From assembly GCA_902569975.1 (NCBI GenBank), contig CACFWD010000001.1:1-64000 (forward strand): a DNA stretch of 64,000 nt. Direction: 5' to 3'. Below, in pieces: positions 1-64,000 of the stretch. The notes beneath the pieces were generated by a model that ran no database searches, had not been told where the DNA came from, and worked only from the letters and a program-made list of their open reading frames with translations. Each line of letters starts with the position of its first letter. Position 1 is the stretch's first letter. Origin of the DNA: an uncultured Pelagibacteraceae bacterium. GTDB taxonomy: Bacteria > Pseudomonadota > Alphaproteobacteria > Pelagibacterales > Pelagibacteraceae. Both the position numbers and the translations under genes were made by a program.

Positions 1-990
1 TGCATTGGAGGAAATATTCAAAAATCCTTTTTTTAAACGTTCTAAATTTGTAACATACAGATCATCTCCAACAATTTGAACTTTTTTTATCGATCTCATT
101 AATTTGTTCCAAGCAGGCCAATCATTTTCGGCAAAAGGGTCTTCAATAGATTTTATCTTATATTTCTTAATCATTTTTTTATACTCAAAAATTGATTTTT
201 CTACTGAAATATAATTTTTTGAATGAATTGAATATTTATTTTTTTTAAATAGTTCATTTGCTGCTACATCCAGACATATCGAAACATCTTTTCCATTAAC
301 AAAACCAGATTTTTTAATTGCACTTGCAATTAAATCTAATGCTTGTTTATTGCTACTTATCATAGGAGCAAATCCTCCCTCATCACCTACGGAAGTTGAT
401 AGCCCCTTATTTTTAATTAATTTACTTAAATTTTTGATTACTACAAAGCAAATTCTCATTGCATCAGAAAAACTTTTTGCTTTATCTGGTCTAATCATAA
501 ACTCTTGAATTCTTAAACCATTATTTGCGTGAACTCCTCCATTAATGATGTTCATTAAAGGATATGGTAACTGAAAATTTTTTTTAATTAAGAAACTTTT
601 ATACAAAGGGATTTTATTTAATTTAGCTGAAAGTTTTTTTACAGCCATTGAGACAGCTAAAATTGCATTTGCTCCAAGTTTAGATTTTTGTCTAGTACCA
701 TCCAAATTTATCATAAGTGTATCTATTCTCTCTTGGTTATGAACACTATGACCTTTTAATTTTTTTGAAATTTTGGAATTAATTAAGCTTACTGCTTTCA
801 AAACACTCTTCCCAAGGTATTTTTTGTTATTTTTATCTCTTTTTTCATAGGCCTCATAAGTCCCTGTAGAAGCACCTGAAGGACAAATTGCTGTAGCGCT
901 TGAACTAAATGTGTAGACCTCGGCCTCAATTGTTGGATTTCCTCTGCTATCGAAAACTTGACGTGCTTTAACTTTGATGATCTTGCTCAC
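1..990 (-). CDS. eno: Enolase, C-terminus cut off by window edge
   Basis: Enolase converts 2-phosphoglycerate to phosphoenolpyruvate in cytoplasmic glycolysis/gluconeogenesis. Reading leftwards from a GTG start (988-990) gives 330 codons without a stop, beginning MSKIIKVKARQVFDSRGNPT, the classic enolase N-terminus. Later family motifs include LDGTRQKSKLGANAILAVSM, QEFMIRPDKAKSF and SVGDEGGFAP. Enolases are about 420-430 residues, so roughly 90 C-terminal residues lie beyond the left edge. The GTG overlaps the kdsA stop by one base (TAGTG), so eno is the last visible gene of a tpiA-secG-pyrG-kdsA-eno run and is probably translationally coupled to kdsA. Confidence 0.95.
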   Translation of the reverse strand, partial: MSKIIKVKARQVFDSRGNPTIEAEVYTFSSSATAICPSGASTGTYEAYEKRDKNNKKYLGKSVLKAVSLINSKISKKLKGHSVHNQERIDTLMINLDGTRQKSKLGANAILAVSMAVKKLSAKLNKIPLYKSFLIKKNFQLPYPLMNIINGGVHANNGLRIQEFMIRPDKAKSFSDAMRICFVVIKNLSKLIKNKGLSTSVGDEGGFAPMISSNKQALDLIASAIKKSGFVNGKDVSICLDVAANELFKKNKYSIHSKNYISVEKSIFEYKKMIKKYKIKSIEDPFAENDWPAWNKLMRSIKKVQIVGDDLYVTNLERLKKGFLNISSNA

Positions 991-1811
991 TATTTCTTTA
1001 TTAAGTTATCGATATCGCTTAATTGCTTTAATAAATTTTCCAATTTATCTAATGGTACCATGTTTGGTCCATCTGATGGAGCATTATCAGGATCTTGATG
1101 AGTTTCAATAAACACTCCAGCAACACCTACAGCTACAGCTGCTCTAGATAAATATTCCACAAATTCTCTCTGACCACCTGAGGACTCACCCTGTCCTCCA
1201 GGTTGTTGAACTGAATGAGTTGCATCAAATATTACTGGGTATCCATTTTTAGCCATGATGGGTAAAGACCTCATATCTGAAACTAAAGTATTATATCCAA
1301 AACTAGCACCTCTTTCTGTTACTAAAATATTTTCATTACCAGAGTCTGAAATTTTTTTAGTTACGTTAACCATGTCCCAAGGAGCTAAGAATTGTCCTTT
1401 TTTAACATTAATAATCTTATTTGTTTTAGCAGCTGCAATTAGAAGATCTGTTTGCCTGCATAAAAAAGCAGGGATTTGCAAAATGTCTACATGATTAGAA
1501 ACAATTGAACATTGCTCAGAATTATGAATGTCAGTTAATATTGGTATTTTTAATTCTTTTTTAATTTTATCAAAAATTGGCAATGAAGCATCTAAACCAG
1601 CGCCTCTTTGTCCTTTTAAACTAGTTCGGTTCGCTTTATCAAATGACGTTTTATAGATAAACCCTAAGCCATATTTTTTAGTTATTTCTTGTATTTTGCC
1701 CGCAATATCCATCGCATGTTGCTCAGTTTCAAGTTGACAAGGACCTGCGATAATACAGATCTTATTTTTATTCGAAATCTCTATATCTCCACAATTTACT
1801 ATTTTATTCAT
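990..1811 (-). CDS. kdsA: 3-deoxy-8-phosphooctulonate (KDO-8P) synthase
   Basis: KdsA condenses phosphoenolpyruvate with arabinose 5-phosphate to make KDO-8-phosphate for lipopolysaccharide. The 273-residue protein has the family length and motifs: IIAGPCQLET near residue 20, KTSFDKANRTS, DATHSVQQPGG and the C-terminal FIETHQDPDNAPSDGPNM. The start codon overlaps the end of pyrG by four bases (ATGA). Its presence together with lpxA, lpxB, lpxD and lpxI in the same window indicates that this organism makes a KDO-bearing lipid A. The next gene, eno, supplies its substrate phosphoenolpyruvate, and the pairing is common in alphaproteobacteria. Confidence 0.96.
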   Translation of the reverse strand: MNKIVNCGDIEISNKNKICIIAGPCQLETEQHAMDIAGKIQEITKKYGLGFIYKTSFDKANRTSLKGQRGAGLDASLPIFDKIKKELKIPILTDIHNSEQCSIVSNHVDILQIPAFLCRQTDLLIAAAKTNKIINVKKGQFLAPWDMVNVTKKISDSGNENILVTERGASFGYNTLVSDMRSLPIMAKNGYPVIFDATHSVQQPGGQGESSGGQREFVEYLSRAAVAVGVAGVFIETHQDPDNAPSDGPNMVPLDKLENLLKQLSDIDNLIKK

Positions 1812-3424
1812 CTATGATTTTTTGCAGCTTTGATAAAAGAACAGAATAATGGATGTGGAGATAAAGGTCTAGATTTAAATTCCGGATGAAACTGAACTCC
1901 AATAAACCATGGATGATTTTTAAGCTCTATTATCTCAGGTAATTTATTATCTGGAGATAATCCTGAAAAAATCATTCCTTTATTCTCAAACTTGTTTTTG
2001 AAAGCTATATTCACTTCATATCTATGTCTATGTCTTTCTTTAATTATTTTAGATTTATATATACCTTTAATTTTTGAGTTTTCTTTAAGTTTAGCATCGT
2101 AAGATCCTAATCTCATGGTGCCACCAAGATCTTTATCTGTACCTTTTATTTTTTTACCATCTTTCGTCCATTCATTAATTAAACCAACTATAGGTAAACC
2201 CTTATTATCAAACTCAGATGAAGTTGCTTTTTTTAGATTAAGTTGATTTCTAGCAAATTCTATTATTGCCATCTGCATTCCGTAACAAATACCTAAAAAT
2301 GGGATCCTATTCTCTCTTGCATATTTGATAGCTTCAATTTTTCCATCTGTTCCTCTTTTACCAAAACCCCCTGGAATTAATATCCCAGACACATTTTTTA
2401 ACTTATTTTTAATTTCAGAAACTTTGAGTTTTTCTGAGTCTATTCTTAACAAATTAACTCTAACTTTATTATCAATACCACCGTGCATTAAAGCTTCGTC
2501 TAATGATTTGTAGGCATCTTTTAATTCTACATATTTGCCAATTATAGCAATATTTATTTGTTTTTTATTATGTAAAATAATCTTAGTAATTTTTTTCCAT
2601 GGATTTAAATTAACTGATTTTTTTGATTTTAATTTAAAATAATTCAAAACCTGGACATCTAATTTTTCTCTATAAAAACTTATTGGTGCTTCATAAATTG
2701 TTCTAACATCAACTGTTTCAATTACATTTTTGATATCAACATTGCAGAATAAGGAAATTTTTTTTCTATGCTCCAAAGGTATAGGTCTTTCTGACCTACA
2801 AATTATTATATCTGGCTGAACGCCTATACTTCTTAACTCTTTTACTGAATGTTGGGTTGGTTTAGTTTTAATTTCATCCGAGGCTTTTAAGTATGGCACT
2901 AAAGTTAAATGAATGAACAATGCATTTTTTTTTCCAACATCATTCGCAAACTGTCTAATAGCCTCTATAAATGGTAAACTTTCAATATCGCCTACTATTC
3001 CGCCAATTTCACAAATTACAAAATCCTCTTTAGATGAATCATTTTTTATAAATTCTTTTATCCGATCAGTTATGTGTGGTATGACCTGAATAGTTTTTCC
3101 TAAGTACTCACCTTTTCTCTCTTTTTTTAAAACATCATTATAAATTTTACCTGTTGTTATATTGTCAGATTTTTTTGCTGATACACCAGAAAATCTCTCG
3201 TAATGACCTAAATCTAAATCAGTTTCAGCGCCATCATCAGTCACATAAACTTCACCATGTTGAAATGGGCTCATCGTTCCAGGATCTATATTCAAATATG
3301 GATCCAACTTTCTCAATCGAACTTTATAGCCTCTAGATTGTAACAAATAAGATAATGATGCTGACGAAAGGCCTTTTCCAAGTGATGAAACCACGCCGCC
3401 GGTGACAAATATATATCGCGCCAT
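1808..3424 (-). CDS. pyrG: CTP synthase (glutamine-hydrolysing)
   Basis: PyrG aminates UTP to CTP using ATP and glutamine in the cytoplasm. The 538-residue protein has an N-terminal synthetase domain with the P-loop-like GGVVSSLGKGLSSASL at residues 9-24. The C-terminal class I glutamine amidotransferase domain carries the nucleophile motif GICYGMQ near residue 378 and the His-Glu motif FHPEF near residue 514. Full family length. It overlaps kdsA by four bases and follows secG by 44 bases. All motifs needed for activity are visible. Confidence 0.97.
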   Translation of the reverse strand: MARYIFVTGGVVSSLGKGLSSASLSYLLQSRGYKVRLRKLDPYLNIDPGTMSPFQHGEVYVTDDGAETDLDLGHYERFSGVSAKKSDNITTGKIYNDVLKKERKGEYLGKTIQVIPHITDRIKEFIKNDSSKEDFVICEIGGIVGDIESLPFIEAIRQFANDVGKKNALFIHLTLVPYLKASDEIKTKPTQHSVKELRSIGVQPDIIICRSERPIPLEHRKKISLFCNVDIKNVIETVDVRTIYEAPISFYREKLDVQVLNYFKLKSKKSVNLNPWKKITKIILHNKKQINIAIIGKYVELKDAYKSLDEALMHGGIDNKVRVNLLRIDSEKLKVSEIKNKLKNVSGILIPGGFGKRGTDGKIEAIKYARENRIPFLGICYGMQMAIIEFARNQLNLKKATSSEFDNKGLPIVGLINEWTKDGKKIKGTDKDLGGTMRLGSYDAKLKENSKIKGIYKSKIIKERHRHRYEVNIAFKNKFENKGMIFSGLSPDNKLPEIIELKNHPWFIGVQFHPEFKSRPLSPHPLFCSFIKAAKNHR

Positions 3425-3468
3425 GGAAGTATCTTATAGCGAATAAAAATTGAATTGGAAAGTAATAA

Positions 3469-3768
3469 TTAATTATCCTCTGGAATTGATGGTGTATCTT
3501 CAGTTTTTTCTTCTACTGTATCCAAGACTGAGCTTGTTGGAGAAAGTTCACCTCTTGAGACAATTGTAAGAGCAAGACTACAAATTATGAATAATGTTGC
3601 TACAACTGCTGTAGCCTTTGTCATAAAGTTTCCAGCAGTTTTTGAAAACATTAAATTTTCTTGAGAAACACCGATACCTAATGCTCCACCTTCAGATTTC
3701 TGCATTAGAATTAGTAAAACAAGCACAATTGCAAAAACAATATTCAATACTAATAAAATATTTTCCAT
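3469..3768 (-). CDS. secG: Preprotein translocase subunit SecG
   Basis: SecG is the small accessory subunit of the SecYEG channel in the inner membrane. The 99-residue protein has two hydrophobic segments (about residues 3-21 and 50-68) separated by the conserved loop LMQKSEGGALGIG, followed by an acidic polar tail rich in Glu, Asp, Ser and Pro. Family length is 75-130 residues. It starts five bases after the tpiA stop; tpiA-secG-pyrG is a familiar alphaproteobacterial order. Confidence 0.92.
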   Translation of the reverse strand: MENILLVLNIVFAIVLVLLILMQKSEGGALGIGVSQENLMFSKTAGNFMTKATAVVATLFIICSLALTIVSRGELSPTSSVLDTVEEKTEDTPSIPEDN

Positions 3769-3773
3769 GCGGA

Positions 3774-4508
3774 CTAATTAAAGGTTTTTTTTATTATATC
3801 AATGAAATTATTTGAATTTTGCGAAGCACCACCAATTAAAAAACCATCCAGATTATTAATTTTTTTTAAAAGATTGATATTTTTGCCATTGACTGATCCA
3901 CCATATAAAACTTTAATTCCTTTAATCTTATCTTTAATAAAATTAACATTTTCCACTATTTCATTTTTTTTAGGTATAACTCCGCTTCCAATCGACCATA
4001 CCGGTTCATAAGCGATGATAATGTTTTTTTTATTTTTAATTTTTTTTAATCCTTGAGTAATTTGTTGTGATAATATTTTTTTTGTAAGTTTTTTTCTTTT
4101 TTGTGTTAGTGTTTCACCAATACAAAAAATAATTTTTAATCCAGATTTAATTGAGCTGTTAATTTTTTTATTAATTAAATTATCACTTTCACCTAATTGT
4201 CTATTCTCTGAATGACCAAGAATTACATATCTAGCCCCTACAGCTTTAAGCATTTTTGAATTAAGCTGACCTGTAAAAGCTCCATAATTTTCACTTTCAT
4301 GAGAATTTTGAGCTCCTAATTTAATTGATGTTTTTTTAAGTATGTCATTTAATGGGCTCAATAAAGTAGCTGGAGGACAATAAATTATCTTAAATTTATC
4401 TCTCTTAGATTTTTTTACGAAAGATGTAACTTTATTTAATGAATTTAATGTTTTTAAATTTCCAAACATTTTCCAATTTGCTACAAAATAAATATATTTA
4501 TTTGTCAT
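3774..4508 (-). CDS. tpiA: Triosephosphate isomerase
   Basis: TpiA interconverts dihydroxyacetone phosphate and glyceraldehyde 3-phosphate. The 244-residue protein shows the substrate-binding Asn-Lys in VANWKMFGN (residues 9-17), the catalytic His in ILGHSENRQLGES and the catalytic Glu in AYEPVWSIGSG, followed by the phosphate-binding LYGGSVNGKN. It is the first gene of the leftward tpiA-secG-pyrG-kdsA-eno run. It shares a 57-base divergent intergenic region with the PpiD-like gene, which must hold promoters for both; I cannot place them confidently. Confidence 0.96.
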   Translation of the reverse strand: MTNKYIYFVANWKMFGNLKTLNSLNKVTSFVKKSKRDKFKIIYCPPATLLSPLNDILKKTSIKLGAQNSHESENYGAFTGQLNSKMLKAVGARYVILGHSENRQLGESDNLINKKINSSIKSGLKIIFCIGETLTQKRKKLTKKILSQQITQGLKKIKNKKNIIIAYEPVWSIGSGVIPKKNEIVENVNFIKDKIKGIKVLYGGSVNGKNINLLKKINNLDGFLIGGASQNSNNFIDIIKKTFN

Positions 4509-4565
4509 ATTTACATTTTTAATTTATAGATTTGGTTTTACAGATCAATACAAAATAAAGCTTAA

Positions 4566-5984
4566 ATGAGTCTTAGAAAATATCTAAATAGAAACAAAAT
4601 CGGTGGCCTAATACTAATTGTTGTTATTATAATCGCTTTTGGGTTTGGTGGGTTTGGAGGAGGATTTTTATCAAATAATCAAAATAATATTGTAAAAATA
4701 AACAAAAAAAACATCACAACACAGGATTTGATAAATTATATTAATCAAACGGGAATTTCTCAAAAAACAATACAAGATAATTTAAACAAAAATATTATTG
4801 AGGAACTATTATCTGGATTAATATCAACAACACTATTAGATCTTGAAATGAATGATTTTAATATTAAAATTTCTCAAAATGCTTTATCAAAAAAAATAAG
4901 ATCTAACAAAAACTTTCAAGATGAAAATGGAACTTTTCAAAGAATAAAATATGAGAAATTTTTATTAGAAAATAATCTATCTGCACCCTTATTTGAGGAA
5001 AGGTTAAAAAAAAGAGAATTACAAAAACAATTATTTGAATTTATTGGAGCTGGTTCAGTTTCCCCAAAATTTTTAGTTACAAAACTTTATGAGATTGAAA
5101 ATAGAAAATTAAATATTGAATTTATTAATTTAGAGAGTTTCTATAAGAAAAAACAAGAAATTAAAGATAGCGATTTATCAAGTTTTATTAATGAAAATGT
5201 TGACCAATTAAAAGTTGAACATATAGATTTTAAATATGCAGTAATAAATCCTAAAATTTTAGTTGGGATAGATGAATTTAATCAAGAATTTTTTGATAAA
5301 ATTGATCAGATTGAAAATAATATTTTGAATGGTGTAAGCTTTGATAAAATAATTTCTGAATTCAATTTAGATTCAAAATCGGCAACAAACTATAGATATA
5401 AAGAAAACGGTGATGAAATTAAAAAAATAATTTATAAAGCAAGAAAAATTAATTTTGATATTTTAGAAAACAATGAAAATTTTATAATTTATGAAATACA
5501 AAACTTAGAAGAAAAAAAACCAGATATAGATGACATTCAAACTAAAACAGAAATTTTGGAATTAGTTATTCAAAGAGATAAATTTAATTTTAATAGAAAA
5601 TTATTAGAAAAAATTAGAGATGATAAGTTTACTGAAAATGATTTCTTAAAATATGGAAAAGAAAAAGCTCAATCTTTGACCCTAAATTCAATAAAAGATA
5701 ATAATAAATTTGATATCAATTCTATTAAAATGCTTTACTCACTGCCTACAGGTTCGTTCACACTAATAAATGATGAAAAAAATAATGTATATTTAGCAAA
5801 GATTAAAAATTTTGAAGATATCAAATTACAATTTGATACAAAAGATTATGATATGTTTGCTAACAAAGAAAATACGAGAATTAGGAATGATATTTTAAAA
5901 TCATATGATCTATTTCTTAATAAAAAATATAATGTTAACATTAATCAAATAGCAATAAATAATGTCAAAAATTTATTTCAATGA
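4566..5984 (+). CDS. PpiD/SurA-type periplasmic chaperone, reduced
   Basis: This looks like an inner-membrane-anchored periplasmic folding factor of the PpiD group. Residues 1-12 are basic (MSLRKYLNRNKI) and a single membrane segment follows (about 13-35, Gly/Phe-rich). A SurA_N-like helical region spans about 45-170 and ends in the family pattern FEERLKKRELQKQLFEFIGAG. At 472 residues it is shorter than typical PpiD (about 620). I do not see the usual parvulin motifs in residues 200-320, so prolyl isomerase activity is doubtful while chaperone function is plausible. It is followed by trpE with a four-base overlap (ATGA); a PpiD-type gene before trpE recurs in alphaproteobacteria as far as I recall. 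Confidence 0.8.
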   Translation: MSLRKYLNRNKIGGLILIVVIIIAFGFGGFGGGFLSNNQNNIVKINKKNITTQDLINYINQTGISQKTIQDNLNKNIIEELLSGLISTTLLDLEMNDFNIKISQNALSKKIRSNKNFQDENGTFQRIKYEKFLLENNLSAPLFEERLKKRELQKQLFEFIGAGSVSPKFLVTKLYEIENRKLNIEFINLESFYKKKQEIKDSDLSSFINENVDQLKVEHIDFKYAVINPKILVGIDEFNQEFFDKIDQIENNILNGVSFDKIISEFNLDSKSATNYRYKENGDEIKKIIYKARKINFDILENNENFIIYEIQNLEEKKPDIDDIQTKTEILELVIQRDKFNFNRKLLEKIRDDKFTENDFLKYGKEKAQSLTLNSIKDNNKFDINSIKMLYSLPTGSFTLINDEKNNVYLAKIKNFEDIKLQFDTKDYDMFANKENTRIRNDILKSYDLFLNKKYNVNINQIAINNVKNLFQ

Positions 5985-7441
5985 TAATAAATCGAAACTT
6001 CAGAGATTTTAAGTTTCGACATAGAAGTAATAAAAATCAAATAATATTTACTTCCAAAAAAGTTAGGAACGAAAATAACGTATTAAATTTGATTGATAAT
6101 TTTTTAGACGAAAAAAATAGCTTTATATTTGAGTCAGTAGAAAAAGGGAAAATCAAAGGCAGGTATACTATTTTTGGAAAAAACCCAGATAAAATTTGGG
6201 AATTTAATAATAATAATTCATATTTAATTCAAAAAAATAAAAAAAAAAAATTAAAAAATAAACCACAAGACTTAATTGAACAAATTATTGAAGATTTTAA
6301 GTTTGATACACCCAAAAAATTACCAAAAATTTGTTCACTTATTTCAGGATATTTTTCATATGATTCAATAAGATATATAGAGAAAATTCCTAGTAAATGT
6401 AAAGACGATCTCAAATTACCAGACGTAAGACTTTTGCGTCCAAGAACACTGGTTATTTATGATAATTTAAAGAAAGAAATTTTTTTTATAAATAATATAT
6501 TTAAAGATGAAAAAATCAAAAACTATCAAAAAAAATATGATGAGATTAAATCTGAGCTATTTAGATTAGTAATTCAATCTTCAATAAAAAATATTAGTTT
6601 AAATTTAAATAAAAAAACACAAGCTATTAAAGTTAAATCAAATACTTCAAAAAAAAAATTTTTGACTATGGTTAATAAGGCAAAAAAATACATTAAATTA
6701 GGTGATATTTTTCAAGTAGTACTAAGTCAAAGATTTGAAGCCAAATTAACAAAAAGACCTCTGGACATTTATAAAAAACTTAGACTAACAAACCCTTCGC
6801 CGTTTATGTTTTTTTTTAATTTCAGGGATTTTCAAATAATTGGGGCAAGTCCTGAAATATTAGTCAGACTTAGGGATAACAAAATTACAGTAAGGCCAAT
6901 CGCCGGAACAAGGCCTCGTGGAAAAACAGTTATAGAGGATCGTTTTAATGAAAAAGATCTTCTTAAAGATAAAAAAGAACTTTCTGAACATTTAATGTTA
7001 TTAGATTTAGGTAGAAACGATGCTGGCAAGGTTTCAAAAATAAATTCTGTTAAAGTAACTGAAAGTTTTATTATCGAAAAATATTCACACGTAATGCATA
7101 TAGTTTCTAATGTAATTGGTGAATATAATAATAAGTTTTCAAAGTTTAAATCACTTTTAGCTGGATTTCCCGCTGGTACAGTTTCTGGTGCTCCAAAAAT
7201 TAGAGCTATGGAAATTATTGATGAATTAGAAAAATCAAAAAGAAAAGTTTATGCTGGTGGTATTGGATATTTTTCAGCAAATGGAGAATTTGATACTTGT
7301 ATAGCTTTAAGAACAGCTGTTGCAAAAAAAGATAAATTTTATGTTCAGGCTGGGGCTGGTATTGTTGCAGATAGTAAACCTTTAAAAGAATATGAAGAAA
7401 CAGTCAATAAAGCTAAAGCATTGATTAACGCATTAAAATGA
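5981..7441 (+). CDS. trpE: Anthranilate synthase component I
   Basis: TrpE converts chorismate plus ammonia (from TrpG) to anthranilate, the first step of tryptophan synthesis. The 486-residue protein carries the N-terminal tryptophan-feedback region FIFESVEKGKIKGRYTIFG. The C-terminal chorismate-binding domain shows GDIFQVVLSQRF, GASPEIL, the TrpE-type PIAGTRPRG, LLDLGRNDAGKVS, the His of YSHVMHIVSNV, and FPAGTVSGAPKIRAMEII. It overlaps both the PpiD-like gene and trpG by four bases. The retained feedback motif suggests allosteric control. I see no obvious trp leader peptide or attenuator in the 57 bases before the PpiD-like gene. Confidence 0.97.
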   Translation: MIINRNFRDFKFRHRSNKNQIIFTSKKVRNENNVLNLIDNFLDEKNSFIFESVEKGKIKGRYTIFGKNPDKIWEFNNNNSYLIQKNKKKKLKNKPQDLIEQIIEDFKFDTPKKLPKICSLISGYFSYDSIRYIEKIPSKCKDDLKLPDVRLLRPRTLVIYDNLKKEIFFINNIFKDEKIKNYQKKYDEIKSELFRLVIQSSIKNISLNLNKKTQAIKVKSNTSKKKFLTMVNKAKKYIKLGDIFQVVLSQRFEAKLTKRPLDIYKKLRLTNPSPFMFFFNFRDFQIIGASPEILVRLRDNKITVRPIAGTRPRGKTVIEDRFNEKDLLKDKKELSEHLMLLDLGRNDAGKVSKINSVKVTESFIIEKYSHVMHIVSNVIGEYNNKFSKFKSLLAGFPAGTVSGAPKIRAMEIIDELEKSKRKVYAGGIGYFSANGEFDTCIALRTAVAKKDKFYVQAGAGIVADSKPLKEYEETVNKAKALINALK

Positions 7442-8007
7442 AAAAAATAATTTTAATTGATAATTACGATAGTTTTACTTTTAACCTTTATCATTATTTA
7501 TCGTCGCTGAAAGTAAAAGTTGATGTAGTTAGAAATGACAAAATTTCCTCAAAAGAAATTTTAAAGAGAAAGTATAATAAAATTGTTATCTCACCTGGAC
7601 CAGGCAATCCTAATCAATCTGGAAATTGTCTTAAAATTGTAAAATCTTTATATAAAAAGATGCCCATACTTGGTGTTTGTTTGGGTCATCAAATAATAGG
7701 TCAAGTATTTGGATCTAAAATTGTTCAAGCAAGGAAACTAATGCATGGAAAAACTAGTGATATAATTTCAAAAAGAATTGGTTTATTAAAAAATCTTCCA
7801 AAAACTTTTGAAGCTACTCGATATCATAGTTTAATTATCGATAAAAAATCACTCTCCAAAGATCTTGAGATAACTGCTGAAACTAAAGATGGTTTAATAA
7901 TGGGTGTAAAACACAAAAAATATCATGTTCATGGAGTGCAATTTCACCCTGAAAGTATTAAAACTAAGTTAGGTATTAATATTTTAAAAAACTTTATTAA
8001 AATTTAA
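7438..8007 (+). CDS. trpG: Anthranilate synthase component II (glutamine amidotransferase)
   Basis: TrpG hydrolyses glutamine and channels ammonia to TrpE. The 189-residue class I amidotransferase has LIDNYDSFTFNLYHYL at the N-terminus, the oxyanion motif SPGPGNP, the nucleophile Cys in GVCLGHQ near residue 80 and the His-Glu pair in VQFHPES near residue 170. It overlaps trpE by four bases and stops five bases before trpD. A second amidotransferase of this family lies at 57622-58179, beside a pabB-like gene; position next to trpE assigns this copy to tryptophan synthesis. Confidence 0.94.
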   Translation: MKKIILIDNYDSFTFNLYHYLSSLKVKVDVVRNDKISSKEILKRKYNKIVISPGPGNPNQSGNCLKIVKSLYKKMPILGVCLGHQIIGQVFGSKIVQARKLMHGKTSDIISKRIGLLKNLPKTFEATRYHSLIIDKKSLSKDLEITAETKDGLIMGVKHKKYHVHGVQFHPESIKTKLGINILKNFIKI

Positions 8008-8012
8008 GATTA

Positions 8013-9005
8013 ATGAATCAATTCATAGAAAAAATTAGAAATAAAAAAAATTTATCTTTCGAAGAAAGTAAAGCAGCTTTTGAATTATTAATGGATGGTA
8101 AAGCAGAGGACCAAGAAATTTTTGATTTTTTAACATTCTTATCGGCTAAGGGAGAAACATCAGATGAAATAGCTGGAGGAGTATATGTGCTTAGAAATAA
8201 ATCCAAAAGAGTAAATGTAGAAAATTGTGTTGATACATGTGGTACTGGTGGAGACGGTATGAATACACTTAATATTTCGACAGCATCTGCGTTATTACTT
8301 GCAAGTATGGATGTTAAAGTGGCAAAACATGGAAATAAAGCTGTATCTTCTAAGTGTGGATCAGGTGATGTTTTAGAGGCTTTAAATATAAATATTAATT
8401 TGGAACCAAATGAAATAGAAACTCAAATTAATAAAAATAATTTTGGCTTCATGTTTGCGCCAAATTATCATAGTGCGATGAGGTTTGTTGGTCCTACTAG
8501 AAAAAAAATTGGAAGAAGAACTATATTTAATATGATTGGACCTTTAAGTAGCCCTGCTTTAGTAAAAAGACAAGTGGTTGGAGTCTTTGATAAAAAACTT
8601 TTAAAGATATTTGCAAATGCTTTAAATAGTTTAGATATCAAATTTGCTTGGATTGTAAATAGCGAAGATGGTCTAGATGAGATTTCACCTTATGCTAAGA
8701 CAAATGTAATTCAATTAAAAGATAATAATATTTCTGAAATTATTATTGATCCAAAAGAATTAAATGTAAACTCTGATAAATTTGATAATCTTGTTGGGGA
8801 CAATGCAAAATTTAATGCAGAAAAAATGATTAATATATTTAAAGGTGAAGATAATGATTTTTCTAAAGCTGTATGTTTAAACGCTGCCGCAGGATTAATA
8901 GTAAATGAAACTTATCAAAATTTTGCTGACGCATACGACAATGCTAGAAAGCATATTTTATCAAGTAAAGTTATTAAACATTTAGAAAAAATTCAAAATG
9001 ACTGA
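8013..9005 (+). CDS. trpD: Anthranilate phosphoribosyltransferase
   Basis: TrpD joins anthranilate to PRPP. The 330-residue protein shows the PRPP-binding motif DTCGTGGDGMNTLNIST at about residues 69-85, then KHGNKAVSSKCGSGDVLEAL and GPTRKKIGRRTIFNMIGPL, matching the family along its length. It starts five bases after trpG and its end overlaps trpC by eight bases. Cytoplasmic. Confidence 0.96.
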   Translation: MNQFIEKIRNKKNLSFEESKAAFELLMDGKAEDQEIFDFLTFLSAKGETSDEIAGGVYVLRNKSKRVNVENCVDTCGTGGDGMNTLNISTASALLLASMDVKVAKHGNKAVSSKCGSGDVLEALNININLEPNEIETQINKNNFGFMFAPNYHSAMRFVGPTRKKIGRRTIFNMIGPLSSPALVKRQVVGVFDKKLLKIFANALNSLDIKFAWIVNSEDGLDEISPYAKTNVIQLKDNNISEIIIDPKELNVNSDKFDNLVGDNAKFNAEKMINIFKGEDNDFSKAVCLNAAAGLIVNETYQNFADAYDNARKHILSSKVIKHLEKIQND

Positions 9006-9789
9006 AAATGTTCTTGAAAAAATAATTAATAAGAAAATTAAAAAAATAGTAAATCTTAAAAAGACTATTTCACCAGAATCTTTAGATGAATTAATAAATA
9101 AAAATAAATCATTTATTAATTTTAAAGAAAAAATTAAAGATAATATAAAAAAGGATAAATTTTCAGTTATTGCTGAAATTAAAAAAGCTAGTCCATCAGC
9201 AGGAATTATTATTGAAGATTATAATCCTGTTAAAATAGCAAATATATATAATAATAATAAAGCTACTTGCTTGTCAGTTTTAACTGAAGAAGATTTTTTT
9301 TTAGGAAACCTTATTCACATAAGTAAGATTAAAAAAGAAATAAATTTACCAATCCTCTGTAAAGATTTTTTTGTTGATAAATTTCAAATACCATTAGCAA
9401 AAAGTTACGGAGCTGATGCAATATTGATTATATTAGCTGGTGTTAGTGAAAGCCTCGCAAATGATTTGTATGAAGAAGCATTAAAATTAAATTTGTCCGT
9501 TATAGTCGAGGTACACACAATCGAAGAAGCTAAGCAAGCTCTTAAATTTAAAAATGCTTTGATAGGTATAAATAATAGAAATCTAAAAACATTAAAAACT
9601 GATATAAATACAACTTTTGATATTCATGATGTTTTGGTTAACCACCCTGGTCCATTAATTTCTGAGAGTGGAATAAAAACAAAAGATGAACTGTTAGAAC
9701 TTTCAAATAAAACTTCTATTAAAACTTTTTTAATTGGTGAATCACTTTTGAGGAATTTAGATAATAATTCTATTTTTTCAGTTCTTTAG
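8998..9789 (+). CDS. trpC: Indole-3-glycerol phosphate synthase
   Basis: TrpC closes the indole ring to form indole-3-glycerol phosphate. The 263-residue TIM-barrel protein carries SVIAEIKKASPSAGII near residue 58 (catalytic Lys region), ILCKDFFVDKFQI with a catalytic Lys, GADAILIILAGV, VIVEVHTIEEAKQAL and IGINNRNLKTL. It overlaps trpD by eight bases and is monofunctional (no TrpF fusion). trpF, trpB and trpA are not in the window, so tryptophan synthesis is completed from another locus. In many alphaproteobacteria moaC and moeA follow trpC; here lexA follows directly. Confidence 0.96.
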   Translation: MTENVLEKIINKKIKKIVNLKKTISPESLDELINKNKSFINFKEKIKDNIKKDKFSVIAEIKKASPSAGIIIEDYNPVKIANIYNNNKATCLSVLTEEDFFLGNLIHISKIKKEINLPILCKDFFVDKFQIPLAKSYGADAILIILAGVSESLANDLYEEALKLNLSVIVEVHTIEEAKQALKFKNALIGINNRNLKTLKTDINTTFDIHDVLVNHPGPLISESGIKTKDELLELSNKTSIKTFLIGESLLRNLDNNSIFSVL

Positions 9790-9831
9790 TCAAATAATCG
9801 CATATTTATTACCTTTTTTAACTATTGTGAA

Positions 9832-9875
9832 TTGTATAGAACTTTTGTAGAACATATTTTGTACGATATTTGTTC
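9832..9875 (+). promoter_or_regulatory. lexA promoter with SOS (LexA) operator
   Basis: The direct repeat GAAC-N7-GAAC (9839-9853) matches the known alphaproteobacterial LexA box exactly. It sits in the 17-base spacer between a plausible -35 TTGTAT (9832-9837) and -10 TATTTT (9855-9860), so LexA binding would block RNA polymerase. A second, inverted and slightly degenerate copy, GTAC-N7-GTTC (9861-9875; one mismatch to GTTC-N7-GTTC), covers the probable start of transcription and ends two bases before the lexA ATG. Autoregulation is inferred from this arrangement. Confidence 0.85.
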
Positions 9876-9877
9876 TT

Positions 9878-10555
9878 ATGCTTACAAAAAAACAAAAAAA
9901 CCTGCTTTTATTTATCAACAAGAAGTTGAGAAGCTCTGGTGTATCTCCATCTTATGAAGAAATGAAACAATCATTAAACTTAAAATCAAAGTCAGGTATT
10001 CATAGATTAATTAGCGCTTTAGAGGAAAGAGGATTTATTAAAAGACTCGCCCATAAAGCCAGAGCATTAGAGGTCATCAAATTACCAGAGACAGCATCGG
10101 CAAATGATATTTACAACAGTTTTTCACCTAGTGTAATAAAAGGTGGTTTAGATGAAGAAAAACCTATATCCGACGATTTAGAAGTACCTGTTTTGGGTAA
10201 AATAGCTGCTGGAACTCCTGTTGAGGCAATTCAAAATGAAGTATCAAGAATACCTTTACCTAACAATTTAGAAAAAAATGGTGATTACTTTGGTCTTAAA
10301 GTGCAGGGAGACTCAATGATTGAAGCTGGAATAAATGAGGGCGACACTGTCATTATTAAAAGAACTGATACAGCTGATAATGGAAAAATAGTTGTTGCAT
10401 TAATTGATGAACATGAGGCTATGCTAAAAAGAATTAGAAAAAAAGGTAAGGTAGTAGCACTTGAGAGTGCAAATAAAAATTATGAGACTAAAATATTTGG
10501 TCCAGATAGAGTTAAAGTACAGGGCGTATTAGTATCTTTATATAGAAACTTCTAG
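9878..10555 (+). CDS. lexA: LexA SOS-response repressor/protease
   Basis: LexA represses DNA-damage genes and cleaves itself when stimulated by RecA filaments. The 225-residue protein has a winged-helix DNA-binding domain (about residues 1-68, SPSYEEMKQSLNLKSKSGIH). The peptidase domain has its cleavage site at Ala111-Gly112 (GKIAAGTPVE), the nucleophile Ser146 in GDSMIEAG and the general base Lys184 in EAMLKR. All self-cleavage residues are present. A consensus operator lies immediately upstream, so the gene is almost certainly autoregulated. It is the only transcriptional regulator I recognise in the window. gltX follows after 22 bases. Confidence 0.97.
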   Translation: MLTKKQKNLLLFINKKLRSSGVSPSYEEMKQSLNLKSKSGIHRLISALEERGFIKRLAHKARALEVIKLPETASANDIYNSFSPSVIKGGLDEEKPISDDLEVPVLGKIAAGTPVEAIQNEVSRIPLPNNLEKNGDYFGLKVQGDSMIEAGINEGDTVIIKRTDTADNGKIVVALIDEHEAMLKRIRKKGKVVALESANKNYETKIFGPDRVKVQGVLVSLYRNF

Positions 10556-10577
10556 TAAAATAGTCTAAACATTTTCA

Positions 10578-11978
10578 ATGAAAAAAGTGGCAACAAGATT
10601 TGCTCCATCTCCTACTGGAGCTTTGCATATAGGTGGTGTTAGAACAGCTTTATTTAATTGGTTATATTCTAAAAACCAAAAAGGTAATTTTTATTTAAGA
10701 ATAGAAGATACAGATAAAGAAAGATCAAAAGATGAATATAAAGACCAAATAATTAAATCACTAAAGTGGATTGGTATTAATTATGATGGAGACGAATACA
10801 TACAGTCAAAAAAAATTGAAGATCATATAAAAGTTGCAAATGAGTTACTTAAAAATGGTCATGCATATAAATGTTATTGCTCAAGTGAGGAAATAGAAGA
10901 GCAAAAAAAAAGGGCAAGACAAAAAAAAATTCCTTATGTTTATGATAGAAAATGGAGAGATAAGAAAGAAACTGATGCTCCAAAAGACATTGTTCCAGTT
11001 GTAAGATTTAAAAGTAAAATAGATGGAACATATATATTAAAAGATTTAGTTCAAGGTGATGTTAAAATTAACAATAATACTATTGAAGATTTTATTATCT
11101 TAAGAAATGATGGAACTCCAACTTACAATTTATCAGCATCAGTCGATGATCATCAAATGAATATGACACACATAATTAGAGGCGATGATCATAAGATTAA
11201 TACTTTTAAACAAATTCAAATTTATCAAGCCATGAAATGGGAGTTACCCTCTTTTGCTCATATACCATTAATACATACAATTGAGGGAAAAAAGTTATCA
11301 AAAAGAGATAAGGCTTCTACATTAGATGATTATTCTAAAATTGGTATTATGCCAGATGCACTAAGGAATTACCTTCTTAGATTAGGTTGGTCTTATAAAG
11401 ATAAAGAAATATTTACATTAGATGAAAGTATTAAGCATTTTAATCTTGAAGGCATTGGTAAATCTCCTTCAAAACTAGATATGAGTAGAATTTTATCAAT
11501 GAATGAAAACTATATTAAGAATATTGATGAGAATGATTTATTCAATCAATTAACTGAATATTGCAAATTACATAAAAGTGAAATTAAATCAGATAAGAAA
11601 GATAATATTAAAAAATCCCTAAACTTCCTAAAAAATAAAGCTAAAACCTTAGAAGATATATTTAATAATTTTCAATATATAATAGTTGATGAGGTTAATT
11701 TTAATCAAGATGACATAAAGTTAATTGATGATAAGGCCAAAAAAGTCATATCAGATTTCAGTGCTAAACTAAGCGAAGTTGATAAACTAAGCAGAGAAAC
11801 ATTAGAGCCAATAGTAAACGAATTAATTAAATCAAACGATACTAATTTCAAAGGGGTTGGGCAGCCTTTAAGAATAGCTTTAACAGGTTCAAAATTTGGA
11901 CCTGGAATATATGACATAATTATTTCTCTTGGAAAAGAAGAAGTATCAAAAAGATTAACTAATAAGAAACTTAGTTAA
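10578..11978 (+). CDS. gltX: Glutamyl-tRNA synthetase
   Basis: GltX charges tRNA-Glu, and in organisms without GlnRS also tRNA-Gln as the first step of the transamidation route. The 466-residue class I synthetase begins RFAPSPTGALHIGGVRTALF with the HIGH-type motif (HIGG, residues 17-20). The KMSKS-type loop appears as GKKLSKRDKA near residues 237-246. The C-terminal half is the helical anticodon-binding domain. It follows lexA by 22 bases and may share its promoter. Its last 24 bases overlap the convergent end of lpxB, so the two C-termini are encoded on opposite strands of the same DNA. Confidence 0.96.
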   Translation: MKKVATRFAPSPTGALHIGGVRTALFNWLYSKNQKGNFYLRIEDTDKERSKDEYKDQIIKSLKWIGINYDGDEYIQSKKIEDHIKVANELLKNGHAYKCYCSSEEIEEQKKRARQKKIPYVYDRKWRDKKETDAPKDIVPVVRFKSKIDGTYILKDLVQGDVKINNNTIEDFIILRNDGTPTYNLSASVDDHQMNMTHIIRGDDHKINTFKQIQIYQAMKWELPSFAHIPLIHTIEGKKLSKRDKASTLDDYSKIGIMPDALRNYLLRLGWSYKDKEIFTLDESIKHFNLEGIGKSPSKLDMSRILSMNENYIKNIDENDLFNQLTEYCKLHKSEIKSDKKDNIKKSLNFLKNKAKTLEDIFNNFQYIIVDEVNFNQDDIKLIDDKAKKVISDFSAKLSEVDKLSRETLEPIVNELIKSNDTNFKGVGQPLRIALTGSKFGPGIYDIIISLGKEEVSKRLTNKKLS

Positions 11979-13091
11979 TACTGATGAAGCTTCATCAGAA
12001 GATGAGGTTTTTGATCTGATTTTATTTAAAGTTTCCTCACAATCATTAATTTGCTTTTTCATTAATTCTGGATTTTTTAAAAAATAAACAACAGAATTGT
12101 AAATCTCTTTAGCATTACACTCTTTTTGTATTAATTCTGGAATTATTTCTTTGTTATTAATTATATTAATGATGTTAGCAAACTTTATTTTTACAAGCAT
12201 TTTAACAATTATAAAATTTAAAAAATTCATTTTGTAGATAATTATAGAAGGAACTTTTGCATTACAGATTTCAAGAGAAACTGTGCCAGATTTAGAAACT
12301 GCAAAAGTAGATTTATTAAGTATTTGTTTTTTTATATTTTCATCAGAAATAACTTCGACATTTTTTAAATTTGAATCATTAATCTTTTCATTAATCAAAT
12401 TTTTATTTTCATCAGTTGCATGAAATACAAAAGTAAAATTATCAAAATTTGTATTCATCATATTTATAAAGTTAATTAATATAGGCAAAAGTAAATTTAC
12501 TTCAGATGATCTACTACCTGAAAAAAGAGAAATAATCTTTTTATCATTTGATATGATGCTAGATAGATCTATCTTATTTTTGTTTTCATGCTCTAATAAT
12601 GGATGTCCTACAAAAGTATTTGGAATATTTTCTTTATCAAAATATTTTTTTTCAAAATCAAATAATAATAAAATATGATCTAAGAATTTTTTAAACTTTT
12701 TTACTCTTCCTTCTCGCCAAACCCATACTTGTGGAGCCACATAATGAACAGTCTTGATCTCATTATTTAATTTTTTAACTTTTTCAGCAACTCTTAATGT
12801 AAAATCAGGACTATCTACACTAAATAGAATATCTGGGTTAAATTTTATTATCTCCTCTACAGTTTTATTTATCTTATTATTAATTTTAAAAATATTTAAT
12901 AAGACACTAGTGAATCCAATGTAGGTAATTTCTTTAAGATCAAAAATAGATTTTATTCCTAATGAATTTAAGTGTGTTCCACCAACGCATGAATACTCTA
13001 TATTAGGATTGTTCTTTTGAAGTTTAGATATAACTTTAGAAGCAAGTTTATCTCCAGAAGGCTCACCAGTTAATATGAAAATCTTTTTCAT
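11955..13091 (-). CDS. lpxB: Lipid-A-disaccharide synthase
   Basis: LpxB joins lipid X and UDP-2,3-diacylglucosamine into the lipid A disaccharide at the inner membrane. The 378-residue GT-B-type glycosyltransferase starts KKIFILTGEPSGDKLASKVI and contains HYVAPQVWVWREGR, FVGHPLLE and the nucleotide-sugar region LFSGSRSSEVNLLLPIL, followed by KSGTVSLEICN. It overlaps lpxI by four bases at its start and gltX by 24 bases at its end. It is the last gene of the leftward nuo-frr-lpx run. Confidence 0.95.
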   Translation of the reverse strand: MKKIFILTGEPSGDKLASKVISKLQKNNPNIEYSCVGGTHLNSLGIKSIFDLKEITYIGFTSVLLNIFKINNKINKTVEEIIKFNPDILFSVDSPDFTLRVAEKVKKLNNEIKTVHYVAPQVWVWREGRVKKFKKFLDHILLLFDFEKKYFDKENIPNTFVGHPLLEHENKNKIDLSSIISNDKKIISLFSGSRSSEVNLLLPILINFINMMNTNFDNFTFVFHATDENKNLINEKINDSNLKNVEVISDENIKKQILNKSTFAVSKSGTVSLEICNAKVPSIIIYKMNFLNFIIVKMLVKIKFANIINIINNKEIIPELIQKECNAKEIYNSVVYFLKNPELMKKQINDCEETLNKIRSKTSSSDEASSVLTKFLIS

Positions 13092-13882
13092 CTTACAGCA
13101 ATAAACATTTTGTTTTTATTAGCAAATTTAATACATTTGTTTTTATCTAAAAAAACATGTTGTTTATTTTTTATAACAATACCCTTTAACCCAACGCTCT
13201 TACTTTGTTTCATGGTTTTCAATCCAATTGTTGGAAGATCTACCCTTAAGTCTTGTTTCTTTTTTGGAAATTTAACTAAAACACCATTGTTTCTAAATTT
13301 TTTACTTTTGCTTTTTTCAAGCATTTTTTTTGTTCCACCTTTTCCTTCTATAGATACTACTTTATTATTTCTAACTACAACTCCCTGACTAAAATTATAT
13401 TCTCTTAAACTATTTAAAGTTTTAATTGCTTTTTTAATATCTATTTGGTCTTGTTTGTTTGGTTTAAATTTTGAATAATTGCCTTTTTTTAATGAAAGTT
13501 CAGGATTAAATATTAGTGAATTTTTAGTCTTGATCTTGTTTTGAGCTAATATCTTAATGATTTCTTTAAGTATTGCTGCATCTCCAAGTTTAGATGCTTT
13601 GATTATTCTAGGAATATAATAAATACCTTTGAAGTCTAATTTTAGTTTAGAAAAGTTTGGTTTGTTTACCTTTCCAGCAAATAAGACGTTTTTACAGTTT
13701 TTTTCATTAAGAATATTAATAATTTTACCAAATTGACCTATAGAAACTGAATAAGATTTTCTATCCTTTTTAAATCTCTTTGATTTTGACAAATCAATTA
13801 TCAAATATTTTATTTTTCTTTTTTTGACAGTTTTAAGAATTTCCTTTGGAAAGTCAGTATCACCAAAAATTAAACCTATCAT
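13088..13882 (-). CDS. lpxI: UDP-2,3-diacylglucosamine pyrophosphatase LpxI
   Basis: LpxI (DUF1009 family) hydrolyses UDP-2,3-diacylglucosamine to lipid X; alphaproteobacteria use it in place of LpxH. The 264-residue protein starts MIGLIFGDTDFPKEIL and carries the family pattern SIGQFGKIINILNEKNCKNV, LFAGKVNKPNF, a GDAAILKEI segment, QGVVVRNNKVVSIEGKGGT and the C-terminal VDLPTIGLKTM with KGIVI. Its place between lpxA and lpxB agrees with this role. It starts one base after lpxA ends and overlaps lpxB by four bases. Confidence 0.92.
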   Translation of the reverse strand: MIGLIFGDTDFPKEILKTVKKRKIKYLIIDLSKSKRFKKDRKSYSVSIGQFGKIINILNEKNCKNVLFAGKVNKPNFSKLKLDFKGIYYIPRIIKASKLGDAAILKEIIKILAQNKIKTKNSLIFNPELSLKKGNYSKFKPNKQDQIDIKKAIKTLNSLREYNFSQGVVVRNNKVVSIEGKGGTKKMLEKSKSKKFRNNGVLVKFPKKKQDLRVDLPTIGLKTMKQSKSVGLKGIVIKNKQHVFLDKNKCIKFANKNKMFIAVR

Positions 13883-13883
13883 T

Positions 13884-14660
13884 TTACGAAAATGGTGTGC
13901 AAATAGATCTTTTTTTATCTTTTGTTATAAAGTCAATTACATTTTTAACTAATGGATTTTTTTGAAAGGAACCATTTAATTTACTTATATTTTCATTGAT
14001 ATTTTTTGTAGCAAATATCTCCTTATAAGCCTCACTCAAGCCTAAGATATCTTTATTTTCAAACTTGGCTCTTCTTAATCCTATTAAATTTAATCCTTGT
14101 AATGAATTTCTATTTCCCGTTGACAATCCATATGGAATAACGTCATGTAGCACACCTGTCATTCCGCCAATCATTGCCATTTTACCAATTCTTGTAAACT
14201 GTTGAACTGCAGAGTTTCCACCTATAACAACATTATCTTCAATAATTACATGTCCTCCTAAAGGAACGTTGTTTGCAATTATTACATTGTTTCCTACCTG
14301 ACAGTCATGAGCGATATGTGATGAAATCATGAATAAACAATTATTTCCAATAACTGTTTTGCCACCGCCACCAACTGTGCCTGGATTTATAGTTACGTAT
14401 TCTCTGATTTTGTTATTATCTCCTATAATCAAATTTGTGGGCTCTCCTGCATATTTTAAGTCTTGAGGATCGTTTATCGATACAAAAGGATAAATTTTAT
14501 TTCCTCTACCAATTTTAATGTTTCCAGAAATATTAACATGAGATTGAATGACTGTATTCTCACCAATTTCAACATTAGGTCCTATTACACAATAAGGTCC
14601 TACATGAACATTTTTTTGTAGTTTTGCTTTTGAGTCTATAATTGCAGTTTTATCTATCAT
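13884..14660 (-). CDS. lpxA: UDP-N-acetylglucosamine O-acyltransferase
   Basis: LpxA transfers a 3-hydroxyacyl chain from acyl carrier protein to UDP-GlcNAc, the first step of lipid A synthesis. The 258-residue protein is a left-handed beta-helix built from hexapeptide repeats over residues 1-185, with the catalytic His in MISSHIAHDCQVGN near residue 122 and the family segment QQFTRIGKMAMIGG. The C-terminal part is helical. It overlaps lpxD by four bases. The usual alphaproteobacterial order is lpxD-fabZ-lpxA; here fabZ has moved ahead of lpxD. Confidence 0.95.
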   Translation of the reverse strand: MIDKTAIIDSKAKLQKNVHVGPYCVIGPNVEIGENTVIQSHVNISGNIKIGRGNKIYPFVSINDPQDLKYAGEPTNLIIGDNNKIREYVTINPGTVGGGGKTVIGNNCLFMISSHIAHDCQVGNNVIIANNVPLGGHVIIEDNVVIGGNSAVQQFTRIGKMAMIGGMTGVLHDVIPYGLSTGNRNSLQGLNLIGLRRAKFENKDILGLSEAYKEIFATKNINENISKLNGSFQKNPLVKNVIDFITKDKKRSICTPFS

Positions 14661-15637
14661 TTATTATCTTTTAAAAATTGTCTTAAATCTTTTGAGGGAT
14701 ATCCCATAACTTTACTATTGTCTGGAATATCTTTAATCACTCCACTACCACCACCAATTTGAACATTATTTCCAATTTTAAGATGTCCTGAAATACCGGC
14801 TTGTCCTCCTATCATTACATTATCGCCTAAAGTAGAACTTCCTGCAAAACCAACTTGTCCAGCAATTATACAATTATCTCCAATTTTATTATTATGAGCT
14901 ATATGAATTTGATTATCCAAATAAGTATTCTTACCTATTGTAGTGTTTGACATCGACCCTCTATCAATAGTAGCTCCACATCCAATTTCTGAGTTTTTAC
15001 CAATTATTACTATTCCAATATGAGGGTATCTCAGATTCTTTTGTTTATTAGGAAAAAAACCAAAACCTTTTTTTCCAATTATACAACCATCAAGTATTGC
15101 TACATTATCATCTATAATTGTATTTCTTATTATTACATTCGAACCAATTGAACAATTAGATCCTATATTAACATTTTTTTCTATAATTGTATTATGACCG
15201 ATAGAACAATTTCTTCCAATTTTAACATTTTCTCCAACTAAAACATTTTGACCATGTTTTATTTTACTATCAAAATTTAATCCTTCAATTTTTTTAACAG
15301 AATTATCAAAATCATCATTAGTAGCATCTGGATAAAACTTGGATGTTAATTGAGAGATTATTAATAAAACATTATCAACACATACTGCTTTACATTCTTT
15401 AGGTAAATAATGTGCTAAATTTTTAAGAGTGATACAATAAGATGCTTTTGTTTTAGATGCCTGTGAATGATATTTTTTAGAATGAAAAAAAGTTAAATGA
15501 TGTTTATCTGCTGTTTGAAGGTCTTTGATATCATGAACTAAATCATTACCTAAATTTTCTATTTCTTTTAATTTAAGATCTTTTAAAAGATAATCGATTG
15601 CAAAGGGACCATAATTTTTAAAAAAAGGATGTTTCAC
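14657..15637 (-). CDS. lpxD: UDP-3-O-(3-hydroxyacyl)glucosamine N-acyltransferase
   Basis: LpxD adds the second hydroxyacyl chain, on nitrogen, during lipid A synthesis. The 326-residue protein has an N-terminal uridine-binding domain (about 1-105, with HHLTFFHSKKY) and a long hexapeptide-repeat beta-helix (about 110-300). The catalytic His lies in NQIHIAHNNKIGDN near residue 245, followed by AGQVGFAGSSTLGDNVMIGG. It starts 48 bases after fabZ, the largest gap inside the lpx cluster, and overlaps lpxA by four bases. Confidence 0.95.
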   Translation of the reverse strand: MKHPFFKNYGPFAIDYLLKDLKLKEIENLGNDLVHDIKDLQTADKHHLTFFHSKKYHSQASKTKASYCITLKNLAHYLPKECKAVCVDNVLLIISQLTSKFYPDATNDDFDNSVKKIEGLNFDSKIKHGQNVLVGENVKIGRNCSIGHNTIIEKNVNIGSNCSIGSNVIIRNTIIDDNVAILDGCIIGKKGFGFFPNKQKNLRYPHIGIVIIGKNSEIGCGATIDRGSMSNTTIGKNTYLDNQIHIAHNNKIGDNCIIAGQVGFAGSSTLGDNVMIGGQAGISGHLKIGNNVQIGGGSGVIKDIPDNSKVMGYPSKDLRQFLKDNK

Positions 15638-15685
15638 AATTTGTTAATATCAAAATTTAAAAATTTTAATTATCAACAATTATTT

Positions 15686-16147
15686 CTAATTATTTTTATC
15701 AACTATTGTGGCTGACCACTGAGCATCAGCCATTCTTTTTCCCTCAACAAATGCTTCTCCTTTATACTTCCACACTCTTCCATGTGATCTTATAGCCTCA
15801 ATTTCAAGTTCAAGAGTACAATTGGGAATTACAGGATTCCTAAATCTTGCTTTTTCAACACTCATTAAAAATACCAGTTTATTCTCATATTCTTTTTTAT
15901 CTATACCATGAGCTGTAAGAGCTGCTGCAGCTTGACCAAATGCTTCTACAATTAAAACACCAGGCATGACCGGATTATCAGGAAAATGTCCATTCACATA
16001 AAAAGAATTTTTTTTTACATTCATTATAGCTGTTGCAGATTTAAGATGTTTAATATTTTTTAATTCATCAATCAAAAGCATGGGTTCTCTATGAGGTAAT
16101 AGATTTGCTATTTCAATTTTATTTAATGTTTTTATATCTTCAGTCAT
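15686..16147 (-). CDS. fabZ: 3-hydroxyacyl-ACP dehydratase FabZ
   Basis: FabZ dehydrates 3-hydroxyacyl-ACP in fatty acid elongation and competes with LpxA and LpxD for the same substrates. The 153-residue hotdog protein has LLPHREPMLLIDEL near residues 16-29. The active-site helix region GHFPDNPVMPGVLIVEAFGQ holds the catalytic His and, about 14 residues later, the Glu. It overlaps the bamA stop by one base (TAATG). It lies between bamA and lpxD rather than in the more usual place between lpxD and lpxA. Confidence 0.95.
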   Translation of the reverse strand: MTEDIKTLNKIEIANLLPHREPMLLIDELKNIKHLKSATAIMNVKKNSFYVNGHFPDNPVMPGVLIVEAFGQAAAALTAHGIDKKEYENKLVFLMSVEKARFRNPVIPNCTLELEIEAIRSHGRVWKYKGEAFVEGKRMADAQWSATIVDKNN

Positions 16148-18396
16148 TAAAAGGTAGTTCCAATATTAAATCTAAAAGACTCTGTTTTATCAGAGGAAGC
16201 TTTTGTAATTGGCTGTGTTAAAGAAAAACTTAGTGGGCCTATTGGACTAATTATATTCAAACCAATTCCTGTTGAGCTTCTTATTTTTGAATTATCCAAA
16301 GAATCATTATAATCGACACCCCAAACATTCGCGATATCTATAAAATAGTTGAAATCAAGAATTTCGACAGTTGGAAGTAAACCTGGTATATTTGTAGACA
16401 GGTTTAAAGCAGATATGTAGTTCCCTCCTATATAATCACTACCATCAACGGGGCCAACTTTACCTCTTTCAAACCCTCTTAATCGACCATAGGGGATGTT
16501 TCCTCTTTTTGAAATTCTAACATCCGATCCGTCAAAAGTATTGATCGTTTTGATATATAAACTTGCTCTACCTACCATTTCTGAGGATTTATTTAATTCT
16601 TTATAATTTATTAAGTTTAATGTGTTAGTTATTTCATTATTTTCTGAAATTAAAGGAAGTTCTTGATTAAAAAATGCAACATATCCCTCTTTTGGGTTAA
16701 AAGAATTATCTCTTAAATCGTATTGAAGTCCATAATTAAAGTACATATCAGTGTAATTGCCTTCTTGTTTTTTTAAATTGTTAGATGCAGTTGAATTAGT
16801 TGTTAAATCTTCAATATTAAAATCTAGTTCTGGACTGAAAAAAAGATTTTCATATTGCTCAAATTTTGTCCCTACAGAAAAACCTATTTCATTACTTTCA
16901 TAACCAAATAAACTTAAAAAATCTCTATTAATTGATCTTATAGATGTAAAAAGTGAATTGTCTGTATAAGCAAAGTTAGGTTTTGAATAAGTTATTTCTC
17001 CTTTAATACTTTCCTCACTAATTTCAAAATCAGTGCTCAAATTTATAGCCCTACCTCCAAAGTTTCGCTCATTAATAGAACCTCCGGTTGTAACACCATT
17101 AGTTCCATAACCCGCAGCTAAAGAAATTTCGCCGGTAGGTTGTTCTTCAACAGCGATTTCTACAATTTTTAAATTTTCATTTGAGCCATCTTTTATAATA
17201 GGATCAACTTTTTTAAAAATTCTTAATGATCTAATATCGTTAATTGATTTGTTATATAACAAGTTATTAAGAGGATCACCTTCATCAATTGTTAATACAT
17301 TTCTAATCACTTCCTCGAAAGTGGTATAATTTCCCTTAATATTTATTCTTTCAACATAAAATTTTCTTGAGTCTGAAACAACAAAGTTTAAATCTAGTTT
17401 ATTTCGATCAATAATCTTTTCTTCAACAGATACATCAATAAAATCATATAATCTACTTGATGCAATTTTTTCAATCTCAGTCAGAATCTTATTTTTAACA
17501 TCTAAAGAGTAATTTTTATCTTTATTTTTCTTAAAAATCTTTTTAATGTCATTAAAATCTTTTTCAATATAGTCCTCTGGTAATGACAATGAAAAATTGC
17601 TGAATTCAAATTTTGTTCCTGCATCAACATTGTATTTTAATTCAAAAGATGCATTTTTTTTATCAAGCTCGATAAAACTATCCAAAATATTTATATTATA
17701 ATAACCCCTGTTTTTATAAAAATTAGTTAATAATCTTTTGTCCAGTTCAATCAAATTTGGGTTTAGATAAACATTATTGGAAATTATTTTCCAAAATTTA
17801 TGCTCCTCTGATGCAATAACTTCTAGTAATTTTTTATCTTTAAAAATTTTATTACCCAGGAATGAAACCTTATTTATTCTTGCTTTCTCACCTAATTCAA
17901 TATCAATGTTAAGTTTTACAGAATTGAGTTCATCGTTTTTTAAATAATTTGTGTTAATTGTTGAAAAATAATAACCATTTGTTTTAAGAATATTCCTGAT
18001 TGTATTAACATCTTTTTCAAGAAAAAATTCATTATAAGACATTCTTTCTTTTAAATAAATATTCTCTTTTAGAAATTCTAAAAAATTTTTTTTTTCAACC
18101 CCGTTAATTTCTAATTCTTCTATAATAGGGTTTTCAATAACGTTTATTAATAACGTATTCTGGTCAAAAGTAATTTCTATATTTTCAAAAAAATTAGTAT
18201 CATATAAATTTTTTAATGAATTATTGATTAATTCATCATTATATTCAGATCCAATATTAATTTTACTAAAAACAATTATTGAGTCTTTAGAAATTCTTTT
18301 GTTACCAGTTATATCAATTTGATTTATATTAGCTGAAAATAGAAAATTAGTTAATAAAAAGTAAATTGATAATGATTTTAAAAATAATTTTGACAT
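16147..18396 (-). CDS. bamA: Outer membrane protein assembly factor BamA
   Basis: BamA inserts beta-barrel proteins into the outer membrane. The 749-residue protein has an N-terminal signal peptide (about residues 1-22, ending FLFSANINQ), consecutive POTRA domains to about residue 400 and a C-terminal barrel. The barrel contains the lid-loop motif YGRLRGFERG (VRGF-type) near residue 640 and ends in Phe (FNIGTTF), the usual BAM recognition ending. In most relatives rseP lies between dxr and bamA; here dxr is 11 bases away and rseP is absent. A periplasmic chaperone gene (skp/ompH) is also missing downstream. Confidence 0.95.
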   Translation of the reverse strand: MSKLFLKSLSIYFLLTNFLFSANINQIDITGNKRISKDSIIVFSKINIGSEYNDELINNSLKNLYDTNFFENIEITFDQNTLLINVIENPIIEELEINGVEKKNFLEFLKENIYLKERMSYNEFFLEKDVNTIRNILKTNGYYFSTINTNYLKNDELNSVKLNIDIELGEKARINKVSFLGNKIFKDKKLLEVIASEEHKFWKIISNNVYLNPNLIELDKRLLTNFYKNRGYYNINILDSFIELDKKNASFELKYNVDAGTKFEFSNFSLSLPEDYIEKDFNDIKKIFKKNKDKNYSLDVKNKILTEIEKIASSRLYDFIDVSVEEKIIDRNKLDLNFVVSDSRKFYVERINIKGNYTTFEEVIRNVLTIDEGDPLNNLLYNKSINDIRSLRIFKKVDPIIKDGSNENLKIVEIAVEEQPTGEISLAAGYGTNGVTTGGSINERNFGGRAINLSTDFEISEESIKGEITYSKPNFAYTDNSLFTSIRSINRDFLSLFGYESNEIGFSVGTKFEQYENLFFSPELDFNIEDLTTNSTASNNLKKQEGNYTDMYFNYGLQYDLRDNSFNPKEGYVAFFNQELPLISENNEITNTLNLINYKELNKSSEMVGRASLYIKTINTFDGSDVRISKRGNIPYGRLRGFERGKVGPVDGSDYIGGNYISALNLSTNIPGLLPTVEILDFNYFIDIANVWGVDYNDSLDNSKIRSSTGIGLNIISPIGPLSFSLTQPITKASSDKTESFRFNIGTTF

Positions 18397-18407
18397 AAAA
18401 ATAAAAC

Positions 18408-19571
18408 TTATATACCTAAACTATCTAATTTTAAACTTACATAATTTCTAAGTTCATATATATCATCTATATTTTTTGGCTTAATTTTCTTAAATTTTTG
18501 AAATTCTTTGAAATTTGTAATTTTAAGGATCAATTTTACAAGCTCTTGAAAATTTATTTTTTTATCTAAAAATTTAAAAACAAAATAATCATTAACAGTT
18601 ATTAGTACCGTCTCAAATAAAGATGGGTTGTTAGGAAGTATTTTTAATAATTTAACTAAAGGAAATTTTTTAGTATCAACATCTTTAAGTTCTAAATTAT
18701 TCAAAATTTTTAAATTTAATGGATTTGTTTTAATTTTATTTTTATTTGAAACATAAATTGAATTAAAAATTGGAATTTTCATATCTGGATCATGTAAGAG
18801 CAATTTTGTTAAGCCATTTTTAAATTTAATGATTGTATGTACATAAGATTTTGGATGTGTCAAAATTGAAATTTTATTATAATCAAAACTAAAAATATTC
18901 TTCGCTTCAATAACTTCAAAAACTTTATTCATCAAAGTTGCTGAATCTATACTTATTTTCTTTCCCATACTCCAATTAGGGTGATTTAGAGCTTTTTTAA
19001 CTGAAATTTTTGAGAATTTTTTTTTTGGTAATCTTAAAAAAGGACCACCAGATGCTGTAATATAAATTTTTTCAATATTAGATGAGTTATAATTTTGCAA
19101 AAGTGACCATATAGAAAAATGCTCTGAGTCTACTGGGACAAATTGTGTATTATTTTTTTTTAATTCTTTATTTATTAAATTCCATCCACAAATAATTGAC
19201 TCTTTATTTGCTATTAAAATTTTTTTTGTAAGTTTTATTGATTTTAACGTAGGTGAAAGTCCATTTAAACCTGTGATTGAACTCATAATGATATCATTTT
19301 TATTTTTTATAATTTTATTTAAATAATTGAAATTACCATAAATATTTATTCGAGATTTTCTAAACTTAATTTTTGCTTTTCTATAAGAGATTGCATCTGA
19401 AATTATTAAATTCTTAACTTTAAATTCTTTTGCTTGTTTGAAAATTTTATTAATATTTTTATTTGTTGTTAATAAATTTACCTCAAAATTTTTTTTATCT
19501 CTTTTGATAATTTTTAAAGTATTTTCACCAATTGATCCCGTTGATCCTAATATAGCAATTTTTTTTTTCAT
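18408..19571 (-). CDS. dxr: 1-deoxy-D-xylulose 5-phosphate reductoisomerase
   Basis: Dxr (IspC) makes 2-C-methyl-D-erythritol 4-phosphate in the non-mevalonate isoprenoid pathway, feeding the undecaprenyl chain made by UppS. I set the start at 19571 (387 residues, MKKKIAILGSTGSIGENTLK). This begins directly at the NADPH-binding motif and gives a four-base ATGA overlap with cdsA; an in-frame ATG seven codons earlier lies inside cdsA. Family motifs include IANKESIICGW, PVDSEHFSIWSLL, ITASGGPF and HPNWSMGKKISIDSATLMNK (metal and substrate binding). Confidence 0.94.
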   Translation of the reverse strand: MKKKIAILGSTGSIGENTLKIIKRDKKNFEVNLLTTNKNINKIFKQAKEFKVKNLIISDAISYRKAKIKFRKSRINIYGNFNYLNKIIKNKNDIIMSSITGLNGLSPTLKSIKLTKKILIANKESIICGWNLINKELKKNNTQFVPVDSEHFSIWSLLQNYNSSNIEKIYITASGGPFLRLPKKKFSKISVKKALNHPNWSMGKKISIDSATLMNKVFEVIEAKNIFSFDYNKISILTHPKSYVHTIIKFKNGLTKLLLHDPDMKIPIFNSIYVSNKNKIKTNPLNLKILNNLELKDVDTKKFPLVKLLKILPNNPSLFETVLITVNDYFVFKFLDKKINFQELVKLILKITNFKEFQKFKKIKPKNIDDIYELRNYVSLKLDSLGI

Positions 19572-20212
19572 TTCAGAAAATAAGTAACACAATATGCAAA
19601 TGGGAAAGCAAATATCATACCATCAATTCTATCTAACAATCCACCATGACCTGGTATAATATTGCCTGTATTTTTTATATTAGATTTTCTTTTAAAATAT
19701 GAAATAACTAAATCTCCTATTTGACTCACTGTTGATATTAATATTATAAATATAATTATTTCTACCGTTAAATTATTTATATTGTGTAAATCACTGAATT
19801 TAAAAAAAATAAAAAAATTTATTATTGATAAAAGATAACTACCAATTACACCTGCATAAGTTTTATTAGGACTAATTTTTGTAAGCTTGGGACCCTTAAA
19901 TAATTTTCCAAAAATATATCCACCAATATCTGTTGAAATACAAATAATAATAACAACCAAAAATGTAGTGTAATAATCATCATTATTACTTACTCTCAAT
20001 ATATTTGCTGCCAAAAAAGATAACACTAAAAATATAAAACCTACAGGAAAGAAATTATTTTTTTTTGTTATTCTGCTCCATTCATAAATTGAAATTAAAA
20101 AACATACCAATAAGAAAAAAGTAAAAAAATACGATCCTTTCAATATAAAATATAGAGCTAAAGGTATTAATAAAATTGTGCTTAATAATCTTTTGATAAA
20201 TTCTTTTTTCAT
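19568..20212 (-). CDS. cdsA: Phosphatidate cytidylyltransferase
   Basis: CdsA makes CDP-diacylglycerol from phosphatidic acid and CTP in the inner membrane. The 214-residue protein is shorter than typical CdsA (about 270-285) but keeps the catalytic C-terminus: TDIGGYIFGKLFKGPKL, SPNKTYAG, QIGDLVISYFKRK and IPGHGGLLDRIDG. Metal-binding Asp residues are at 167, 194 and 197. The PROSITE-type signature KR-x4-KD reads KR-x4-KN here (Asn181 in place of Asp). Six or so membrane segments are visible. It overlaps uppS by one base and dxr by four. Confidence 0.92.
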   Translation of the reverse strand: MKKEFIKRLLSTILLIPLALYFILKGSYFFTFFLLVCFLISIYEWSRITKKNNFFPVGFIFLVLSFLAANILRVSNNDDYYTTFLVVIIICISTDIGGYIFGKLFKGPKLTKISPNKTYAGVIGSYLLSIINFFIFFKFSDLHNINNLTVEIIIFIILISTVSQIGDLVISYFKRKSNIKNTGNIIPGHGGLLDRIDGMIFAFPFAYCVTYFLK

Positions 20213-20886
20213 TAAATTTTTCCAAAGTTTCTTTTGATGTTTTTAAACTTTTTAATAATCTTATTATAATCTTTTTCATTAAATTCAGGCCATAATTTCT
20301 TTTCAAAAAAAATCTCTGCATAAGCTAATTGCCACAATAAAAAATTGCTTAATCTATGTGTATTTCCTGTTCTAATTAATAAATCAGGATCAGGAATATT
20401 CTTTGTTTGCAAGTATTTTGTTAAATTTTTTTCAGTAATTTTGTTTTTATTTTTTTGCAATTTTTTAAAGGCATTAACTAATTCATATTTTGATCCATAA
20501 TTTAATGCTAAATTAATTTGTAATAATCTATTTTTATCTGTTTTTCTTTCTGATAAGTTTAACAATTTATTTAATTTCGATGAAAAATTTTTAACTCCTA
20601 TAATTTTTAGTTTTATATTTTGCTTATGAAGTTCATCAATTCTATTAATCAAAAAATTTTCTAATAAATTAAATAAGTAATTAATTTCTTTTTTTGGTCT
20701 TCTCCAATTTTCCGTTGAAAAAGCGTATAAAGTCAGAAATTTAATCTTATGTTTTATGGTTTGTTTTATAATTTTTTCTACAGTTTTTAGCCCCTCTTTA
20801 TGTCCTGCATTTCTAGATTTTTTATACTTAAGACCCCATCTACCATTACCATCCATTATGATGGCTACATGATTTAATGGGTTCAT
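20212..20886 (-). CDS. uppS: Isoprenyl transferase (undecaprenyl diphosphate synthase)
   Basis: UppS extends farnesyl diphosphate to the undecaprenyl carrier used for peptidoglycan and surface glycans. The 224-residue cis-prenyltransferase has the diphosphate-binding start HVAIIMDGNGRW (Asp12), AGHKEGLKTV, LTLYAFSTENW and the C-terminal RLSNFLLWQLAYAEIFF with Glu191. The normally strict RTGGEHR or RTSGEQR motif reads RTGNTHR at residues 172-178, so the usual Glu is Thr176. NYGGR reads NYGSK. It overlaps frr by four bases and cdsA by one. Confidence 0.93.
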   Translation of the reverse strand: MNPLNHVAIIMDGNGRWGLKYKKSRNAGHKEGLKTVEKIIKQTIKHKIKFLTLYAFSTENWRRPKKEINYLFNLLENFLINRIDELHKQNIKLKIIGVKNFSSKLNKLLNLSERKTDKNRLLQINLALNYGSKYELVNAFKKLQKNKNKITEKNLTKYLQTKNIPDPDLLIRTGNTHRLSNFLLWQLAYAEIFFEKKLWPEFNEKDYNKIIKKFKNIKRNFGKI

Positions 20887-21434
20887 ATAGTCATTATTTC
20901 TTTTTCTTTTGATATAACTTTTTCATCTACTATGGAGATATGTTTATCAGTTATATTTTGAACATTTTTTTCAAGAGATTTTTCCTGATCTTCACCAATT
21001 TCTTTTGATTTTAAAAGTTTTTTTAATTCCTCATTAGCTTCCCTTCTAATATTTCTAATTGAAACTTTACATTTTTCTCCCATTGACTTAATCATTTTTT
21101 TTAATTCAGTTCTTCTCTCCTCATTCAATTCTGGTATTGGAAGTCTAATTAATTGACCATCTATTTGCGGATTTAAACCAAGTTCTGATTTCTTTATAGC
21201 TGCATCTACTAACGATACATTATTTTGATCCCAAACTTGAATGTTTATCATTCTTGGTTCTGGTGTTGTTATGCTTCCAACTTGGTTAATGGGCATTTGT
21301 TGACCATAAACATCAACTTTTATTAAGTCTAGCATAGCTGCGTTTGCTCTACCTGTCCTTAAAGAAGATATTTCTTTTGTAAAAACCTCAATGGTTTTAT
21401 CCATTTTTAAGCTGTATGATTTATCATCAAACAT
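20883..21434 (-). CDS. frr: Ribosome recycling factor
   Basis: Frr splits post-termination ribosomes together with EF-G. The 183-residue protein has the family length and motifs: TKEISSLRTGRANAAMLD, INQVGSITTPEPRMINIQVWD and the hinge and C-terminal helix with RKMIKSMGEKCKVSIRNIRR-type spacing. pyrH, the usual upstream neighbour, is absent. frr begins one base after the nuoF stop, so it probably has no promoter of its own and is read as part of the complex I transcript. Confidence 0.95.
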   Translation of the reverse strand: MFDDKSYSLKMDKTIEVFTKEISSLRTGRANAAMLDLIKVDVYGQQMPINQVGSITTPEPRMINIQVWDQNNVSLVDAAIKKSELGLNPQIDGQLIRLPIPELNEERRTELKKMIKSMGEKCKVSIRNIRREANEELKKLLKSKEIGEDQEKSLEKNVQNITDKHISIVDEKVISKEKEIMTI

Positions 21435-22838
21435 TTATTCACCTATCTTAAATCTTACAAACTCCTTAATTTTTAAATCTGATATAGATAATTCTTTAAT
21501 AATATCTTGTACTTTTTTTTTAGGTTCCATTACCCATGCTTGAGTTAAAAGAGCGTTGTCTTCTTTAAATTTATTCATTTTTCCCAAACTTATTTTTTTA
21601 ATTTCATCAGAAAAATGTCTTAATAAACCTTGAACTGGCCATGATGAACCTTCTCCAAAGGCACAAATAGTATGACCAGCAATTTGATTTGTAACATCCT
21701 CTAACATATCAATTTCATCCCTAGAGGCTTCACCTTTTGCCATTCTTTCTAGCATTCTCCACATCCAGCCTGTGCCTTCTCTACATGGAGTGCACTGACC
21801 ACAACTTTCATGTTTGTAAAATCTAGCAATTCTTGCCATACATTTAATTATGTCTTGATCTTTATTAATCACAACTATTCCAGCGGTTCCAAGACCACTT
21901 TTTTGAGCCATTAAAGAGTCAAAATCCATAGTTAATGTTTCACATTTATCTTTTGGTATTAATGGCATTGATGAACCACCAGGAATAACTGCTTGTAAAT
22001 TTTCCCAGCCACCTACAACTCCTCCAGCATGAACTTCTATCAATTCTTTCAAAGGAATATTCATTTCCTCCTCGACATTACATGGATTATTTACATTTCC
22101 CGAAATACAAAAAATTTTTGTTCCTGTATTTTTTTCTCTTCCCAGTGAAGCAAACCACTTACCGCCTCTTTTAAGAATTGTTGGGACTACTGCAATTGTT
22201 TCAACGTTATTAATAATTGTTGGACAACCATACAGACCTATTAAGGCAGGGAAAGGTGGTTTTAATCTTGGTTGACCCTTTTTACCCTCTATACTCTCAA
22301 GTAAAGCTGTTTCTTCACCACAGATGTATGCTCCTGCTCCATAATGAATATAAATATCTAAATCCCATCCTGTTCCAGCAGCATTTTTGCCTATTAGATT
22401 TTTTTTATATGCCTCATCGATTGCTGCTTGAAGTTTTTGTCCATCAACAAAATATTCTCCTCTTATATAGATATAACAAACATGGGCTTGAACCGCATAA
22501 GAGGCAATCAAACATCCCTCAATTAATTTGTGGGGTTCAAATCTTAGAATATCTCTGTCTTTACAAGTACCTGGTTCTGATTCATCACCATTAATCACTA
22601 AATAGTGAGGTCTAGAACCAACTTCTTTTGGTGCAAAGGACCATTTTAATCCTGTTGGAAAACCAGCGCCTCCTCTACCTCTTAGTTGAGACTCTTTAAT
22701 TTCATTAATTATCCAATCTCTTCCTTTGTCTATTATTTCTTTAGTGTTGATCCAGTCACCTCTTTTTTGTGACGAAGTTATATCAGAGCCTAAGTCATTA
22801 TATAGGTTTCGAAATATTCTGTCCTGATCTTTAAGCAT
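21435..22838 (-). CDS. nuoF: NADH-quinone oxidoreductase subunit F
   Basis: NuoF carries the NADH- and FMN-binding sites and one 4Fe-4S cluster of respiratory complex I, on the cytoplasmic peripheral arm. The 467-residue protein shows [15 protein letters not shown] (NADH site, about residues 53-67), [15 protein letters not shown] (FMN site), [18 protein letters not shown] and the cluster motif [15 protein letters not shown] near residue 342. It overlaps nuoE by eight bases. In most genomes nuoG comes next; here frr does, and nuoG to nuoN are not in the window. Confidence 0.96.
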
Positions 22839-23439
22839 TTTTCAAATCCATAAGTGTTTTTCTATTATTTTCAGGCTCGTTATTTATTCTTCCTCTATAA
22901 GAACCTGGTTTAGGTGTCTCTCCATTTAAAATTTTATCTAGAATTTTTAAAGTTTTCTCTTTATCAAGATCCTCAAAATAATCATCATTTATTTGCATCA
23001 TGGGAGCATTAACACAAGCACCTAAACACTCAACTTCCATCCAAGAACAGCTTTTATCGTTTGAAAGTTCAGATTCATTCTCTGAAATTTTTTCCTTACA
23101 TGCTTCAACTAATTGATTTGCTCCTCTAATCATACATGGAGTAGTCGTACATACTTGAACAAAATATTTACCTACAGGTGATAAATTATACATAGAGTAA
23201 AACGTTGCTACCTCGTAAACTTTAATGTAAGGCATATCCAAAAATTTTCCTATGTATTTCATCGCAGCTAAAGGAATCCAATTATTATTTTGTTTTTGAG
23301 CAATATAAAGTAATGCCATCACTGCGCTTTGTTTTTTGCCTTTAGGATACTTGGAAATAATGTGATTTGCTGCCTCTAATGAAGAGGAATTAAATTCAAA
23401 ATTTTCAGGTTGATTTTTTGCAGGTCTCTTTAAGCTCAT
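22831..23439 (-). CDS. nuoE: NADH-quinone oxidoreductase subunit E
   Basis: NuoE binds the 2Fe-2S cluster N1a next to NuoF in complex I. The 202-residue thioredoxin-like protein has the four cluster cysteines in [11 protein letters not shown] (near residues 95-105) and [10 protein letters not shown] (near residues 138-147). It also has the family start region [20 protein letters not shown]. The polar C-terminal tail contains [12 protein letters not shown], common in alphaproteobacterial NuoE. It overlaps nuoD by four bases and nuoF by eight. Confidence 0.95.
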
Positions 23440-24611
23440 CTATCTACCTCACCAAAAACAATATCTAATGAACCTAATACAGCAGGTACATCTGCTAACA
23501 TATGTCCCCTAATTAAGTAATCCATAGATTGTAAATGAGAAAACCCAGGAGCTCTTATTTTACATTTATAAGGTTTACTTGTTCCGTCTGAAATTAGATA
23601 AACTCCAAATTCACCTTTTGGTGCTTCTACAGCTGTATAAATTTCATCTTTTGGGACTCTGTAGCCTTCAGTAAATAATTTAAAATGATGTATTAAAGCC
23701 TCCATTGATTGTTTTAATTCTTTTTTAGGTGGAGGTGTAATCTTTCCATCCTGAGATTTAATTGGGCCTTTTTCAATTTTTGAAAGACATTGTTTTATTA
23801 TAGAAATACTTTCCTTCATTTCTTCTATCCTGCATAAATAACGATCGTAACAATCTCCATTTTTACCAACGGGTATTTTAAATTCTAATTGTTCATAACA
23901 ATCATAAGGTTGAGATTTTCTTAAATCCCATGGAACTCCTGATCCTCTTATCATAACTCCAGAAAAAGAATAATCTAACGCATCTTGTTTTGTTACTATC
24001 CCTATATCAACATTTCTTTGTTTAAAAATTCTATTATCAGTCAATAAATTCTCTAAATCATTAATTATATTTGGAAAAGATTCGCAAAAACGTAAAATAT
24101 CCTCTTCTAGACCTGCCGGTAAATCTTGATGAACACCACCTGCTCTAAAATAATTTGCATGAAGTCTAGATCCTGAAGCTCTTTCATAAAAGGTCATTAA
24201 TGTTTCTCGTTCTTCAAAACCCCACAATGAAGGAGTAAGAGCACCAACATCAAGAGCTTGAGTAGTAACATTAAGTATATGGCTTAATATTCTTCCAATC
24301 TCACAAAATATAACTCTTATAAATTGAGCTCTTATAGGAACATCAATTTTTAAGATTTTTTCAATAGCTAATGCAAATGCATGCTCTTGATTCATTGGAG
24401 CAACATAATCCAATCTATCAAAATAAGGTACTGCTTGCATGTATGTTTTGTTCTCTATAAGTTTTTCTGTTCCTCTGTGAAGTAAACCTATATGAGGATC
24501 AGCTTTTTCAACAACTTCTCCATCTAACTCTAATATTAACCTCAAAACTCCATGTGCTGCAGGATGCTGAGGTCCAAAATTTAAATTTAGATTTTTAATT
24601 TTTTTTGTCAT
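23436..24611 (-). CDS. nuoD: NADH-quinone oxidoreductase subunit D
   Basis: NuoD, the 49 kDa homologue, forms the quinone pocket of complex I with NuoB. I place the start at 24611 (391 residues, [20 protein letters not shown]), because it leads directly into the conserved [15 protein letters not shown]. An upstream in-frame ATG would add 18 residues lying inside nuoC. Motifs include [34 protein letters not shown]-type contacts, [12 protein letters not shown] and the C-terminal [16 protein letters not shown]-like end. It overlaps nuoC by 17 bases and nuoE by four. Confidence 0.95.
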
Positions 24612-25197
24612 TATTTGTCTGATCTTTAATATATTTTGTTCCCTCCCAAGGACTTTCGTAATCAAAATTTCTGTAATTTTGTTCTAACTTAACTGGTTCA
24701 ATTAAAACTTTTTTTTGTTCTTCGCTGTATCTAACTTCTGTATGCCCTGTTAATGGAAAATCTTTTCTTAATGGATGACCCTCAAACCCATAATCAGTTA
24801 GAATTCTTCTTAAATCCGGATGATCTTTGAAATTAATGCCATACATGTCAAAAACTTCTCTCTCCATCCAATTTGCAGAAGGAAAGATGGATGTTAAAGA
24901 ATTTATGACCTCATTTTCATTAATACGATATCTCAGAATTAATCTTTGATTAAACTCATGACTTAATAAAAGATAAACTATTTTAAATCTTTGAGGTTCT
25001 TCTGGGTAATCCACAGCTGTTATATCAATTAACTGTCTAAATTTTGTATCTTTATTAGTTTTTAAAAAAAGAGTAACATCCAACAAATCCTCTTTATCAA
25101 TGTCTAAATAAAGCTGATTGTGAGTTATTTTTGATTTATCAATTTTTGTTGTTAATTCAGAGTTAATTTTTTTTTCTAATTCAATTAAAGTGTTCAT
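24595..25197 (-). CDS. nuoC: NADH-quinone oxidoreductase subunit C
   Basis: NuoC is the 30 kDa peripheral-arm subunit of complex I. The 200-residue protein shows the family signature [20 protein letters not shown] and [20 protein letters not shown] near residues 110-150, plus the C-terminal [13 protein letters not shown]. It is separate from nuoD, not fused as in E. coli. Its last 17 bases overlap the nuoD start; nuoB lies five bases upstream. Confidence 0.95.
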
Positions 25198-25202
25198 GAT
25201 AA

Positions 25203-25718
25203 TTATCTGCTTAATGAACCTTTGTTTCTAATTTTTTTCTGTAATTGTAGAATTCCATAAAGTAATGCCTCAGCTGATGGAGGACATCCTGGAACATAAA
25301 CATCTACAGGAACAATTCGATCACAACCTCTAACAACAGAATACGAATAATGATAGTATCCTCCACCATTCGCACAACTACCCATTGAGATAACATACCT
25401 AGGTTCTGGCATTTGATCATACACTTTCCTAAGAGCAGGAGCCATTTTATTAGTTAAAGTACCAGCCACAATCATAACATCTGATTGTCTAGGCGATCCA
25501 CGTGGTGCTGCTCCAAATCTTTCTAAATCATATCTTGGCATTGCAGTCTGCATCATCTCAACAGCACAACATGCCAAACCAAAAGTCATCCAATGAAGTG
25601 AACCTGACCTAGACCAGTTTATAAGATTATCTAAGGAAGTTGTTATAAAACCGTTTTTGCTAAAATCTTCAGCTAGTTTTTTAAATTCGTCAGGGACTTG
25701 ATCAATTTTATTATCCAT
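25203..25718 (-). CDS. nuoB: NADH-quinone oxidoreductase subunit B
   Basis: NuoB holds the terminal 4Fe-4S cluster N2 that reduces quinone. The 171-residue protein has the paired cysteines in [10 protein letters not shown], then [20 protein letters not shown], the third cysteine in [18 protein letters not shown] and the fourth in [15 protein letters not shown]. All four ligands are present. It sits five bases before nuoC and nine bases after nuoA. Confidence 0.96.
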
Positions 25719-25727
25719 AATAACAAT

Positions 25728-26096
25728 TTATTCCCAGTCTAGAGCACCTTTTTTCCATTCATAAATAAAACCAACTGTAAGTATAAATAAAAAAATCATC
25801 ATTGATGAAAAACCGAGTAAACCAATATTTCCTAGGGAAATTGCCCAAGGAAAAAGAAATGCAATTTCTAAATCAAAAATTATAAAAAGAATTGCAACTA
25901 AGTAAAACCTTACATCAAATTCCATTCTTGAGTCTTGAAATGGTTCGAAACCACATTCATAAGCAGATAATTTTTCTGGATCTGGATTTTTAGGTGAAAG
26001 TATAAAATTAACGATTATAAACGCACAGCTTAAACCTAGAGCAATAATCAAAAAAAGTATTATTGGCAAATATTCTTGTATGAAATTTGGTAACAT
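25728..26096 (-). CDS. nuoA: NADH-quinone oxidoreductase subunit A
   Basis: NuoA is a small membrane subunit of complex I near the quinone entry site. The 122-residue protein has three membrane segments (about 8-30, 63-84 and 89-112), the loop motif [20 protein letters not shown] with the conserved Cys, and [12 protein letters not shown]. It is the first gene of the nuoABCDEF run. The 97 bases between it and tRNA-Asp hold a Fur-type palindrome at 26162-26176. Confidence 0.95.
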
Positions 26097-26161
26097 GTGA
26101 GTCTATATAGCAACTTTTATAACATGTTGTAGTGGAGAAAAGTCACATTTTTAGCGGTAAG

Positions 26162-26176
26162 TGATAATGATTATCA
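26162..26176. promoter_or_regulatory. Fur-box-like palindrome upstream of nuoA
   Basis: The 15-base sequence TGATAATGATTATCA is a perfect 7-1-7 inverted repeat. It matches the published Fur core TGATAAT-N-ATTATCA at every position. It lies 66 bases before the nuoA start and 18 bases after the tRNA-Asp CCA end. No T-run follows on either strand, so it is not a terminator. Binding by Fur or a Fur-family relative is inference. Confidence 0.5.
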
Positions 26177-26193
26177 ACAGTTTATCAAAAAAG

Positions 26194-26270
26194 TGGCGGG
26201 AGTGAAGGGACTCGAACCCTCGACCTATCGCGTGACAGGCGATCGCTCTAACCAACTGAGCTACACCCCC
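26194..26270 (-). tRNA. tRNA-Asp (anticodon GTC)
   Basis: The 77-base gene folds as a full cloverleaf. The seven-pair acceptor is GGGGGTG with CACTCCC, the D arm is GCTC/GAGC, the anticodon stem is ATCGC/GCGAT with loop CTGTCAC (anticodon GTC), and the T arm is closed by TTCGAGT. Discriminator G and an encoded CCA complete it. It lies 13 bases after tRNA-Val on the same strand and upstream of nuoA, a lon-tRNA-Val-tRNA-Asp-nuoA order familiar from alphaproteobacteria. Confidence 0.95.
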
Positions 26271-26283
26271 ACTTTTAACATTT

Positions 26284-26359
26284 TGGTGGGCAGTAAAGGA
26301 CTCGAACCTTTGACCCCCTCGGTGTAAACGAGATGCTCTACCAACTGAGCTAACCGCCC
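26284..26359 (-). tRNA. tRNA-Val (anticodon TAC)
   Basis: The 76-base gene forms a complete cloverleaf. The acceptor is GGGCGGT with ACTGCCC, the D arm is GCTC/GAGC, the anticodon stem is TCTCG/CGAGG with loop TTTACAC (anticodon TAC) and the T loop is TTCGAGT. Discriminator A and an encoded CCA follow. It is transcribed leftwards before tRNA-Asp. A -35/-10 pair lies just upstream at 26373-26401. Confidence 0.95.
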
Positions 26360-26372
26360 CAAAATAACGGTA

Positions 26373-26401
26373 CTAATACATTAAGGTGACTATAAAGTAA
26401 A
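26373..26401 (-). promoter_or_regulatory. Candidate sigma-70 promoter for tRNA-Val/tRNA-Asp
   Basis: On the minus strand TTTACT (26396-26401) and TATTAG (26373-26378) are separated by exactly 17 bases. The expected start lies about ten bases before the mature tRNA-Val 5' end. It falls in the 49-base gap after lon. It could also drive the nuo run by readthrough. Confidence 0.5.
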
Positions 26402-26408
26402 TTATTTA

Positions 26409-28787
26409 TTATTGAATACTGGCTTGAGATTTGTCATCTTTTTTACTCAAATCAACCTCAACCCACTCAGTTCTTTTTAGCTCTTTTGTTAAAGCTATTT
26501 TTAAAACTTGATCAGCAAATTCTACTGGAGTAATTTTTATTTCATCAATAATTTTTTTTGGTATATCAACTAAATCTTTCTCATTGTCTTTTGGTATTAT
26601 TACTTCTTTAATACCTGCTCTATGCGCTGCTAATAATTTTTCTTTTAATCCTCCTATTGGAAGGACTTGACCAGTAATTGTAACTTCTCCCGTCATTGCA
26701 ACATCTCTCCTTATAGAAATATTTGTCAATGAAGAAACAATTGATGTTACCATTCCTACTCCTGCAGAGGGTCCGTCTTTTGGTGTGGCTCCCTCTGGTA
26801 CATGAATATGAAAATCTTTTTTTTCAAAAAGCGGAGGAATGATTCCGTATTCTAAACATTTTGATCTAACAAAAGATTTAGCTGCTTTTACTGACTCTTG
26901 CATAACATCACCTAGTTTTCCTGTAATTTGCATTCTGCCCTTTCCAGGCATAGTTACAGTTTCAATTTTCAAAATTTCTCCCCCATATTCAGTCCATGCT
27001 AATCCAGTTACAATACCAACTCTATTATCTGTTTCGAGTTCACCAAATTTATGTTTTGCGACACCTAAAAAGTCTGAAAGATTGTTTTTATTAATTTCAA
27101 CATTTTTTTGTTCACCAGCAACTACTTTTTTAACTACTTTTCTTGCAAGTTTTGAAATTTCTCTCTCAAGATTTCTTACTCCTGACTCTTTAGTATAGTT
27201 TCTGATAATCTCTTTGATTATATCGTCTTGAAGTTTCATTTCGTTCTCTTTGACACCATTGTCTTTAATTTGTTTAGGTAATAAAAATTTATTAGCAATA
27301 TTTATTTTTTCGTCCTCAGTGTAACCAGCTAATCTAATTACTTCCATTCTATCTAGTAATGGTGGCAATATATTTAGAGTATTAGCTGTAGTGACAAACA
27401 TGACATCTGATAAATCATAATCAACTTCTAAATAATGATCATTAAAAGACGTGTTTTGTTCTGGGTCCAATGCTTCTAGTAAGGCTGAAGATGGATCTCC
27501 TCGATAATCATTTCCTATTTTATCAATTTCATCTAATAAAATTAATGGATTTTTTGTGCCAGCTTTTTTCATCATTTGAATTATCTTACCAGGCAAAGAA
27601 CCAATGTAAGTTCTTCTATGACCACGTATCTCAGCTTCATCACGCATCCCACCAACTGACATTCTTACAAACTCTCTATTTGTAGCTTTTGCAATAGATT
27701 TTCCTAATGAAGTTTTTCCAACTCCAGGGGGGCCAACTAAACAAAGAATAGGACCTTTAATTTTATCCATCCTTTTTTGAACAGCTAAAAATTCTATTAT
27801 TCTTTCCTTAACTTTCTCAAGACCAAAATGATCTTTATCTAAAACATCCAAAGCTTTTGCTAAGTCAATTGCTACCTCACTTTTTTTATGCCATGGAAGT
27901 TCTATCATCCAATCTAAATAATTTCTTACCACTGTTGCCTCTGCAGACATTGGACTCATATTTTTTAATTTTTTTAATTCTTGTAAACATTTTTTTTCTA
28001 CTTCTTTAGGCATTTTGGCCTTTAAAATTGATTTGTTAAGGCTAGTGTTTTCATCTTTACCGTCTTCAATTTCACCTAATTCTTTTTGGATGGCTTTTAG
28101 TTGCTCGTTCAAATAATATTCCCTTTGAGTTTTTTCCATCTGAGTTTTAACCCTACCTCTAATTCTTTTCTCAACACCAATAATACTTGTCTCATTTTCC
28201 ATTATTTTAATGATGGCATTTAATCTTTTTTTAACATCTGCAGTTTCAAATATTTGCTGCTTCTCAGAAATTGTTGCTGTTATATGAGAGGCTACATTAT
28301 CAGCAATTTGAGATGGGTCTTTTAATTGTTTAATTGAATTTATAGTTTCATTTGAAACTTTTTTATTTATTGATGTTAGTTTTTCTAATCTCCTAATTGC
28401 AGTAGCAGCTAATGGATAAAGATCTTCATCTTTGTTTATAATATCATTGTAAACTGAGTATTCGCATGTAATGAATTTTTCATTATCTTTAAAATCTAAA
28501 ATTTTAACTCTTTTAATTCCTTCAACTAAAACTTTAACAGTTCCATCTGGTAACTTTAAAAGTTGAAGTATACTTCCTTCACATCCATACATGAACACAT
28601 CTGTTTTTTTTGGATCATCGATCTCAGAATTTTTTTGAGTTACTAGAATTATTTTTTTATCCTTTTTCATAACCTCATTTAGTGCTGATATAGATTTGTC
28701 TCTTCCAACAAATAGTGGGATTACCATACTTGGGAATACAACAATATCTCTTAGTGGTAATAGAGGTGATGAAATTTTTACGTCCAT
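26409..28787 (-). CDS. lon: ATP-dependent protease Lon
   Basis: Lon degrades misfolded and regulatory proteins in the cytoplasm. The 792-residue protein has an N-terminal substrate domain (SSPLLPLRDIVVFPSMVIPL), a AAA+ module with Walker A GPPGVGKTSLGKSIAK near residue 346 and Walker B ILLDEIDK. The C-terminal serine-lysine peptidase domain carries the nucleophile motif PKDGPSAGVGM near residue 670 and the Lys in LKEKLLAAHRAGI. It follows clpX by 61 bases. The hup gene often found between lon and tRNA-Val is absent. Confidence 0.97.
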   Translation of the reverse strand: MDVKISSPLLPLRDIVVFPSMVIPLFVGRDKSISALNEVMKKDKKIILVTQKNSEIDDPKKTDVFMYGCEGSILQLLKLPDGTVKVLVEGIKRVKILDFKDNEKFITCEYSVYNDIINKDEDLYPLAATAIRRLEKLTSINKKVSNETINSIKQLKDPSQIADNVASHITATISEKQQIFETADVKKRLNAIIKIMENETSIIGVEKRIRGRVKTQMEKTQREYYLNEQLKAIQKELGEIEDGKDENTSLNKSILKAKMPKEVEKKCLQELKKLKNMSPMSAEATVVRNYLDWMIELPWHKKSEVAIDLAKALDVLDKDHFGLEKVKERIIEFLAVQKRMDKIKGPILCLVGPPGVGKTSLGKSIAKATNREFVRMSVGGMRDEAEIRGHRRTYIGSLPGKIIQMMKKAGTKNPLILLDEIDKIGNDYRGDPSSALLEALDPEQNTSFNDHYLEVDYDLSDVMFVTTANTLNILPPLLDRMEVIRLAGYTEDEKINIANKFLLPKQIKDNGVKENEMKLQDDIIKEIIRNYTKESGVRNLEREISKLARKVVKKVVAGEQKNVEINKNNLSDFLGVAKHKFGELETDNRVGIVTGLAWTEYGGEILKIETVTMPGKGRMQITGKLGDVMQESVKAAKSFVRSKCLEYGIIPPLFEKKDFHIHVPEGATPKDGPSAGVGMVTSIVSSLTNISIRRDVAMTGEVTITGQVLPIGGLKEKLLAAHRAGIKEVIIPKDNEKDLVDIPKKIIDEIKITPVEFADQVLKIALTKELKRTEWVEVDLSKKDDKSQASIQ

Positions 28788-28848
28788 GTTATGAATATGG
28801 AGATTAAATTTTATAATGCAATACCTTTTTAAGGGTTATTATTGTCCA

Positions 28849-30117
28849 TTACGCCGCTGATGTTTTATTGTTCTTTGGCTTGTTCTCACTTTTTGAGTGG
28901 ACTAAAATTGGTTGGGTCAAACCTTTAACTGCTGATGAGTCGATAATAACCTCTTGTATATTATCTTGACTTGGCAAATCATACATAGTTTTTAATAATA
29001 TATTTTCTAATATAGATCTCAAGCCACGAGCACCAGTTTTTTTACTTATTGCTTTTTGAGCAATTTCTTTCAAAGCATTTTCTTTAAAAATTAATTTTGC
29101 TCCATCTAATTTAAATAATTCTTGATATTGTTTAGTTAGAGAATTTTTAGGTTCTTGTAAGATTTTTATCAATGATTTTTCATCTAAATCTTCAAGAGTT
29201 GCTATCATTGGTAATCTTCCAATAAATTCTGGTATTAAACCATATTTCAAAAGATCTTCAGGTTCTAGACTTTTCATCCATTCACCAGTTTTCTTATCCT
29301 GAATATTTTTTACATCTGCTCCAAATCCAATAGAGGTTCCTTTGTCTCTTTGAGAAATTATTTTTTCAAGACCTGCAAATGCTCCTCCACAAATAAATAA
29401 TATATTTGTAGTGTCTACTTGTAAAAATTCTTGTTGTGGATGTTTTCTTCCACCTTGAGGTGGAACACTAGCTACAGTTCCCTCCATTATTTTTAATAAA
29501 GCTTGCTGAACACCTTCACCAGATACATCCCTTGTAATTGAAGGGTTTTCTGACTTTCTACTAATTTTATCCACTTCATCAATATAAACTATTCCTCTTT
29601 GAGCTTTTTCAACATTATAATCTGCAGCTTGAAGTAATTTTAAAATTATATTTTCAACATCCTCACCAACATAACCTGCTTCTGTTAAAGTAGTTGCATC
29701 TGCCATTGTAAAAGGTACATCTAAAATTCTAGCAAGTGTTTGTGCTAACAATGTTTTTCCACATCCAGTAGGGCCAACTAAAAGAATATTTGATTTTGCA
29801 AGCTCAACATTTTTATTTGTCTTATTTTCATAATTTAATCTTTTATAATGATTGTGAACTGCAACTGATAAAACTTTTTTGGCATGATTTTGACCAATGA
29901 CGTAATCGTTTAAAACTGTACAAATTTCTTTTGGGGAAGGAAGACCGTCTTGATGTTTTACAAAAGTTTCCTTATTTTCCTCTTTTATAATATCCATACA
30001 CAGTTCAACGCACTCATCACAAATAAATACTGTTGGACCAGCTATAAGCTTTCTAACCTCATGTTGACTTTTTCCACAAAATGAACAGTACAGAATATTT
30101 TTATTGTTTGTATTCAT
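28849..30117 (-). CDS. clpX: ClpXP protease ATPase subunit ClpX
   Basis: ClpX unfolds substrates and feeds them to ClpP. The 422-residue protein has an N-terminal zinc-binding domain ([11 protein letters not shown] and [10 protein letters not shown]), Walker [19 protein letters not shown] near residue 112 and Walker [15 protein letters not shown]. The ClpP-docking loop is IGFGADV and sensor II is in [10 protein letters not shown]. The C-terminus is a polar Lys/Asn tail. It lies between clpP and lon, 89 bases after clpP, in the standard tig-clpP-clpX-lon proteostasis cluster. Confidence 0.97.
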
Positions 30118-30206
30118 AATTTATAAATCGAATCAATATGATTACTTTATTATATCTGACTCATTGATATCAAGTTTCAAATTAGATGATTTCAATATAT
30201 GGTATA

Positions 30207-30818
30207 TTAAATTCTTTTTTCTACAACTTGATCTATTAATCCAAATGATTTTGCTACCTCGGCAGTCATAAAATTGTCTCTTTCAAGAGCACTTTTAATT
30301 TCATCCACACTTTTTCCTGTATGCTTAGAATATATTTCATTTAATCTTTTCTTTAATCCCAAAACTTCATTAGCATGTATCTCAATATCTGTAGCTTGGC
30401 CTTGAAATCCTGCAGAAGGTTGATGAACCATAATTCTTGAATTAGGTAATGAAAATCTTTTTTCTTTAGTTCCAGCAGCAAGTAAAAATGAGCCCATTGA
30501 TGCTGCTTGACCAATACAAAGAGTTGAAATTTCAGGTTTTATATATTGCATTGTATCGTAGATTCCAAGTCCAGCAGTAACCAGTCCTCCAGGGCTATTA
30601 ATATATAAGTATATTTCCTTTTTTGGATCTTCAGCCTCCAAAAATAATAATTGCGCAGTTATAAGTGAAGCGACATTGTCGTTTATTTGACCGGTAAGAA
30701 AAATAATTCTCTCTTTTAATAACCTAGAATATATATCATATGCTCTTTCTCCTTTATTAGATTGCTCTACAACCATAGGAATAAGACTACTCATATGTTC
30801 TGAAATTTTATTTGTCAT
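30207..30818 (-). CDS. clpP: ATP-dependent Clp protease proteolytic subunit
   Basis: ClpP is the tetradecameric serine peptidase of ClpXP. The 203-residue protein shows [20 protein letters not shown] and [20 protein letters not shown]. The catalytic Ser lies in [16 protein letters not shown] (near residue 106), the catalytic His in [15 protein letters not shown] and the Asp in the C-terminal [17 protein letters not shown]. It starts 33 bases after tig. Confidence 0.97.
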
Positions 30819-30851
30819 AAAGTTGATTCTTTCTACTTATACAACTTGAGA

Positions 30852-32285
30852 TTACTTTTTGCTAACTTTTTTTGTTTTTTTAAGGGCTGATTTAGTTTTT
30901 GTTGTTTTTAGCTTAGTTTTGTTATCAGAGGATTTTTTTACCTCAGTTTTTTTTTCAGGTTTTCTTTGATCTTTAAGCTCTTGTTCAAGCTGTTGTTTTT
31001 GAGATTGTTTTAAGATTTTTTCAGCTTCATCTTTTGTAATTTCTTTTTTATTTGGTTTAGCTTTTTCTTTTATAAGATTAATTATTTTTTCTTCATAGAC
31101 AGTGCCTCTTAAACTTGCAACAGCAGAAGGATTTTTTTGATAAAAATCCATTACCATTTTTTCTTGTCCTGGCATCATTCTTAATTGTTTTTGTATTTCG
31201 GCTTGAAGCTCTTGCTCATTTACTTTTATTTTATTTTGTTCTCCAAACTCATTTAATATTAAACCAGTTTTGATTCTTTTTTTTGCAACTTCCTCAAAAT
31301 TTTTTCTACTTTTTTTTGCATCCTCATCGCTCATTCCCTGGGATAAAATTTTTATCTCATCATCAATTAAATTCTCTGGTATTTCATCAACTTTAAATTT
31401 TTCTAATTCCTTTAAAATTTGATTTTTAGATAATCTGTCTAAAGAATTTTTGTATTCATCATTAATTTGTTTTGAAATTAATTTTTTTAGGTCTAATAAA
31501 TCTTTTGCACCTAAGTTTTTAGCAAAATTATCATCAATTTTTACTTCTTCAGGTTTTTTTATAGCTTGAATTTTACAATTAAATTTTGCATTTTTATTTA
31601 CAAGTTCTTTCTCAGGAAAATTTTCTGGTAAAAATGCTTCTACAATTTTTGTATCATTTTTTTTTACACCAATTAATTGTTTATCAAAACCTTTTAGAAA
31701 TAAATCTTTACCCAATGTTAATTGAGTATTTTTACCTTCACTACCTTTGAAACTTTTACCGTCTACTGTTGCAGTATAATCCAACACAACAAGATCTCCC
31801 TCTTTAGCTTTCGTTTCAATAGACGCTTCCTTAAAATTTGGTGTATTTTTTGCTATTTCTTTAATCCTATTATCAGTTTCTTTAGGATTAATTTTTACAG
31901 TGAACTGATCAAATTTTATATTAGAAATTTCTTTTGTATCAATTTTAGGAAGCTCTGTTACTGATAAAACATATTCAAGTTCTTTGTCTTCCCCATAGAT
32001 TTTTAAATCAATTTTTGGTTGACCGGCAGGCTTTATTTTATTCTCTTCTAGTGCCTTGATTGATGTATCTTTTAATACTTTGTCTAATACTTCGCTAAAA
32101 ACTGCTTTACCAAATTGTCTTTTTAAAATTTCTCGTGGAACTTTCCCGGGTCTAAAGCCTTTTAAATTTACTGTGCTTTTAATTTCCTCATATTTATCAT
32201 TCATATATGAGTCCATTGTTTTTTTATCTATAAAAACTTTAACATCTTTATTTAAACCTTTTTTATTTTCTATAGTAACTTTCAT
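30852..32285 (-). CDS. tig: Trigger factor with lysine-rich C-terminal tail
   Basis: Trigger factor binds the ribosome exit tunnel and shields nascent chains. The 477-residue protein has the ribosome-binding domain with signature GFRPGKVPREILKRQFG (about residues 40-56). An FKBP-like domain follows (about 160-245, GDLVVLDYTATVDGKSF), then the helical chaperone domain. The last 35 or so residues form an extra tail of mostly Lys, Ser and Thr, longer than usual for the family (430-450). The start lies only 15 bases after the tRNA-Leu CCA end, without a Shine-Dalgarno match, so the mRNA is probably released from a tRNA-tig co-transcript. Confidence 0.95.
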   Translation of the reverse strand: MKVTIENKKGLNKDVKVFIDKKTMDSYMNDKYEEIKSTVNLKGFRPGKVPREILKRQFGKAVFSEVLDKVLKDTSIKALEENKIKPAGQPKIDLKIYGEDKELEYVLSVTELPKIDTKEISNIKFDQFTVKINPKETDNRIKEIAKNTPNFKEASIETKAKEGDLVVLDYTATVDGKSFKGSEGKNTQLTLGKDLFLKGFDKQLIGVKKNDTKIVEAFLPENFPEKELVNKNAKFNCKIQAIKKPEEVKIDDNFAKNLGAKDLLDLKKLISKQINDEYKNSLDRLSKNQILKELEKFKVDEIPENLIDDEIKILSQGMSDEDAKKSRKNFEEVAKKRIKTGLILNEFGEQNKIKVNEQELQAEIQKQLRMMPGQEKMVMDFYQKNPSAVASLRGTVYEEKIINLIKEKAKPNKKEITKDEAEKILKQSQKQQLEQELKDQRKPEKKTEVKKSSDNKTKLKTTKTKSALKKTKKVSKK

Positions 32286-32299
32286 AATCTAAATAATAA

Positions 32300-32384
32300 T
32301 GGTAGGGCGAAAAGGACTCGAACCTTCACATGTTGCCATATTGGTTCCTAAGACCAACGCGTCTACCAATTCCGCCATCGCCCC
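32300..32384 (-). tRNA. tRNA-Leu (anticodon TAG)
   Basis: The 85-base gene has a long variable arm typical of tRNA-Leu. The acceptor is GGGGCGA with TCGCCCT, the anticodon stem is TTGGT/ACCAA with loop CTTAGGA (anticodon TAG) and the T loop is TTCGAGT. Discriminator A and an encoded CCA are present. It reads CUN leucine codons. It lies directly upstream of tig and behind a strong promoter candidate. Confidence 0.95.
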
Positions 32385-32399
32385 ACAAATTTAGAGGAT

Positions 32400-32428
32400 T
32401 TTATATATGATTGAAACTATTTGTCCAA
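32400..32428 (-). promoter_or_regulatory. Candidate sigma-70 promoter for tRNA-Leu and tig
   Basis: On the minus strand TTGGAC (32423-32428) and TATAAA (32400-32405) are separated by 17 bases, close to consensus. Transcription would begin about eight bases before the tRNA 5' end. The 15-base tRNA-tig gap leaves no room for another promoter outside the tRNA, so this one probably serves tig and perhaps clpP. Confidence 0.6.
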
Positions 32429-32473
32429 CGACAATTATTGTAAATTATATTAATTTTCCTCTATAATACTTAT

Positions 32474-32725
32474 ATGATTATTTCACCCTGCATAAGTATT
32501 TGTAAAACTGATCCAAGCACAGGTTATTGCTATGGATGTGGAAGAAATAATGAAGAAAAAAAAATTTGGAAACTTGAAGAAACAACTGATCAATGGAAAA
32601 AAGAAAATATACAAATTATTAAAAAAAGATTAACTGGCTGGCAATTACAAAGCTTTGAAGAATCCTATACATATAAAATCGAAAATGGTATTTCTTTATT
32701 CAAAAAAAATTTAAAAAATGAGTAA
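32474..32725 (+). CDS. DUF1289 family small cysteine protein
   Basis: The 83-residue protein belongs to the DUF1289 family, whose function is not established. The family pattern is clear: SPCISICKTDPSTGYCYGCG followed by RNNEEKKIWKLE, with four cysteines at residues 6, 10, 18 and 21 that could bind metal. A TATAAT box (32463-32468) lies so close to the ATG that a transcript starting there would be nearly leaderless. Its last eight bases overlap the next small gene. Confidence 0.82.
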   Translation: MIISPCISICKTDPSTGYCYGCGRNNEEKKIWKLEETTDQWKKENIQIIKKRLTGWQLQSFEESYTYKIENGISLFKKNLKNE

Positions 32726-32891
32726 AACTTCAATTGTAATAGTAATATACATTATAGGACTTATATTTGGGGCCATAGTTCTTAAAATCTGGAGTGCAGA
32801 TACAAGTGTTTTAAAAGGTCTTCTAGGGTTGGGTTGGACAGCACTTCTTTTAATTGGAATATTTTTCGCTGAAAAAAATGAGAGAAATTAA
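32718..32891 (+). CDS. 57-residue two-helix membrane protein, unknown
   Basis: I do not recognise this protein. The reading frame from ATG 32718 gives 57 residues with two hydrophobic helices (about 5-23 and 33-50, ending LGWTALLLIGIFFAEKNERN) and a short polar link. It overlaps the DUF1289 gene by eight bases and the next gene by 14, which suggests a translationally coupled trio. Hydrophobicity and the tight overlaps argue that it is real; no homologue can be named from sequence alone. Confidence 0.6.
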   Translation: MSKTSIVIVIYIIGLIFGAIVLKIWSADTSVLKGLLGLGWTALLLIGIFFAEKNERN

Positions 32892-33300
32892 ATTTTTCGT
32901 CTTAATTTTTTTTATTTTTTTACCTCCTCAAAGTTCAAAATCAGAAATAATAATCATGAGCGCTTGTGATGATAAACAAGATGAATATCTAAAAAATGAA
33001 TACATTCTAAATCTAAATGAGTTAATAATGACAAGAAATTATGTGTATAAAGAAAAAACTTACCAAAAATATAGACTAACAGACTTGAGTGTTAAGAAAT
33101 CTAACACCTACGTGAGAAATATATATGAGAAAAATGGAAAAATTTTAACTCATAAACATGGTTATCCTCAATTTTACACTCAAATTTTATTTGAAAAAGG
33201 AAAACAAGAAATTTATATAAAGACTGTTTTAAATGATGAGGAGGGTATTTCAAAAATCTCTTCATGTAAAAAAATCGAAAAATTTGATGAGGAAAGTTAA
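32878..33300 (+). CDS. Exported protein of unknown function
   Basis: I do not recognise the family. The chosen start (32878, MREIKFFVLIFFIFLPP) gives 140 residues with an N-terminal signal peptide to about residue 22; an in-frame ATG eight codons earlier would place extra charged residues before it. The mature part is polar, Lys/Tyr-rich and has two cysteines (SACDDK near residue 29 and ISSCKK near residue 130) that could pair in the periplasm. It is the last gene of a DUF1289-membrane protein-exported protein run. Its end overlaps a convergent small basic gene by four bases. Confidence 0.6.
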   Translation: MREIKFFVLIFFIFLPPQSSKSEIIIMSACDDKQDEYLKNEYILNLNELIMTRNYVYKEKTYQKYRLTDLSVKKSNTYVRNIYEKNGKILTHKHGYPQFYTQILFEKGKQEIYIKTVLNDEEGISKISSCKKIEKFDEES

Positions 33301-33422
33301 TTTTTTTTCTTATTTTTTACAAAATTTCTTTTTTGAGTTCTAAATTTACTATAAGTAATATTGCTTCTATGCTTAGCGAAAGCTTGTTTTTGTGCTTGTT
33401 TCATTGCTCTTTTTGAAGACAT
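33297..33422 (-). CDS. 41-residue highly basic protein, unknown
   Basis: A complete ATG-to-TAA frame encodes 41 residues starting MSSKRAMKQAQKQAFAKHRS and ending KNKKKN. Fourteen residues are Lys or Arg and none is acidic, so it probably binds nucleic acid or the ribosome. The frame fills the space between two other genes, overlapping the convergent upstream gene by four bases and ending six bases before the phosphatase stop. I cannot name a family. Codon use is like that of the neighbouring genes. Confidence 0.55.
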   Translation of the reverse strand: MSSKRAMKQAQKQAFAKHRSNITYSKFRTQKRNFVKNKKKN

Positions 33423-33428
33423 TATAAT

Positions 33429-33986
33429 TTAATAATTTATTTCAACACTTCCTATCATATTAAAATTTTTATCAGAAACAACTATTTCACCTGATGATGG
33501 AGCATAATTTAAAACTTCAGATATTAAGACGTAATGTGTAACAAAAATTAAATTTTGTTTACTTTTAAATTTTTTTACATAATCGTTTAACATCTCAATT
33601 TGTTTTTCTTTATTTTTTCTATATTTAGAACTGTAAAAAGAATTTAAGAAACTATTTGTGGAAAAATTTTTAAAAGCAATTTTTGCTGTTTCTTTACATC
33701 TGCACCATTCACTTGACAAAACCTTATCTATTTCAATTTTATTTTTTTTAAAAAACTCACCAATGTATTTTGCTTGTTCTCTACCCTCATTGTTTAAATT
33801 CCTCTGTGTAGAACAATCGTCTAAATTGAAATTATTAGGATCTCCACCTCCAGGTGCATATGCGTGTCTTATAAATATTAATTTTCCACCATCTTCTAGT
33901 TGATTTAATAAATTTTTATTTAAATCTGCTTTGATAGGTGTAGTTAAAGATATTAATATAATTATTAAGATTTTTAAAATTTTCAT
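33429..33986 (-). CDS. Exported histidine phosphatase family protein
   Basis: This belongs to the histidine phosphatase (phosphoglycerate mutase-like) superfamily and is probably periplasmic. The 185-residue protein has a signal peptide (about 1-20, KILIIILISLTTPIKA). The phospho-acceptor motif is IFIRHAYAPGGGDP (His near residue 41), then LSSEWCRCKETAKIAF and the second catalytic His in FVTHYVLISEVL. The substrate is unknown. The start codon is only two bases from that of the divergent uracil-DNA glycosylase gene, so promoters for each must lie inside the other gene. Confidence 0.8.
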   Translation of the reverse strand: MKILKILIIILISLTTPIKADLNKNLLNQLEDGGKLIFIRHAYAPGGGDPNNFNLDDCSTQRNLNNEGREQAKYIGEFFKKNKIEIDKVLSSEWCRCKETAKIAFKNFSTNSFLNSFYSSKYRKNKEKQIEMLNDYVKKFKSKQNLIFVTHYVLISEVLNYAPSSGEIVVSDKNFNMIGSVEINY

Positions 33987-33988
33987 CT

Positions 33989-34669
33989 ATGGATATTAAA
34001 TTAAATAATTTAAACAAAACAATAGTTAACTGTAAAAAATGTCCTAGACTTGTTAAATTTATCAAAAAAGTCAGTACTGAAAAAAGAAAACAGAATATTA
34101 ATGAAATTTACTGGGGCAAACCTGTTCCAGGATTTGGAAATATAAAATCAAAACTAGCTATTATAGGTCTCGCACCAGCTGCTCACGGAGGTATAAGAAC
34201 TGGAAGAGCTTTTACTGGAGATAAATCAGGAGACTTTTTATTTAAATGTTTACATGAGGTAGGGATTTCAAATTCTCCAATTTCAAAAAATATTAATGAC
34301 AATTTAAAATTAAAATCGACTTATATTACTAATATCTTAAAATGTGTGCCTCCTGAAGACAAACCGCTTAATAATGAAATTTTGAACTGTTCAAACTTTT
34401 TTGATCAAGAAATTTTAAGTCTAAAAAAACTTAAGGTAATTGTTACATTGGGAAAAATTGCTTTTGATAATTGTATTAAACTATATAAACAAAAATTTAA
34501 TATAAAAAAAAAATTTATTTTTAAGCATGGTAAAACACAATTATTACCAAATGGTTTAATTATATTGTCAAGCTATCATCCAAGTCCTAGAAATGTGAAT
34601 ACCAAACTTGTTACGAATATAATGATGGTAAATTTATTTAAAAAAGCAAAAAAACTAGCTAAGTTTTAA
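33989..34669 (+). CDS. Uracil-DNA glycosylase, family 5 (UDGb) type
   Basis: This enzyme removes uracil and other deaminated bases from DNA. The 226-residue protein has the family 5 motif 1 GLAPAAHGGIRTGRAFTGD near residues 61-79 and motif 3 SSYHPSPRNVNT near residue 200. Cysteines likely to hold a 4Fe-4S cluster lie in NCKKCPRL (near residue 15) and in LKCVPP and LNC further on. Family 4 is an alternative, but the AAHGG motif favours family 5. It has no Shine-Dalgarno sequence and almost no leader of its own. Its end overlaps the ybgC-type gene by 11 bases. Confidence 0.88.
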   Translation: MDIKLNNLNKTIVNCKKCPRLVKFIKKVSTEKRKQNINEIYWGKPVPGFGNIKSKLAIIGLAPAAHGGIRTGRAFTGDKSGDFLFKCLHEVGISNSPISKNINDNLKLKSTYITNILKCVPPEDKPLNNEILNCSNFFDQEILSLKKLKVIVTLGKIAFDNCIKLYKQKFNIKKKFIFKHGKTQLLPNGLIILSSYHPSPRNVNTKLVTNIMMVNLFKKAKKLAKF

Positions 34670-35081
34670 TAGTATCACAAAAATAAGGTTTAAATTTTGA
34701 ATATATTTCATCGGGAATTTTGACTGGCTTACTTTCCTTATTAACAAAAACTAAATGAACTTGAGCTTCAACAATAGTATCTTCACCTTTTGTAATTATT
34801 TGGTTCATAAAAAAAGAAGTTTTGGTGATTGATTTTACAAAAGACCTTATTTTTAATTCATCCTCCAATTGAGCTGATTTTTTATACTCAATATTACAGG
34901 ACTTAACAATTATCAAAGAATTAAATTGATGTTGGATTTTTTTGTTACTAAAACCAATTGAAAATAAAGCTTCAGTTCTAGCTCTTTCTAAATACCTTAA
35001 ATAGTTGGCATAATAAACTACCCCACCAGAGTCTGTATCTTCATAGTAAACTTTTATCTTATGGAAAAAATTTTCATGCAT
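34659..35081 (-). CDS. ybgC: YbgC/4HBT acyl-CoA thioesterase
   Basis: YbgC-type hotdog thioesterases hydrolyse acyl-CoA or acyl-ACP and are often linked to the Tol-Pal system. The 140-residue protein has the signature VYYEDTDSGGVVYYANYLRY (residues 11-30) with the catalytic Asp, followed by LERARTEALFSIGF. The length is typical. No tol or pal genes are nearby, so the link to Tol-Pal cannot be tested here. Its end overlaps the convergent glycosylase gene by 11 bases. Confidence 0.85.
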   Translation of the reverse strand: MHENFFHKIKVYYEDTDSGGVVYYANYLRYLERARTEALFSIGFSNKKIQHQFNSLIIVKSCNIEYKKSAQLEDELKIRSFVKSITKTSFFMNQIITKGEDTIVEAQVHLVFVNKESKPVKIPDEIYSKFKPYFCDTIKT

Positions 35082-35138
35082 AAAAAGATTATATCAAATA
35101 ATAATATATTTTATAGATTGCTAGGTATAAAGATTGAA

Positions 35139-35279
35139 ATGAATATTTTTGTAATTTGGTTAGTATTGGTGATTGCATGGAACTTTGGTTATCCTGGAGC
35201 TAGTCCAATTGAAGATGTTTTAGTTGCAGTTATTTTGGCTTTATTTAACTTTATTTTAAAAAAATACTTAAAATTATAA
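35139..35279 (+). CDS. 46-residue membrane protein, unknown
   Basis: The frame from ATG 35139 encodes 46 residues with two hydrophobic stretches, MNIFVIWLVLVIAWNFGYPG and a Val/Ile/Leu-rich second helix after SPIEDV, ending in basic residues. In-frame ATGs at 35061 and 35076 would add a polar extension that overlaps ybgC antisense, so I prefer the internal start. It ends immediately next to the convergent DUF3047 stop. I do not recognise a family. Confidence 0.5.
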   Translation: MNIFVIWLVLVIAWNFGYPGASPIEDVLVAVILALFNFILKKYLKL

Positions 35280-35930
35280 TTAATTCTCAGAAAAATATAT
35301 ATTTTGATAATAAGCTATTGCTTTCATTTTTGAATTATCTGTGTCAGACATTATGGCTAATCCATCAAGTTCATTTACATTTAGATCGTGAAACTTTTTA
35401 AAATCCTCTTTTACATTAGCTTTGACTGTGACCCATTCATTAATATTTCTTTTTGTACTAGCTAAAACATTATCTATTGATTTTTTCGTATAAGGGCTTG
35501 GGGAATTAAAACCAATCTCATTATTACTTGAAAATACATAATTAATTGCCCTATTTGAAAGTGGAGTAGCACCTGTCTTTTTGACTGCAAATACTCTGGC
35601 AGCAAAATCATGTCCTTTTTTTGTATTTTCTTTTATTCCTGGTAAATCTTTCTCTACTTTCCATGTAATATTTATGTAAGGAGTCTTGTTTAGGTCAATT
35701 TTTATCTCCTTACCTAATCCAGAGGCAGCATTATCAGATACAGCCTTTAAAAAATTTCCATTTTCATTTGACCCAACTGAATAAACAGTATTATTATCAG
35801 CTCCCCTGACTTTTCGAACATCTAGTTTAGAAAGCTCTATTTCAGTAAAATCAAATACTTTGACATCATTTGCATTGCTAGAACAAGCAATCATTAAGGT
35901 CCCAATAATAATTTTAAAAATAATTCTCAT
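35280..35930 (-). CDS. DUF3047 family exported protein
   Basis: The 216-residue protein resembles DUF3047, a periplasmic family of unknown function. It has an N-terminal export signal with a possible lipobox (TLMIAC, Cys17), then family-like segments: INITWKVEKDLPG, GHDFAARVFAVKK, INYVFSSN and the C-terminal LDGLAIMSDTDNSKMKAIAYY ending in a short beta strand. It stands alone between two small genes on the other strand. Lipoprotein processing is possible but the lipobox is imperfect. Confidence 0.72.
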   Translation of the reverse strand: MRIIFKIIIGTLMIACSSNANDVKVFDFTEIELSKLDVRKVRGADNNTVYSVGSNENGNFLKAVSDNAASGLGKEIKIDLNKTPYINITWKVEKDLPGIKENTKKGHDFAARVFAVKKTGATPLSNRAINYVFSSNNEIGFNSPSPYTKKSIDNVLASTKRNINEWVTVKANVKEDFKKFHDLNVNELDGLAIMSDTDNSKMKAIAYYQNIYFSEN

Positions 35931-36020
35931 TTTAAATATTTTTTAAAAAAAAATTGTTAATACATTATTTTGACAAAATTTAAACATCCAAAAATCAACT
36001 TTTACGTTTATGTAATAACT

Positions 36021-36158
36021 ATGAAGACAATTTCCATTTTTATCTTATTAATTTACTGGTCAATTATGATTTTTGCACCTGTAATATCTAATGATATTAA
36101 AATTAGTAGAGCAAAGATTAACAACTTCAAAATTGTAGATCAAAAACCTAGGGGTTAA
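36021..36158 (+). CDS. 45-residue hydrophobic-start protein, unknown
   Basis: A small frame starting at ATG 36021 encodes MKTISIFILLIYWSIMIFAP followed by a polar tail ending DQKPRG. The first 20 residues could be a signal peptide or membrane anchor. An in-frame ATG 17 codons earlier is less likely because it adds a charged stretch. No Shine-Dalgarno is visible. It overlaps the convergent dehydrogenase stop by four bases. I cannot assign a family, and it may not be expressed. Confidence 0.38.
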   Translation: MKTISIFILLIYWSIMIFAPVISNDIKISRAKINNFKIVDQKPRG

Positions 36159-36907
36159 TAGGTAGAACGACCACCACTAATATCAAAAACTGCTGCGGTA
36201 GAAAAAGTATTTTCTTCAGAGGAAAGCCAGCAAATTAAAGAAGTGAACTCTTCTACCTCTAAAAATCTACCTCTAGGCACTTTTGATAGCATTCTTTGGA
36301 CATGTTCTTTAGTCATTTGATCTAAAATTCTGGTTTTGGCTCCAGCTGGTGTTACTGCGTTTACAGCTATATTCTTATCAGCTAACTCTTTTCCAAGGGA
36401 TTTTGTTAATCCTATTGCTCCAGCTTTGCCTACGCTATATGCACTAGCATTTGCATTTCCATCTTTTCCTGCAACTGAAGCTACATTTACAATTCTACCA
36501 TAATTATTTGAGATCATATTCGGAACTACGGCTTTACAACAATGAAAAGTGCCCATTAAATTAATTTCAACAACCTTTTTCCACATCTTAATATCATAAT
36601 CCCACAACGACGCTGTAGGACCAGTTATACCTGCATTGTTTATAAGAATATCAATTTTTGAATTTTTTGTAATTTCTTTTACATTTTTTTCAACTTCTAA
36701 ATAATTAGATACATCAACAACACTTGCATTTAAATTTTTATTATTTAAATCTTTAATAGCTTTTTCTAAAGCTTTAGAATCATTATCCCATATAAATACA
36801 TTAGCACCAGATTTTAAAAATCTTTTAGTGATATCTAGACCAAATCCTTGAGCACCCCCTGTCACAATCGCGGTTCTATTTTTAAAATCATAAGCTATTT
36901 TTTCCAT
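36155..36907 (-). CDS. Short-chain dehydrogenase/reductase (FabG-like)
   Basis: This 250-residue protein is a classical SDR. It has the cofactor motif TGGAQGFGLDI (residues 17-27) with an acidic Asp (IWDNDS) at the end of strand 2, which favours NAD over NADP. NNAG is at about residue 90 and the catalytic Tyr-Lys pair is in SAYSVGKAG near residue 155. The substrate is unknown. It is the last gene of the run dctP-dctQ-dctM-NCS1 permease-SDR, so it may oxidise or reduce what these transporters bring in. It starts four bases after the permease stop. Confidence 0.85.
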   Translation of the reverse strand: MEKIAYDFKNRTAIVTGGAQGFGLDITKRFLKSGANVFIWDNDSKALEKAIKDLNNKNLNASVVDVSNYLEVEKNVKEITKNSKIDILINNAGITGPTASLWDYDIKMWKKVVEINLMGTFHCCKAVVPNMISNNYGRIVNVASVAGKDGNANASAYSVGKAGAIGLTKSLGKELADKNIAVNAVTPAGAKTRILDQMTKEHVQRMLSKVPRGRFLEVEEFTSLICWLSSEENTFSTAAVFDISGGRSTY

Positions 36908-36911
36908 AAAA

Positions 36912-38369
36912 CTATTCTTTAGCTAATAAAAAATAAGTCAGTGCAGCTATAAAAGCACCTATAATCCATGAGAGTGATTGAAGGAACATCAGGTTAGAAT
37001 TCCAAATTGTTGAAGCAGAAAAAATAAAACCTAAGAATATTGAATAAACAGCTTTTATATGCCATCCGCCAGTGTAGAAATATACTCCATTTTTGTCTAA
37101 TGAATAAATATCTTTATTATTTAATTTGTTTTTTTTTATGTAATAAAAATCTGAGATCATAACTCCAAATAATGGACCAAAAAATGCTCCAAAAGTATCT
37201 ATAAAAGATAAAATTCCAATTTGGCTTAAATAAGTTAACCAAAATATCCCAATTACAAAACCCATAATCGTAATTATTAAGCCAGCACTTTTAATAGACA
37301 AAGAAAAAGGAAAAAAATTAATTAAAGTATATTGTGAAGGAATAAAATTAGTTATTAGATTAGTTGAAACTGAAGCTATGATTATAAAAATCAAAGCTAA
37401 AATTATAATTAGGAGATTATCTAATTTTCCAATTATATCTGTAGGATTGGTAAGTATCCTAGACAAATTCTCAGGATTTTGCTTAAGAAAAGCATCCATA
37501 CCAGAAACAATAAATAATGAAAAAAATGAAAAAATTATCAAATTTAAAAATAAACTTAAATTTCCTTTTTTAAGTTGATTAGTATTTTTTACATATCTTG
37601 AAAAATCTCCAAAACTTAAAATTACAATAGAAAAATAAGCGAATATAGTGCTAGTAACTGTTATTAATGGATTAATATTATTTTTGTCTAAAAAATTTGA
37701 TAAATTTAAAGTATTTAAAAAAGCTTTAGAAGTAAATTTAACATCATTTAACAAAACTGACAAAAAGAAAAATAACATACCAAAATAGACTGCAGTTGCT
37801 GAAAAAATAATGATTTTTTTATTGAAATTCATTCCTGCGCTAAATAAAAATCCTTGAAAAATTATTGATACAACAATCGCAAACCAATCAATTAAATTCA
37901 TTCCCAAGAGAAATGTTAAGAAAATCTGTTGATCAAGTAATGCAGGATCAAATGAAAAAATCGCAATTCTAATTAAATAACTTAAAGCTTTTGATAAAAA
38001 ATATGTTTGAATTCCAAATAAAAAAACACCAACAAAAAATCTTATGAGACCAAAGTATTTTGCGCCTTTAATACCTAAAGATGATCTTAATAATACAATA
38101 AAAGGTAATCCATTTTTTTGTGAGGGCTTTCCTATTAGATTTGAAAAAAAATAAACTAACAAAGTTCCAATTGTTGTTCCAAAAAAAACTACAAAAGTAT
38201 TTAAGTTATATATTAAATAAAGAGATGCAATTAATGAAAAACCAATTATACTTTGTATGTTCACTCCCCAATAACAAAATAGAGTTTTCCAATCCCAATT
38301 TTTGTCATTTGGATTTACAGAGACTAAATCCCAATTTGCTAAGTTTTTTTTTAAATTTTGAGGACTCAC
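36912..38369 (-). CDS. NCS1 family nucleobase/hydantoin/allantoin-type permease
   Basis: The 485-residue inner-membrane protein has about 12 hydrophobic segments and resembles NCS1 cation symporters, which carry purines, pyrimidines, hydantoins, allantoin or thiamin precursors. Supporting segments are FCYWGVNIQSIIGFSLIAS, the SFGDFSRYVK region near residue 260 and DTFGAFFGPLFGVMISDFYY near residue 395. The start codon is GTG (38367-38369). It lies 25 bases after dctM and four before the SDR gene, so it is probably co-transcribed with a TRAP transporter, an unusual pairing. The substrate cannot be read from sequence. Confidence 0.85.
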   Translation of the reverse strand: MSPQNLKKNLANWDLVSVNPNDKNWDWKTLFCYWGVNIQSIIGFSLIASLYLIYNLNTFVVFFGTTIGTLLVYFFSNLIGKPSQKNGLPFIVLLRSSLGIKGAKYFGLIRFFVGVFLFGIQTYFLSKALSYLIRIAIFSFDPALLDQQIFLTFLLGMNLIDWFAIVVSIIFQGFLFSAGMNFNKKIIIFSATAVYFGMLFFFLSVLLNDVKFTSKAFLNTLNLSNFLDKNNINPLITVTSTIFAYFSIVILSFGDFSRYVKNTNQLKKGNLSLFLNLIIFSFFSLFIVSGMDAFLKQNPENLSRILTNPTDIIGKLDNLLIIILALIFIIIASVSTNLITNFIPSQYTLINFFPFSLSIKSAGLIITIMGFVIGIFWLTYLSQIGILSFIDTFGAFFGPLFGVMISDFYYIKKNKLNNKDIYSLDKNGVYFYTGGWHIKAVYSIFLGFIFSASTIWNSNLMFLQSLSWIIGAFIAALTYFLLAKE

Positions 38370-38394
38370 TTAACTAATATAAAACTTTAACTTT

Positions 38395-39729
38395 TTACTG
38401 TCCATATAAGAGAGTTGGCAACCATAAAGCAATTTTAGGAAATATAATAATTAAAACTAAACCAATTACTTGTAATACCATAAATTGCATCATTCCGTAG
38501 TAAATATCTTTAAGATCCCATTCTGGAACAACACCTTTTAAGAAATACGCTGAAAGTGCTACAGGTGGAGATAGCCAGGCGGTTTGTAAATTAACAGCGA
38601 CTAGAATTGCAAACCATGTCAAATTAAAACCTAGCGCCTCAACTAATGGTAATATAATTGGAACAATTATCATTACAATTGGCACCCACTCTAATGGCCA
38701 TCCAAGTAAAAAAATCATTACCATTATCATTGCTAGTATTAGATATTTATTCATCTCTAAACCTAATAAAAATTCTGTTAATAAAGTTGGAGTACCCAAT
38801 CTTGCAAACACAGCTCCAAAAAAATTTGAAGCTGCAACTAAAACCATTATTAATGCAGTTATCTCAAGTGTTTTTACTAGAGCCTCTTGTAACTTAGGAA
38901 GAGTTAGTTTTTTATAAGCTAATGAAAGCAATAAAGCGCCCATTGCCCCACATCCTGCGGCTTCTGTTGGTGTAGCAAAACCAAATAAAATACTCCCTAG
39001 TGCTGCAAATACTAAAGCTGCTGGCGGAACTAATCCTAAGAAAAATTCAATCCATACATCTTTCATACTAGCAGCTCTCATATCCTCAGGTATCACTGGT
39101 CCTAACTTAGGATTAATCATACATCTAATTGTAGTGTAGCCAGCGTATAAACTTGCAAGAAGAATTCCAGGTAAAATAGCTGCTGCAAATAAGTCTATTA
39201 CTGGAATTTCCATTATAGGCCCCATCACAACTAACATAATACTTGGTGGAATTAATATTCCCAAAGTTCCACCAGCAGTAATAGTTCCGGCTGCAAGTCT
39301 AACGTCGTATCCAGATCTATTCATAGATTTTGCTGCCATAATACCGAGAATTGTAACTGAAGCTCCAACAATACCTGTTGCTGCAGCAAATATTACTGAA
39401 ACAAATAAAACTGCATAATACAACGAACCTTTTACTTTTGCTAACATCATTTGAAAAGCTGAAAACAATCTTTCCATAAGCCCAGCTTGTTCCATCATAA
39501 TGCCCATAAAGACAAAGAGTGGTACGGCGGCAAGTGTTTGTTCCGTCATAACCATGGAGAATTGGAGTGTCATTAAATAGAAAACTAACTTTCCAAATCC
39601 AAGATAACCAAATACAAAACCTAAAAAGATTAATGTAAATGAAATTGGAAAACCTACAAATATTGCAAAAAGCATTACTCCAACAAGAATAAAACCTAAA
39701 ATTGCTGGGTCAATAAACTCAGCAATCAT
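38395..39729 (-). CDS. dctM: TRAP transporter large permease (DctM)
   Basis: DctM is the main Na+-coupled membrane subunit of tripartite TRAP transporters. The 444-residue protein has 12 or so membrane segments and the family motifs FVGFPISFTLIFLGFVFGYL, AAVPLFVFMGIMMEQAGL, AATGIVGASVTILGIMA, GTLGILIPPSIMLVVMGPI and ATPTEAAGCGAMGAL. It overlaps dctQ by four bases (ATGA). Together with dctQ and dctP it makes one transporter; the substrate is discussed under dctP. Confidence 0.95.
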   Translation of the reverse strand: MIAEFIDPAILGFILVGVMLFAIFVGFPISFTLIFLGFVFGYLGFGKLVFYLMTLQFSMVMTEQTLAAVPLFVFMGIMMEQAGLMERLFSAFQMMLAKVKGSLYYAVLFVSVIFAAATGIVGASVTILGIMAAKSMNRSGYDVRLAAGTITAGGTLGILIPPSIMLVVMGPIMEIPVIDLFAAAILPGILLASLYAGYTTIRCMINPKLGPVIPEDMRAASMKDVWIEFFLGLVPPAALVFAALGSILFGFATPTEAAGCGAMGALLLSLAYKKLTLPKLQEALVKTLEITALIMVLVAASNFFGAVFARLGTPTLLTEFLLGLEMNKYLILAMIMVMIFLLGWPLEWVPIVMIIVPIILPLVEALGFNLTWFAILVAVNLQTAWLSPPVALSAYFLKGVVPEWDLKDIYYGMMQFMVLQVIGLVLIIIFPKIALWLPTLLYGQ

Positions 39730-40340
39730 TTAGTTTCTCCAGGCCATTGACCTTTTTTAGCTGCCCAATAACTTTTTAGTAATTCGGAGATACCTTGAAT
39801 TAGTAAAAATATTATACCTATAAGTAAGCAAGTTTTAATTGGCCACATATAAGGCATCCAAGTAGTATCCATGCCTCTTTCTCCTCTTTGAATTGACTCT
39901 CCAACAAATCCTATGGTCATATATAAAAAAACCATAAGACCTGGGAAATAAAATAATAGATACAACCAAAAATCTATAAGACCTTGGTTTTTAGTTTTAA
40001 AATTTCTGTATAAAAAATCTGCTCTAATATGAACTCCTCTTGAAAGAGCATAACCAGCACCCAACATAAAAAGTGCTCCATATAAAAAACGACTTATATC
40101 ATAAGCCCAAATTGTAGGTGCTAAAAATAATTTTCTTGCAAGAACTTCATAAGTCATTGCAAATATTAATGGCATTAATATCCAGCAAACAATGCTGCCA
40201 ATCCACTTACTAAATTTATCGATGTTTACGATTGTTTTAGCCATCCAAAGTGGCATATCTTCTGGCATTTTTCCCGAACCACCTCGCCTTTCGGCAATCA
40301 TTTCATCCGATATATCAAGTTTACCCGGTTCGTCTGCCAT
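39726..40340 (-). CDS. dctQ: TRAP transporter small permease (DctQ)
   Basis: DctQ is the small four-helix membrane subunit of TRAP transporters. The 204-residue protein has a polar N-terminal extension (about 1-30, with RRGGSGKMPEDMPLW). Four hydrophobic segments follow, with the family-like stretches AMTYEVLARKLFLAPTIWAY and GAGYALSRGVHIRADFLYR. It overlaps dctM by four bases and is separated from dctP by 69 bases that hold a terminator-like hairpin. Confidence 0.92.
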   Translation of the reverse strand: MADEPGKLDISDEMIAERRGGSGKMPEDMPLWMAKTIVNIDKFSKWIGSIVCWILMPLIFAMTYEVLARKLFLAPTIWAYDISRFLYGALFMLGAGYALSRGVHIRADFLYRNFKTKNQGLIDFWLYLLFYFPGLMVFLYMTIGFVGESIQRGERGMDTTWMPYMWPIKTCLLIGIIFLLIQGISELLKSYWAAKKGQWPGETK

Positions 40341-40358
40341 AAAATTTTAGTTAAAAAA

Positions 40359-40388
40359 ATTAGAGCGGACTTTAAAGTCCGCTCTAAT
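40359..40388 (-). terminator. Terminator/attenuator hairpin between dctP and dctQ
   Basis: A perfect 15-base-pair inverted repeat has arms ATTAGAGCGGACTTT and AAAGTCCGCTCTAAT. Read in gene direction it is followed immediately by a T-run, the pattern of an intrinsic terminator. It lies 21 bases after the dctP stop. Partial termination here would give more of the binding protein than of the membrane subunits, a common need in TRAP systems. Confidence 0.8.
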
Positions 40389-40409
40389 CAAATCAAGATT
40401 AATTACTGA

Positions 40410-41504
40410 TTACTTTAATGTTGCCGCGTGAGCCATTCCCAGCTTCGCATTAGACATTTGAGCACCACTCCAGTAAGGAACTGCTATATCTGCAAACTCT
40501 TTCATAGAGTCATATACTTCTTTAAAAAATGCATTTTGTTCAGCATTTTTATTTAAAGAAGCTAAAGCAGCTGCCATATATTCTGTGAAATAATCAGAAG
40601 GTGTATCTTCTAAAATTACTCCATGTTTAGTAGTTAACTCTCTTAAAGCTTTTCCATTCTCATAGATTCTGTAACTTAAAGATTTAGCTAATGAAGCATT
40701 AGCTGCAACCTCAAGAGACTTCTTCTCATGATCACTCATAGCATTATAAGTTTTTCCAGTAATATAAAAATCAGCATTTACGACCACTTGGTGTAAACCT
40801 TGTAGGTAATAGTGCTTTAATACTTTTTGAAAACCAAATGTTAAGTCTGGTTTTGGACAACACCACTCAGCAGCATCGATAGTTCCTGCTTCTAAAGCTG
40901 GTAGAATATCTCCACCACCCATAGCTACAGATGCAATTCCGATGTCTTTATAAGTTTGTCCTGGAATTCCCGGAGGAGTTCTGAATTTATATTTTCTAAA
41001 GTCAGCCATGTCTTTTATTGGTTTTGGAAACCAACCTAAAGCTTCTGGTCCAACTGGTTGAATCATAAATCCTTTGATATCTCTACCCATCTCTTTCCAC
41101 AGTTGGTCGTATAATTCTTTACCACCACCATATTGGAACCATGATAAGAATGCTATATTATCGATACCAACTCCACCACCAGCTACTGGCGAACCAAATA
41201 ACATAGCAGCAGGATGATCACCTGACCAATAGTGTGTCCAAGCGAATCCACAATCAATTAAACCTTTGTCGACTGCGTCTAATGTTTCTTTAACTCCAAC
41301 AACAGCACCAGCAGGTAAAATTTCAAATTTTAAAGAACCACTTGTTAAAGTTGTTACAGTGTCAGTAAAGTCTTTTAACATTTTAACTTCATCAGCTTTA
41401 GTGTTAAGAACTGTCTGACATTTTAGTGTTTTTGCTGCATTAGCATTAGATATAAATCCAATTATTAAAAATGTAGCAAATAACATTGAAATGATTTTTT
41501 TCAT
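40410..41504 (-). CDS. dctP: TRAP transporter substrate-binding protein (DctP)
   Basis: This periplasmic binding protein delivers substrate to DctQM. The 364-residue protein has a signal peptide (about 1-23, FATFLIIGFISNANA). TRAP-family features are LPAGAVVGVKETLDAVDKGLIDCGFAW, split by a conserved Gly-Val, and the specificity helix region YKFRTPPGIPG with the anion-binding Arg near residue 176. GTIDAAEWCCPKPD near residues 210-225 resembles the TakP/mannitol-type subgroup with a Cys-Cys insertion. A strong Shine-Dalgarno sequence (AGAGAGGA, 41511-41518) suggests high expression. A carboxylate, 2-oxoacid or organosulfonate substrate is possible; proximity to sulfonate genes suggests the latter. 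Confidence 0.92.
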   Translation of the reverse strand: MKKIISMLFATFLIIGFISNANAAKTLKCQTVLNTKADEVKMLKDFTDTVTTLTSGSLKFEILPAGAVVGVKETLDAVDKGLIDCGFAWTHYWSGDHPAAMLFGSPVAGGGVGIDNIAFLSWFQYGGGKELYDQLWKEMGRDIKGFMIQPVGPEALGWFPKPIKDMADFRKYKFRTPPGIPGQTYKDIGIASVAMGGGDILPALEAGTIDAAEWCCPKPDLTFGFQKVLKHYYLQGLHQVVVNADFYITGKTYNAMSDHEKKSLEVAANASLAKSLSYRIYENGKALRELTTKHGVILEDTPSDYFTEYMAAALASLNKNAEQNAFFKEVYDSMKEFADIAVPYWSGAQMSNAKLGMAHAATLK

Positions 41505-41510
41505 TTATTT

Positions 41511-41601
41511 TCCTCTCTTTATTTTTTAAAACCAAAGCTAATCAAAGAATGAAATTTAAAACAAGTGTAAATATTGTATTATTCTGCTTTTTTGTTCATA
41601 A
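41511..41601 (-). promoter_or_regulatory. dctP leader: candidate promoter and strong ribosome binding site
   Basis: On the minus strand TTATGA (41596-41601) and TACAAT (41573-41578) are separated by 17 bases and could drive dctP, giving a leader of about 65 bases. A near-perfect Shine-Dalgarno AGAGAGGA (41511-41518) lies seven bases before the ATG. This is far better than at most genes in the window. The same 141-base gap must also serve the divergent GMC gene. Confidence 0.42.
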
Positions 41602-41645
41602 AAGTTACAAAAAAAAATTTTTTTGATTTATAAGAGTTCTAAGTA

Positions 41646-43241
41646 ATGGATAATTTTGATTTTATAGTTCTAGGAGCTGGATCAGCTGGTTGTGTACTTG
41701 CAAATAGGTTGTCAGAAAATGGTTCAAATAAAGTACTATTAATTGAGGCTGGTGGCAATGATAATTATCCGTGGATACATATTCCTGTTGGATATTTTAA
41801 AACTATGCACAATCCAAAAACAGACTGGTGTTATAAAACTGAGCCAGACGAGAGCATGAATAATATTTCAATTAGATATCCAAGAGGAAAAACTTTAGGG
41901 GGTAGTTCATCTATCAATGGACTTCTTTATATAAGAGGTCAGCACAGAGACTATGATATTTGGAGACAACTAGGAAATACTGGTTGGGGATGGGATGATG
42001 TTTTGCCTTATTTTATTAAAGCAGAAAACCAAGAAAAAGGTGAGAATGAATTTCATGGTGTTGGTGGACCTTTATCAGTTTCTGACCAAAGGATTCATCT
42101 ACCGCTTTTAGACGAATTTCAAAATGCAGCAGAAGAATTTGGTATACCAAAAACTAAAGATTTTAATACCGGTAACAATCATGGTTGTGGTTATTTTCAA
42201 GTAACTGAAAAAGATGGATTTAGGTGTAGTACAGCTGTTGGTTATTTAAACCCTGTAAAAAAAAGAAAAAATTTAAAAATTATTACTCACGCACATGTAA
42301 AAAAAATAAATTTTGAAAGTAAAACTGCAAAAGAGGTAGAATATTGGCAAGACAACGAACTTAAAAAAGTTCGAGCAAATAGGGAAATAATTCTTTCAGC
42401 AGGTGCCATTGGATCACCACAAATACTACAAGTATCTGGGATTGGAAATTCTGAAAAATTAAAAGATCTTGGAATTAATATAGTGCAAAATTTAAATGGT
42501 GTAGGTGAAAATTTACATGATCATTTAATGTTAAGACCTGTATATAAAGTTAATGGCTTAAAATCATTAAATAGAAAAATAAATAGTCTATTTGGAAATT
42601 TAATGATTGGTCTCGAATACATCTTTAAAAGAACAGGGCCCATGACAATGGGAGCAAGCCAATTATGTATGTTTGCTAAAAGCGATCCCTCATTAGAATT
42701 GCCTGATTTGCAATGGCATGTTCAACCTATGAGTATGGATACTCTAGGTGCAACTAAAAATCATGATTTTCATGCGTTCACACCTACTGTTTCAAATATT
42801 AAACCAACAAGTAGAGGTAATGTTAGTATAGTAGATAATGACTCCAGAACTTATGCTAAAATAAAACAAAATTATTTATCTACAGAAAATGATAGATTAA
42901 TAGCAGCAAAAGGGCTTAAGTTAACTAGAAAAATTATTATGGAGTCCAAAACATTTAAAAAATATTCTCCAGAGGAATACAGACCAGGAATTCATTTAAA
43001 TGATAATGAAGAATTAGTAAAAGAAGCATCTAATCATGCTCAAACAATATTTCATCCAGTAGGCACATGTAAAATGGGTCAGGATGAGATGGCTGTAGTT
43101 GACGAAAAACTTAAAGTAAAAGGTATTAAAAATTTGAGAGTAATCGATGCTTCCATCATGCCAAATATTACATCAGGTAACACAAATGCGCCTACAATTA
43201 TGATTGCAGAAAAAGGTGCGGATATGATACTTACAAATTAA
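41646..43241 (+). CDS. GMC family FAD-dependent alcohol dehydrogenase
   Basis: This 531-residue flavoprotein is of the glucose-methanol-choline family, often annotated choline dehydrogenase-like. It has the FAD-binding start FIVLGAGSAGCVLANRLSE (residues 5-23), the GMC signatures RGKTLGGSSSINGLLYIRGQ and ILSAGAIGSPQILQVSGIG, and the catalytic C-terminal FHPVGTCKMG and SGNTNAPT. It oxidises an alcohol to an aldehyde. With xsc nearby, a hydroxysulfonate such as isethionate is one candidate substrate (inference). It opens a rightward run; its stop overlaps the next start by one base (TAATG). It is divergent from dctP. Confidence 0.9.
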   Translation: MDNFDFIVLGAGSAGCVLANRLSENGSNKVLLIEAGGNDNYPWIHIPVGYFKTMHNPKTDWCYKTEPDESMNNISIRYPRGKTLGGSSSINGLLYIRGQHRDYDIWRQLGNTGWGWDDVLPYFIKAENQEKGENEFHGVGGPLSVSDQRIHLPLLDEFQNAAEEFGIPKTKDFNTGNNHGCGYFQVTEKDGFRCSTAVGYLNPVKKRKNLKIITHAHVKKINFESKTAKEVEYWQDNELKKVRANREIILSAGAIGSPQILQVSGIGNSEKLKDLGINIVQNLNGVGENLHDHLMLRPVYKVNGLKSLNRKINSLFGNLMIGLEYIFKRTGPMTMGASQLCMFAKSDPSLELPDLQWHVQPMSMDTLGATKNHDFHAFTPTVSNIKPTSRGNVSIVDNDSRTYAKIKQNYLSTENDRLIAAKGLKLTRKIIMESKTFKKYSPEEYRPGIHLNDNEELVKEASNHAQTIFHPVGTCKMGQDEMAVVDEKLKVKGIKNLRVIDASIMPNITSGNTNAPTIMIAEKGADMILTN

Positions 43242-43834
43242 TGTTTGTTGATTTATTTTCTCCAGAGCAATTAACAATTTTAACTCAAATTATTTTAATT
43301 GATCTTGTTTTAGCAGGAGATAATGCAATTATAATTGGCATGGTTGCATCAAAATTCCCATTAGAACAAAGAAAAAAAATTATTTTTTGGGGGATCGGTG
43401 GTGCAGTGATCTTAAGAATTATTTTAACTTTACTTACTGCATATTTATTACAAATTACAGGATTAAGATTATTGGGTGGATTACTTCTTCTTTACATAGT
43501 CTATAAACTTTATACAGATGTAATTAAAGGTTCAAATCATGATGAGAATATTAAAGTTGATAACTCAAGCTTCTTAAAAGCTATTTGGACGATCTTATTA
43601 GCTGATTTTACGATGAGTTTGGATAATGTTTTAGGAGTAGCTGGAGCAGCTGGTGACCACTATAAATTATTAGTATTTGGTTTAGTTTTATCAATTGTAT
43701 TAATGGCTTTTGCTGCAACACTAATTTCAAATTGGATTAAAAAATATAAATGGATCGCCTGGGCAGGATTATTAGCAATATTAGTTGTTGCTATTGAATT
43801 GATTTACACAGATATTAAAATATTATTTTTATAA
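43241..43834 (+). CDS. TerC/YjbE family integral membrane protein
   Basis: The 197-residue protein belongs to the TerC superfamily, YjbE subgroup, whose characterised members export manganese or act in metal handling. It has about six or seven membrane segments and the duplicated motif IDLVLAGDNAIIIGMVA (residues 20-36) and LADFTMSLDNVLGVAGAAG (near residues 125-143), with Asp-Asn pairs in the membrane. It is coupled to both neighbours by one-base TAATG overlaps, so it is co-translated with a GMC and an SDR enzyme. The reason for a metal or ion transporter in that place is not clear. Confidence 0.85.
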   Translation: MFVDLFSPEQLTILTQIILIDLVLAGDNAIIIGMVASKFPLEQRKKIIFWGIGGAVILRIILTLLTAYLLQITGLRLLGGLLLLYIVYKLYTDVIKGSNHDENIKVDNSSFLKAIWTILLADFTMSLDNVLGVAGAAGDHYKLLVFGLVLSIVLMAFAATLISNWIKKYKWIAWAGLLAILVVAIELIYTDIKILFL

Positions 43835-44601
43835 TGTACCTAAAAAATTATAACCTTAAAAATAAAACAGCTGTTGTTACTGGGGCAGGTAAAGGTCTCG
43901 GGAGAGCTTGTGCAATTGCTCTTGCTGAGGCTGGTGCGAATTTAGTAATTATTAGCAGAACTCAAAAAGACTTAAATGAAGTTTCAAAAAAAATAAAAAA
44001 ACTTAGAGTAAAATGTAAATCTTATGTTTGTGACATTACAAATTACAATGAAATTAAAGAAATCATTAATAAACAAAAAAAAATAGATATATTGATTAAC
44101 AATGCCGGAAACAATATTCCAGAACATTTTACAAAAGTAAAAACTAAAAATATGGAGTACTTAGTTAAAATAAATACTATGGCTACATTTAACCTGGCTC
44201 AACTTTGTGCCCTTAAAATGATTAAATTAAAAAATCGAAAAAAAGTTGGTGGTGCTATTGTTAATATGTCTTCACAAATGGGACATGTAGGAGGACCGAT
44301 AAGAAGTGTTTATAATATGACTAAATTTGGTTTAGAGGGCCTTACTAAAGGTATGTCTTTGGATCTTGCAAAATTTAATATTAGAGTAAATACAGTTTGT
44401 CCTACATTTGTAGTAACTCCAATGACAAAAAAATTTTTGAAAAATAAAAAGTTCAAAAGAGAAGTTCTAGGAAATATTCCTCTAGGGAAATTTGCAGAAC
44501 TTTCTGATGTGGCAAGCGCAGCTGTATTTCTTGCTTCTGATGCAGCATCTATGATTACAGGAACCTCATTATTGGTTGATGGTGGATGGACTGCAAGATA
44601 A
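43834..44601 (+). CDS. Short-chain dehydrogenase/reductase
   Basis: The 255-residue classical SDR has TGAGKGLGRACAIAL (residues 16-30) for cofactor binding, an Arg (ISRTQKDL) after strand 2 suggesting NADP preference, NNAGNNIPEHF near residue 90 and the catalytic Tyr-Lys pair in SVYNMTKFGLEGL near residues 158-170. The C-terminus LLVDGGWTAR is typical. The substrate is unknown; candidates near xsc and suyAB include sulfoacetaldehyde reductases (IsfD-type are SDRs) or hydroxysulfonate dehydrogenases, but nothing in the sequence proves this. It overlaps the YjbE gene by one base and the peptidase gene by 16. Confidence 0.87.
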   Translation: MYLKNYNLKNKTAVVTGAGKGLGRACAIALAEAGANLVIISRTQKDLNEVSKKIKKLRVKCKSYVCDITNYNEIKEIINKQKKIDILINNAGNNIPEHFTKVKTKNMEYLVKINTMATFNLAQLCALKMIKLKNRKKVGGAIVNMSSQMGHVGGPIRSVYNMTKFGLEGLTKGMSLDLAKFNIRVNTVCPTFVVTPMTKKFLKNKKFKREVLGNIPLGKFAELSDVASAAVFLASDAASMITGTSLLVDGGWTAR

Positions 44602-45389
44602 TAATTCGATTATTTTTCTTAATAATCTTTTTTACAACAACACATTTAAAAGCAATTGAATTCAAAGGTAAATTTTTACAAGGTCATTATATTATTGGTA
44701 TTACTGATCCAGCTGCAAAAATCATAATTGGTAAAAAAGAAGTTAGAGTTTCAAAAGACGGTTATTTTGTATTTGGAATAGATCGAGATAGAAAATTCGA
44801 TGTAACTATCACTAAAATTATAGATGGGAAGATTGAAAAAATAGTAAAGAAAGTACTTAAACGAAAATATAATATTCAAAGAATTGATGGGCTTGAAGAA
44901 AGTAAAGTCACGCCTCCTGAGTCAGTTTATAAAAGAATTAAAGAGGAAAATAATCGTATTGGTGAAGCAAGAGCAATTAATTCAGAACTGCCTTTTTTTA
45001 AAAATCAATTCATTATGCCTGTTAAAGGAATCATAAGTGGTGTCTATGGAAGTCAAAGAATACTTAATGGTAAACCTAAATGGCCTCATTATGGAATAGA
45101 TATAGCTGCAAAAAAAGGAACAAAAATAAGATCATCTGCAACCGGTGTTGTTACTATGGCAGAGCCAGACTTATATTATACGGGTGGAACTATTATTATG
45201 GATCATGGCCATGGTATATCCACAATTTATTCTCATTTAGAGTCGCTTAAAGTTGAAGTTGGTGATGAAATTCTTCAAGGTGATATTATTGGAACAGTCG
45301 GATCAACTGGAAGATCTACTGGTCCACATTTAGATTTTAGAATTAATTGGTTTCAAACTAGGCTTGATCCAATGTCAGTATTAGATTAA
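44586..45389 (+). CDS. M23 family (LytM-type) metallopeptidase, exported
   Basis: This periplasmic protein probably cuts peptidoglycan or activates other hydrolases. The 267-residue protein has a signal peptide (about 1-22, IIRLFFLIIFFTTTHLKA), a beta-rich N-terminal domain and a C-terminal M23 domain from about residue 140. Zinc ligands are visible in HYGIDIAAKKGTKI (His and Asp) and TGPHLDFRI (His), and HGHGISTIYSHL holds the catalytic His region. The catalytic set appears complete. It overlaps the SDR gene by 16 bases; a metabolic link to the preceding enzymes is not expected. Confidence 0.88.
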   Translation: MDCKIIIRLFFLIIFFTTTHLKAIEFKGKFLQGHYIIGITDPAAKIIIGKKEVRVSKDGYFVFGIDRDRKFDVTITKIIDGKIEKIVKKVLKRKYNIQRIDGLEESKVTPPESVYKRIKEENNRIGEARAINSELPFFKNQFIMPVKGIISGVYGSQRILNGKPKWPHYGIDIAAKKGTKIRSSATGVVTMAEPDLYYTGGTIIMDHGHGISTIYSHLESLKVEVGDEILQGDIIGTVGSTGRSTGPHLDFRINWFQTRLDPMSVLD

Positions 45390-45410
45390 TTTTAAAAAGT
45401 AAAAAATCAT

Positions 45411-45725
45411 ATGAAAAAAATTTTAATTTTATTAATATTAAAATTATTTATAACTTCATGCGCAACACCTACTGTAGTTAATGTTATTCAGCCGAAAGAT
45501 AATGAGTTAAATTGTAAAGAATTAAGTTCAGAAATAGCTAAAGCAAATGAATATGCAAATGAAGCTCAAGATGCAAAAAAAGCAGGTAAGCCACATAATA
45601 TAGGTGCAGTATTATTTTTTCTTCCAGGTTTAGGATTTTCGATGGCTAATATTGATGAAGCATCAAAAGCAGCCAAAGATAGAGCTATTCATTTAAACAA
45701 ATTAAAAGAAAAAAAAAATTGCTAA
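45411..45725 (+). CDS. Small lipoprotein of unknown function
   Basis: The 104-residue protein has a type II signal sequence with lipobox FITSC (Cys17), so it is probably lipid-anchored. After a short link come an Ala/Lys/Glu-rich helix (about 38-62), a hydrophobic Gly-containing hairpin (IGAVLFFLPGLGFSMANI, about 67-84) and another helix ending in Cys. I do not recognise a family. It follows the M23 gene by 21 bases. Its stop is 27 bases from the convergent flavoprotein stop. Confidence 0.68.
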   Translation: MKKILILLILKLFITSCATPTVVNVIQPKDNELNCKELSSEIAKANEYANEAQDAKKAGKPHNIGAVLFFLPGLGFSMANIDEASKAAKDRAIHLNKLKEKKNC

Positions 45726-45752
45726 TATTGTCTTGTCTTAATTAAGTTTAAT

Positions 45753-47057
45753 TTAAATTTCAGATTTTGCTCTAAATCTTTCATACAAAAGTCTGGCTCT
45801 GACCCCTAAATCTAAAAAAGGTTGTGGTGGTAACCATGTGGGTTTATTTCTTGCCTCAATAGTCTCAATTTCTTTTGAATGTTCATTACTAGCTTTGATA
45901 GCAATCTGTTCACCAAATAACGTTCCAACCCCGATTCCTGAACCATTATAACAACCAGCTACAAATATATTATCATCTATTTTTTCAAATATTTGAGAAC
46001 TATTTCTAGTTCGTGAAACAACTCCTGACCAAGTTGATTGAATAATATCATTAGGTAATTGAGGAAATCTTTTTTTTATTCCTATCTTTTGTGTCAATGT
46101 TCTTTTTACTAACTCAGATTTAGGCATTCGATAAGGATTACAAACTTCAGCAGTATTTCTTATTAATATTCTTCTGTCCTTAGTTAATCTAATAGTTGCA
46201 CCCATTGGTCTGACTGGCAAAACTCCCCATTCTTCAGGTTCACCAATAGATTTAAACTCTTTATCACTCAAACTTCTTGTCATACTTGCGGTTAATGTAA
46301 TTGGAAAATTATAATTTTTTTTAATACCAAGTGATTTCAAATATCCATTAGTTGCAAAAATAATCTTTTTAGCCTTAATAGAGCCATTTTTAAAATTACA
46401 GTTAATAATTTCATTTATTTTTTTCCAATTTAATAATAAAGAATTTTCGTAAAGATTTACATTTTCAGGCAAAGTATCAATCATAGCTCTTACCAATTTA
46501 CCTGGGTGAAGTAAAATTCCTCCTTTTGTATAAAGAGCAATATTATAAAATTTAGTACCTAATCTTTTTTTTAGATCTTTATTTGATAGTAAATTATGCT
46601 CAAAATTTAATTTAGATAAGGTATGAGAGAAATTTTCTAGGATCTTTTCATCTTCCTCTCTAGAGGAAGCAAAATACTTTCCACACTCATTCCAATCACA
46701 ATCTACCTGATGTTCTTTAATAAATCTTTGAATAGCCTTTATTCCTAATTTATATATATCAGCCTTTTTTTTATAATTTTCTAATTCTTTGTTAGAGGTA
46801 AAACCATCATTAAGAGTTGTATCAACGAGATAGCCTGAATTTCTTGAACTTGCACCCTCACCTGCTAATTGAGCATCAACTAATAATATTTTTTGATTTG
46901 GATAAAGTTGACCTAACTTTCTTGCAGCAGATAAGCCTGTGTAACCAGCACCTATAATTAACCATTCACAATTTAAATCGGATGAAATTGTTTGGATATT
47001 ACCTCTTGGAGTTAGGTCATTAATCCAGCTACAAGTATTGTCATTTACAACTTCCAT
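45753..47057 (-). CDS. FAD-dependent oxidoreductase, D-amino-acid-oxidase family
   Basis: This 434-residue flavoprotein belongs to the DAO superfamily (glycine/sarcosine/gamma-glutamylputrescine oxidase type), enzymes that oxidise C-N bonds. The FAD-binding start is LIIGAGYTGLSAARKLG (residues 33-49) ending with an acidic Asp (LLVDA), followed by GEGASSRNSGYLVD. The C-terminal contact is AGCYNGSGIGVGTLFGEQIA. It begins 47 bases after xsc on the same strand. Because Xsc needs sulfoacetaldehyde, a role in deaminating taurine or N-methyltaurine, like the flavoprotein subunit TauY, is an attractive inference; no TauX-like partner is visible. Confidence 0.83.
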   Translation of the reverse strand: MEVVNDNTCSWINDLTPRGNIQTISSDLNCEWLIIGAGYTGLSAARKLGQLYPNQKILLVDAQLAGEGASSRNSGYLVDTTLNDGFTSNKELENYKKKADIYKLGIKAIQRFIKEHQVDCDWNECGKYFASSREEDEKILENFSHTLSKLNFEHNLLSNKDLKKRLGTKFYNIALYTKGGILLHPGKLVRAMIDTLPENVNLYENSLLLNWKKINEIINCNFKNGSIKAKKIIFATNGYLKSLGIKKNYNFPITLTASMTRSLSDKEFKSIGEPEEWGVLPVRPMGATIRLTKDRRILIRNTAEVCNPYRMPKSELVKRTLTQKIGIKKRFPQLPNDIIQSTWSGVVSRTRNSSQIFEKIDDNIFVAGCYNGSGIGVGTLFGEQIAIKASNEHSKEIETIEARNKPTWLPPQPFLDLGVRARLLYERFRAKSEI

Positions 47058-47104
47058 AAGAGAAGACTACGATAATTGACTGCTATTTAAAAGATCTTAT
47101 AAAA

Positions 47105-48886
47105 CTAAACCAAAGAAGGTTGTTTCTTCATATCTGCTTTGTTGATCCCAGCTACCTTAACTGGTTTCTTCATTGCATCTCGTCTAAACGGTTCACCTAA
47201 TTCTTGGTTTAATATTACCTCTATAAAAGTTGTGATTCCTTTTTTTTGATCGTCACAAGACTGCTTGATAGCATTTGTGGTTTCTTCCATAGTTCTTACC
47301 GTTACTCCTTTTAAACCACAAGCATCAGCTACTTTTGCATAACTTAATTCTGGGTCTAGCTCAGTTCCTATAAAATTATTATCAAACCAAAGTGTTGTGT
47401 TTCTTTTTTCTGCACCCCATTGATAATTTCTGAATATGACCATTGTAATTGCAGGCCATTCTTCTCTAGCACATGAACTCATTTCGTTCATACTAATTCC
47501 AAAAGCACCATCACCAGCAAAGCCAATTACTGGAGTATCTGGACATCCAATCTTTGCACCTAGTATTGATGGAAAGCCATACCCGCAAGGTCCAAATAAA
47601 CCTGGAGCTAAATATTTTCTTGGTTTCTCAAAAGTCGGATAAGCGTTTCCAATTGCACAATTATTTCCAATATCACTTGAAATGATCACATCTTCTGGCA
47701 TTCCAGCTTGAATTGCTCTCCAAGCTTGTCTTGGTGACATTCTATCTTTGTCTCTCTCTCTTGCTTCTTTATTCCAAACTGTTCCTTCATCGTCTTCCTC
47801 ATGATCTAAACTAGATAATTTTTGTAACCATGCTGATTTAGTTTGATGAATTAAATCTTTTCTTTTTTGTCTATCAGCATCCCCTGCTGTTGAGGATAAT
47901 TTGTCAAGTATTTGTTGAGCTACTAATTTTGCGTCTCCACTTATTCCAACTGTAACTTTTTTGGTTAAACCGATCCTGTCTGGATTAATATCTACTTGGA
48001 TAATGCTTGCATTCTTTGGCCAATAATCAATTCCGTACCCTGGAAGTGTAGAAAATGGATTCAATCTCGTTCCCAAAGCTAAAACAACATCTGCTTTAGA
48101 AATTAATTCCATTGCTGCTTTCGATCCATTATATCCTAAAGGACCAACAGCTAATGGATGACTGCCAGGAAAACTATCATTGTGTTGATAGCCAGAGCAA
48201 ACTGGAGAGTCTAATCTTTCAGCAAGTTTTTTTGTTTCTTCCGTTGCTCCTCCAATAACAACACCTGCACCAGATAAAATAACTGGAAACTTAGCATCAG
48301 ATAAAAGTTTTGCAGCTTTATCTATTGCTTCAGCTCCGCCGCTTTGTCTTTCTAATCTAACTATTGGAGGTAATTCTATATCAATAACTTGCGTCCAATA
48401 ATCTCTTGGTACATTTATTTGTGCTGGCGCAGAACCTCTTATCGCTTTTTCAATCACTCTATTTAAAACCTCTGCCATTCTAGAGGGGTCTCTTACTTCT
48501 TCTTGGTAACAAACCATATCTTTAAATAAATTCATTTGTTCTACCTCTTGGAACCCACCTTGGCCCATAGTTTTGTTTGCAGCTTGAGGGGTTACTAATA
48601 ATAAAGGTGTATGATTCCAGTAAGCAGTTTTAATTGGTGTTACTAAACCAGTTATTCCTGGTCCATTTTGTGCGATAACCATCGACATTTTTCCAGTAGA
48701 TCTTGTATAACCATCTGCAATTAATCCACCATTAGTTTCATGTGCAACATCCCAAAAAGTAATTCCAGCATCTGGGAAAATATCAGAGATTGGCATGAAT
48801 GCTGATCCAATAATTCCGAAAGCATGTTCAATACCATGCATTTGTAAAACTTTTACAAAAGCTTCCTCTGTAGTCATTTTTGTCAT
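47105..48886 (-). CDS. xsc: Sulfoacetaldehyde acetyltransferase
   Basis: Xsc is a thiamin-diphosphate enzyme that converts sulfoacetaldehyde and phosphate to acetyl phosphate and sulfite, the central step in taurine and isethionate catabolism. The 593-residue protein follows the characterised Xsc family closely: FGIIGSAFMPISDIFPDAGI near residues 23-42, QNGPGITGLVTPIKTAYWNH, QGGFQEVEQMNLFKDMV, and a ThDP/Mg motif GFAGDGAFG near residue 455 followed by FRNYQWGAEKRNTTLWFDNN. A start three codons downstream is possible. A Shine-Dalgarno AAAGG lies nine bases upstream. Phosphotransacetylase, needed to use acetyl phosphate, is not in the window. Confidence 0.93.
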   Translation of the reverse strand: MTKMTTEEAFVKVLQMHGIEHAFGIIGSAFMPISDIFPDAGITFWDVAHETNGGLIADGYTRSTGKMSMVIAQNGPGITGLVTPIKTAYWNHTPLLLVTPQAANKTMGQGGFQEVEQMNLFKDMVCYQEEVRDPSRMAEVLNRVIEKAIRGSAPAQINVPRDYWTQVIDIELPPIVRLERQSGGAEAIDKAAKLLSDAKFPVILSGAGVVIGGATEETKKLAERLDSPVCSGYQHNDSFPGSHPLAVGPLGYNGSKAAMELISKADVVLALGTRLNPFSTLPGYGIDYWPKNASIIQVDINPDRIGLTKKVTVGISGDAKLVAQQILDKLSSTAGDADRQKRKDLIHQTKSAWLQKLSSLDHEEDDEGTVWNKEARERDKDRMSPRQAWRAIQAGMPEDVIISSDIGNNCAIGNAYPTFEKPRKYLAPGLFGPCGYGFPSILGAKIGCPDTPVIGFAGDGAFGISMNEMSSCAREEWPAITMVIFRNYQWGAEKRNTTLWFDNNFIGTELDPELSYAKVADACGLKGVTVRTMEETTNAIKQSCDDQKKGITTFIEVILNQELGEPFRRDAMKKPVKVAGINKADMKKQPSLV

Positions 48887-48935
48887 TTATAGAGCCTTTC
48901 TAAATTACTAAGTGAAATAATTTTTTAAAAACTAT

Positions 48936-48963
48936 TTGTTAATCTGTGCGATTAATATATAAG
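48936..48963 (+). promoter_or_regulatory. Candidate promoter for suyAB
   Basis: TTGTTA (48936-48941) and TATAAG (48958-48963) are separated by 16 bases and point rightwards. The expected start is about 30 bases before the suyA ATG. It lies in the 116-base gap between the divergent xsc and suyA genes. I could not identify an equally good promoter for xsc. Confidence 0.4.
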
Positions 48964-49002
48964 ATTTTCAAAATTTCAAACAATCAAATTGACACCATAT
49001 TT

Positions 49003-49287
49003 ATGGCTACTGACATTATAATTCATGATCAAAAAGACAATGTCGGGGTGGTAGTTATTGAAAAAATAACTCCAAAACAAGACTGTAATTGCTGGATCAT
49101 GGAAAATGATAGTTCTGTAAAGATACAATCAGTAGATGAAATCCCTTTAGGTCATAAAATAGCAATGAATGATTTAAATGAAGGAGATACAATTCTTAAA
49201 TATGGCCATGATATTGGTAAGGTAGTTAAAGCAATTAAAAAAGGTGAACATGTGCATGTGCACAATGTAAAAACGAAGAAGTGGTAA
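49003..49287 (+). CDS. suyA: (2R)-sulfolactate sulfo-lyase, small subunit
   Basis: SuyA with SuyB splits 3-sulfolactate into pyruvate and sulfite; the pair is homologous to the two parts of altronate/galactarate dehydratases. I set the start at 49003 (94 residues, [20 protein letters not shown]); an upstream in-frame ATG at 48946 would overlap the candidate promoter. The SAF-type domain shows [20 protein letters not shown] and [20 protein letters not shown], the family signature. It ends four bases before suyB. Assignment to sulfolactate rather than a sugar acid rests on the large subunit and on xsc and apr being adjacent. Confidence 0.85.
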
Positions 49288-49291
49288 ATAT

Positions 49292-50458
49292 ATGGAAATT
49301 CCAAAAAGTTTTTTAGGTTATAAAAGAGAAAATGGAAGAGCTGGAACAAGAAATCATGTAATTATTCTGCCTGTTGATGACATTTCAAATGCATGCGCAG
49401 AGGCAGTAGCAAATAATATAAAAGGTACAATTGCACTTCCTCATTCGTATGGAAGATTACAATTTGGGGCAGACCTAGAATTACATTTTAGAACAATGAT
49501 AGGAACAGGAAGTAATCCAAATGTAGCTGCTGTTATTGTTATTGGTATTGAACCTAAGTGGACAAAAAAAATAGTTGATGGAATAGCAAAAACTGGAAAA
49601 CCTGTTGAAGGTTTTCATATTGAGCGAACTGGAGATATCGGAACAGTAATGAAAGCATCAAAAAAAGCTCAGGAGTATGTAATGTGGGCTTCAGAAAAGC
49701 AGAGAGAGGAATGTCCAATAAGTGATCTATGGATTTCAGTTAAATGTGGAGAGTCTGATACTACATCTGGTCTAGCAGCAAATCCGACGGTTGGAAACTT
49801 GATGGATAAACTTGAACCATTAGGTGTTCATTTATGCTTTGGTGAAACATCAGAGCTTACAGGTGCTGAAAAAGTTTGTGCAACAAGAGGTGCAACTAAA
49901 GAAGCCTCAGATAAATTTATGAAAACTTGGAGTGCCTATAACGATTTTATCTTAAAAGAAGCAACTGATGATCTCTCTGAAAGTCAACCAACTGCAGGTA
50001 ACATTGCTGGTGGACTAACTACAATTGAGGAAAAAGCATTTGGTAATTTTCAAAAAATTGGTAATTGTAAATTTGTAGATGTTTTAGAGCCAGCTGAGGA
50101 ACCAAAAAAAGGTAAAGGTTTATATTTTATGGATACATCTTCAGCCGCAGCTGAATGTGTAACATTACAAGCTGCAGCAGGTTTCAATATTCATCTTTTC
50201 CCTACGGGTCAAGGAAACATTGTTGGTAACCCCATTGAACCAGTTATCAAATTAACTGCTAATCCTTTGACTGTGAAAGGTATGGGTGAGCATATTGATT
50301 GTGATGTCTCTAAAATTCTTTCAAGAGAAATGAATATGTCTCAAGCTGGTGATAAACTTATCGAGACTACTTTAAAAGTTGCTAATGGAAGATTAACTTG
50401 TGCTGAAGCTTTAGGTCATAGAGAATTTGTTATGACAAAACTCTATAGAAGTGCTTAG
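49292..50458 (+). CDS. suyB: (2R)-sulfolactate sulfo-lyase, large subunit
   Basis: SuyB is the catalytic partner of SuyA. The 388-residue UxaA/GarD-superfamily protein starts [20 protein letters not shown] and continues with [70 protein letters not shown] and [20 protein letters not shown]. This length and pattern fit SuyB better than altronate dehydratase, as far as I can recall those sequences. Cysteines in VKCGESD and nearby may hold a metal or Fe-S centre. It is co-transcribed with suyA and the following exporter-like gene, which starts 15 bases later. Confidence 0.85.
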
Positions 50459-50473
50459 TTAATTATCTTTATA

Positions 50474-51541
50474 ATGGTATTTAAAAAATATTTGGTAATT
50501 ATACCAGGTATAATTCTGGCTTTTGTACTTTATACAATTTCACAAGGTTTCAATAACATAATTGGTATTGAGCTTTTAGGATATGCCAAAAGTCCTATTT
50601 CTACTGCAATGATTGCAATTTTATTAGGAATGTTTTTTGGAAATTTTTTTAAGATAAGAGATAGTTTTCAGAAAGGATTAGATTTTACAAGAGAATACAT
50701 TTTAAAATTAGGAATAATTTTTCTAGGCATTCAGTTAAAACCATTTGAGTTTTTAGACTTTGGAAAAATTGCCATTCCTTTAATCATAATATGTATAATC
50801 AGCGTTTTAATTGTCATTAAACTTTTAATAAAGAAGCTCAGAATTCCAACTAGAATGGCTTATTTAATTTCAATAGGAAGTACTGTTTGTGGAACTACAG
50901 CGATAATGGCCACTGCTCCAGTGATAAAAGCTAATAAAAGTGAAGTGTCATATGCGATAGCTAATATCACTTTATTTGGAATAGTTTCTATGTTGTTATA
51001 TCCTTATTTTGCTAACATTTATTTTGATGGTGAGCCTTTGTTAATTGGTTTATTTTTAGGAACTTCTATTCATGAAACTTCTCAAGTTGCTGCTGCAGGA
51101 CTAATATATGAACAACAATATAATAGCCCTGAAACATTAAATATTGCAACAGTCACAAAACTTATTCGTAATACATTTTTAATTATAATGATTCCCCTTT
51201 TTGCATTTCTTTATAATAGAGGTCAAACAAAGGAAAAAAATTATTCCATGCAAAATATTTTTCCATATTTTGTTTTGGGCTTTGTTGGAATGATCATATT
51301 AAGAAATCTTGGAGATCAACTATTTTACTCAAATTCAAACTGGATGGAGACAATAGAAATTATTAAATTATCATCTAAAATATTTTTAACCATGGCAATG
51401 GCAGCAATAGGTTTGTCTACAAATTTAAAAGATATAAAAAGTATGGGTTATAAACCTTTTGTTGTTGGATTTATTGGAATGCTTACTGTGGGAATAGTTT
51501 GTATTATTACTATTGAAACTTATTTAAAATTTTTTATTTAG
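50474..51541 (+). CDS. YeiH/UPF0324 family putative sulfate/sulfite exporter
   Basis: The 355-residue membrane protein belongs to the YeiH (UPF0324, PSE) family, several members of which sit in sulfonate gene clusters and are proposed to export sulfate or sulfite. It has about ten membrane segments and the family motifs LGIIFLGIQLKPFEFLDFG, IGSTVCGTTAIMATAPVI and GTSIHETSQVAAAGLIY. It follows suyB by 15 bases, so the sulfite made by SuyAB may be its cargo (inference). Its last eight bases overlap the convergent TauE-type gene, a second predicted exporter. Confidence 0.85.
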   Translation: MVFKKYLVIIPGIILAFVLYTISQGFNNIIGIELLGYAKSPISTAMIAILLGMFFGNFFKIRDSFQKGLDFTREYILKLGIIFLGIQLKPFEFLDFGKIAIPLIIICIISVLIVIKLLIKKLRIPTRMAYLISIGSTVCGTTAIMATAPVIKANKSEVSYAIANITLFGIVSMLLYPYFANIYFDGEPLLIGLFLGTSIHETSQVAAAGLIYEQQYNSPETLNIATVTKLIRNTFLIIMIPLFAFLYNRGQTKEKNYSMQNIFPYFVLGFVGMIILRNLGDQLFYSNSNWMETIEIIKLSSKIFLTMAMAAIGLSTNLKDIKSMGYKPFVVGFIGMLTVGIVCIITIETYLKFFI

Positions 51542-52619
51542 CAGGTTTGATTAAGTATTTCTTTCTCAGATTTGATAAAAACCTTCTAATAAATGCTGCA
51601 CCAATTCCCAAAATAACAGCAAACATAATAGAAAATAATCCATAAAAGAAAGGCATATCTTTAGAAAACTCCTTAATAAATTTTGAGAAAAAATTCAAAT
51701 CTGCTTCAGGATTCCTTGACATTTGATTTGAAATTTCATTTGCAAAAAAAGTATCATAAGCAATAGCTATACCAACAACTAATAATAAAATTGCTAGTAA
51801 AGCTTTTAATCCTGAGCTATCAATTTGTTCTCCAAGTTTTTGACCAACTTGAACACCAACAATTGAACCAACCACTAATAATAAAACTAACATTAAATCT
51901 ATTGAGCCATAGTTAAATGAGTGTAAAAAAGTAACTATTACACTTACAAAAATAGTAACAAACAAAGATGTGCCTGGAACTAATCTTGTTGGCATTTTGA
52001 TAATATAAATCATTGCAGGCACTAATATAAATGCTCCACCTATGCCCATTATGGCAGCAATAAATCCAACAAACAAACCTATTATGATTGGTGTAAAAAT
52101 ACTTTCGTATAATTTTGATTTTGGAAATCTCATTCTTAAAGGCAGGCCGTGTATCCAGTAATGAACATGTAGTTTTTTTCTTTCAACAACATTTTTTTTT
52201 GCTTTATCAATTTCGCCAAGACTTTCCACTAACATTAAAGTTCCAATTATTGCAAGAATGTACATATAAGCTAAAGAAATAACTGTATCAATTTTTCCAA
52301 TACCTTTAAAATAAGTAAAAGTATAAATTCCTAATGCAGTTCCTATTGATCCACCTATAACAATCATAAATCCCATTTTATAATCTAAAGTATTTTTTAA
52401 ATAATGTGTTGTTGATCCTGACACAGACGTAGCTAAAATGTTATTAGCTTCATTTGCAACAGCATATGCAGGAGGAATTCCCATAAAAATTAAAAATGGT
52501 GTCATTAAAAATCCACCACCAACACCAAACAACCCTGATAGAACTCCAACAATGGCACTTAATAAAAGAATTTCTATTGGATTAATAAATACTTGAGCTA
52601 TGGGTAAAAAAACTTCCAT
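51534..52619 (-). CDS. tauE: TauE/SafE family sulfite exporter
   Basis: TauE/SafE proteins are membrane exporters of sulfite or organosulfonates. The 361-residue protein has an internal duplication. The first repeat carries GVLSGLFGVGGGFLMTPFLI near residue 25, the second VGFIAAIMGIGGAFILVPAM near residue 185, and there are eight or nine membrane segments in total. The central loop (about 135-165) is charged. It lies downstream of the apr operon on the same strand and is separated from a 44-residue membrane protein gene by 27 bases, so it may be part of the apr transcript. Confidence 0.88.
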   Translation of the reverse strand: MEVFLPIAQVFINPIEILLLSAIVGVLSGLFGVGGGFLMTPFLIFMGIPPAYAVANEANNILATSVSGSTTHYLKNTLDYKMGFMIVIGGSIGTALGIYTFTYFKGIGKIDTVISLAYMYILAIIGTLMLVESLGEIDKAKKNVVERKKLHVHYWIHGLPLRMRFPKSKLYESIFTPIIIGLFVGFIAAIMGIGGAFILVPAMIYIIKMPTRLVPGTSLFVTIFVSVIVTFLHSFNYGSIDLMLVLLLVVGSIVGVQVGQKLGEQIDSSGLKALLAILLLVVGIAIAYDTFFANEISNQMSRNPEADLNFFSKFIKEFSKDMPFFYGLFSIMFAVILGIGAAFIRRFLSNLRKKYLIKPAK

Positions 52620-52646
52620 TAAAAATAAAAATTATAAAAAAATAAT

Positions 52647-52781
52647 TTATTTAAAAGTTAGAAAAGTTCCAACTAAGATAACACCCCAGCAAGCTACTAT
52701 AGCTGAAAAAATTCCAGTTTTGATAAATGTCGTTTTATTGTTATTTATTTTTTGGAAAATTTTTATATTTGAAAGATGCAT
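52647..52781 (-). CDS. 44-residue single-helix membrane protein, unknown
   Basis: A complete minus-strand frame encodes 44 residues: a polar Asn/Lys-rich start (MHLSNIKIFQKINNNKTTFI) and one membrane helix (about 24-42, ending LVGTFLTFK). An in-frame GTG six codons upstream is an alternative start. It fills the gap between the apr operon and tauE, with 27 bases to tauE, and has its own promoter-like sequence at 52791-52818. Small one-helix proteins of this kind can be accessory subunits of transporters or oxidoreductases; I recognise no family. Confidence 0.5.
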   Translation of the reverse strand: MHLSNIKIFQKINNNKTTFIKTGIFSAIVACWGVILVGTFLTFK

Positions 52782-52790
52782 CTGTATTTC

Positions 52791-52818
52791 TGAATACACC
52801 CAGTGAAAAAATTGTCAA
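52791..52818 (-). promoter_or_regulatory. Candidate promoter before the 44-residue gene and tauE
   Basis: On the minus strand a perfect -35 TTGACA (52813-52818) and TATTCA (52791-52796) are separated by 16 bases. Transcription would begin close to the ATG at 52781, giving a leaderless or nearly leaderless message. It may separate expression of tauE from the apr genes. Confidence 0.45.
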
Positions 52819-52851
52819 ACAATAATTACTTAGTATAGTAACTTTTTTGAA

Positions 52852-53202
52852 TTAGTAGATTGTTGCCCCAAAGACCTTAATCTCTCCATCCTCAACTCCT
52901 AAAACCAATCTTCCTAGGAACTCTCCTGGAATTTTCATATTTGTTTGCTTAATTAGAACAGTTATGTGTTCACCCCTTCTTAATGTGCCGAAAGGTTCAT
53001 AAGTTTCATTAAGGTTAGTTATGAGTTCGTTGTTAGCCCACTGTTTACCCAGTTCTACCTCATTAGCACCAAACAACATTTGTGTTGAAAAATCTCTTGT
53101 AAAACCTCCATAATCTTTAAGATTTGAAGATCTTACTAAATTTTCCCATAAAGGTTTACCAATAGCAAATATTTCATCATCAGATTTAGATAAAAGATCC
53201 AT
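52852..53202 (-). CDS. Uncharacterised protein of the apr operon
   Basis: I do not recognise this 116-residue soluble protein. It has no signal peptide or membrane segment. The N-terminal third is helical (MDLLSKSDDEIFAIGKPLWE, then LVRSSNLKDYGGFTRDFS). The rest is beta-rich with alternating hydrophobic residues and ends in EDGEIKVFGATIY. The layout is reminiscent of the NTF2-like/SnoaL fold, but that is only an impression. It begins 22 bases after aprA on the same strand and is probably co-transcribed with aprMBA, so a role in sulfite or APS handling or in assembly of the reductase is a reasonable guess. Confidence 0.7.
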   Translation of the reverse strand: MDLLSKSDDEIFAIGKPLWENLVRSSNLKDYGGFTRDFSTQMLFGANEVELGKQWANNELITNLNETYEPFGTLRRGEHITVLIKQTNMKIPGEFLGRLVLGVEDGEIKVFGATIY

Positions 53203-53224
53203 AGCTTTTATTCTCTAAAATTGA

Positions 53225-55084
53225 TTAAGAGGCTTTTTTCTTCTCGTTCTCATCAACCATATGATAAACAGGTACTTTTTCCATTGTGAATTTACCTGTT
53301 TTAGGGTCTCTTCTTGAAACTGTTAGACAGTGCCAGTTCTCATCATCAAGTTTCATATGATCACCTCTGTAATAATACCCTGGCCAACGCGTTTCCTCTC
53401 TAAACAAAGTATGCTCTGTTACACATTGTGAAGTTAATGCTCTATGTTTTAACTCCCATGCCCTCATTAATTGATGATAATCTTCAGCACCTACTTTTTC
53501 TAGGTCCTCTTGAAGCCATTCAAGAAGCTCTAATGCTCTTTTTAACATATTTCCGTTAGTCATATAATTAGATGTAATCCCTCCAACATATTCATCCATA
53601 ATTTTTTGAAGTCTTTGTAAACCTTGTATTGGAGAAATATAGCTTGGTGAAACTGTTCCACCTGTTATTTCATTTTGAGCAATAGTGTAAGTATCTAGTG
53701 GTTTGTATACAGCAGATTTAAAATTTTCACACTGTTTGTCTGATACATTAATTCCTTCAGCTTTATTATCTTCAATATACTTAACAGCTGCTTTCGCAGC
53801 TAATCTACCTTCTGTAAATGAACCCGATGAAAATTTATGTGCACTTCCACCAACAGTATCTCCTGCACCAAAAAGACCATCGATTGTTAACATTCTGTTA
53901 TATCCCCAGAAATATTCTGGTGGTGATAAATCCTCTGGTCCACTCACCCAAGCACCAGAGCAAGTAGCGTGTGATCCCATAACATAAGGCTCGGATGTGG
54001 TTAATTCAGGATTTGTATATTTTGGATCAATATTTTGTGAAGCCCAAACTACAGCTTGACCAACTGTCATTCCTAAAAAGTTTTCCCATCCAACTGTTTC
54101 TAAATGTGGGTCTTGAAAAGCTTCCTTGGTAACCATGTGAATTGGTCCTCCACCTGCAGCTACTTCTTGAATAAATGCATGATTTCTTAAACAGGTAGGT
54201 GTTGGATGATGATCAATATACTCTCCTACTAACTCTTTAGTTTGATTATACCATTTTTTCTCATAGTTTTCACCGTTAGCATTTTGTGTATATGTTTTTA
54301 AATGTAAAAAATATGCACCAACTGGTCCATATCCATCTTTAAATCTACAGAGTACAATTCTATTTTCCATTTGAGTCATTTTTGCTCCTGCTGCAATCGG
54401 CAATGCATATGCAGAACCATTACTCCAAGGAGCGTACCAGGTTCTACCCATTCCTTCTCCAACTGCTCTTGGTTTAAAGATATGAGATGCTCCACCAGCT
54501 GCAACAATCACTGTTTTAGACCTAAAGACATGGAAATCACCAGTTCTCATATTAAAACCTACTGCTCCACCAATTCTATTTTCTTGAGCCTCATCCATTA
54601 ATAAATGAGTAACCATTATTCTATTATAAATTTTATCAGCAGATTTTTTAGCAGCCTCCGCAACAATCGGTTTATAACTCTCACCATGTATCATAATTTG
54701 CCACTTACCTTCTCTAAGGTATCTTCCTGTTTTTTCATTCTTCATCATAGGAAGACCCCATTCATCAAACATATGAACTGTAGAGTCTACGTGACGAGCC
54801 ATATCGTATCCTAAATCTTCTCTTACCATTCCCATTAAATCATTTCTTGCATACCTCACATGGTCTTCCGGTTGATTTTCATCCCATTGCATACCCATAT
54901 AACAATTGATTGCGTATAAACCTTGTGCGACTGCACCACTTCGATCAATGTTTGCTTTTTCAACACAAACAATTTTTAAATCTCTTCCCCAGTGTCTGGC
55001 CTCAAATGTTGCTCCAGTGCCAGCCATTCCACCACCAACAACTAATACATCACATTCCTCATAATGCGTTTTGTGCTTAGCCAT
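53225..55084 (-). CDS. aprA: Adenylylsulfate reductase alpha subunit
   Basis: AprA is the FAD subunit that interconverts APS with sulfite plus AMP. The 619-residue protein starts with an FAD-binding motif CDVLVVGGGMAGTGATFEAR (residues 8-27) and has RSGAVAQGLYAINCYMG and NRIVLCRFKDGYGPVGAYFL. Further segments are FLGMTVGQAVVWASQNIDP and GLFGAGDTVGGSAHKFSSGS (second FAD contact), with TRWPGYYYRGDHM near the C-terminus, all matching the AprA family. No dsr genes are visible, so operation in the oxidative direction on sulfite is more likely than sulfate reduction. It overlaps aprB by one base. Confidence 0.95.
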   Translation of the reverse strand: MAKHKTHYEECDVLVVGGGMAGTGATFEARHWGRDLKIVCVEKANIDRSGAVAQGLYAINCYMGMQWDENQPEDHVRYARNDLMGMVREDLGYDMARHVDSTVHMFDEWGLPMMKNEKTGRYLREGKWQIMIHGESYKPIVAEAAKKSADKIYNRIMVTHLLMDEAQENRIGGAVGFNMRTGDFHVFRSKTVIVAAGGASHIFKPRAVGEGMGRTWYAPWSNGSAYALPIAAGAKMTQMENRIVLCRFKDGYGPVGAYFLHLKTYTQNANGENYEKKWYNQTKELVGEYIDHHPTPTCLRNHAFIQEVAAGGGPIHMVTKEAFQDPHLETVGWENFLGMTVGQAVVWASQNIDPKYTNPELTTSEPYVMGSHATCSGAWVSGPEDLSPPEYFWGYNRMLTIDGLFGAGDTVGGSAHKFSSGSFTEGRLAAKAAVKYIEDNKAEGINVSDKQCENFKSAVYKPLDTYTIAQNEITGGTVSPSYISPIQGLQRLQKIMDEYVGGITSNYMTNGNMLKRALELLEWLQEDLEKVGAEDYHQLMRAWELKHRALTSQCVTEHTLFREETRWPGYYYRGDHMKLDDENWHCLTVSRRDPKTGKFTMEKVPVYHMVDENEKKKAS

Positions 55085-55554
55085 TAATAATAAACACCTT
55101 TTTTAAAAGACTCTTTTGGAACTGATGGTAATTCTTTATTGGTATTTAAACCCTCTGGCTCACTATACAATCTTTGTGAATTTATTTCTCCTTGGTTAGG
55201 AGTATCGACCTCAGCAAGCTTAGGAATAAACTTACCCCAAGGTTTAGTTGTAATTGGGGAAACAAAGTTTTTTTCTGTTCCATTTCTAAATTTTATTTTC
55301 CAAGAAATAGTACCTTTTTCCTCTTCTCTTCTAACTCTTACACTGTGTCCCATCGGAGCAAAATCAGCATAACCTCGAACATCAATTGCATGGTTAGGAC
55401 ATGCTTTCACACATGAGTAGCATTCCCAACAAAAATTTGGCTCAATGTTTTTAGCTCGTCTAATATTTTCATCTATGTGCATAATATCTGATGGACAAAT
55501 ATCTACACAGTGACCACACCCATCACATCTAGTCATGTATACAAAAGTTGACAT
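55084..55554 (-). CDS. aprB: Adenylylsulfate reductase beta subunit
   Basis: AprB carries two 4Fe-4S clusters and passes electrons between AprA and the membrane partner. The 156-residue protein has both ferredoxin-type motifs near its start: CDGCGHCVDICPSDIMHI (residues 10-27) and CWECYSCVKACPNHAIDVRG (residues 42-61). The C-terminal part wraps around AprA in known structures. It overlaps aprA by one base (TAATG). It follows aprM by 34 bases, with an AAGGA about 15 bases before the start. Confidence 0.95.
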   Translation of the reverse strand: MSTFVYMTRCDGCGHCVDICPSDIMHIDENIRRAKNIEPNFCWECYSCVKACPNHAIDVRGYADFAPMGHSVRVRREEEKGTISWKIKFRNGTEKNFVSPITTKPWGKFIPKLAEVDTPNQGEINSQRLYSEPEGLNTNKELPSVPKESFKKGVYY

Positions 55555-55588
55555 AATTTTTTAATTTTTTTCCTTTTTTATTATCATA

Positions 55589-56383
55589 TTAATAATGTTT
55601 TGGCTCTTCTCTTTTTATACCTAGGCCAAATTGCTCAGGTGCATCTGCTGGAGGAGGTAAATTATCTCTTGAACCATCAGCCTCAGCTAAATTTTTTTGT
55701 ATTGCTGCTCCAGGTTTATAAAACATATGAGCAAATTTAGACCAATAAACACCTCCAAATAGAATCAGATTAGCTGCCACAAACAAAATTAAAAATAAAA
55801 ATGATAAACCTATTTGGCCATTAAATTGAGTATAAGACCATGCTAATCCAAAAGTTGCACAAGCAAGTAATGCTAGAACAAATAAATCAGCTTTTATAAT
55901 TCTGTACCAAGGATGTGCTTCTGCAGATACATCGACTCTTAAAAAAAACCAGAACCAATATCCACCTATACAAGTTAAGATTGCTCCAACATGCCATAGA
56001 ATTGACCAAGTTTCTGAATTTGATTTACCTACTCCTGTATAACTAAAAACTAGCACTGCACTTGATATCCAAAATAAAATAGTTCCATACATTCCTAGCA
56101 CATGAGCAAGTCTTCTTTTTCCAAAACCTAATTCTGAAGTTGTTCCTATATCTATCACTGTAGTTTTAGCAATAACGGAAGCTTTTTCTCCTACACCTAA
56201 TTTTTTTGTTGCTGAAAGTTTTGCTTTTTTTGCATTATTAAAAAAATAGGTTAGATTTTTATGATGTATCATTTGAATAATTGTTCCGACTACAATCAAT
56301 AAAACCATTGCAATAATAAAAGATTGCATTGCTAATGGTGAAATTGTTTCTGATAAAATTGAAAATGGATTTGTACTTAACAT
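55589..56383 (-). CDS. aprM: Membrane anchor of APS reductase (AprM-type)
   Basis: AprM is a haem-type or quinone-reactive membrane protein proposed to link AprBA to the respiratory chain. The 264-residue protein has about five hydrophobic segments (near 18-38, 90-110, 125-150, 165-185 and 190-215) and several His residues in or next to them (MIHHKN, LAHVLGMYG, ILWHVGAIL). The polar C-terminus is Pro-rich. It is the first gene of aprM-aprB-aprA-orf116, with a candidate promoter and operator directly upstream. No QmoABC genes are present. Confidence 0.85.
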   Translation of the reverse strand: MLSTNPFSILSETISPLAMQSFIIAMVLLIVVGTIIQMIHHKNLTYFFNNAKKAKLSATKKLGVGEKASVIAKTTVIDIGTTSELGFGKRRLAHVLGMYGTILFWISSAVLVFSYTGVGKSNSETWSILWHVGAILTCIGGYWFWFFLRVDVSAEAHPWYRIIKADLFVLALLACATFGLAWSYTQFNGQIGLSFLFLILFVAANLILFGGVYWSKFAHMFYKPGAAIQKNLAEADGSRDNLPPPADAPEQFGLGIKREEPKHY

Positions 56384-56430
56384 TTCCGCCTTTTGTTAAA
56401 TTTTGAATTAATTTTTAAGTTTTATATATA

Positions 56431-56465
56431 GTTGAATTTATAGTTCAACCTGAAACTGGGGTCAA
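56431..56465 (-). promoter_or_regulatory. apr operon promoter with overlapping palindrome
   Basis: On the minus strand TTGACC (56460-56465) and TATAAA (56437-56442) are separated by 17 bases, a strong sigma-70 match. An inverted repeat with arms GTTGAA (56431-56436) and TTCAAC (56444-56449) and a seven-base centre encloses the -10 box. A dimeric repressor bound there would block transcription. The leader to the aprM ATG is about 45 bases. No matching regulator gene lies nearby. Confidence 0.6.
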
Positions 56466-56482
56466 TTTGTCTTTATAACAGG

Positions 56483-56881
56483 CTAATTATTTCTTTTATA
56501 ATGTTGTTTGTTTGGAATGACTGATCGTACTCCACCTTGGGGATTTTCAACATCTCCCTCTCTTCGGGGAATCAGATGAATATGACAATGTAAAATAGAT
56601 TGACCAGAAACTATTCCTATATTTGTGCCAAGATTAAATCCTTTAACTAATGGATCTTTTTTTAATATCTCTTTTTTAACAATTTTAATAAGCTCATTAC
56701 ATGCAACCAATTCATCATTAGATAAATCAAAATAATCCTTTATGTGTCTTTTAGGAATTATCAAACAATGATGATCTGAGACTGGATATGAGTCATAACT
56801 TGCGTAAGCAAGCTCATTTTCATGAGCACATCCACTTTTTTTAACATTACAAAATAAACAAGGATTATTTGGATTTTTCAT
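56483..56881 (-). CDS. HIT family nucleotide-binding hydrolase
   Basis: HIT proteins hydrolyse or transfer nucleotides from dinucleoside polyphosphates and nucleoside phosphoramidates or sulfates. The 132-residue protein has a Cys-x2-Cys near the start (CLFCNVKKSGCAHENE), HHCLIIPKRHIKDYFDL and the catalytic triad motif ILHCHIHLIPRR near residue 105. It starts four bases after the pabC-like gene, as the last gene of the metC-to-HIT run. Some HIT enzymes act on adenylylsulfate, which is interesting beside apr genes, but the operon it belongs to is a different one. Confidence 0.88.
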   Translation of the reverse strand: MKNPNNPCLFCNVKKSGCAHENELAYASYDSYPVSDHHCLIIPKRHIKDYFDLSNDELVACNELIKIVKKEILKKDPLVKGFNLGTNIGIVSGQSILHCHIHLIPRREGDVENPQGGVRSVIPNKQHYKRNN

Positions 56882-56885
56882 GTTT

Positions 56886-57659
56886 TTAAAATCTATAATA
56901 ATTGCATTTGTTTATAACTGCATCATAGTGTTTTGACAGAATCTTAAATTTTTTAAAATTTTTTCTTCTCCATTTGATTTCACTTATAGTTCTGACTGAA
57001 GCAACGCCTTTCCCAGAGCCTAATAATAGGATTTCATCGTAATCATTAATTTCTTTTAAAAAGATATCTTTTTTTATTATTTTTTTTATCTTTTTTTTAA
57101 AAAATTTATATGTATTACCCTCATAATAATCTTTTTTTGGTGTAAAAAATTTTTTATCTTTAACAAATAATAAATTTGAAGTTCCAGTTTCAAGTATTTT
57201 TTTATTAGAAATTAAAGCAATATCTGACTTAGAATTATCAATTTTAGATAAATAAGATAATATTTTTTTATATTTAAGATTTTTATATTGAGGCTTCTCT
57301 CTCTTTAGTTCCACTAATTTAAGATTAAAATTCAATTTTGGTTTAATTCTTTTTCTTAAAGATATTGATATAATTTTTTTATTAACGGCAATTCTCAATA
57401 AATGATTGTAATTTTTATTTTTTGACAAATTATTATTAATTATTTTCAAAACATCTGATTTAAGAGATTTTTTTGTAATTTGGTATTTTTTTAAAGATAA
57501 AATTAAATTTTTTAAATGATCATCAAAAAATAAAATTTTTGCTGGTTTACCAAAAACCCACATCGTTGTAAAAATTCCATGATCTCCCCAAAGGTCATTG
57601 AATTGAGTTTGTTTTAAGTTCTCAAGCTGATAAGATTTTTTTAATAAGTGTGTTGCCAT
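56886..57659 (-). CDS. pabC: Aminotransferase class IV, probable 4-amino-4-deoxychorismate lyase
   Basis: PabC is a PLP enzyme that splits aminodeoxychorismate into p-aminobenzoate and pyruvate for folate. The 257-residue fold IV protein has DLWGDHGIFTTMWVFGKPAK near residues 23-42, the Lys-rich PLP region YKNLKYKKILSYLSKID near residues 121-137 and ILETGTSNLLFV, the conserved Glu-Thr-Thr-Ser-Asn-type motif. It is unusually Lys-rich. It overlaps the pabA-like gene by 38 bases, a long overlap. D-amino acid or branched-chain aminotransferase activity is possible, but the pabB/pabA context supports a lyase role. Confidence 0.72.
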   Translation of the reverse strand: MATHLLKKSYQLENLKQTQFNDLWGDHGIFTTMWVFGKPAKILFFDDHLKNLILSLKKYQITKKSLKSDVLKIINNNLSKNKNYNHLLRIAVNKKIISISLRKRIKPKLNFNLKLVELKREKPQYKNLKYKKILSYLSKIDNSKSDIALISNKKILETGTSNLLFVKDKKFFTPKKDYYEGNTYKFFKKKIKKIIKKDIFLKEINDYDEILLLGSGKGVASVRTISEIKWRRKNFKKFKILSKHYDAVINKCNYYRF

Positions 57660-58179
57660 TGAGAGTTAAAAAAGATTCTGGGTGAAATTGAAATCCATAT
57701 ATTTTTTCCTTTTTATTTTCAAAAGCCATCGCTACTTTTGAATTTAAACATCTCATAGTTATCTCAAAATTATTAGATTTGAAAGGTTCTTTTAATTTTA
57801 AAGAATGATACCTGGCAACCTTAAATACTTTTCCTTTTTTGAATATTGATTTTTTATTAACAACTTTTACATCTGATTGAAAACCATGATAAATCTTTTT
57901 TTGTTCAACAATTTTTCCTCCTTCACAAAAAAGAATGTGTTGAAATCCTAAACAGATCCCTATTATTTTTTTTTTACCTTTAAATTTCTCATAAATTTTA
58001 GAAGTAATTGGATAATTTTTAGGATTACCTGGTCCAGGTGAGAAAATTATTGTTGATGCTAGCTTAATTTTATTTTCATTAATTTTATCATAATTATCAC
58101 ACACAACTTTATCAAATAAAGCAAATTGATGAACCACATTATGAGTAAATGAGTCGTTATGGTCAATTACATAAATCAT
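57622..58179 (-). CDS. pabA: Glutamine amidotransferase for aminodeoxychorismate synthase
   Basis: This 185-residue class I amidotransferase supplies ammonia to the adjacent chorismate enzyme. It begins IYVIDHNDSFTHNVVHQFAL and has FSPGPGNPKNY, the nucleophile Cys in GICLGFQHILF near residue 83 and the His-Glu motif FQFHPESFLT near residue 163. The usual GHQ after Cys reads GFQ. It overlaps pabB by four bases and pabC by 38, which assigns it to this complex rather than to TrpE, whose own partner is at 7438-8007. Confidence 0.85.
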   Translation of the reverse strand: MIYVIDHNDSFTHNVVHQFALFDKVVCDNYDKINENKIKLASTIIFSPGPGNPKNYPITSKIYEKFKGKKKIIGICLGFQHILFCEGGKIVEQKKIYHGFQSDVKVVNKKSIFKKGKVFKVARYHSLKLKEPFKSNNFEITMRCLNSKVAMAFENKKEKIYGFQFHPESFLTLNGNTLIKKILSA

Positions 58180-59327
58180 TTGAATAAATCTATTAGAGCT
58201 TTAGCTTTAAGAAAATTTTCATTAAATTCGTGATTGGCATTGCTGTCGACAACGACACCTGAAGCAACTGAAATTTCAGATATATCTTTAAAATTTAAAA
58301 TTGATCGTATAATTATATTAAATCTCATATCACCATTGAATTTTATATAACCAAAACTTCCTGTATAAATATTTCTATTTTCTTTTTCTTGATTATTTAA
58401 AAGATTAAGAGTGTTTATCTTTGGACACCCAATAACTGAACCTCCTGGCATCATTGCTTTAATTATCTCAAAATTATTTATATTTTTTTTTAATTTCCCC
58501 TTGATTAGGCTAACATAATGAAAAAGATCCTTATATTCTTCGACAATTTTTTGTTTAGATAATTTTACAGAACCTACCTTACAAATTCTCGATAAATCAT
58601 TTCTTTCCATATCTACAATCATATTATGCTCTTTAGTTTCTTTAAGATTTTTTCTAAAATAACTTAAAGCTTTTATTTTATTTAAATGCTTTGTTTTCTT
58701 AACAGTCCCAGCGATTGGCTTTGTAGTTATATCTGCACCTTTTTTTGTTATTAAATTTTCTGGAGAGCAGCTAATTATTGAATAATTAAGATCTTTAATC
58801 ATAAAAGCCTCTGGTGCTAAATTAGTGGTGGATAACCTTGAAAAGAAATCTAACGGATTAATTTTTGATTTAGTTTTGTATTTAGTGCAAATTTTAATTT
58901 GGTATGTTTCACCACTTTTGATTTTTTTCTTAAATTTATTAAAGATTTTTGTATAATTTTTTCGATTTATGTTGATTTTAAAGATCCCAGACTCAAATTT
59001 TTCTAAATTATACTTAAAATTATTACTAAGTTTAATTTTTTTTTCTGGTTTATAAAATATACCCTTGGGAAAATTTAAATTTTTTTGTCTTGGAACTTTA
59101 ATACCTATCAAATTATTTAACAACTCATATCCAAAAAAACCTATAAATAGGTCTGTACTTTTTGATTTTTTTTTATTTTTTTTTATTAAAAAACTTTTAA
59201 TATTTTTATTATTTAAAATAATTTTTTTTGAAAAATCTGTATAAAGATCAAATCCTTTTTGAGATTTATAAATAATATAAGGTTTTCCCGACTGATGAAT
59301 TTTTATTAATTGATTTGATTTACTCAA
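58176..59327 (-). CDS. pabB: Chorismate-amination enzyme (PabB-like, with Ala at the Lys nucleophile position)
   Basis: This 383-residue chorismate-binding enzyme probably makes 4-amino-4-deoxychorismate for folate, judged by the pabA- and pabC-like genes next to it. Domain features are GETYQIKICTKY, ISCSPENLI, EHNMIVDMERNDLSRICKVG, the His of DLFHYVSLIKG, and MMPGGSVIGCPKINTLNLL. The discriminating motif, PIKGT in typical PabB, reads PIAGT here (residues 204-208), as in anthranilate synthase, and the following TRPRG is replaced by TVKKT. The N-terminal domain is short and Lys-rich. It might instead be a second anthranilate or isochorismate-type enzyme. Confidence 0.72.
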   Translation of the reverse strand: MSKSNQLIKIHQSGKPYIIYKSQKGFDLYTDFSKKIILNNKNIKSFLIKKNKKKSKSTDLFIGFFGYELLNNLIGIKVPRQKNLNFPKGIFYKPEKKIKLSNNFKYNLEKFESGIFKININRKNYTKIFNKFKKKIKSGETYQIKICTKYKTKSKINPLDFFSRLSTTNLAPEAFMIKDLNYSIISCSPENLITKKGADITTKPIAGTVKKTKHLNKIKALSYFRKNLKETKEHNMIVDMERNDLSRICKVGSVKLSKQKIVEEYKDLFHYVSLIKGKLKKNINNFEIIKAMMPGGSVIGCPKINTLNLLNNQEKENRNIYTGSFGYIKFNGDMRFNIIIRSILNFKDISEISVASGVVVDSNANHEFNENFLKAKALIDLFK

Positions 59328-59328
59328 T

Positions 59329-60549
59329 TTATTCTGTTTTTAATCTTAAAACTGGTTCTTCTTTAATTGGTAAATGTATTATTGCTGCGAAAACAGATAA
59401 AGCAATTGCTAAATACCACGCATAATCATATGACTCATACAGATCATAAAACAAACCCCCTAAATAAGCGCCAAAAAAAGATCCTATTTGATGACTTAAA
59501 AAAACAATTCCATACAAAAGGCCTAAATATTTTGTTCCAAATAAGTGGGCAACAATTCCACTTGTTGCTGGGACTGTTGACAGCCATAAAAAACCAAAAC
59601 TTGCACCAAATAAAAATGCATTAATATTACTAGCTGGCATTAATATAAAATAAATTATAGAAACTCCCCTTAAAAAGTAAATTGAACTAAGGATAATTTT
59701 CTTACTCATTTTGACTGAAAGATAACCGCTCAATAAAGAGCCAAAAATATTAAATAATCCTATCAATGACAAAATTGCAGCTGCAGTCCAGTCTTCTAAA
59801 CCTCTATCAATTACATATTTTGGTACATGTGTTCCAACTAAGGTAATATGAAATCCGCAAACAAAAAATCCTGAGACAAGCAAAATATAACTTTTAGTTC
59901 TAAAAGCCTCGACGAGAGCCTCTTTGAAAGTTTGATCTGAAGTTTTTTCTAAATTTTCAGTTTTAGAGGGAGATCTAACAAAATAAGCAGCAGACAAACC
60001 TAAAAGTAAAAATAAAAAAAAGATAAATAAAGTGTAGTTCCAACCAAATTCACTTAAAGAATAGTTAGTAAAAATAGGAGATAAAAAATAACCAAAAGAT
60101 CCAACAGCAGTTACAAAACTCATCGCAATTGTTCTTGTTGATAAAGGAAAATGCTTACCAACAACTGACATTGGAATACTTATTGCTGTACCACCTAAAC
60201 CAATACCGATTAATAAACCCATGTGAATTTGAAAAAATATTCCTGTATTTGGTCCTGTATATAAAAAGTAAATACCTAAAGCATAAAATATGAAAGCTAA
60301 AATTATAGCTACATGTCCACCAAACCTATCAGCTATAGCTCCAAAAATTGGGCCTGTTAGACCCCACATTAGCATTTGTAATCCAATTGCAAATCCAAAT
60401 GCAGTATTACTAATTTTTAAACTTTCATTAAAATCAATAAAGAATAAACCAAAAACTTGTCTTACTCCTAAGGAGATTAAAACAACAAAACATGCTGCAA
60501 ACAAAGTTACAACTGCAGTTTTAGAGCGAAAAAATTTTTCTGATTTCAT
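59329..60549 (-). CDS. MFS transporter, oxalate/formate-antiporter-like
   Basis: The 406-residue inner-membrane protein has 12 hydrophobic segments and the major facilitator signature GAIADRFGGHVAII between segments 2 and 3 (about residues 68-82). It resembles monocarboxylate/oxalate-formate family members (LSLIGLFNIFGSLLSGYLSV in the second half). The substrate is unknown. It overlaps metC by four bases and ends one base before pabB, in the middle of a biosynthetic operon. Confidence 0.85.
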   Translation of the reverse strand: MKSEKFFRSKTAVVTLFAACFVVLISLGVRQVFGLFFIDFNESLKISNTAFGFAIGLQMLMWGLTGPIFGAIADRFGGHVAIILAFIFYALGIYFLYTGPNTGIFFQIHMGLLIGIGLGGTAISIPMSVVGKHFPLSTRTIAMSFVTAVGSFGYFLSPIFTNYSLSEFGWNYTLFIFFLFLLLGLSAAYFVRSPSKTENLEKTSDQTFKEALVEAFRTKSYILLVSGFFVCGFHITLVGTHVPKYVIDRGLEDWTAAAILSLIGLFNIFGSLLSGYLSVKMSKKIILSSIYFLRGVSIIYFILMPASNINAFLFGASFGFLWLSTVPATSGIVAHLFGTKYLGLLYGIVFLSHQIGSFFGAYLGGLFYDLYESYDYAWYLAIALSVFAAIIHLPIKEEPVLRLKTE

Positions 60550-61721
60550 TTTAAATGTCTTAATGCTTGTTTTATATCTGCAATTAAGTCATTTGGATCC
60601 TCAAGGCCTATATGTAATCTTACAAGATGTTCATCTTTTGGTAAATTTAAATATATTCTGTTTCCTGTCTCTCTAAACTCTTGATGTAATGCTAAACTTT
60701 CAAAACCTCCCCAGCTGTAACCATAACCAAATAATTTTAGAGAATTAACAAATTTTTTAACAGAATTAATATTTTTTGATTTTATTTTTAAACCCATAAG
60801 TCCAGATGCTCCTGAGTAATACTTTTTCCACATTCTATAATTATTAGAGTCTTTTATGAATGGATATAGTAATTTAAATTTTTTATTCTTTGACAAAAAC
60901 TTAGCTACGTTTTTTGCATTTTCTCTATGACGATCTAATCTAACATCAAGGGTTCTTAATCCACGTGTAATTAAATACGCATCATCAGGTCCTAACCTTA
61001 AACCAGTAATTCTTTCAGCATTATAAACTTTTGAAAAAACTTTTTTATTAACTGCTAAACTTCCGCCCATTACATCTGAATGACCAGAATAATATTTGGT
61101 AGCAGACACAATTGACATATCAAAACCAAGTTTAATAGGTTTTAAAAAATAAGGTGTACCCCAAGTATTATCTATTGCTGTAAGGACTTTTTTCTTTTTA
61201 GCAATTGAGAGTATTTTGCCTAAATCTTGAAAATCAAAAGTATTACTTCCAGGATTCTCAACAAATATTAGTTTAGTTTTTTTTGTAATATTTTTTTGTA
61301 ATGTTTTTAAATCACTTGGATCATAAAAAATTGTTTTAATGTTAAATTCTTTTAAAAATTTTTCCGTTAATAATCTTGTGGGACTATATACAGGGTCTGC
61401 AACTATTATTTCATCACCAGGTCTAGTCACACTAAATATTGCCAAAAAGACTGCTCCAAATCCAGTTGGTGTAGTAAATACATGATAGCTCTCCTCAAGT
61501 TTTGTCAAAATTTTTTGTAAAATATAAGTAGTAGACGTCCCTTGTCTTCCATAGTCATAGTGACCACCAATAGGATTTTTTTTAGCTTTAGCTTGAGTTT
61601 TTCTTATATCTTTCAAAGATTTAAAGATGATGGTAGAAGCTCTTACAACTGGAGGATTTACTGACTGATTATGAAAGTCTTTAGCAGTGTGCTTTAAAAA
61701 AGTTTTAAATGAATTGGTCAT
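60546..61721 (-). CDS. metC: Cystathionine beta-lyase or related Cys/Met PLP enzyme
   Basis: This 391-residue enzyme of the Cys/Met metabolism PLP family most likely cleaves cystathionine to homocysteine. Motifs include YDYGRQGTSTTYILQ near residue 55, TTPTGFGAVFLAIFSV, AIDNTWGTPYFLKP, the PLP Lys in SIVSATKYYSGHSDVMGG near residues 200-217 and the C-terminal RLHIGLEDPNDLIADI. I start at 61721 (MTNSFKTFLKHTAKDFHNQS); an ATG nine codons upstream adds a hydrophobic stretch not expected in this family. It is the first gene of the run ending with HIT. A related lyase activity on sulfur amino acids cannot be excluded. Confidence 0.85.
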   Translation of the reverse strand: MTNSFKTFLKHTAKDFHNQSVNPPVVRASTIIFKSLKDIRKTQAKAKKNPIGGHYDYGRQGTSTTYILQKILTKLEESYHVFTTPTGFGAVFLAIFSVTRPGDEIIVADPVYSPTRLLTEKFLKEFNIKTIFYDPSDLKTLQKNITKKTKLIFVENPGSNTFDFQDLGKILSIAKKKKVLTAIDNTWGTPYFLKPIKLGFDMSIVSATKYYSGHSDVMGGSLAVNKKVFSKVYNAERITGLRLGPDDAYLITRGLRTLDVRLDRHRENAKNVAKFLSKNKKFKLLYPFIKDSNNYRMWKKYYSGASGLMGLKIKSKNINSVKKFVNSLKLFGYGYSWGGFESLALHQEFRETGNRIYLNLPKDEHLVRLHIGLEDPNDLIADIKQALRHLK

Positions 61722-61728
61722 AAAAAAT

Positions 61729-61757
61729 TTGATAACTAACAGTGACAATGCTATATC
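61729..61757 (+). promoter_or_regulatory. Candidate promoter for the 27-residue basic gene
   Basis: TTGATA (61729-61734) and TATATC (61752-61757) are separated by 17 bases, about 40 bases before the ATG of the small basic gene. A second reading (GTGACA with TAATTT) overlaps it. The 75-base gap must also contain the divergent metC promoter. Confidence 0.35.
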
Positions 61758-61796
61758 CCGCTAATAATTTCAATTAAATTATAACTAAAGGATACG

Positions 61797-61880
61797 ATGG
61801 GTTACCCAAAAAAACACAGAGGCCGAAGAAAACAAGGGTCTAAAAAAAGAAGAGCTAAGAGAAAAAATAAAAAGAAATAA
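61797..61880 (+). CDS. 27-residue extremely basic protein
   Basis: A complete frame encodes 27 residues, MGYPKKHRGRRKQGSKKRRA followed by KRKNKKK. Sixteen are Lys or Arg and none is acidic. It has a clear Shine-Dalgarno (AAAGGA, six bases before the ATG), which is rare in this window. Size and composition recall tiny ribosomal proteins such as bTHX or the mycobacterial bS22 group, but I see no convincing residue match to either. The stop is six bases before the next gene, so the two are probably co-transcribed. Confidence 0.62.
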   Translation: MGYPKKHRGRRKQGSKKRRAKRKNKKK

Positions 61881-61886
61881 TATCCA

Positions 61887-62618
61887 ATGGATCAAATCAG
61901 CAAGGCTAAGTCCATCAGTATATGGATTTTTATTGTGCCTTTTATTGCAGTTAATGCATGCTTATTAATCACAACACAATTTCACTTATTCACGGAGATG
62001 TATTATGGATCAAATGCAAGTGAACAATATAAATTAGGTAATATTTTTCCCTACATAGATGGTAAAGCATCTATAAGTAGGACAGCAAGGTTTTTTCCAA
62101 CTTATTGGATATTTAAACCTGCAATGTTTCTGACATCTTATCTTTTAATTAAATATTGGTTATATAATAAAAATATATTTAAATATTTTGATCATCAAAA
62201 TGAAGATGTTAATAAATTTGTTTATTTTGGTATAGCTTCCGCGATTGCTTTAACACTTCATTCTATTTTTTTAGGTATAAAATTTGATAATGATTTATAT
62301 AAATTATTTAGGAGAATAATTATGTTTGTGTTTATTATTTTTGAGATAGCTGCTCAAGTATATTTAGTGAAAGTACTTTACTCCACAAAAGATAAAGTAT
62401 TAAAATATATAAATCTTACAGTATTAAAATTAAAATTATTTTTAGTCAGCACACTTGTAATTATTGCAGTTATAAGTATCCCAATTATTAGTTTACCAGG
62501 TGATAATTTCTTTGGAATAAATTTAAAATATTTAAAACATGCCTTAGAGTGGGACTATTTTATAGGAGTTATAACTTTTTATCTTTTAACTTTTTTTATG
62601 TGGAAAAGAATTAATTAA
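61887..62618 (+). CDS. Six-helix membrane protein, unknown
   Basis: The 243-residue protein has six likely membrane segments (near 10-30, 75-95, 112-132, 142-163, 183-205 and 222-240). A hydrophilic loop after the first reads [20 protein letters not shown]. The topology and loop recall the Frag1/DRAM/Sfk1 family, but the match is weak. It starts six bases after the 27-residue gene and its end overlaps the convergent mnmA stop by four bases. No catalytic motif is visible. Confidence 0.6.
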
Positions 62619-63733
62619 TTTACAATCCATCCTCCACCTAAAACTTTATAACCTTTTTTATCATGATTATAAAAAACACATGCTTGCCCAGGTGAAATCC
62701 CGTCTTCAAAATCTTTTAAATTTACTTCGGCTGAATTATTTTGTTTTAAATTAACTCTAGCATTCAATAGTTCTCCTGTTGATCTTACTTTTACTAGAAC
62801 ATCTTCATTTAAATACTCTTTATCAACTAGTAAATTCAGATTATCTATTTTTATGATTTTTTTCCCAAGTTTTTCTCTTGGTCCAACAACGATTTCATTT
62901 TTTTTGGAATTTATATTTAAGACGTATAAAGGCTCTATATTAGAAACCTTTATCCCTTTTCTTTGTCCAATCGTAAAATTTATAATTCCATCATGTACTC
63001 CTAAAACTTTACCATCAAGATCTTTAATATTCCCTTTCTTAAAAGAGTCAGGTCTAAATTTTCTAATTACCGATGCATAATCTCCATTTGGTACAAAACA
63101 AATATCTTGGCTATCTGGTTTTTCTGCAACATTTAAATTTAATTTTTTAGCAATTAATCTTGTTTCATTTTTAAACATTCCACCTAGTGGAAACCTTAAA
63201 TAATTTAATTGTTCTCTAGTTGTATTGAATAAAAAATAACTTTGATCTCTGTTTTCATCTATTGCACGATACATATTGGTTTCATTACCTTCGGTTATAC
63301 TTTTTACGTAATGTCCAGTAATTAAAGCATCTGCTTTTAACTCTTTTGAGACTTCAAATAAGTCTTTAAATTTTACTGTTTGATTACACTGAACACAAGG
63401 AATAGGTGTTTCACCTTTTAAGTAACTACCAATAAAATTATCAATAACTCCTTGTTTAAATTTATTCTGGAAATATAAAACTTTATGTTCAATATCTAAT
63501 TTGTTTGCGACTCTTTTTGCGTCCATAATATCTTGACCTGAACAGCATTGCTTAGATGAAGCAACTTCCTTTGAATTATCATAGAGTTTTAAGGTTATTC
63601 CAATTACATTGTAACCTTGTTTTTTCATTATTCCGGCAACAGTTGAAGAATCTACTCCACCTGACATTGCAACTACAACAGTTGTATCAGATGGTTTTTT
63701 TTTAAATCCTATAGAGTTTAATTGGTTGTTCAT
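62615..63733 (-). CDS. mnmA: tRNA-specific 2-thiouridylase
   Basis: MnmA puts sulfur on uridine 34 of tRNA-Lys, tRNA-Glu and tRNA-Gln. I place the start at 63733 (372 residues, [20 protein letters not shown]); a longer frame would add 26 residues and overlap the divergent gene. The PP-loop is [17 protein letters not shown], the first catalytic Cys is in [13 protein letters not shown] and the second in [18 protein letters not shown] and the C-terminal SPGQACVFY complete the family pattern. The Cys-Cys in [15 protein letters not shown] is common in alphaproteobacteria. Confidence 0.95.
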
Positions 63734-63773
63734 TAACTGGTATTTATACTTATTTCTAATATAAGTTAAATAA

Positions 63774-63950
63774 ATGATATTTGATTTTGAGCCTGGTGAC
63801 AAAGTAATCAATCCGTCTGCTAAAGAGTGGGGTATTGGGCAAGTTCAGTCGATTATTAAGGAAAAAGTAACAGTAAATTTTCAAAATGTTGGAAAAAAAG
63901 TAATTAATTCAAATAACATAAAATTACAAAAAATAAATGATGGAAATTAA
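63774..63950 (+). CDS. DUF3553 family protein
   Basis: The frame from ATG 63774 encodes 58 residues. It matches DUF3553, a short beta-rich family of unknown function also found next to UvrD-type helicases: [20 protein letters not shown], then [20 protein letters not shown]. The fold resembles the CarD/TRCF RNA-polymerase-interacting Tudor-like domain, so nucleic acid or polymerase contacts are possible (inference). It is divergent from mnmA with a 40-base gap. Its last 11 bases overlap the next gene. Confidence 0.82.
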
Positions 63951-64000
63951 TATTGAAAAAATAGTAAGAGATTTAATTGATACTTTTTTAAATGCAGGAG
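63940..64000 (+). CDS. Truncated gene at right window edge
   Basis: An open frame starts at ATG 63940 and runs off the window after 20 codons: [20 protein letters not shown]. The helical start could belong to an inositol-monophosphatase/CysQ-type protein, but 20 residues are not enough to assign a family. It overlaps the DUF3553 gene by 11 bases, suggesting co-translation. Confidence 0.5.
   Translation, partial: MEINIEKIVRDLIDTFLNAG

Follow-up and report, generated by a model that had tools for sequence, protein, structure and literature searches.

A conserved SAR11 gene neighbourhood joining predicted sulfite release from C2 and C3 sulfonates to an AprM-type APS reductase

The window, that is the whole 64,000-nucleotide stretch of DNA that was analysed, belongs to a draft SAR11 genome (G000; 863 kb, 28 contigs, 62% complete). 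Profile matches and coordinates located xsc, suyAB, a YeiH-like gene, tauE, aprA, aprB and aprM where the first-pass annotation had placed them, together with two genes that it had overlooked, orfX and a gene encoding a HIT-family protein (Table 1). As the same gene order was found in other records, misassembly of this draft genome was ruled out and the arrangement goes beyond chance. At Rfam gathering scores the only RNA elements in the window were three tRNAs, with no riboswitch among them. Searches for the substrate of a TRAP transporter and a GMC oxidoreductase encoded near the cluster gave no informative match.

Table 1. Genes and features of the locus, with window coordinates and the basis of each assignment
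Feature	Position	Strand	Basis
xsc (593 aa)	47105..48886	-	TIGR03457 968.9 bits (cut-off 676.4); PRK07525 1037.6 (cut-off 620)
intergenic gap, 116 bases	48887..49002		between divergent xsc and suyA; coordinates, suyA start at 49003
suyA (94 aa from ATG)	49003..49287	+	TIGR03248 N-terminal part, weak, 38.9 bits; ends 4 bases before suyB
suyB (388 aa)	49292..50458	+	PF04295 and PF20629 domains
suyZ-like, YeiH-family membrane protein (355 aa)	50474..51541	+	PF03601 240.2 bits
tauE-family membrane protein (361 aa)	51534..52619	-	PF01925 154.3 bits (gathering score 32.6)
orfX (116 aa), predicted NTF2-like fold	52852..53202	-	between tauE and aprA
aprA (619 aa), FAD subunit, dissimilatory APS reductase	53225..55084	-	TIGR02061 990 bits (cut-off 641.75)
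aprB (156 aa), iron-sulfur subunit	55084..55554	-	TIGR02060 189.2 bits (cut-off 135.65)
aprM (264 aa), membrane protein	55589..56383	-	position before aprBA; alignment
HIT protein (132 aa)	56483..56881	-	PF01230 61.8 bits; 99 bases upstream of aprM

Two sets of loci were compared with the window. The close set comprised the best 80 AprA matches among the matches listed, and the second set comprised 40 loci hand-picked from the best-scoring part of the AprA match list. One genome or more is common to both sets (L103 and L117 are apparently one contig), and counts for any one position leave out loci whose sequence ends too early there. Both xsc and suyB lay downstream of aprA in 63 of the 64 covered SAR11 loci of the best 80 and in 33 of the 34 covered second-set loci, from nine genera, so the adjacency of apr to xsc and suy is not unique to one genome. 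This upholds the proposal that two enzymes of sulfite release and two proteins of exporter families share a single conserved neighbourhood with AprMBA, the order being kept in related loci.

Xsc converts sulfoacetaldehyde and Pi to acetyl phosphate and sulfite. The product of xsc scored above the curated equivalog cut-off of TIGR03457, which establishes its family as sulfoacetaldehyde acetyltransferase; the release of sulfite is general knowledge of that family. The gap between xsc and suyA is presumed to be a shared control region. The listed open reading frame of suyA opens at a GTG (48946) and has an alternative in-frame ATG at 49003; annotated SuyA relatives are 91–104 aa long by their coordinates, which in our judgement the ATG matches better. 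SuyB showed 69.6% to 65.8% identity to the 11 best plasmid records and 59% to a Rhodococcus sequence, after which identity fell to about 39%. Its relatives adjoin hpsN and hpsO, or a putative sulfate exporter gene, and galactarate dehydratase (6u7l) was a far weaker match. By sequence, SuyAB is a two-subunit UxaA-type enzyme nearer to relatives from sulfonate operons than to the sugar-acid dehydratases, and family and neighbours together predict a (R)-sulfolactate sulfo-lyase.

SuyZ combined a PF03601 match with a position behind suyAB, a pairing also present in a Paracoccus record (NZ_CP035286). It scored 164.8 bits against the NCBIfam YeiH subfamily TIGR00698, below the cut-off of 232.6, and is for this reason called only YeiH-like. 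The suyZ gene was found in 55 of 65 close loci (best 80) and in 4 of 36 covered second-set loci, while tauE adjoined orfX in 75/76 and 32/39 respectively; these two genes are variable parts of the neighbourhood. SuyZ is proposed to be a sulfate or sulfite exporter and TauE a sulfite exporter, each from its family.

Alignment of AprA with the Archaeoglobus fulgidus (A. fulgidus) structure placed N60, W216, R247 and H372 at the positions of N74, W234, R265 and H398, which we take to be residues with known roles. The AprB cysteines C10, C13, C16, C20, C42, C45, C48 and C52 were kept in at least 97% of 136 alignment rows. AprB lacked the Qmo-type insertion after C13 that is present in the Qmo-linked AprB of an unrelated alphaproteobacterium (L217). 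The 264-aa protein encoded upstream of aprB matched no family in a Pfam search and QmoC weakly (19.8 bits, cut-off 300); it was called AprM because its gene precedes aprBA and on the strength of a 131-row alignment that included 16 rows from outside SAR11 and in which H94 and H219 were kept in at least 97%. Its gene stood immediately before aprB in all 76 close loci (best 80) and all 39 second-set loci covered there, and AprM is presumed to be the electron outlet of AprBA. According to the accessible part of PMC2211403, AprM rather than Qmo beside aprBA is the type found in sulfur oxidisers. By gene order, the eight cysteine ligands and the missing insertion, AprBA is placed in lineage I, the AprM type.

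Behind aprA, orfX was found in 80 of 80 close loci (best 80 AprA matches) and 39 of 40 second-set loci. Outside SAR11, in other Proteobacteria, it followed aprA in nine of nine strong matches. The predicted model (pLDDT 91.0, pTM 0.85) aligned best with 4i4k_B (Z 10.2, 107 residues, rmsd 3.2), and Foldseek matched it to an NTF2 bi-domain at E 7.2e-4; an NTF2-like fold is thus predicted from the model. A Pfam search with 45 members found no named family (best E 0.02, DUF4888), and no match was found among PDB sequences. The Foldseek and VIA lists for the model also held rows that were neither NTF2-like nor cystatin-like, for example PBP2a. The protein is probably not a sulfonate enzyme but an accessory or assembly factor for AprBA of the AprM type, as its gene follows aprA in bacteria where none of the cluster's sulfonate genes was seen alongside.

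Across 80 SAR11 genomes, aprA, xsc and suyB were all present in 51 and all missing from 21; aprA and xsc were found together in 52, aprA only in one, xsc only in five and neither in 22, and the corresponding figures for aprA and suyB were 52, one, four and 23, all of these counts being inflated by the relatedness of the genomes. In the five genomes with xsc only, the gene lay at a contig start or close to it, or was truncated at one end, on the side on which apr would be expected. Loss of apr from aprA-less genomes of the window's genus was considered, and was dropped for G143, G210, G214 and G244, in which xsc or suyB lies at a contig end or close to one; the xsc match in G140 was partial and below cut-off. 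Exceptions were suyB without aprA in G048 and G023 and aprA with xsc but without suyB in G121. Additionally, locus L078 held aprA and orfX with tauE, suy and xsc absent within 10 kb, and in L114 (G008) aprA was about 14 kb from xsc and suyB.

The histories of the core genes and their flanks were compared in 75 of the 80 close loci, five with insufficiently covered AprM being left out. The mean correlation was 0.48 between core genes and downstream flank and 0.50 between flank and flank, values so similar that the block has no sharp downstream boundary; the history of suyZ tracked no other part well. The comparison shows a core block whose history is partly separate from that of the flanks.

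Sat is the normal partner of AprBA and carries out the step from APS to sulfate. It was found in none of 15 SAR11 genomes searched, including the window's own 62% complete genome, and in a search of 70 SAR11 genomes it was not found in 64 and present in six; in the four of these six that were viewed, Sat was never beside apr. No CysN above cut-off was found in 79 SAR11 genomes. Of 20 alphaproteobacterial loci from outside SAR11, 15 had Sat close to apr, as against 0 of 120 SAR11 loci. The "complete make-and-dispose circuit" of the first-pass annotation is therefore not supported: with Sat absent from most of these genomes, the pathway ends at APS on paper. Substrate-level ATP is lost with Sat, so the energy yield that had been proposed would depend on electrons passing through AprM alone.

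A small nucleotidyltransferase was considered as a substitute ATP sulfurylase. In other SAR11 genera, an HxGH-type nucleotidyltransferase of 124-135 aa and an APS-kinase-like protein are encoded just before aprM; the nucleotidyltransferase had this position in 23 of 39 loci and was fused with the APS-kinase-like protein in L113. Its Pfam match to CTP_transf_like just reached the cut-off, and that to ATP-sulfurylase fell short. The candidate was dropped as its occurrence does not track aprA: it was present in 11 of 27 aprA-less genomes and absent from 5 of 53 aprA-bearing genomes, and in the window's genome it stands away from the cluster (G000:C1:118857-119222).

The HIT protein encoded beside aprM could be the missing enzyme, splitting APS into AMP and sulfate, or by phosphorolysis into ADP and sulfate, in place of Sat; we consider this unlikely. 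APS is a substrate of Fhit and of Ap4A phosphorylases, the nearest solved relatives of the HIT protein include the Ap4A phosphorylase 3ano, and its histidine triad (H98, H100, H102) is intact and conserved. Besides the absence of Sat from most SAR11 genomes searched, position argues for such a role: the gene preceded aprM in 68 of 69 close loci (best 80), it adjoined suyB instead in two genera without pabBAC at that place (g3 and g4; 9 of 36 covered second-set loci), and in the Qmo-type apr locus of L217 aprBA, a CxxCxxCC protein gene, HIT, xsc and pta were consecutive. However, L217 carries Sat too, and HIT was absent from the cluster in 20 of 40 second-set loci (upstream 11, downstream 9). 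One genome without HIT in the cluster (G083) had a single HIT, of the universal HinT type. In genus g4 a second HIT was found in 6 of 13 genomes with aprA and in 0 of 6 without it (p = 0.11). Eight of 13 alphaproteobacteria with this type of HIT were without aprA, and within six ORFs they showed no relative of xsc, suyAB, tauE and apr; in G467, HIT and aprA were on separate contigs. In the close loci, the history of HIT correlated with that of pabB (0.75) above that of tauE (0.47), and the gene starts 4 bases behind pabC. This history in common with pabB and the occurrence without apr weakened the case for counting HIT firmly within the unit. HIT is retained as a candidate for APS removal, its membership being uncertain on mixed evidence. 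A Sat-free SAR11 route, in which AprMBA with orfX would make APS, electrons would pass to the respiratory chain and HIT would free sulfate (with AMP or, given phosphate, ADP), is slightly more doubtful still.

The best explanation, to which we give a probability of about 0.6, is a conserved SAR11 neighbourhood for the dissimilation of C2 and C3 sulfonates and the disposal of sulfite. Xsc and SuyAB, whose families were shown and whose reactions are established knowledge, would free sulfite in the cytoplasm. AprM-type AprBA would most likely serve as a sulfite oxidase, a direction that we infer, forming APS from sulfite and AMP, and the two electrons would pass via AprM to the respiratory chain. 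TauE, and the YeiH-like SuyZ where present, would by their families probably be safety valves exporting sulfite or sulfate, orfX probably an accessory or assembly factor, and slow hydrolysis or the HIT-family protein candidates for APS turnover. As most of these genomes lack Sat, the pathway most likely serves to detoxify sulfite, with some gain for respiration, and not to make ATP by substrate-level phosphorylation.

It is conceivable that sulfite from sulfonates is not a substrate of AprBA and that the neighbourhood reflects only evolutionary hitch-hiking of useful genes where the genome recombines. SAR11 genomes do recombine, the histories of the core block and its flanks differ, and in L078 a surface-polysaccharide-like region lies directly behind orfX. 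We regard this as improbable in view of the co-occurrence of aprA, xsc and suyB across 80 genomes, the persistence of their order in nine genera and the fact that Xsc and SuyAB both produce the substrate of AprBA. Much less probable is a role for AprBA in sulfur assimilation, in which it would reduce APS to sulfite. The enzyme family is reversible and the genome holds an APS-kinase-like gene, but Sat and CysN were not found in most genomes searched, which leaves this direction without a source of APS, and AprM stands in place of Qmo. Additionally, PMC5069961, in its accessible part, reports lower mRNA under sulfur limitation (aprB 3.13-fold, aprA 5.88-fold), although AprA peptides shifted 6:5, opposite to the mRNA.

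The idea that AprBA disposes of sulfite from organosulfur compounds in SAR11 is already published: the accessible parts of PMC5069961 assign to it the removal of sulfite from organosulfur breakdown, and those of PMC12636525 tie suyAB and xsc to it. The combination had been thought unreported, which does not hold for the function; for the physical apr-xsc-suy cluster no description was found in the literature searched, a search mostly without reach into subscription papers. As far as these two papers could be seen, 'Ca. Pelagibacter ubique' resembles the present case in having aprBA without sat and suyAB and xsc as sulfite sources. Their accounts concern gene content and selection, whereas the present comparison adds the cluster, orfX, the HIT gene and the separate history of the block.

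In the taurine-to-sulfate pathway of 'Ca. Taurinisymbion ianthellae', as given in the accessible part of PMC10356861, AprAB likewise oxidises Xsc-derived sulfite, with Sat completing the path and QmoAB and HdrBC carrying electrons; SAR11 differs in AprM, in SuyAB as a second source and in mostly lacking Sat. The same part states that sulfate excretion was not demonstrated for cultured SAR11 with taurine. The lineage I enzymes of sulfur oxidisers share the aprM-aprB-aprA order and an AprB without the Qmo-type insertion, and AprBA of P. ubique was modelled within that lineage (PMC2211403, accessible part). Where other alphaproteobacterial loci mostly have Sat nearby, SAR11 has xsc and suyAB. In Paracoccus (NZ_CP035286), suyA, suyB and a PF03601-type exporter gene are consecutive, as here, with apr genes absent within the stretch viewed. 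The exporter beside suyAB has been lost from most SAR11 loci outside the window's genus. A Paracoccus system of suyAB and a sulfate exporter is reportedly the subject of Rein et al. 2005.

The cluster joins two sulfonate-breakdown enzymes to a single sulfite-handling enzyme across SAR11. Taurine, isethionate and sulfolactate are sulfonates in the flow of carbon and sulfur from plankton to bacteria. The unannotated orfX, whose place beside AprM-type APS reductase is strict, is a partner of that enzyme and is open to testing in more tractable organisms. The absence of Sat narrows a loose idea to a specific question, namely what becomes of APS; if the Sat-free route were true, it would be a second, unrecognised finish to indirect sulfite oxidation in highly abundant ocean bacteria.

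The genes that the first-pass annotation had placed between xsc and aprM were all found, their layout being read from the window and their families assigned by profile matches (see table). The window's own genome, from SAR11, comprised 863 kb in 28 contigs and was 62% complete. The xsc and suyA genes formed a divergent pair; suyA and suyB were spaced by 4 bases and suyB and the YeiH-like gene by 15 bases. The convergent tauE and YeiH-like genes overlapped by 8 bases, aprB and aprA had one base in common, and orfX began 22 bases past aprA. A HIT gene was located 99 bases 5′ of aprM, followed by pabC, pabA and pabB, named from their best NCBIfam matches, several of which were below cut-off.

Location of the sulfonate and APS reductase genes and of related features
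Feature	Sequence	Position	Strand
xsc, suyA, suyB, YeiH-like gene, tauE, orfX, aprA, aprB, aprM	window	47105-56383	xsc -; suyA, suyB, YeiH-like gene +; tauE, orfX, aprA, aprB, aprM -
pabB, pabA, pabC	window	56886-59327	
TRAP transporter, GMC oxidoreductase	window	38395-43241	
Surface-polysaccharide-like region	L078	2596-11762	
HxGH nucleotidyltransferase with APS-kinase-like protein	L113	5471-6247	
HxGH nucleotidyltransferase with APS-kinase-like protein	L190	6858-7636	
HxGH nucleotidyltransferase	G000:C1 (window's genome)	near 118857	
CADD-family gene	L128	6402-7073	
Alphaproteobacterial sat/apr/xsc cluster	L217	1303-12129	

Xsc, AprA and AprB exceeded their curated cut-offs. The A. fulgidus enzyme aligned with AprA over its full length, with N60, W216, R247 and H372 corresponding to N74, W234, R265 and H398, residues taken to matter. 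Eight AprB cysteines were kept in at least 97% of 136 alignment rows and two AprM histidines in at least 97% of 131 rows; this histidine pair would fit haem. SuyB had 69.6-65.8% identity to its 11 best plasmid genes, approximately 59% to two Rhodococcus records and then approximately 39%. The relatives came after hpsN and hpsO in C. pinatubonensis, and in P. versutus and in strain SC52 a putative sulfate exporter lay directly behind them or one gene further. These identities, and the fact that the relatives adjoin hpsN/hpsO or a putative exporter, support a probable assignment as SuyAB and a predicted SuyZ-like role for the YeiH-like gene.

Gene order was compared in the 80 best AprA matches listed (94-99% AprA identity) and in a second set of 40 SAR11 loci from nine genera; each count was restricted to loci whose sequence reached the position in question. 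In the close set aprM and aprB were present in 76/76, orfX in 80/80, tauE in 75/76, suyB in 64/65, the YeiH-like gene in 55/65 and xsc in 63/64. The second set gave 39/39 for aprM and aprB, 39/40 for orfX, 32/39 for tauE, 35/36 for suyB, 4/36 for the YeiH-like gene and 33/34 for xsc, so the adjacency of xsc and apr is not confined to one genome. There were two exceptions: in L114 approximately 14 kb separated aprA from xsc and suyB, and in L078 a surface-polysaccharide-like region (labelled by eye) lay directly behind orfX, where other loci have tauE, suy and xsc.

Across the family, 213 of 347 genomes had an AprA above cut-off. A chosen set of 80 genomes contained 53 with aprA, 57 with xsc above cut-off and 56 with suyB; all three occurred together in 51 and none in 21 (Fisher p-values < 1e-13, with kinship among genomes ignored). 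Five of the eight mixed genomes had xsc, at or near a contig end, without aprA, one of them (G023) with suyB as well; the remainder lacked xsc (G109), lacked suyB (G121) or had suyB alone (G048).

Identity to the window was then compared between 17 close loci with distant upstream flanks and the other 58, AprM (the grouping gene) and AprA (the selection gene) not counting as evidence. Median identities differed in the flanks (mfs 59.6 vs 87.9; pabB 66.0 vs 82.5; sdr, on the opposite flank, 63.5 vs 87.8 in 5 and 17 loci) and were similar for tauE (88.8 vs 88.4), orfX (84.5 vs 87.1), the YeiH-like gene (83.9 vs 81.3) and DAO (84.4 vs 83.6). Pairwise-distance correlations agreed in part (mfs-sdr 0.69, mfs-xsc 0.18, tauE-xsc 0.61), but the core correlated with the downstream flank (0.48) about as well as flank with flank (0.50), sdr-tauE reached 0.47 and the YeiH-like gene correlated poorly with everything. 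The block appears to have had a partly separate history from its flanks, with the upstream edge, near aprM/aprB, the better supported. Third codon positions were approximately 42-84% identical throughout, so most exchange would be old.

No worthwhile Pfam or PDB sequence match was found for orfX; its predicted model was of high confidence (pLDDT 91.0) and NTF2-like (Z 10.2). Its profile gave ten matches above 150 bits in 398 proteobacterial genomes, one being the window. As aprA lay directly upstream in 9/9 of the others, orfX is a predicted partner of AprM-type APS reductase, with a putative assembly or accessory role. A match in G823, truncated at a contig start, stands outside this count, and for none of six weaker matches (32-73 bits) did aprA lie within 1.5 kb. 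In loci from beyond SAR11, orfX was often followed by a peptidyl-prolyl-isomerase-like ORF; the one tested (L264) was below its curated cut-off.

Other genes were noted nearby. The position upstream of aprM that pabBAC occupies in the window's genus was taken in genera g3 and g4 by a CADD-family gene (301.7 bits to TIGR04305); para-aminobenzoate-type solutions of two kinds share this site. Several SAR11 genera had, immediately 5′ of aprM, a small HxGH nucleotidyltransferase that was either fused to an APS-kinase-like protein or paired with one; in the window's genome it lay at another site, and 5 of 50,697 phage records contained full-length relatives (40-44% identity). The TRAP transporter and choline-dehydrogenase-like GMC oxidoreductase less than 9 kb from xsc gave no informative match for substrate or for an isethionate/sulfonate link.

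Sat (PF01747) was found in 0 of 15 SAR11 genomes of one search, ten of them aprA-bearing, and in 6 of 70 aprA-bearing SAR11 genomes; in the four viewed it lay amid surface-polysaccharide-like or unrelated genes, never adjoining apr. These rare genes (L279, L280, L282) encoded 312-351 aa in surface-polysaccharide-synthesis-like surroundings (labelled by eye), two accompanied by an APS-kinase-like gene. CysN was above cut-off in 0/79 genomes, and Sat was found in 0/120 SAR11 apr loci, some of them short stretches. Among 20 apr loci from 19 other alphaproteobacterial genomes, 15 had a Sat relative in the same stretch, one xsc and none suyB; four such Sat genes were checked against Pfam and three against NCBIfam, two being common to both. 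Passages of PMC5069961 and PMC10356861 likewise describe sat as absent from SAR11 or from most SAR11.

The HIT protein before aprM could be the missing APS enzyme in place of Sat, which we consider unlikely. It stood directly before aprM in 68/69 close loci, and in the second set a HIT gene lay upstream in 11/39 and adjoined suyB in 9/36 (genera g3 and g4), but half of that set had no cluster HIT, its history tracked pabB, and aprA was absent from 8 of 13 alphaproteobacteria having this HIT type. No genome had more than a few HIT proteins, and 77/80 had at least one. Suggestive is L217, an alphaproteobacterial locus of a different apr type, in which an HdrA/QmoA-like gene, sat, aprBA, a CxxCxxCC protein, HIT, xsc and pta occur together; this would be a full taurine-type sulfite-to-sulfate set, in a genome listed as 8% contaminated. 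Cluster-type HIT domains also ended proteins of approximately 330 aa, which carry an additional N-terminal part, at L244 and L246, in genomes without aprA (G557, G442).

A role of AprBA in removing sulfite during SAR11 organosulfur breakdown is already in print (parts of PMC5069961 and PMC12636525), the latter placing aprAB among the core genes under strongest purifying selection; PMC2211403 describes aprM beside aprBA as the type of sulfur-oxidising bacteria. Periplasmic sulfite dehydrogenase sorAB, infrequent in SAR11 according to a portion of PMC6018831, is a possible alternative for sulfite oxidation. The earlier reading of a complete sulfite make-and-dispose circuit is partly supported: for the conserved association of sulfonate genes with APS reductase, but not for completeness. 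The cluster is a conserved variant of sulfonate-plus-APS-reductase metabolism lacking its end.
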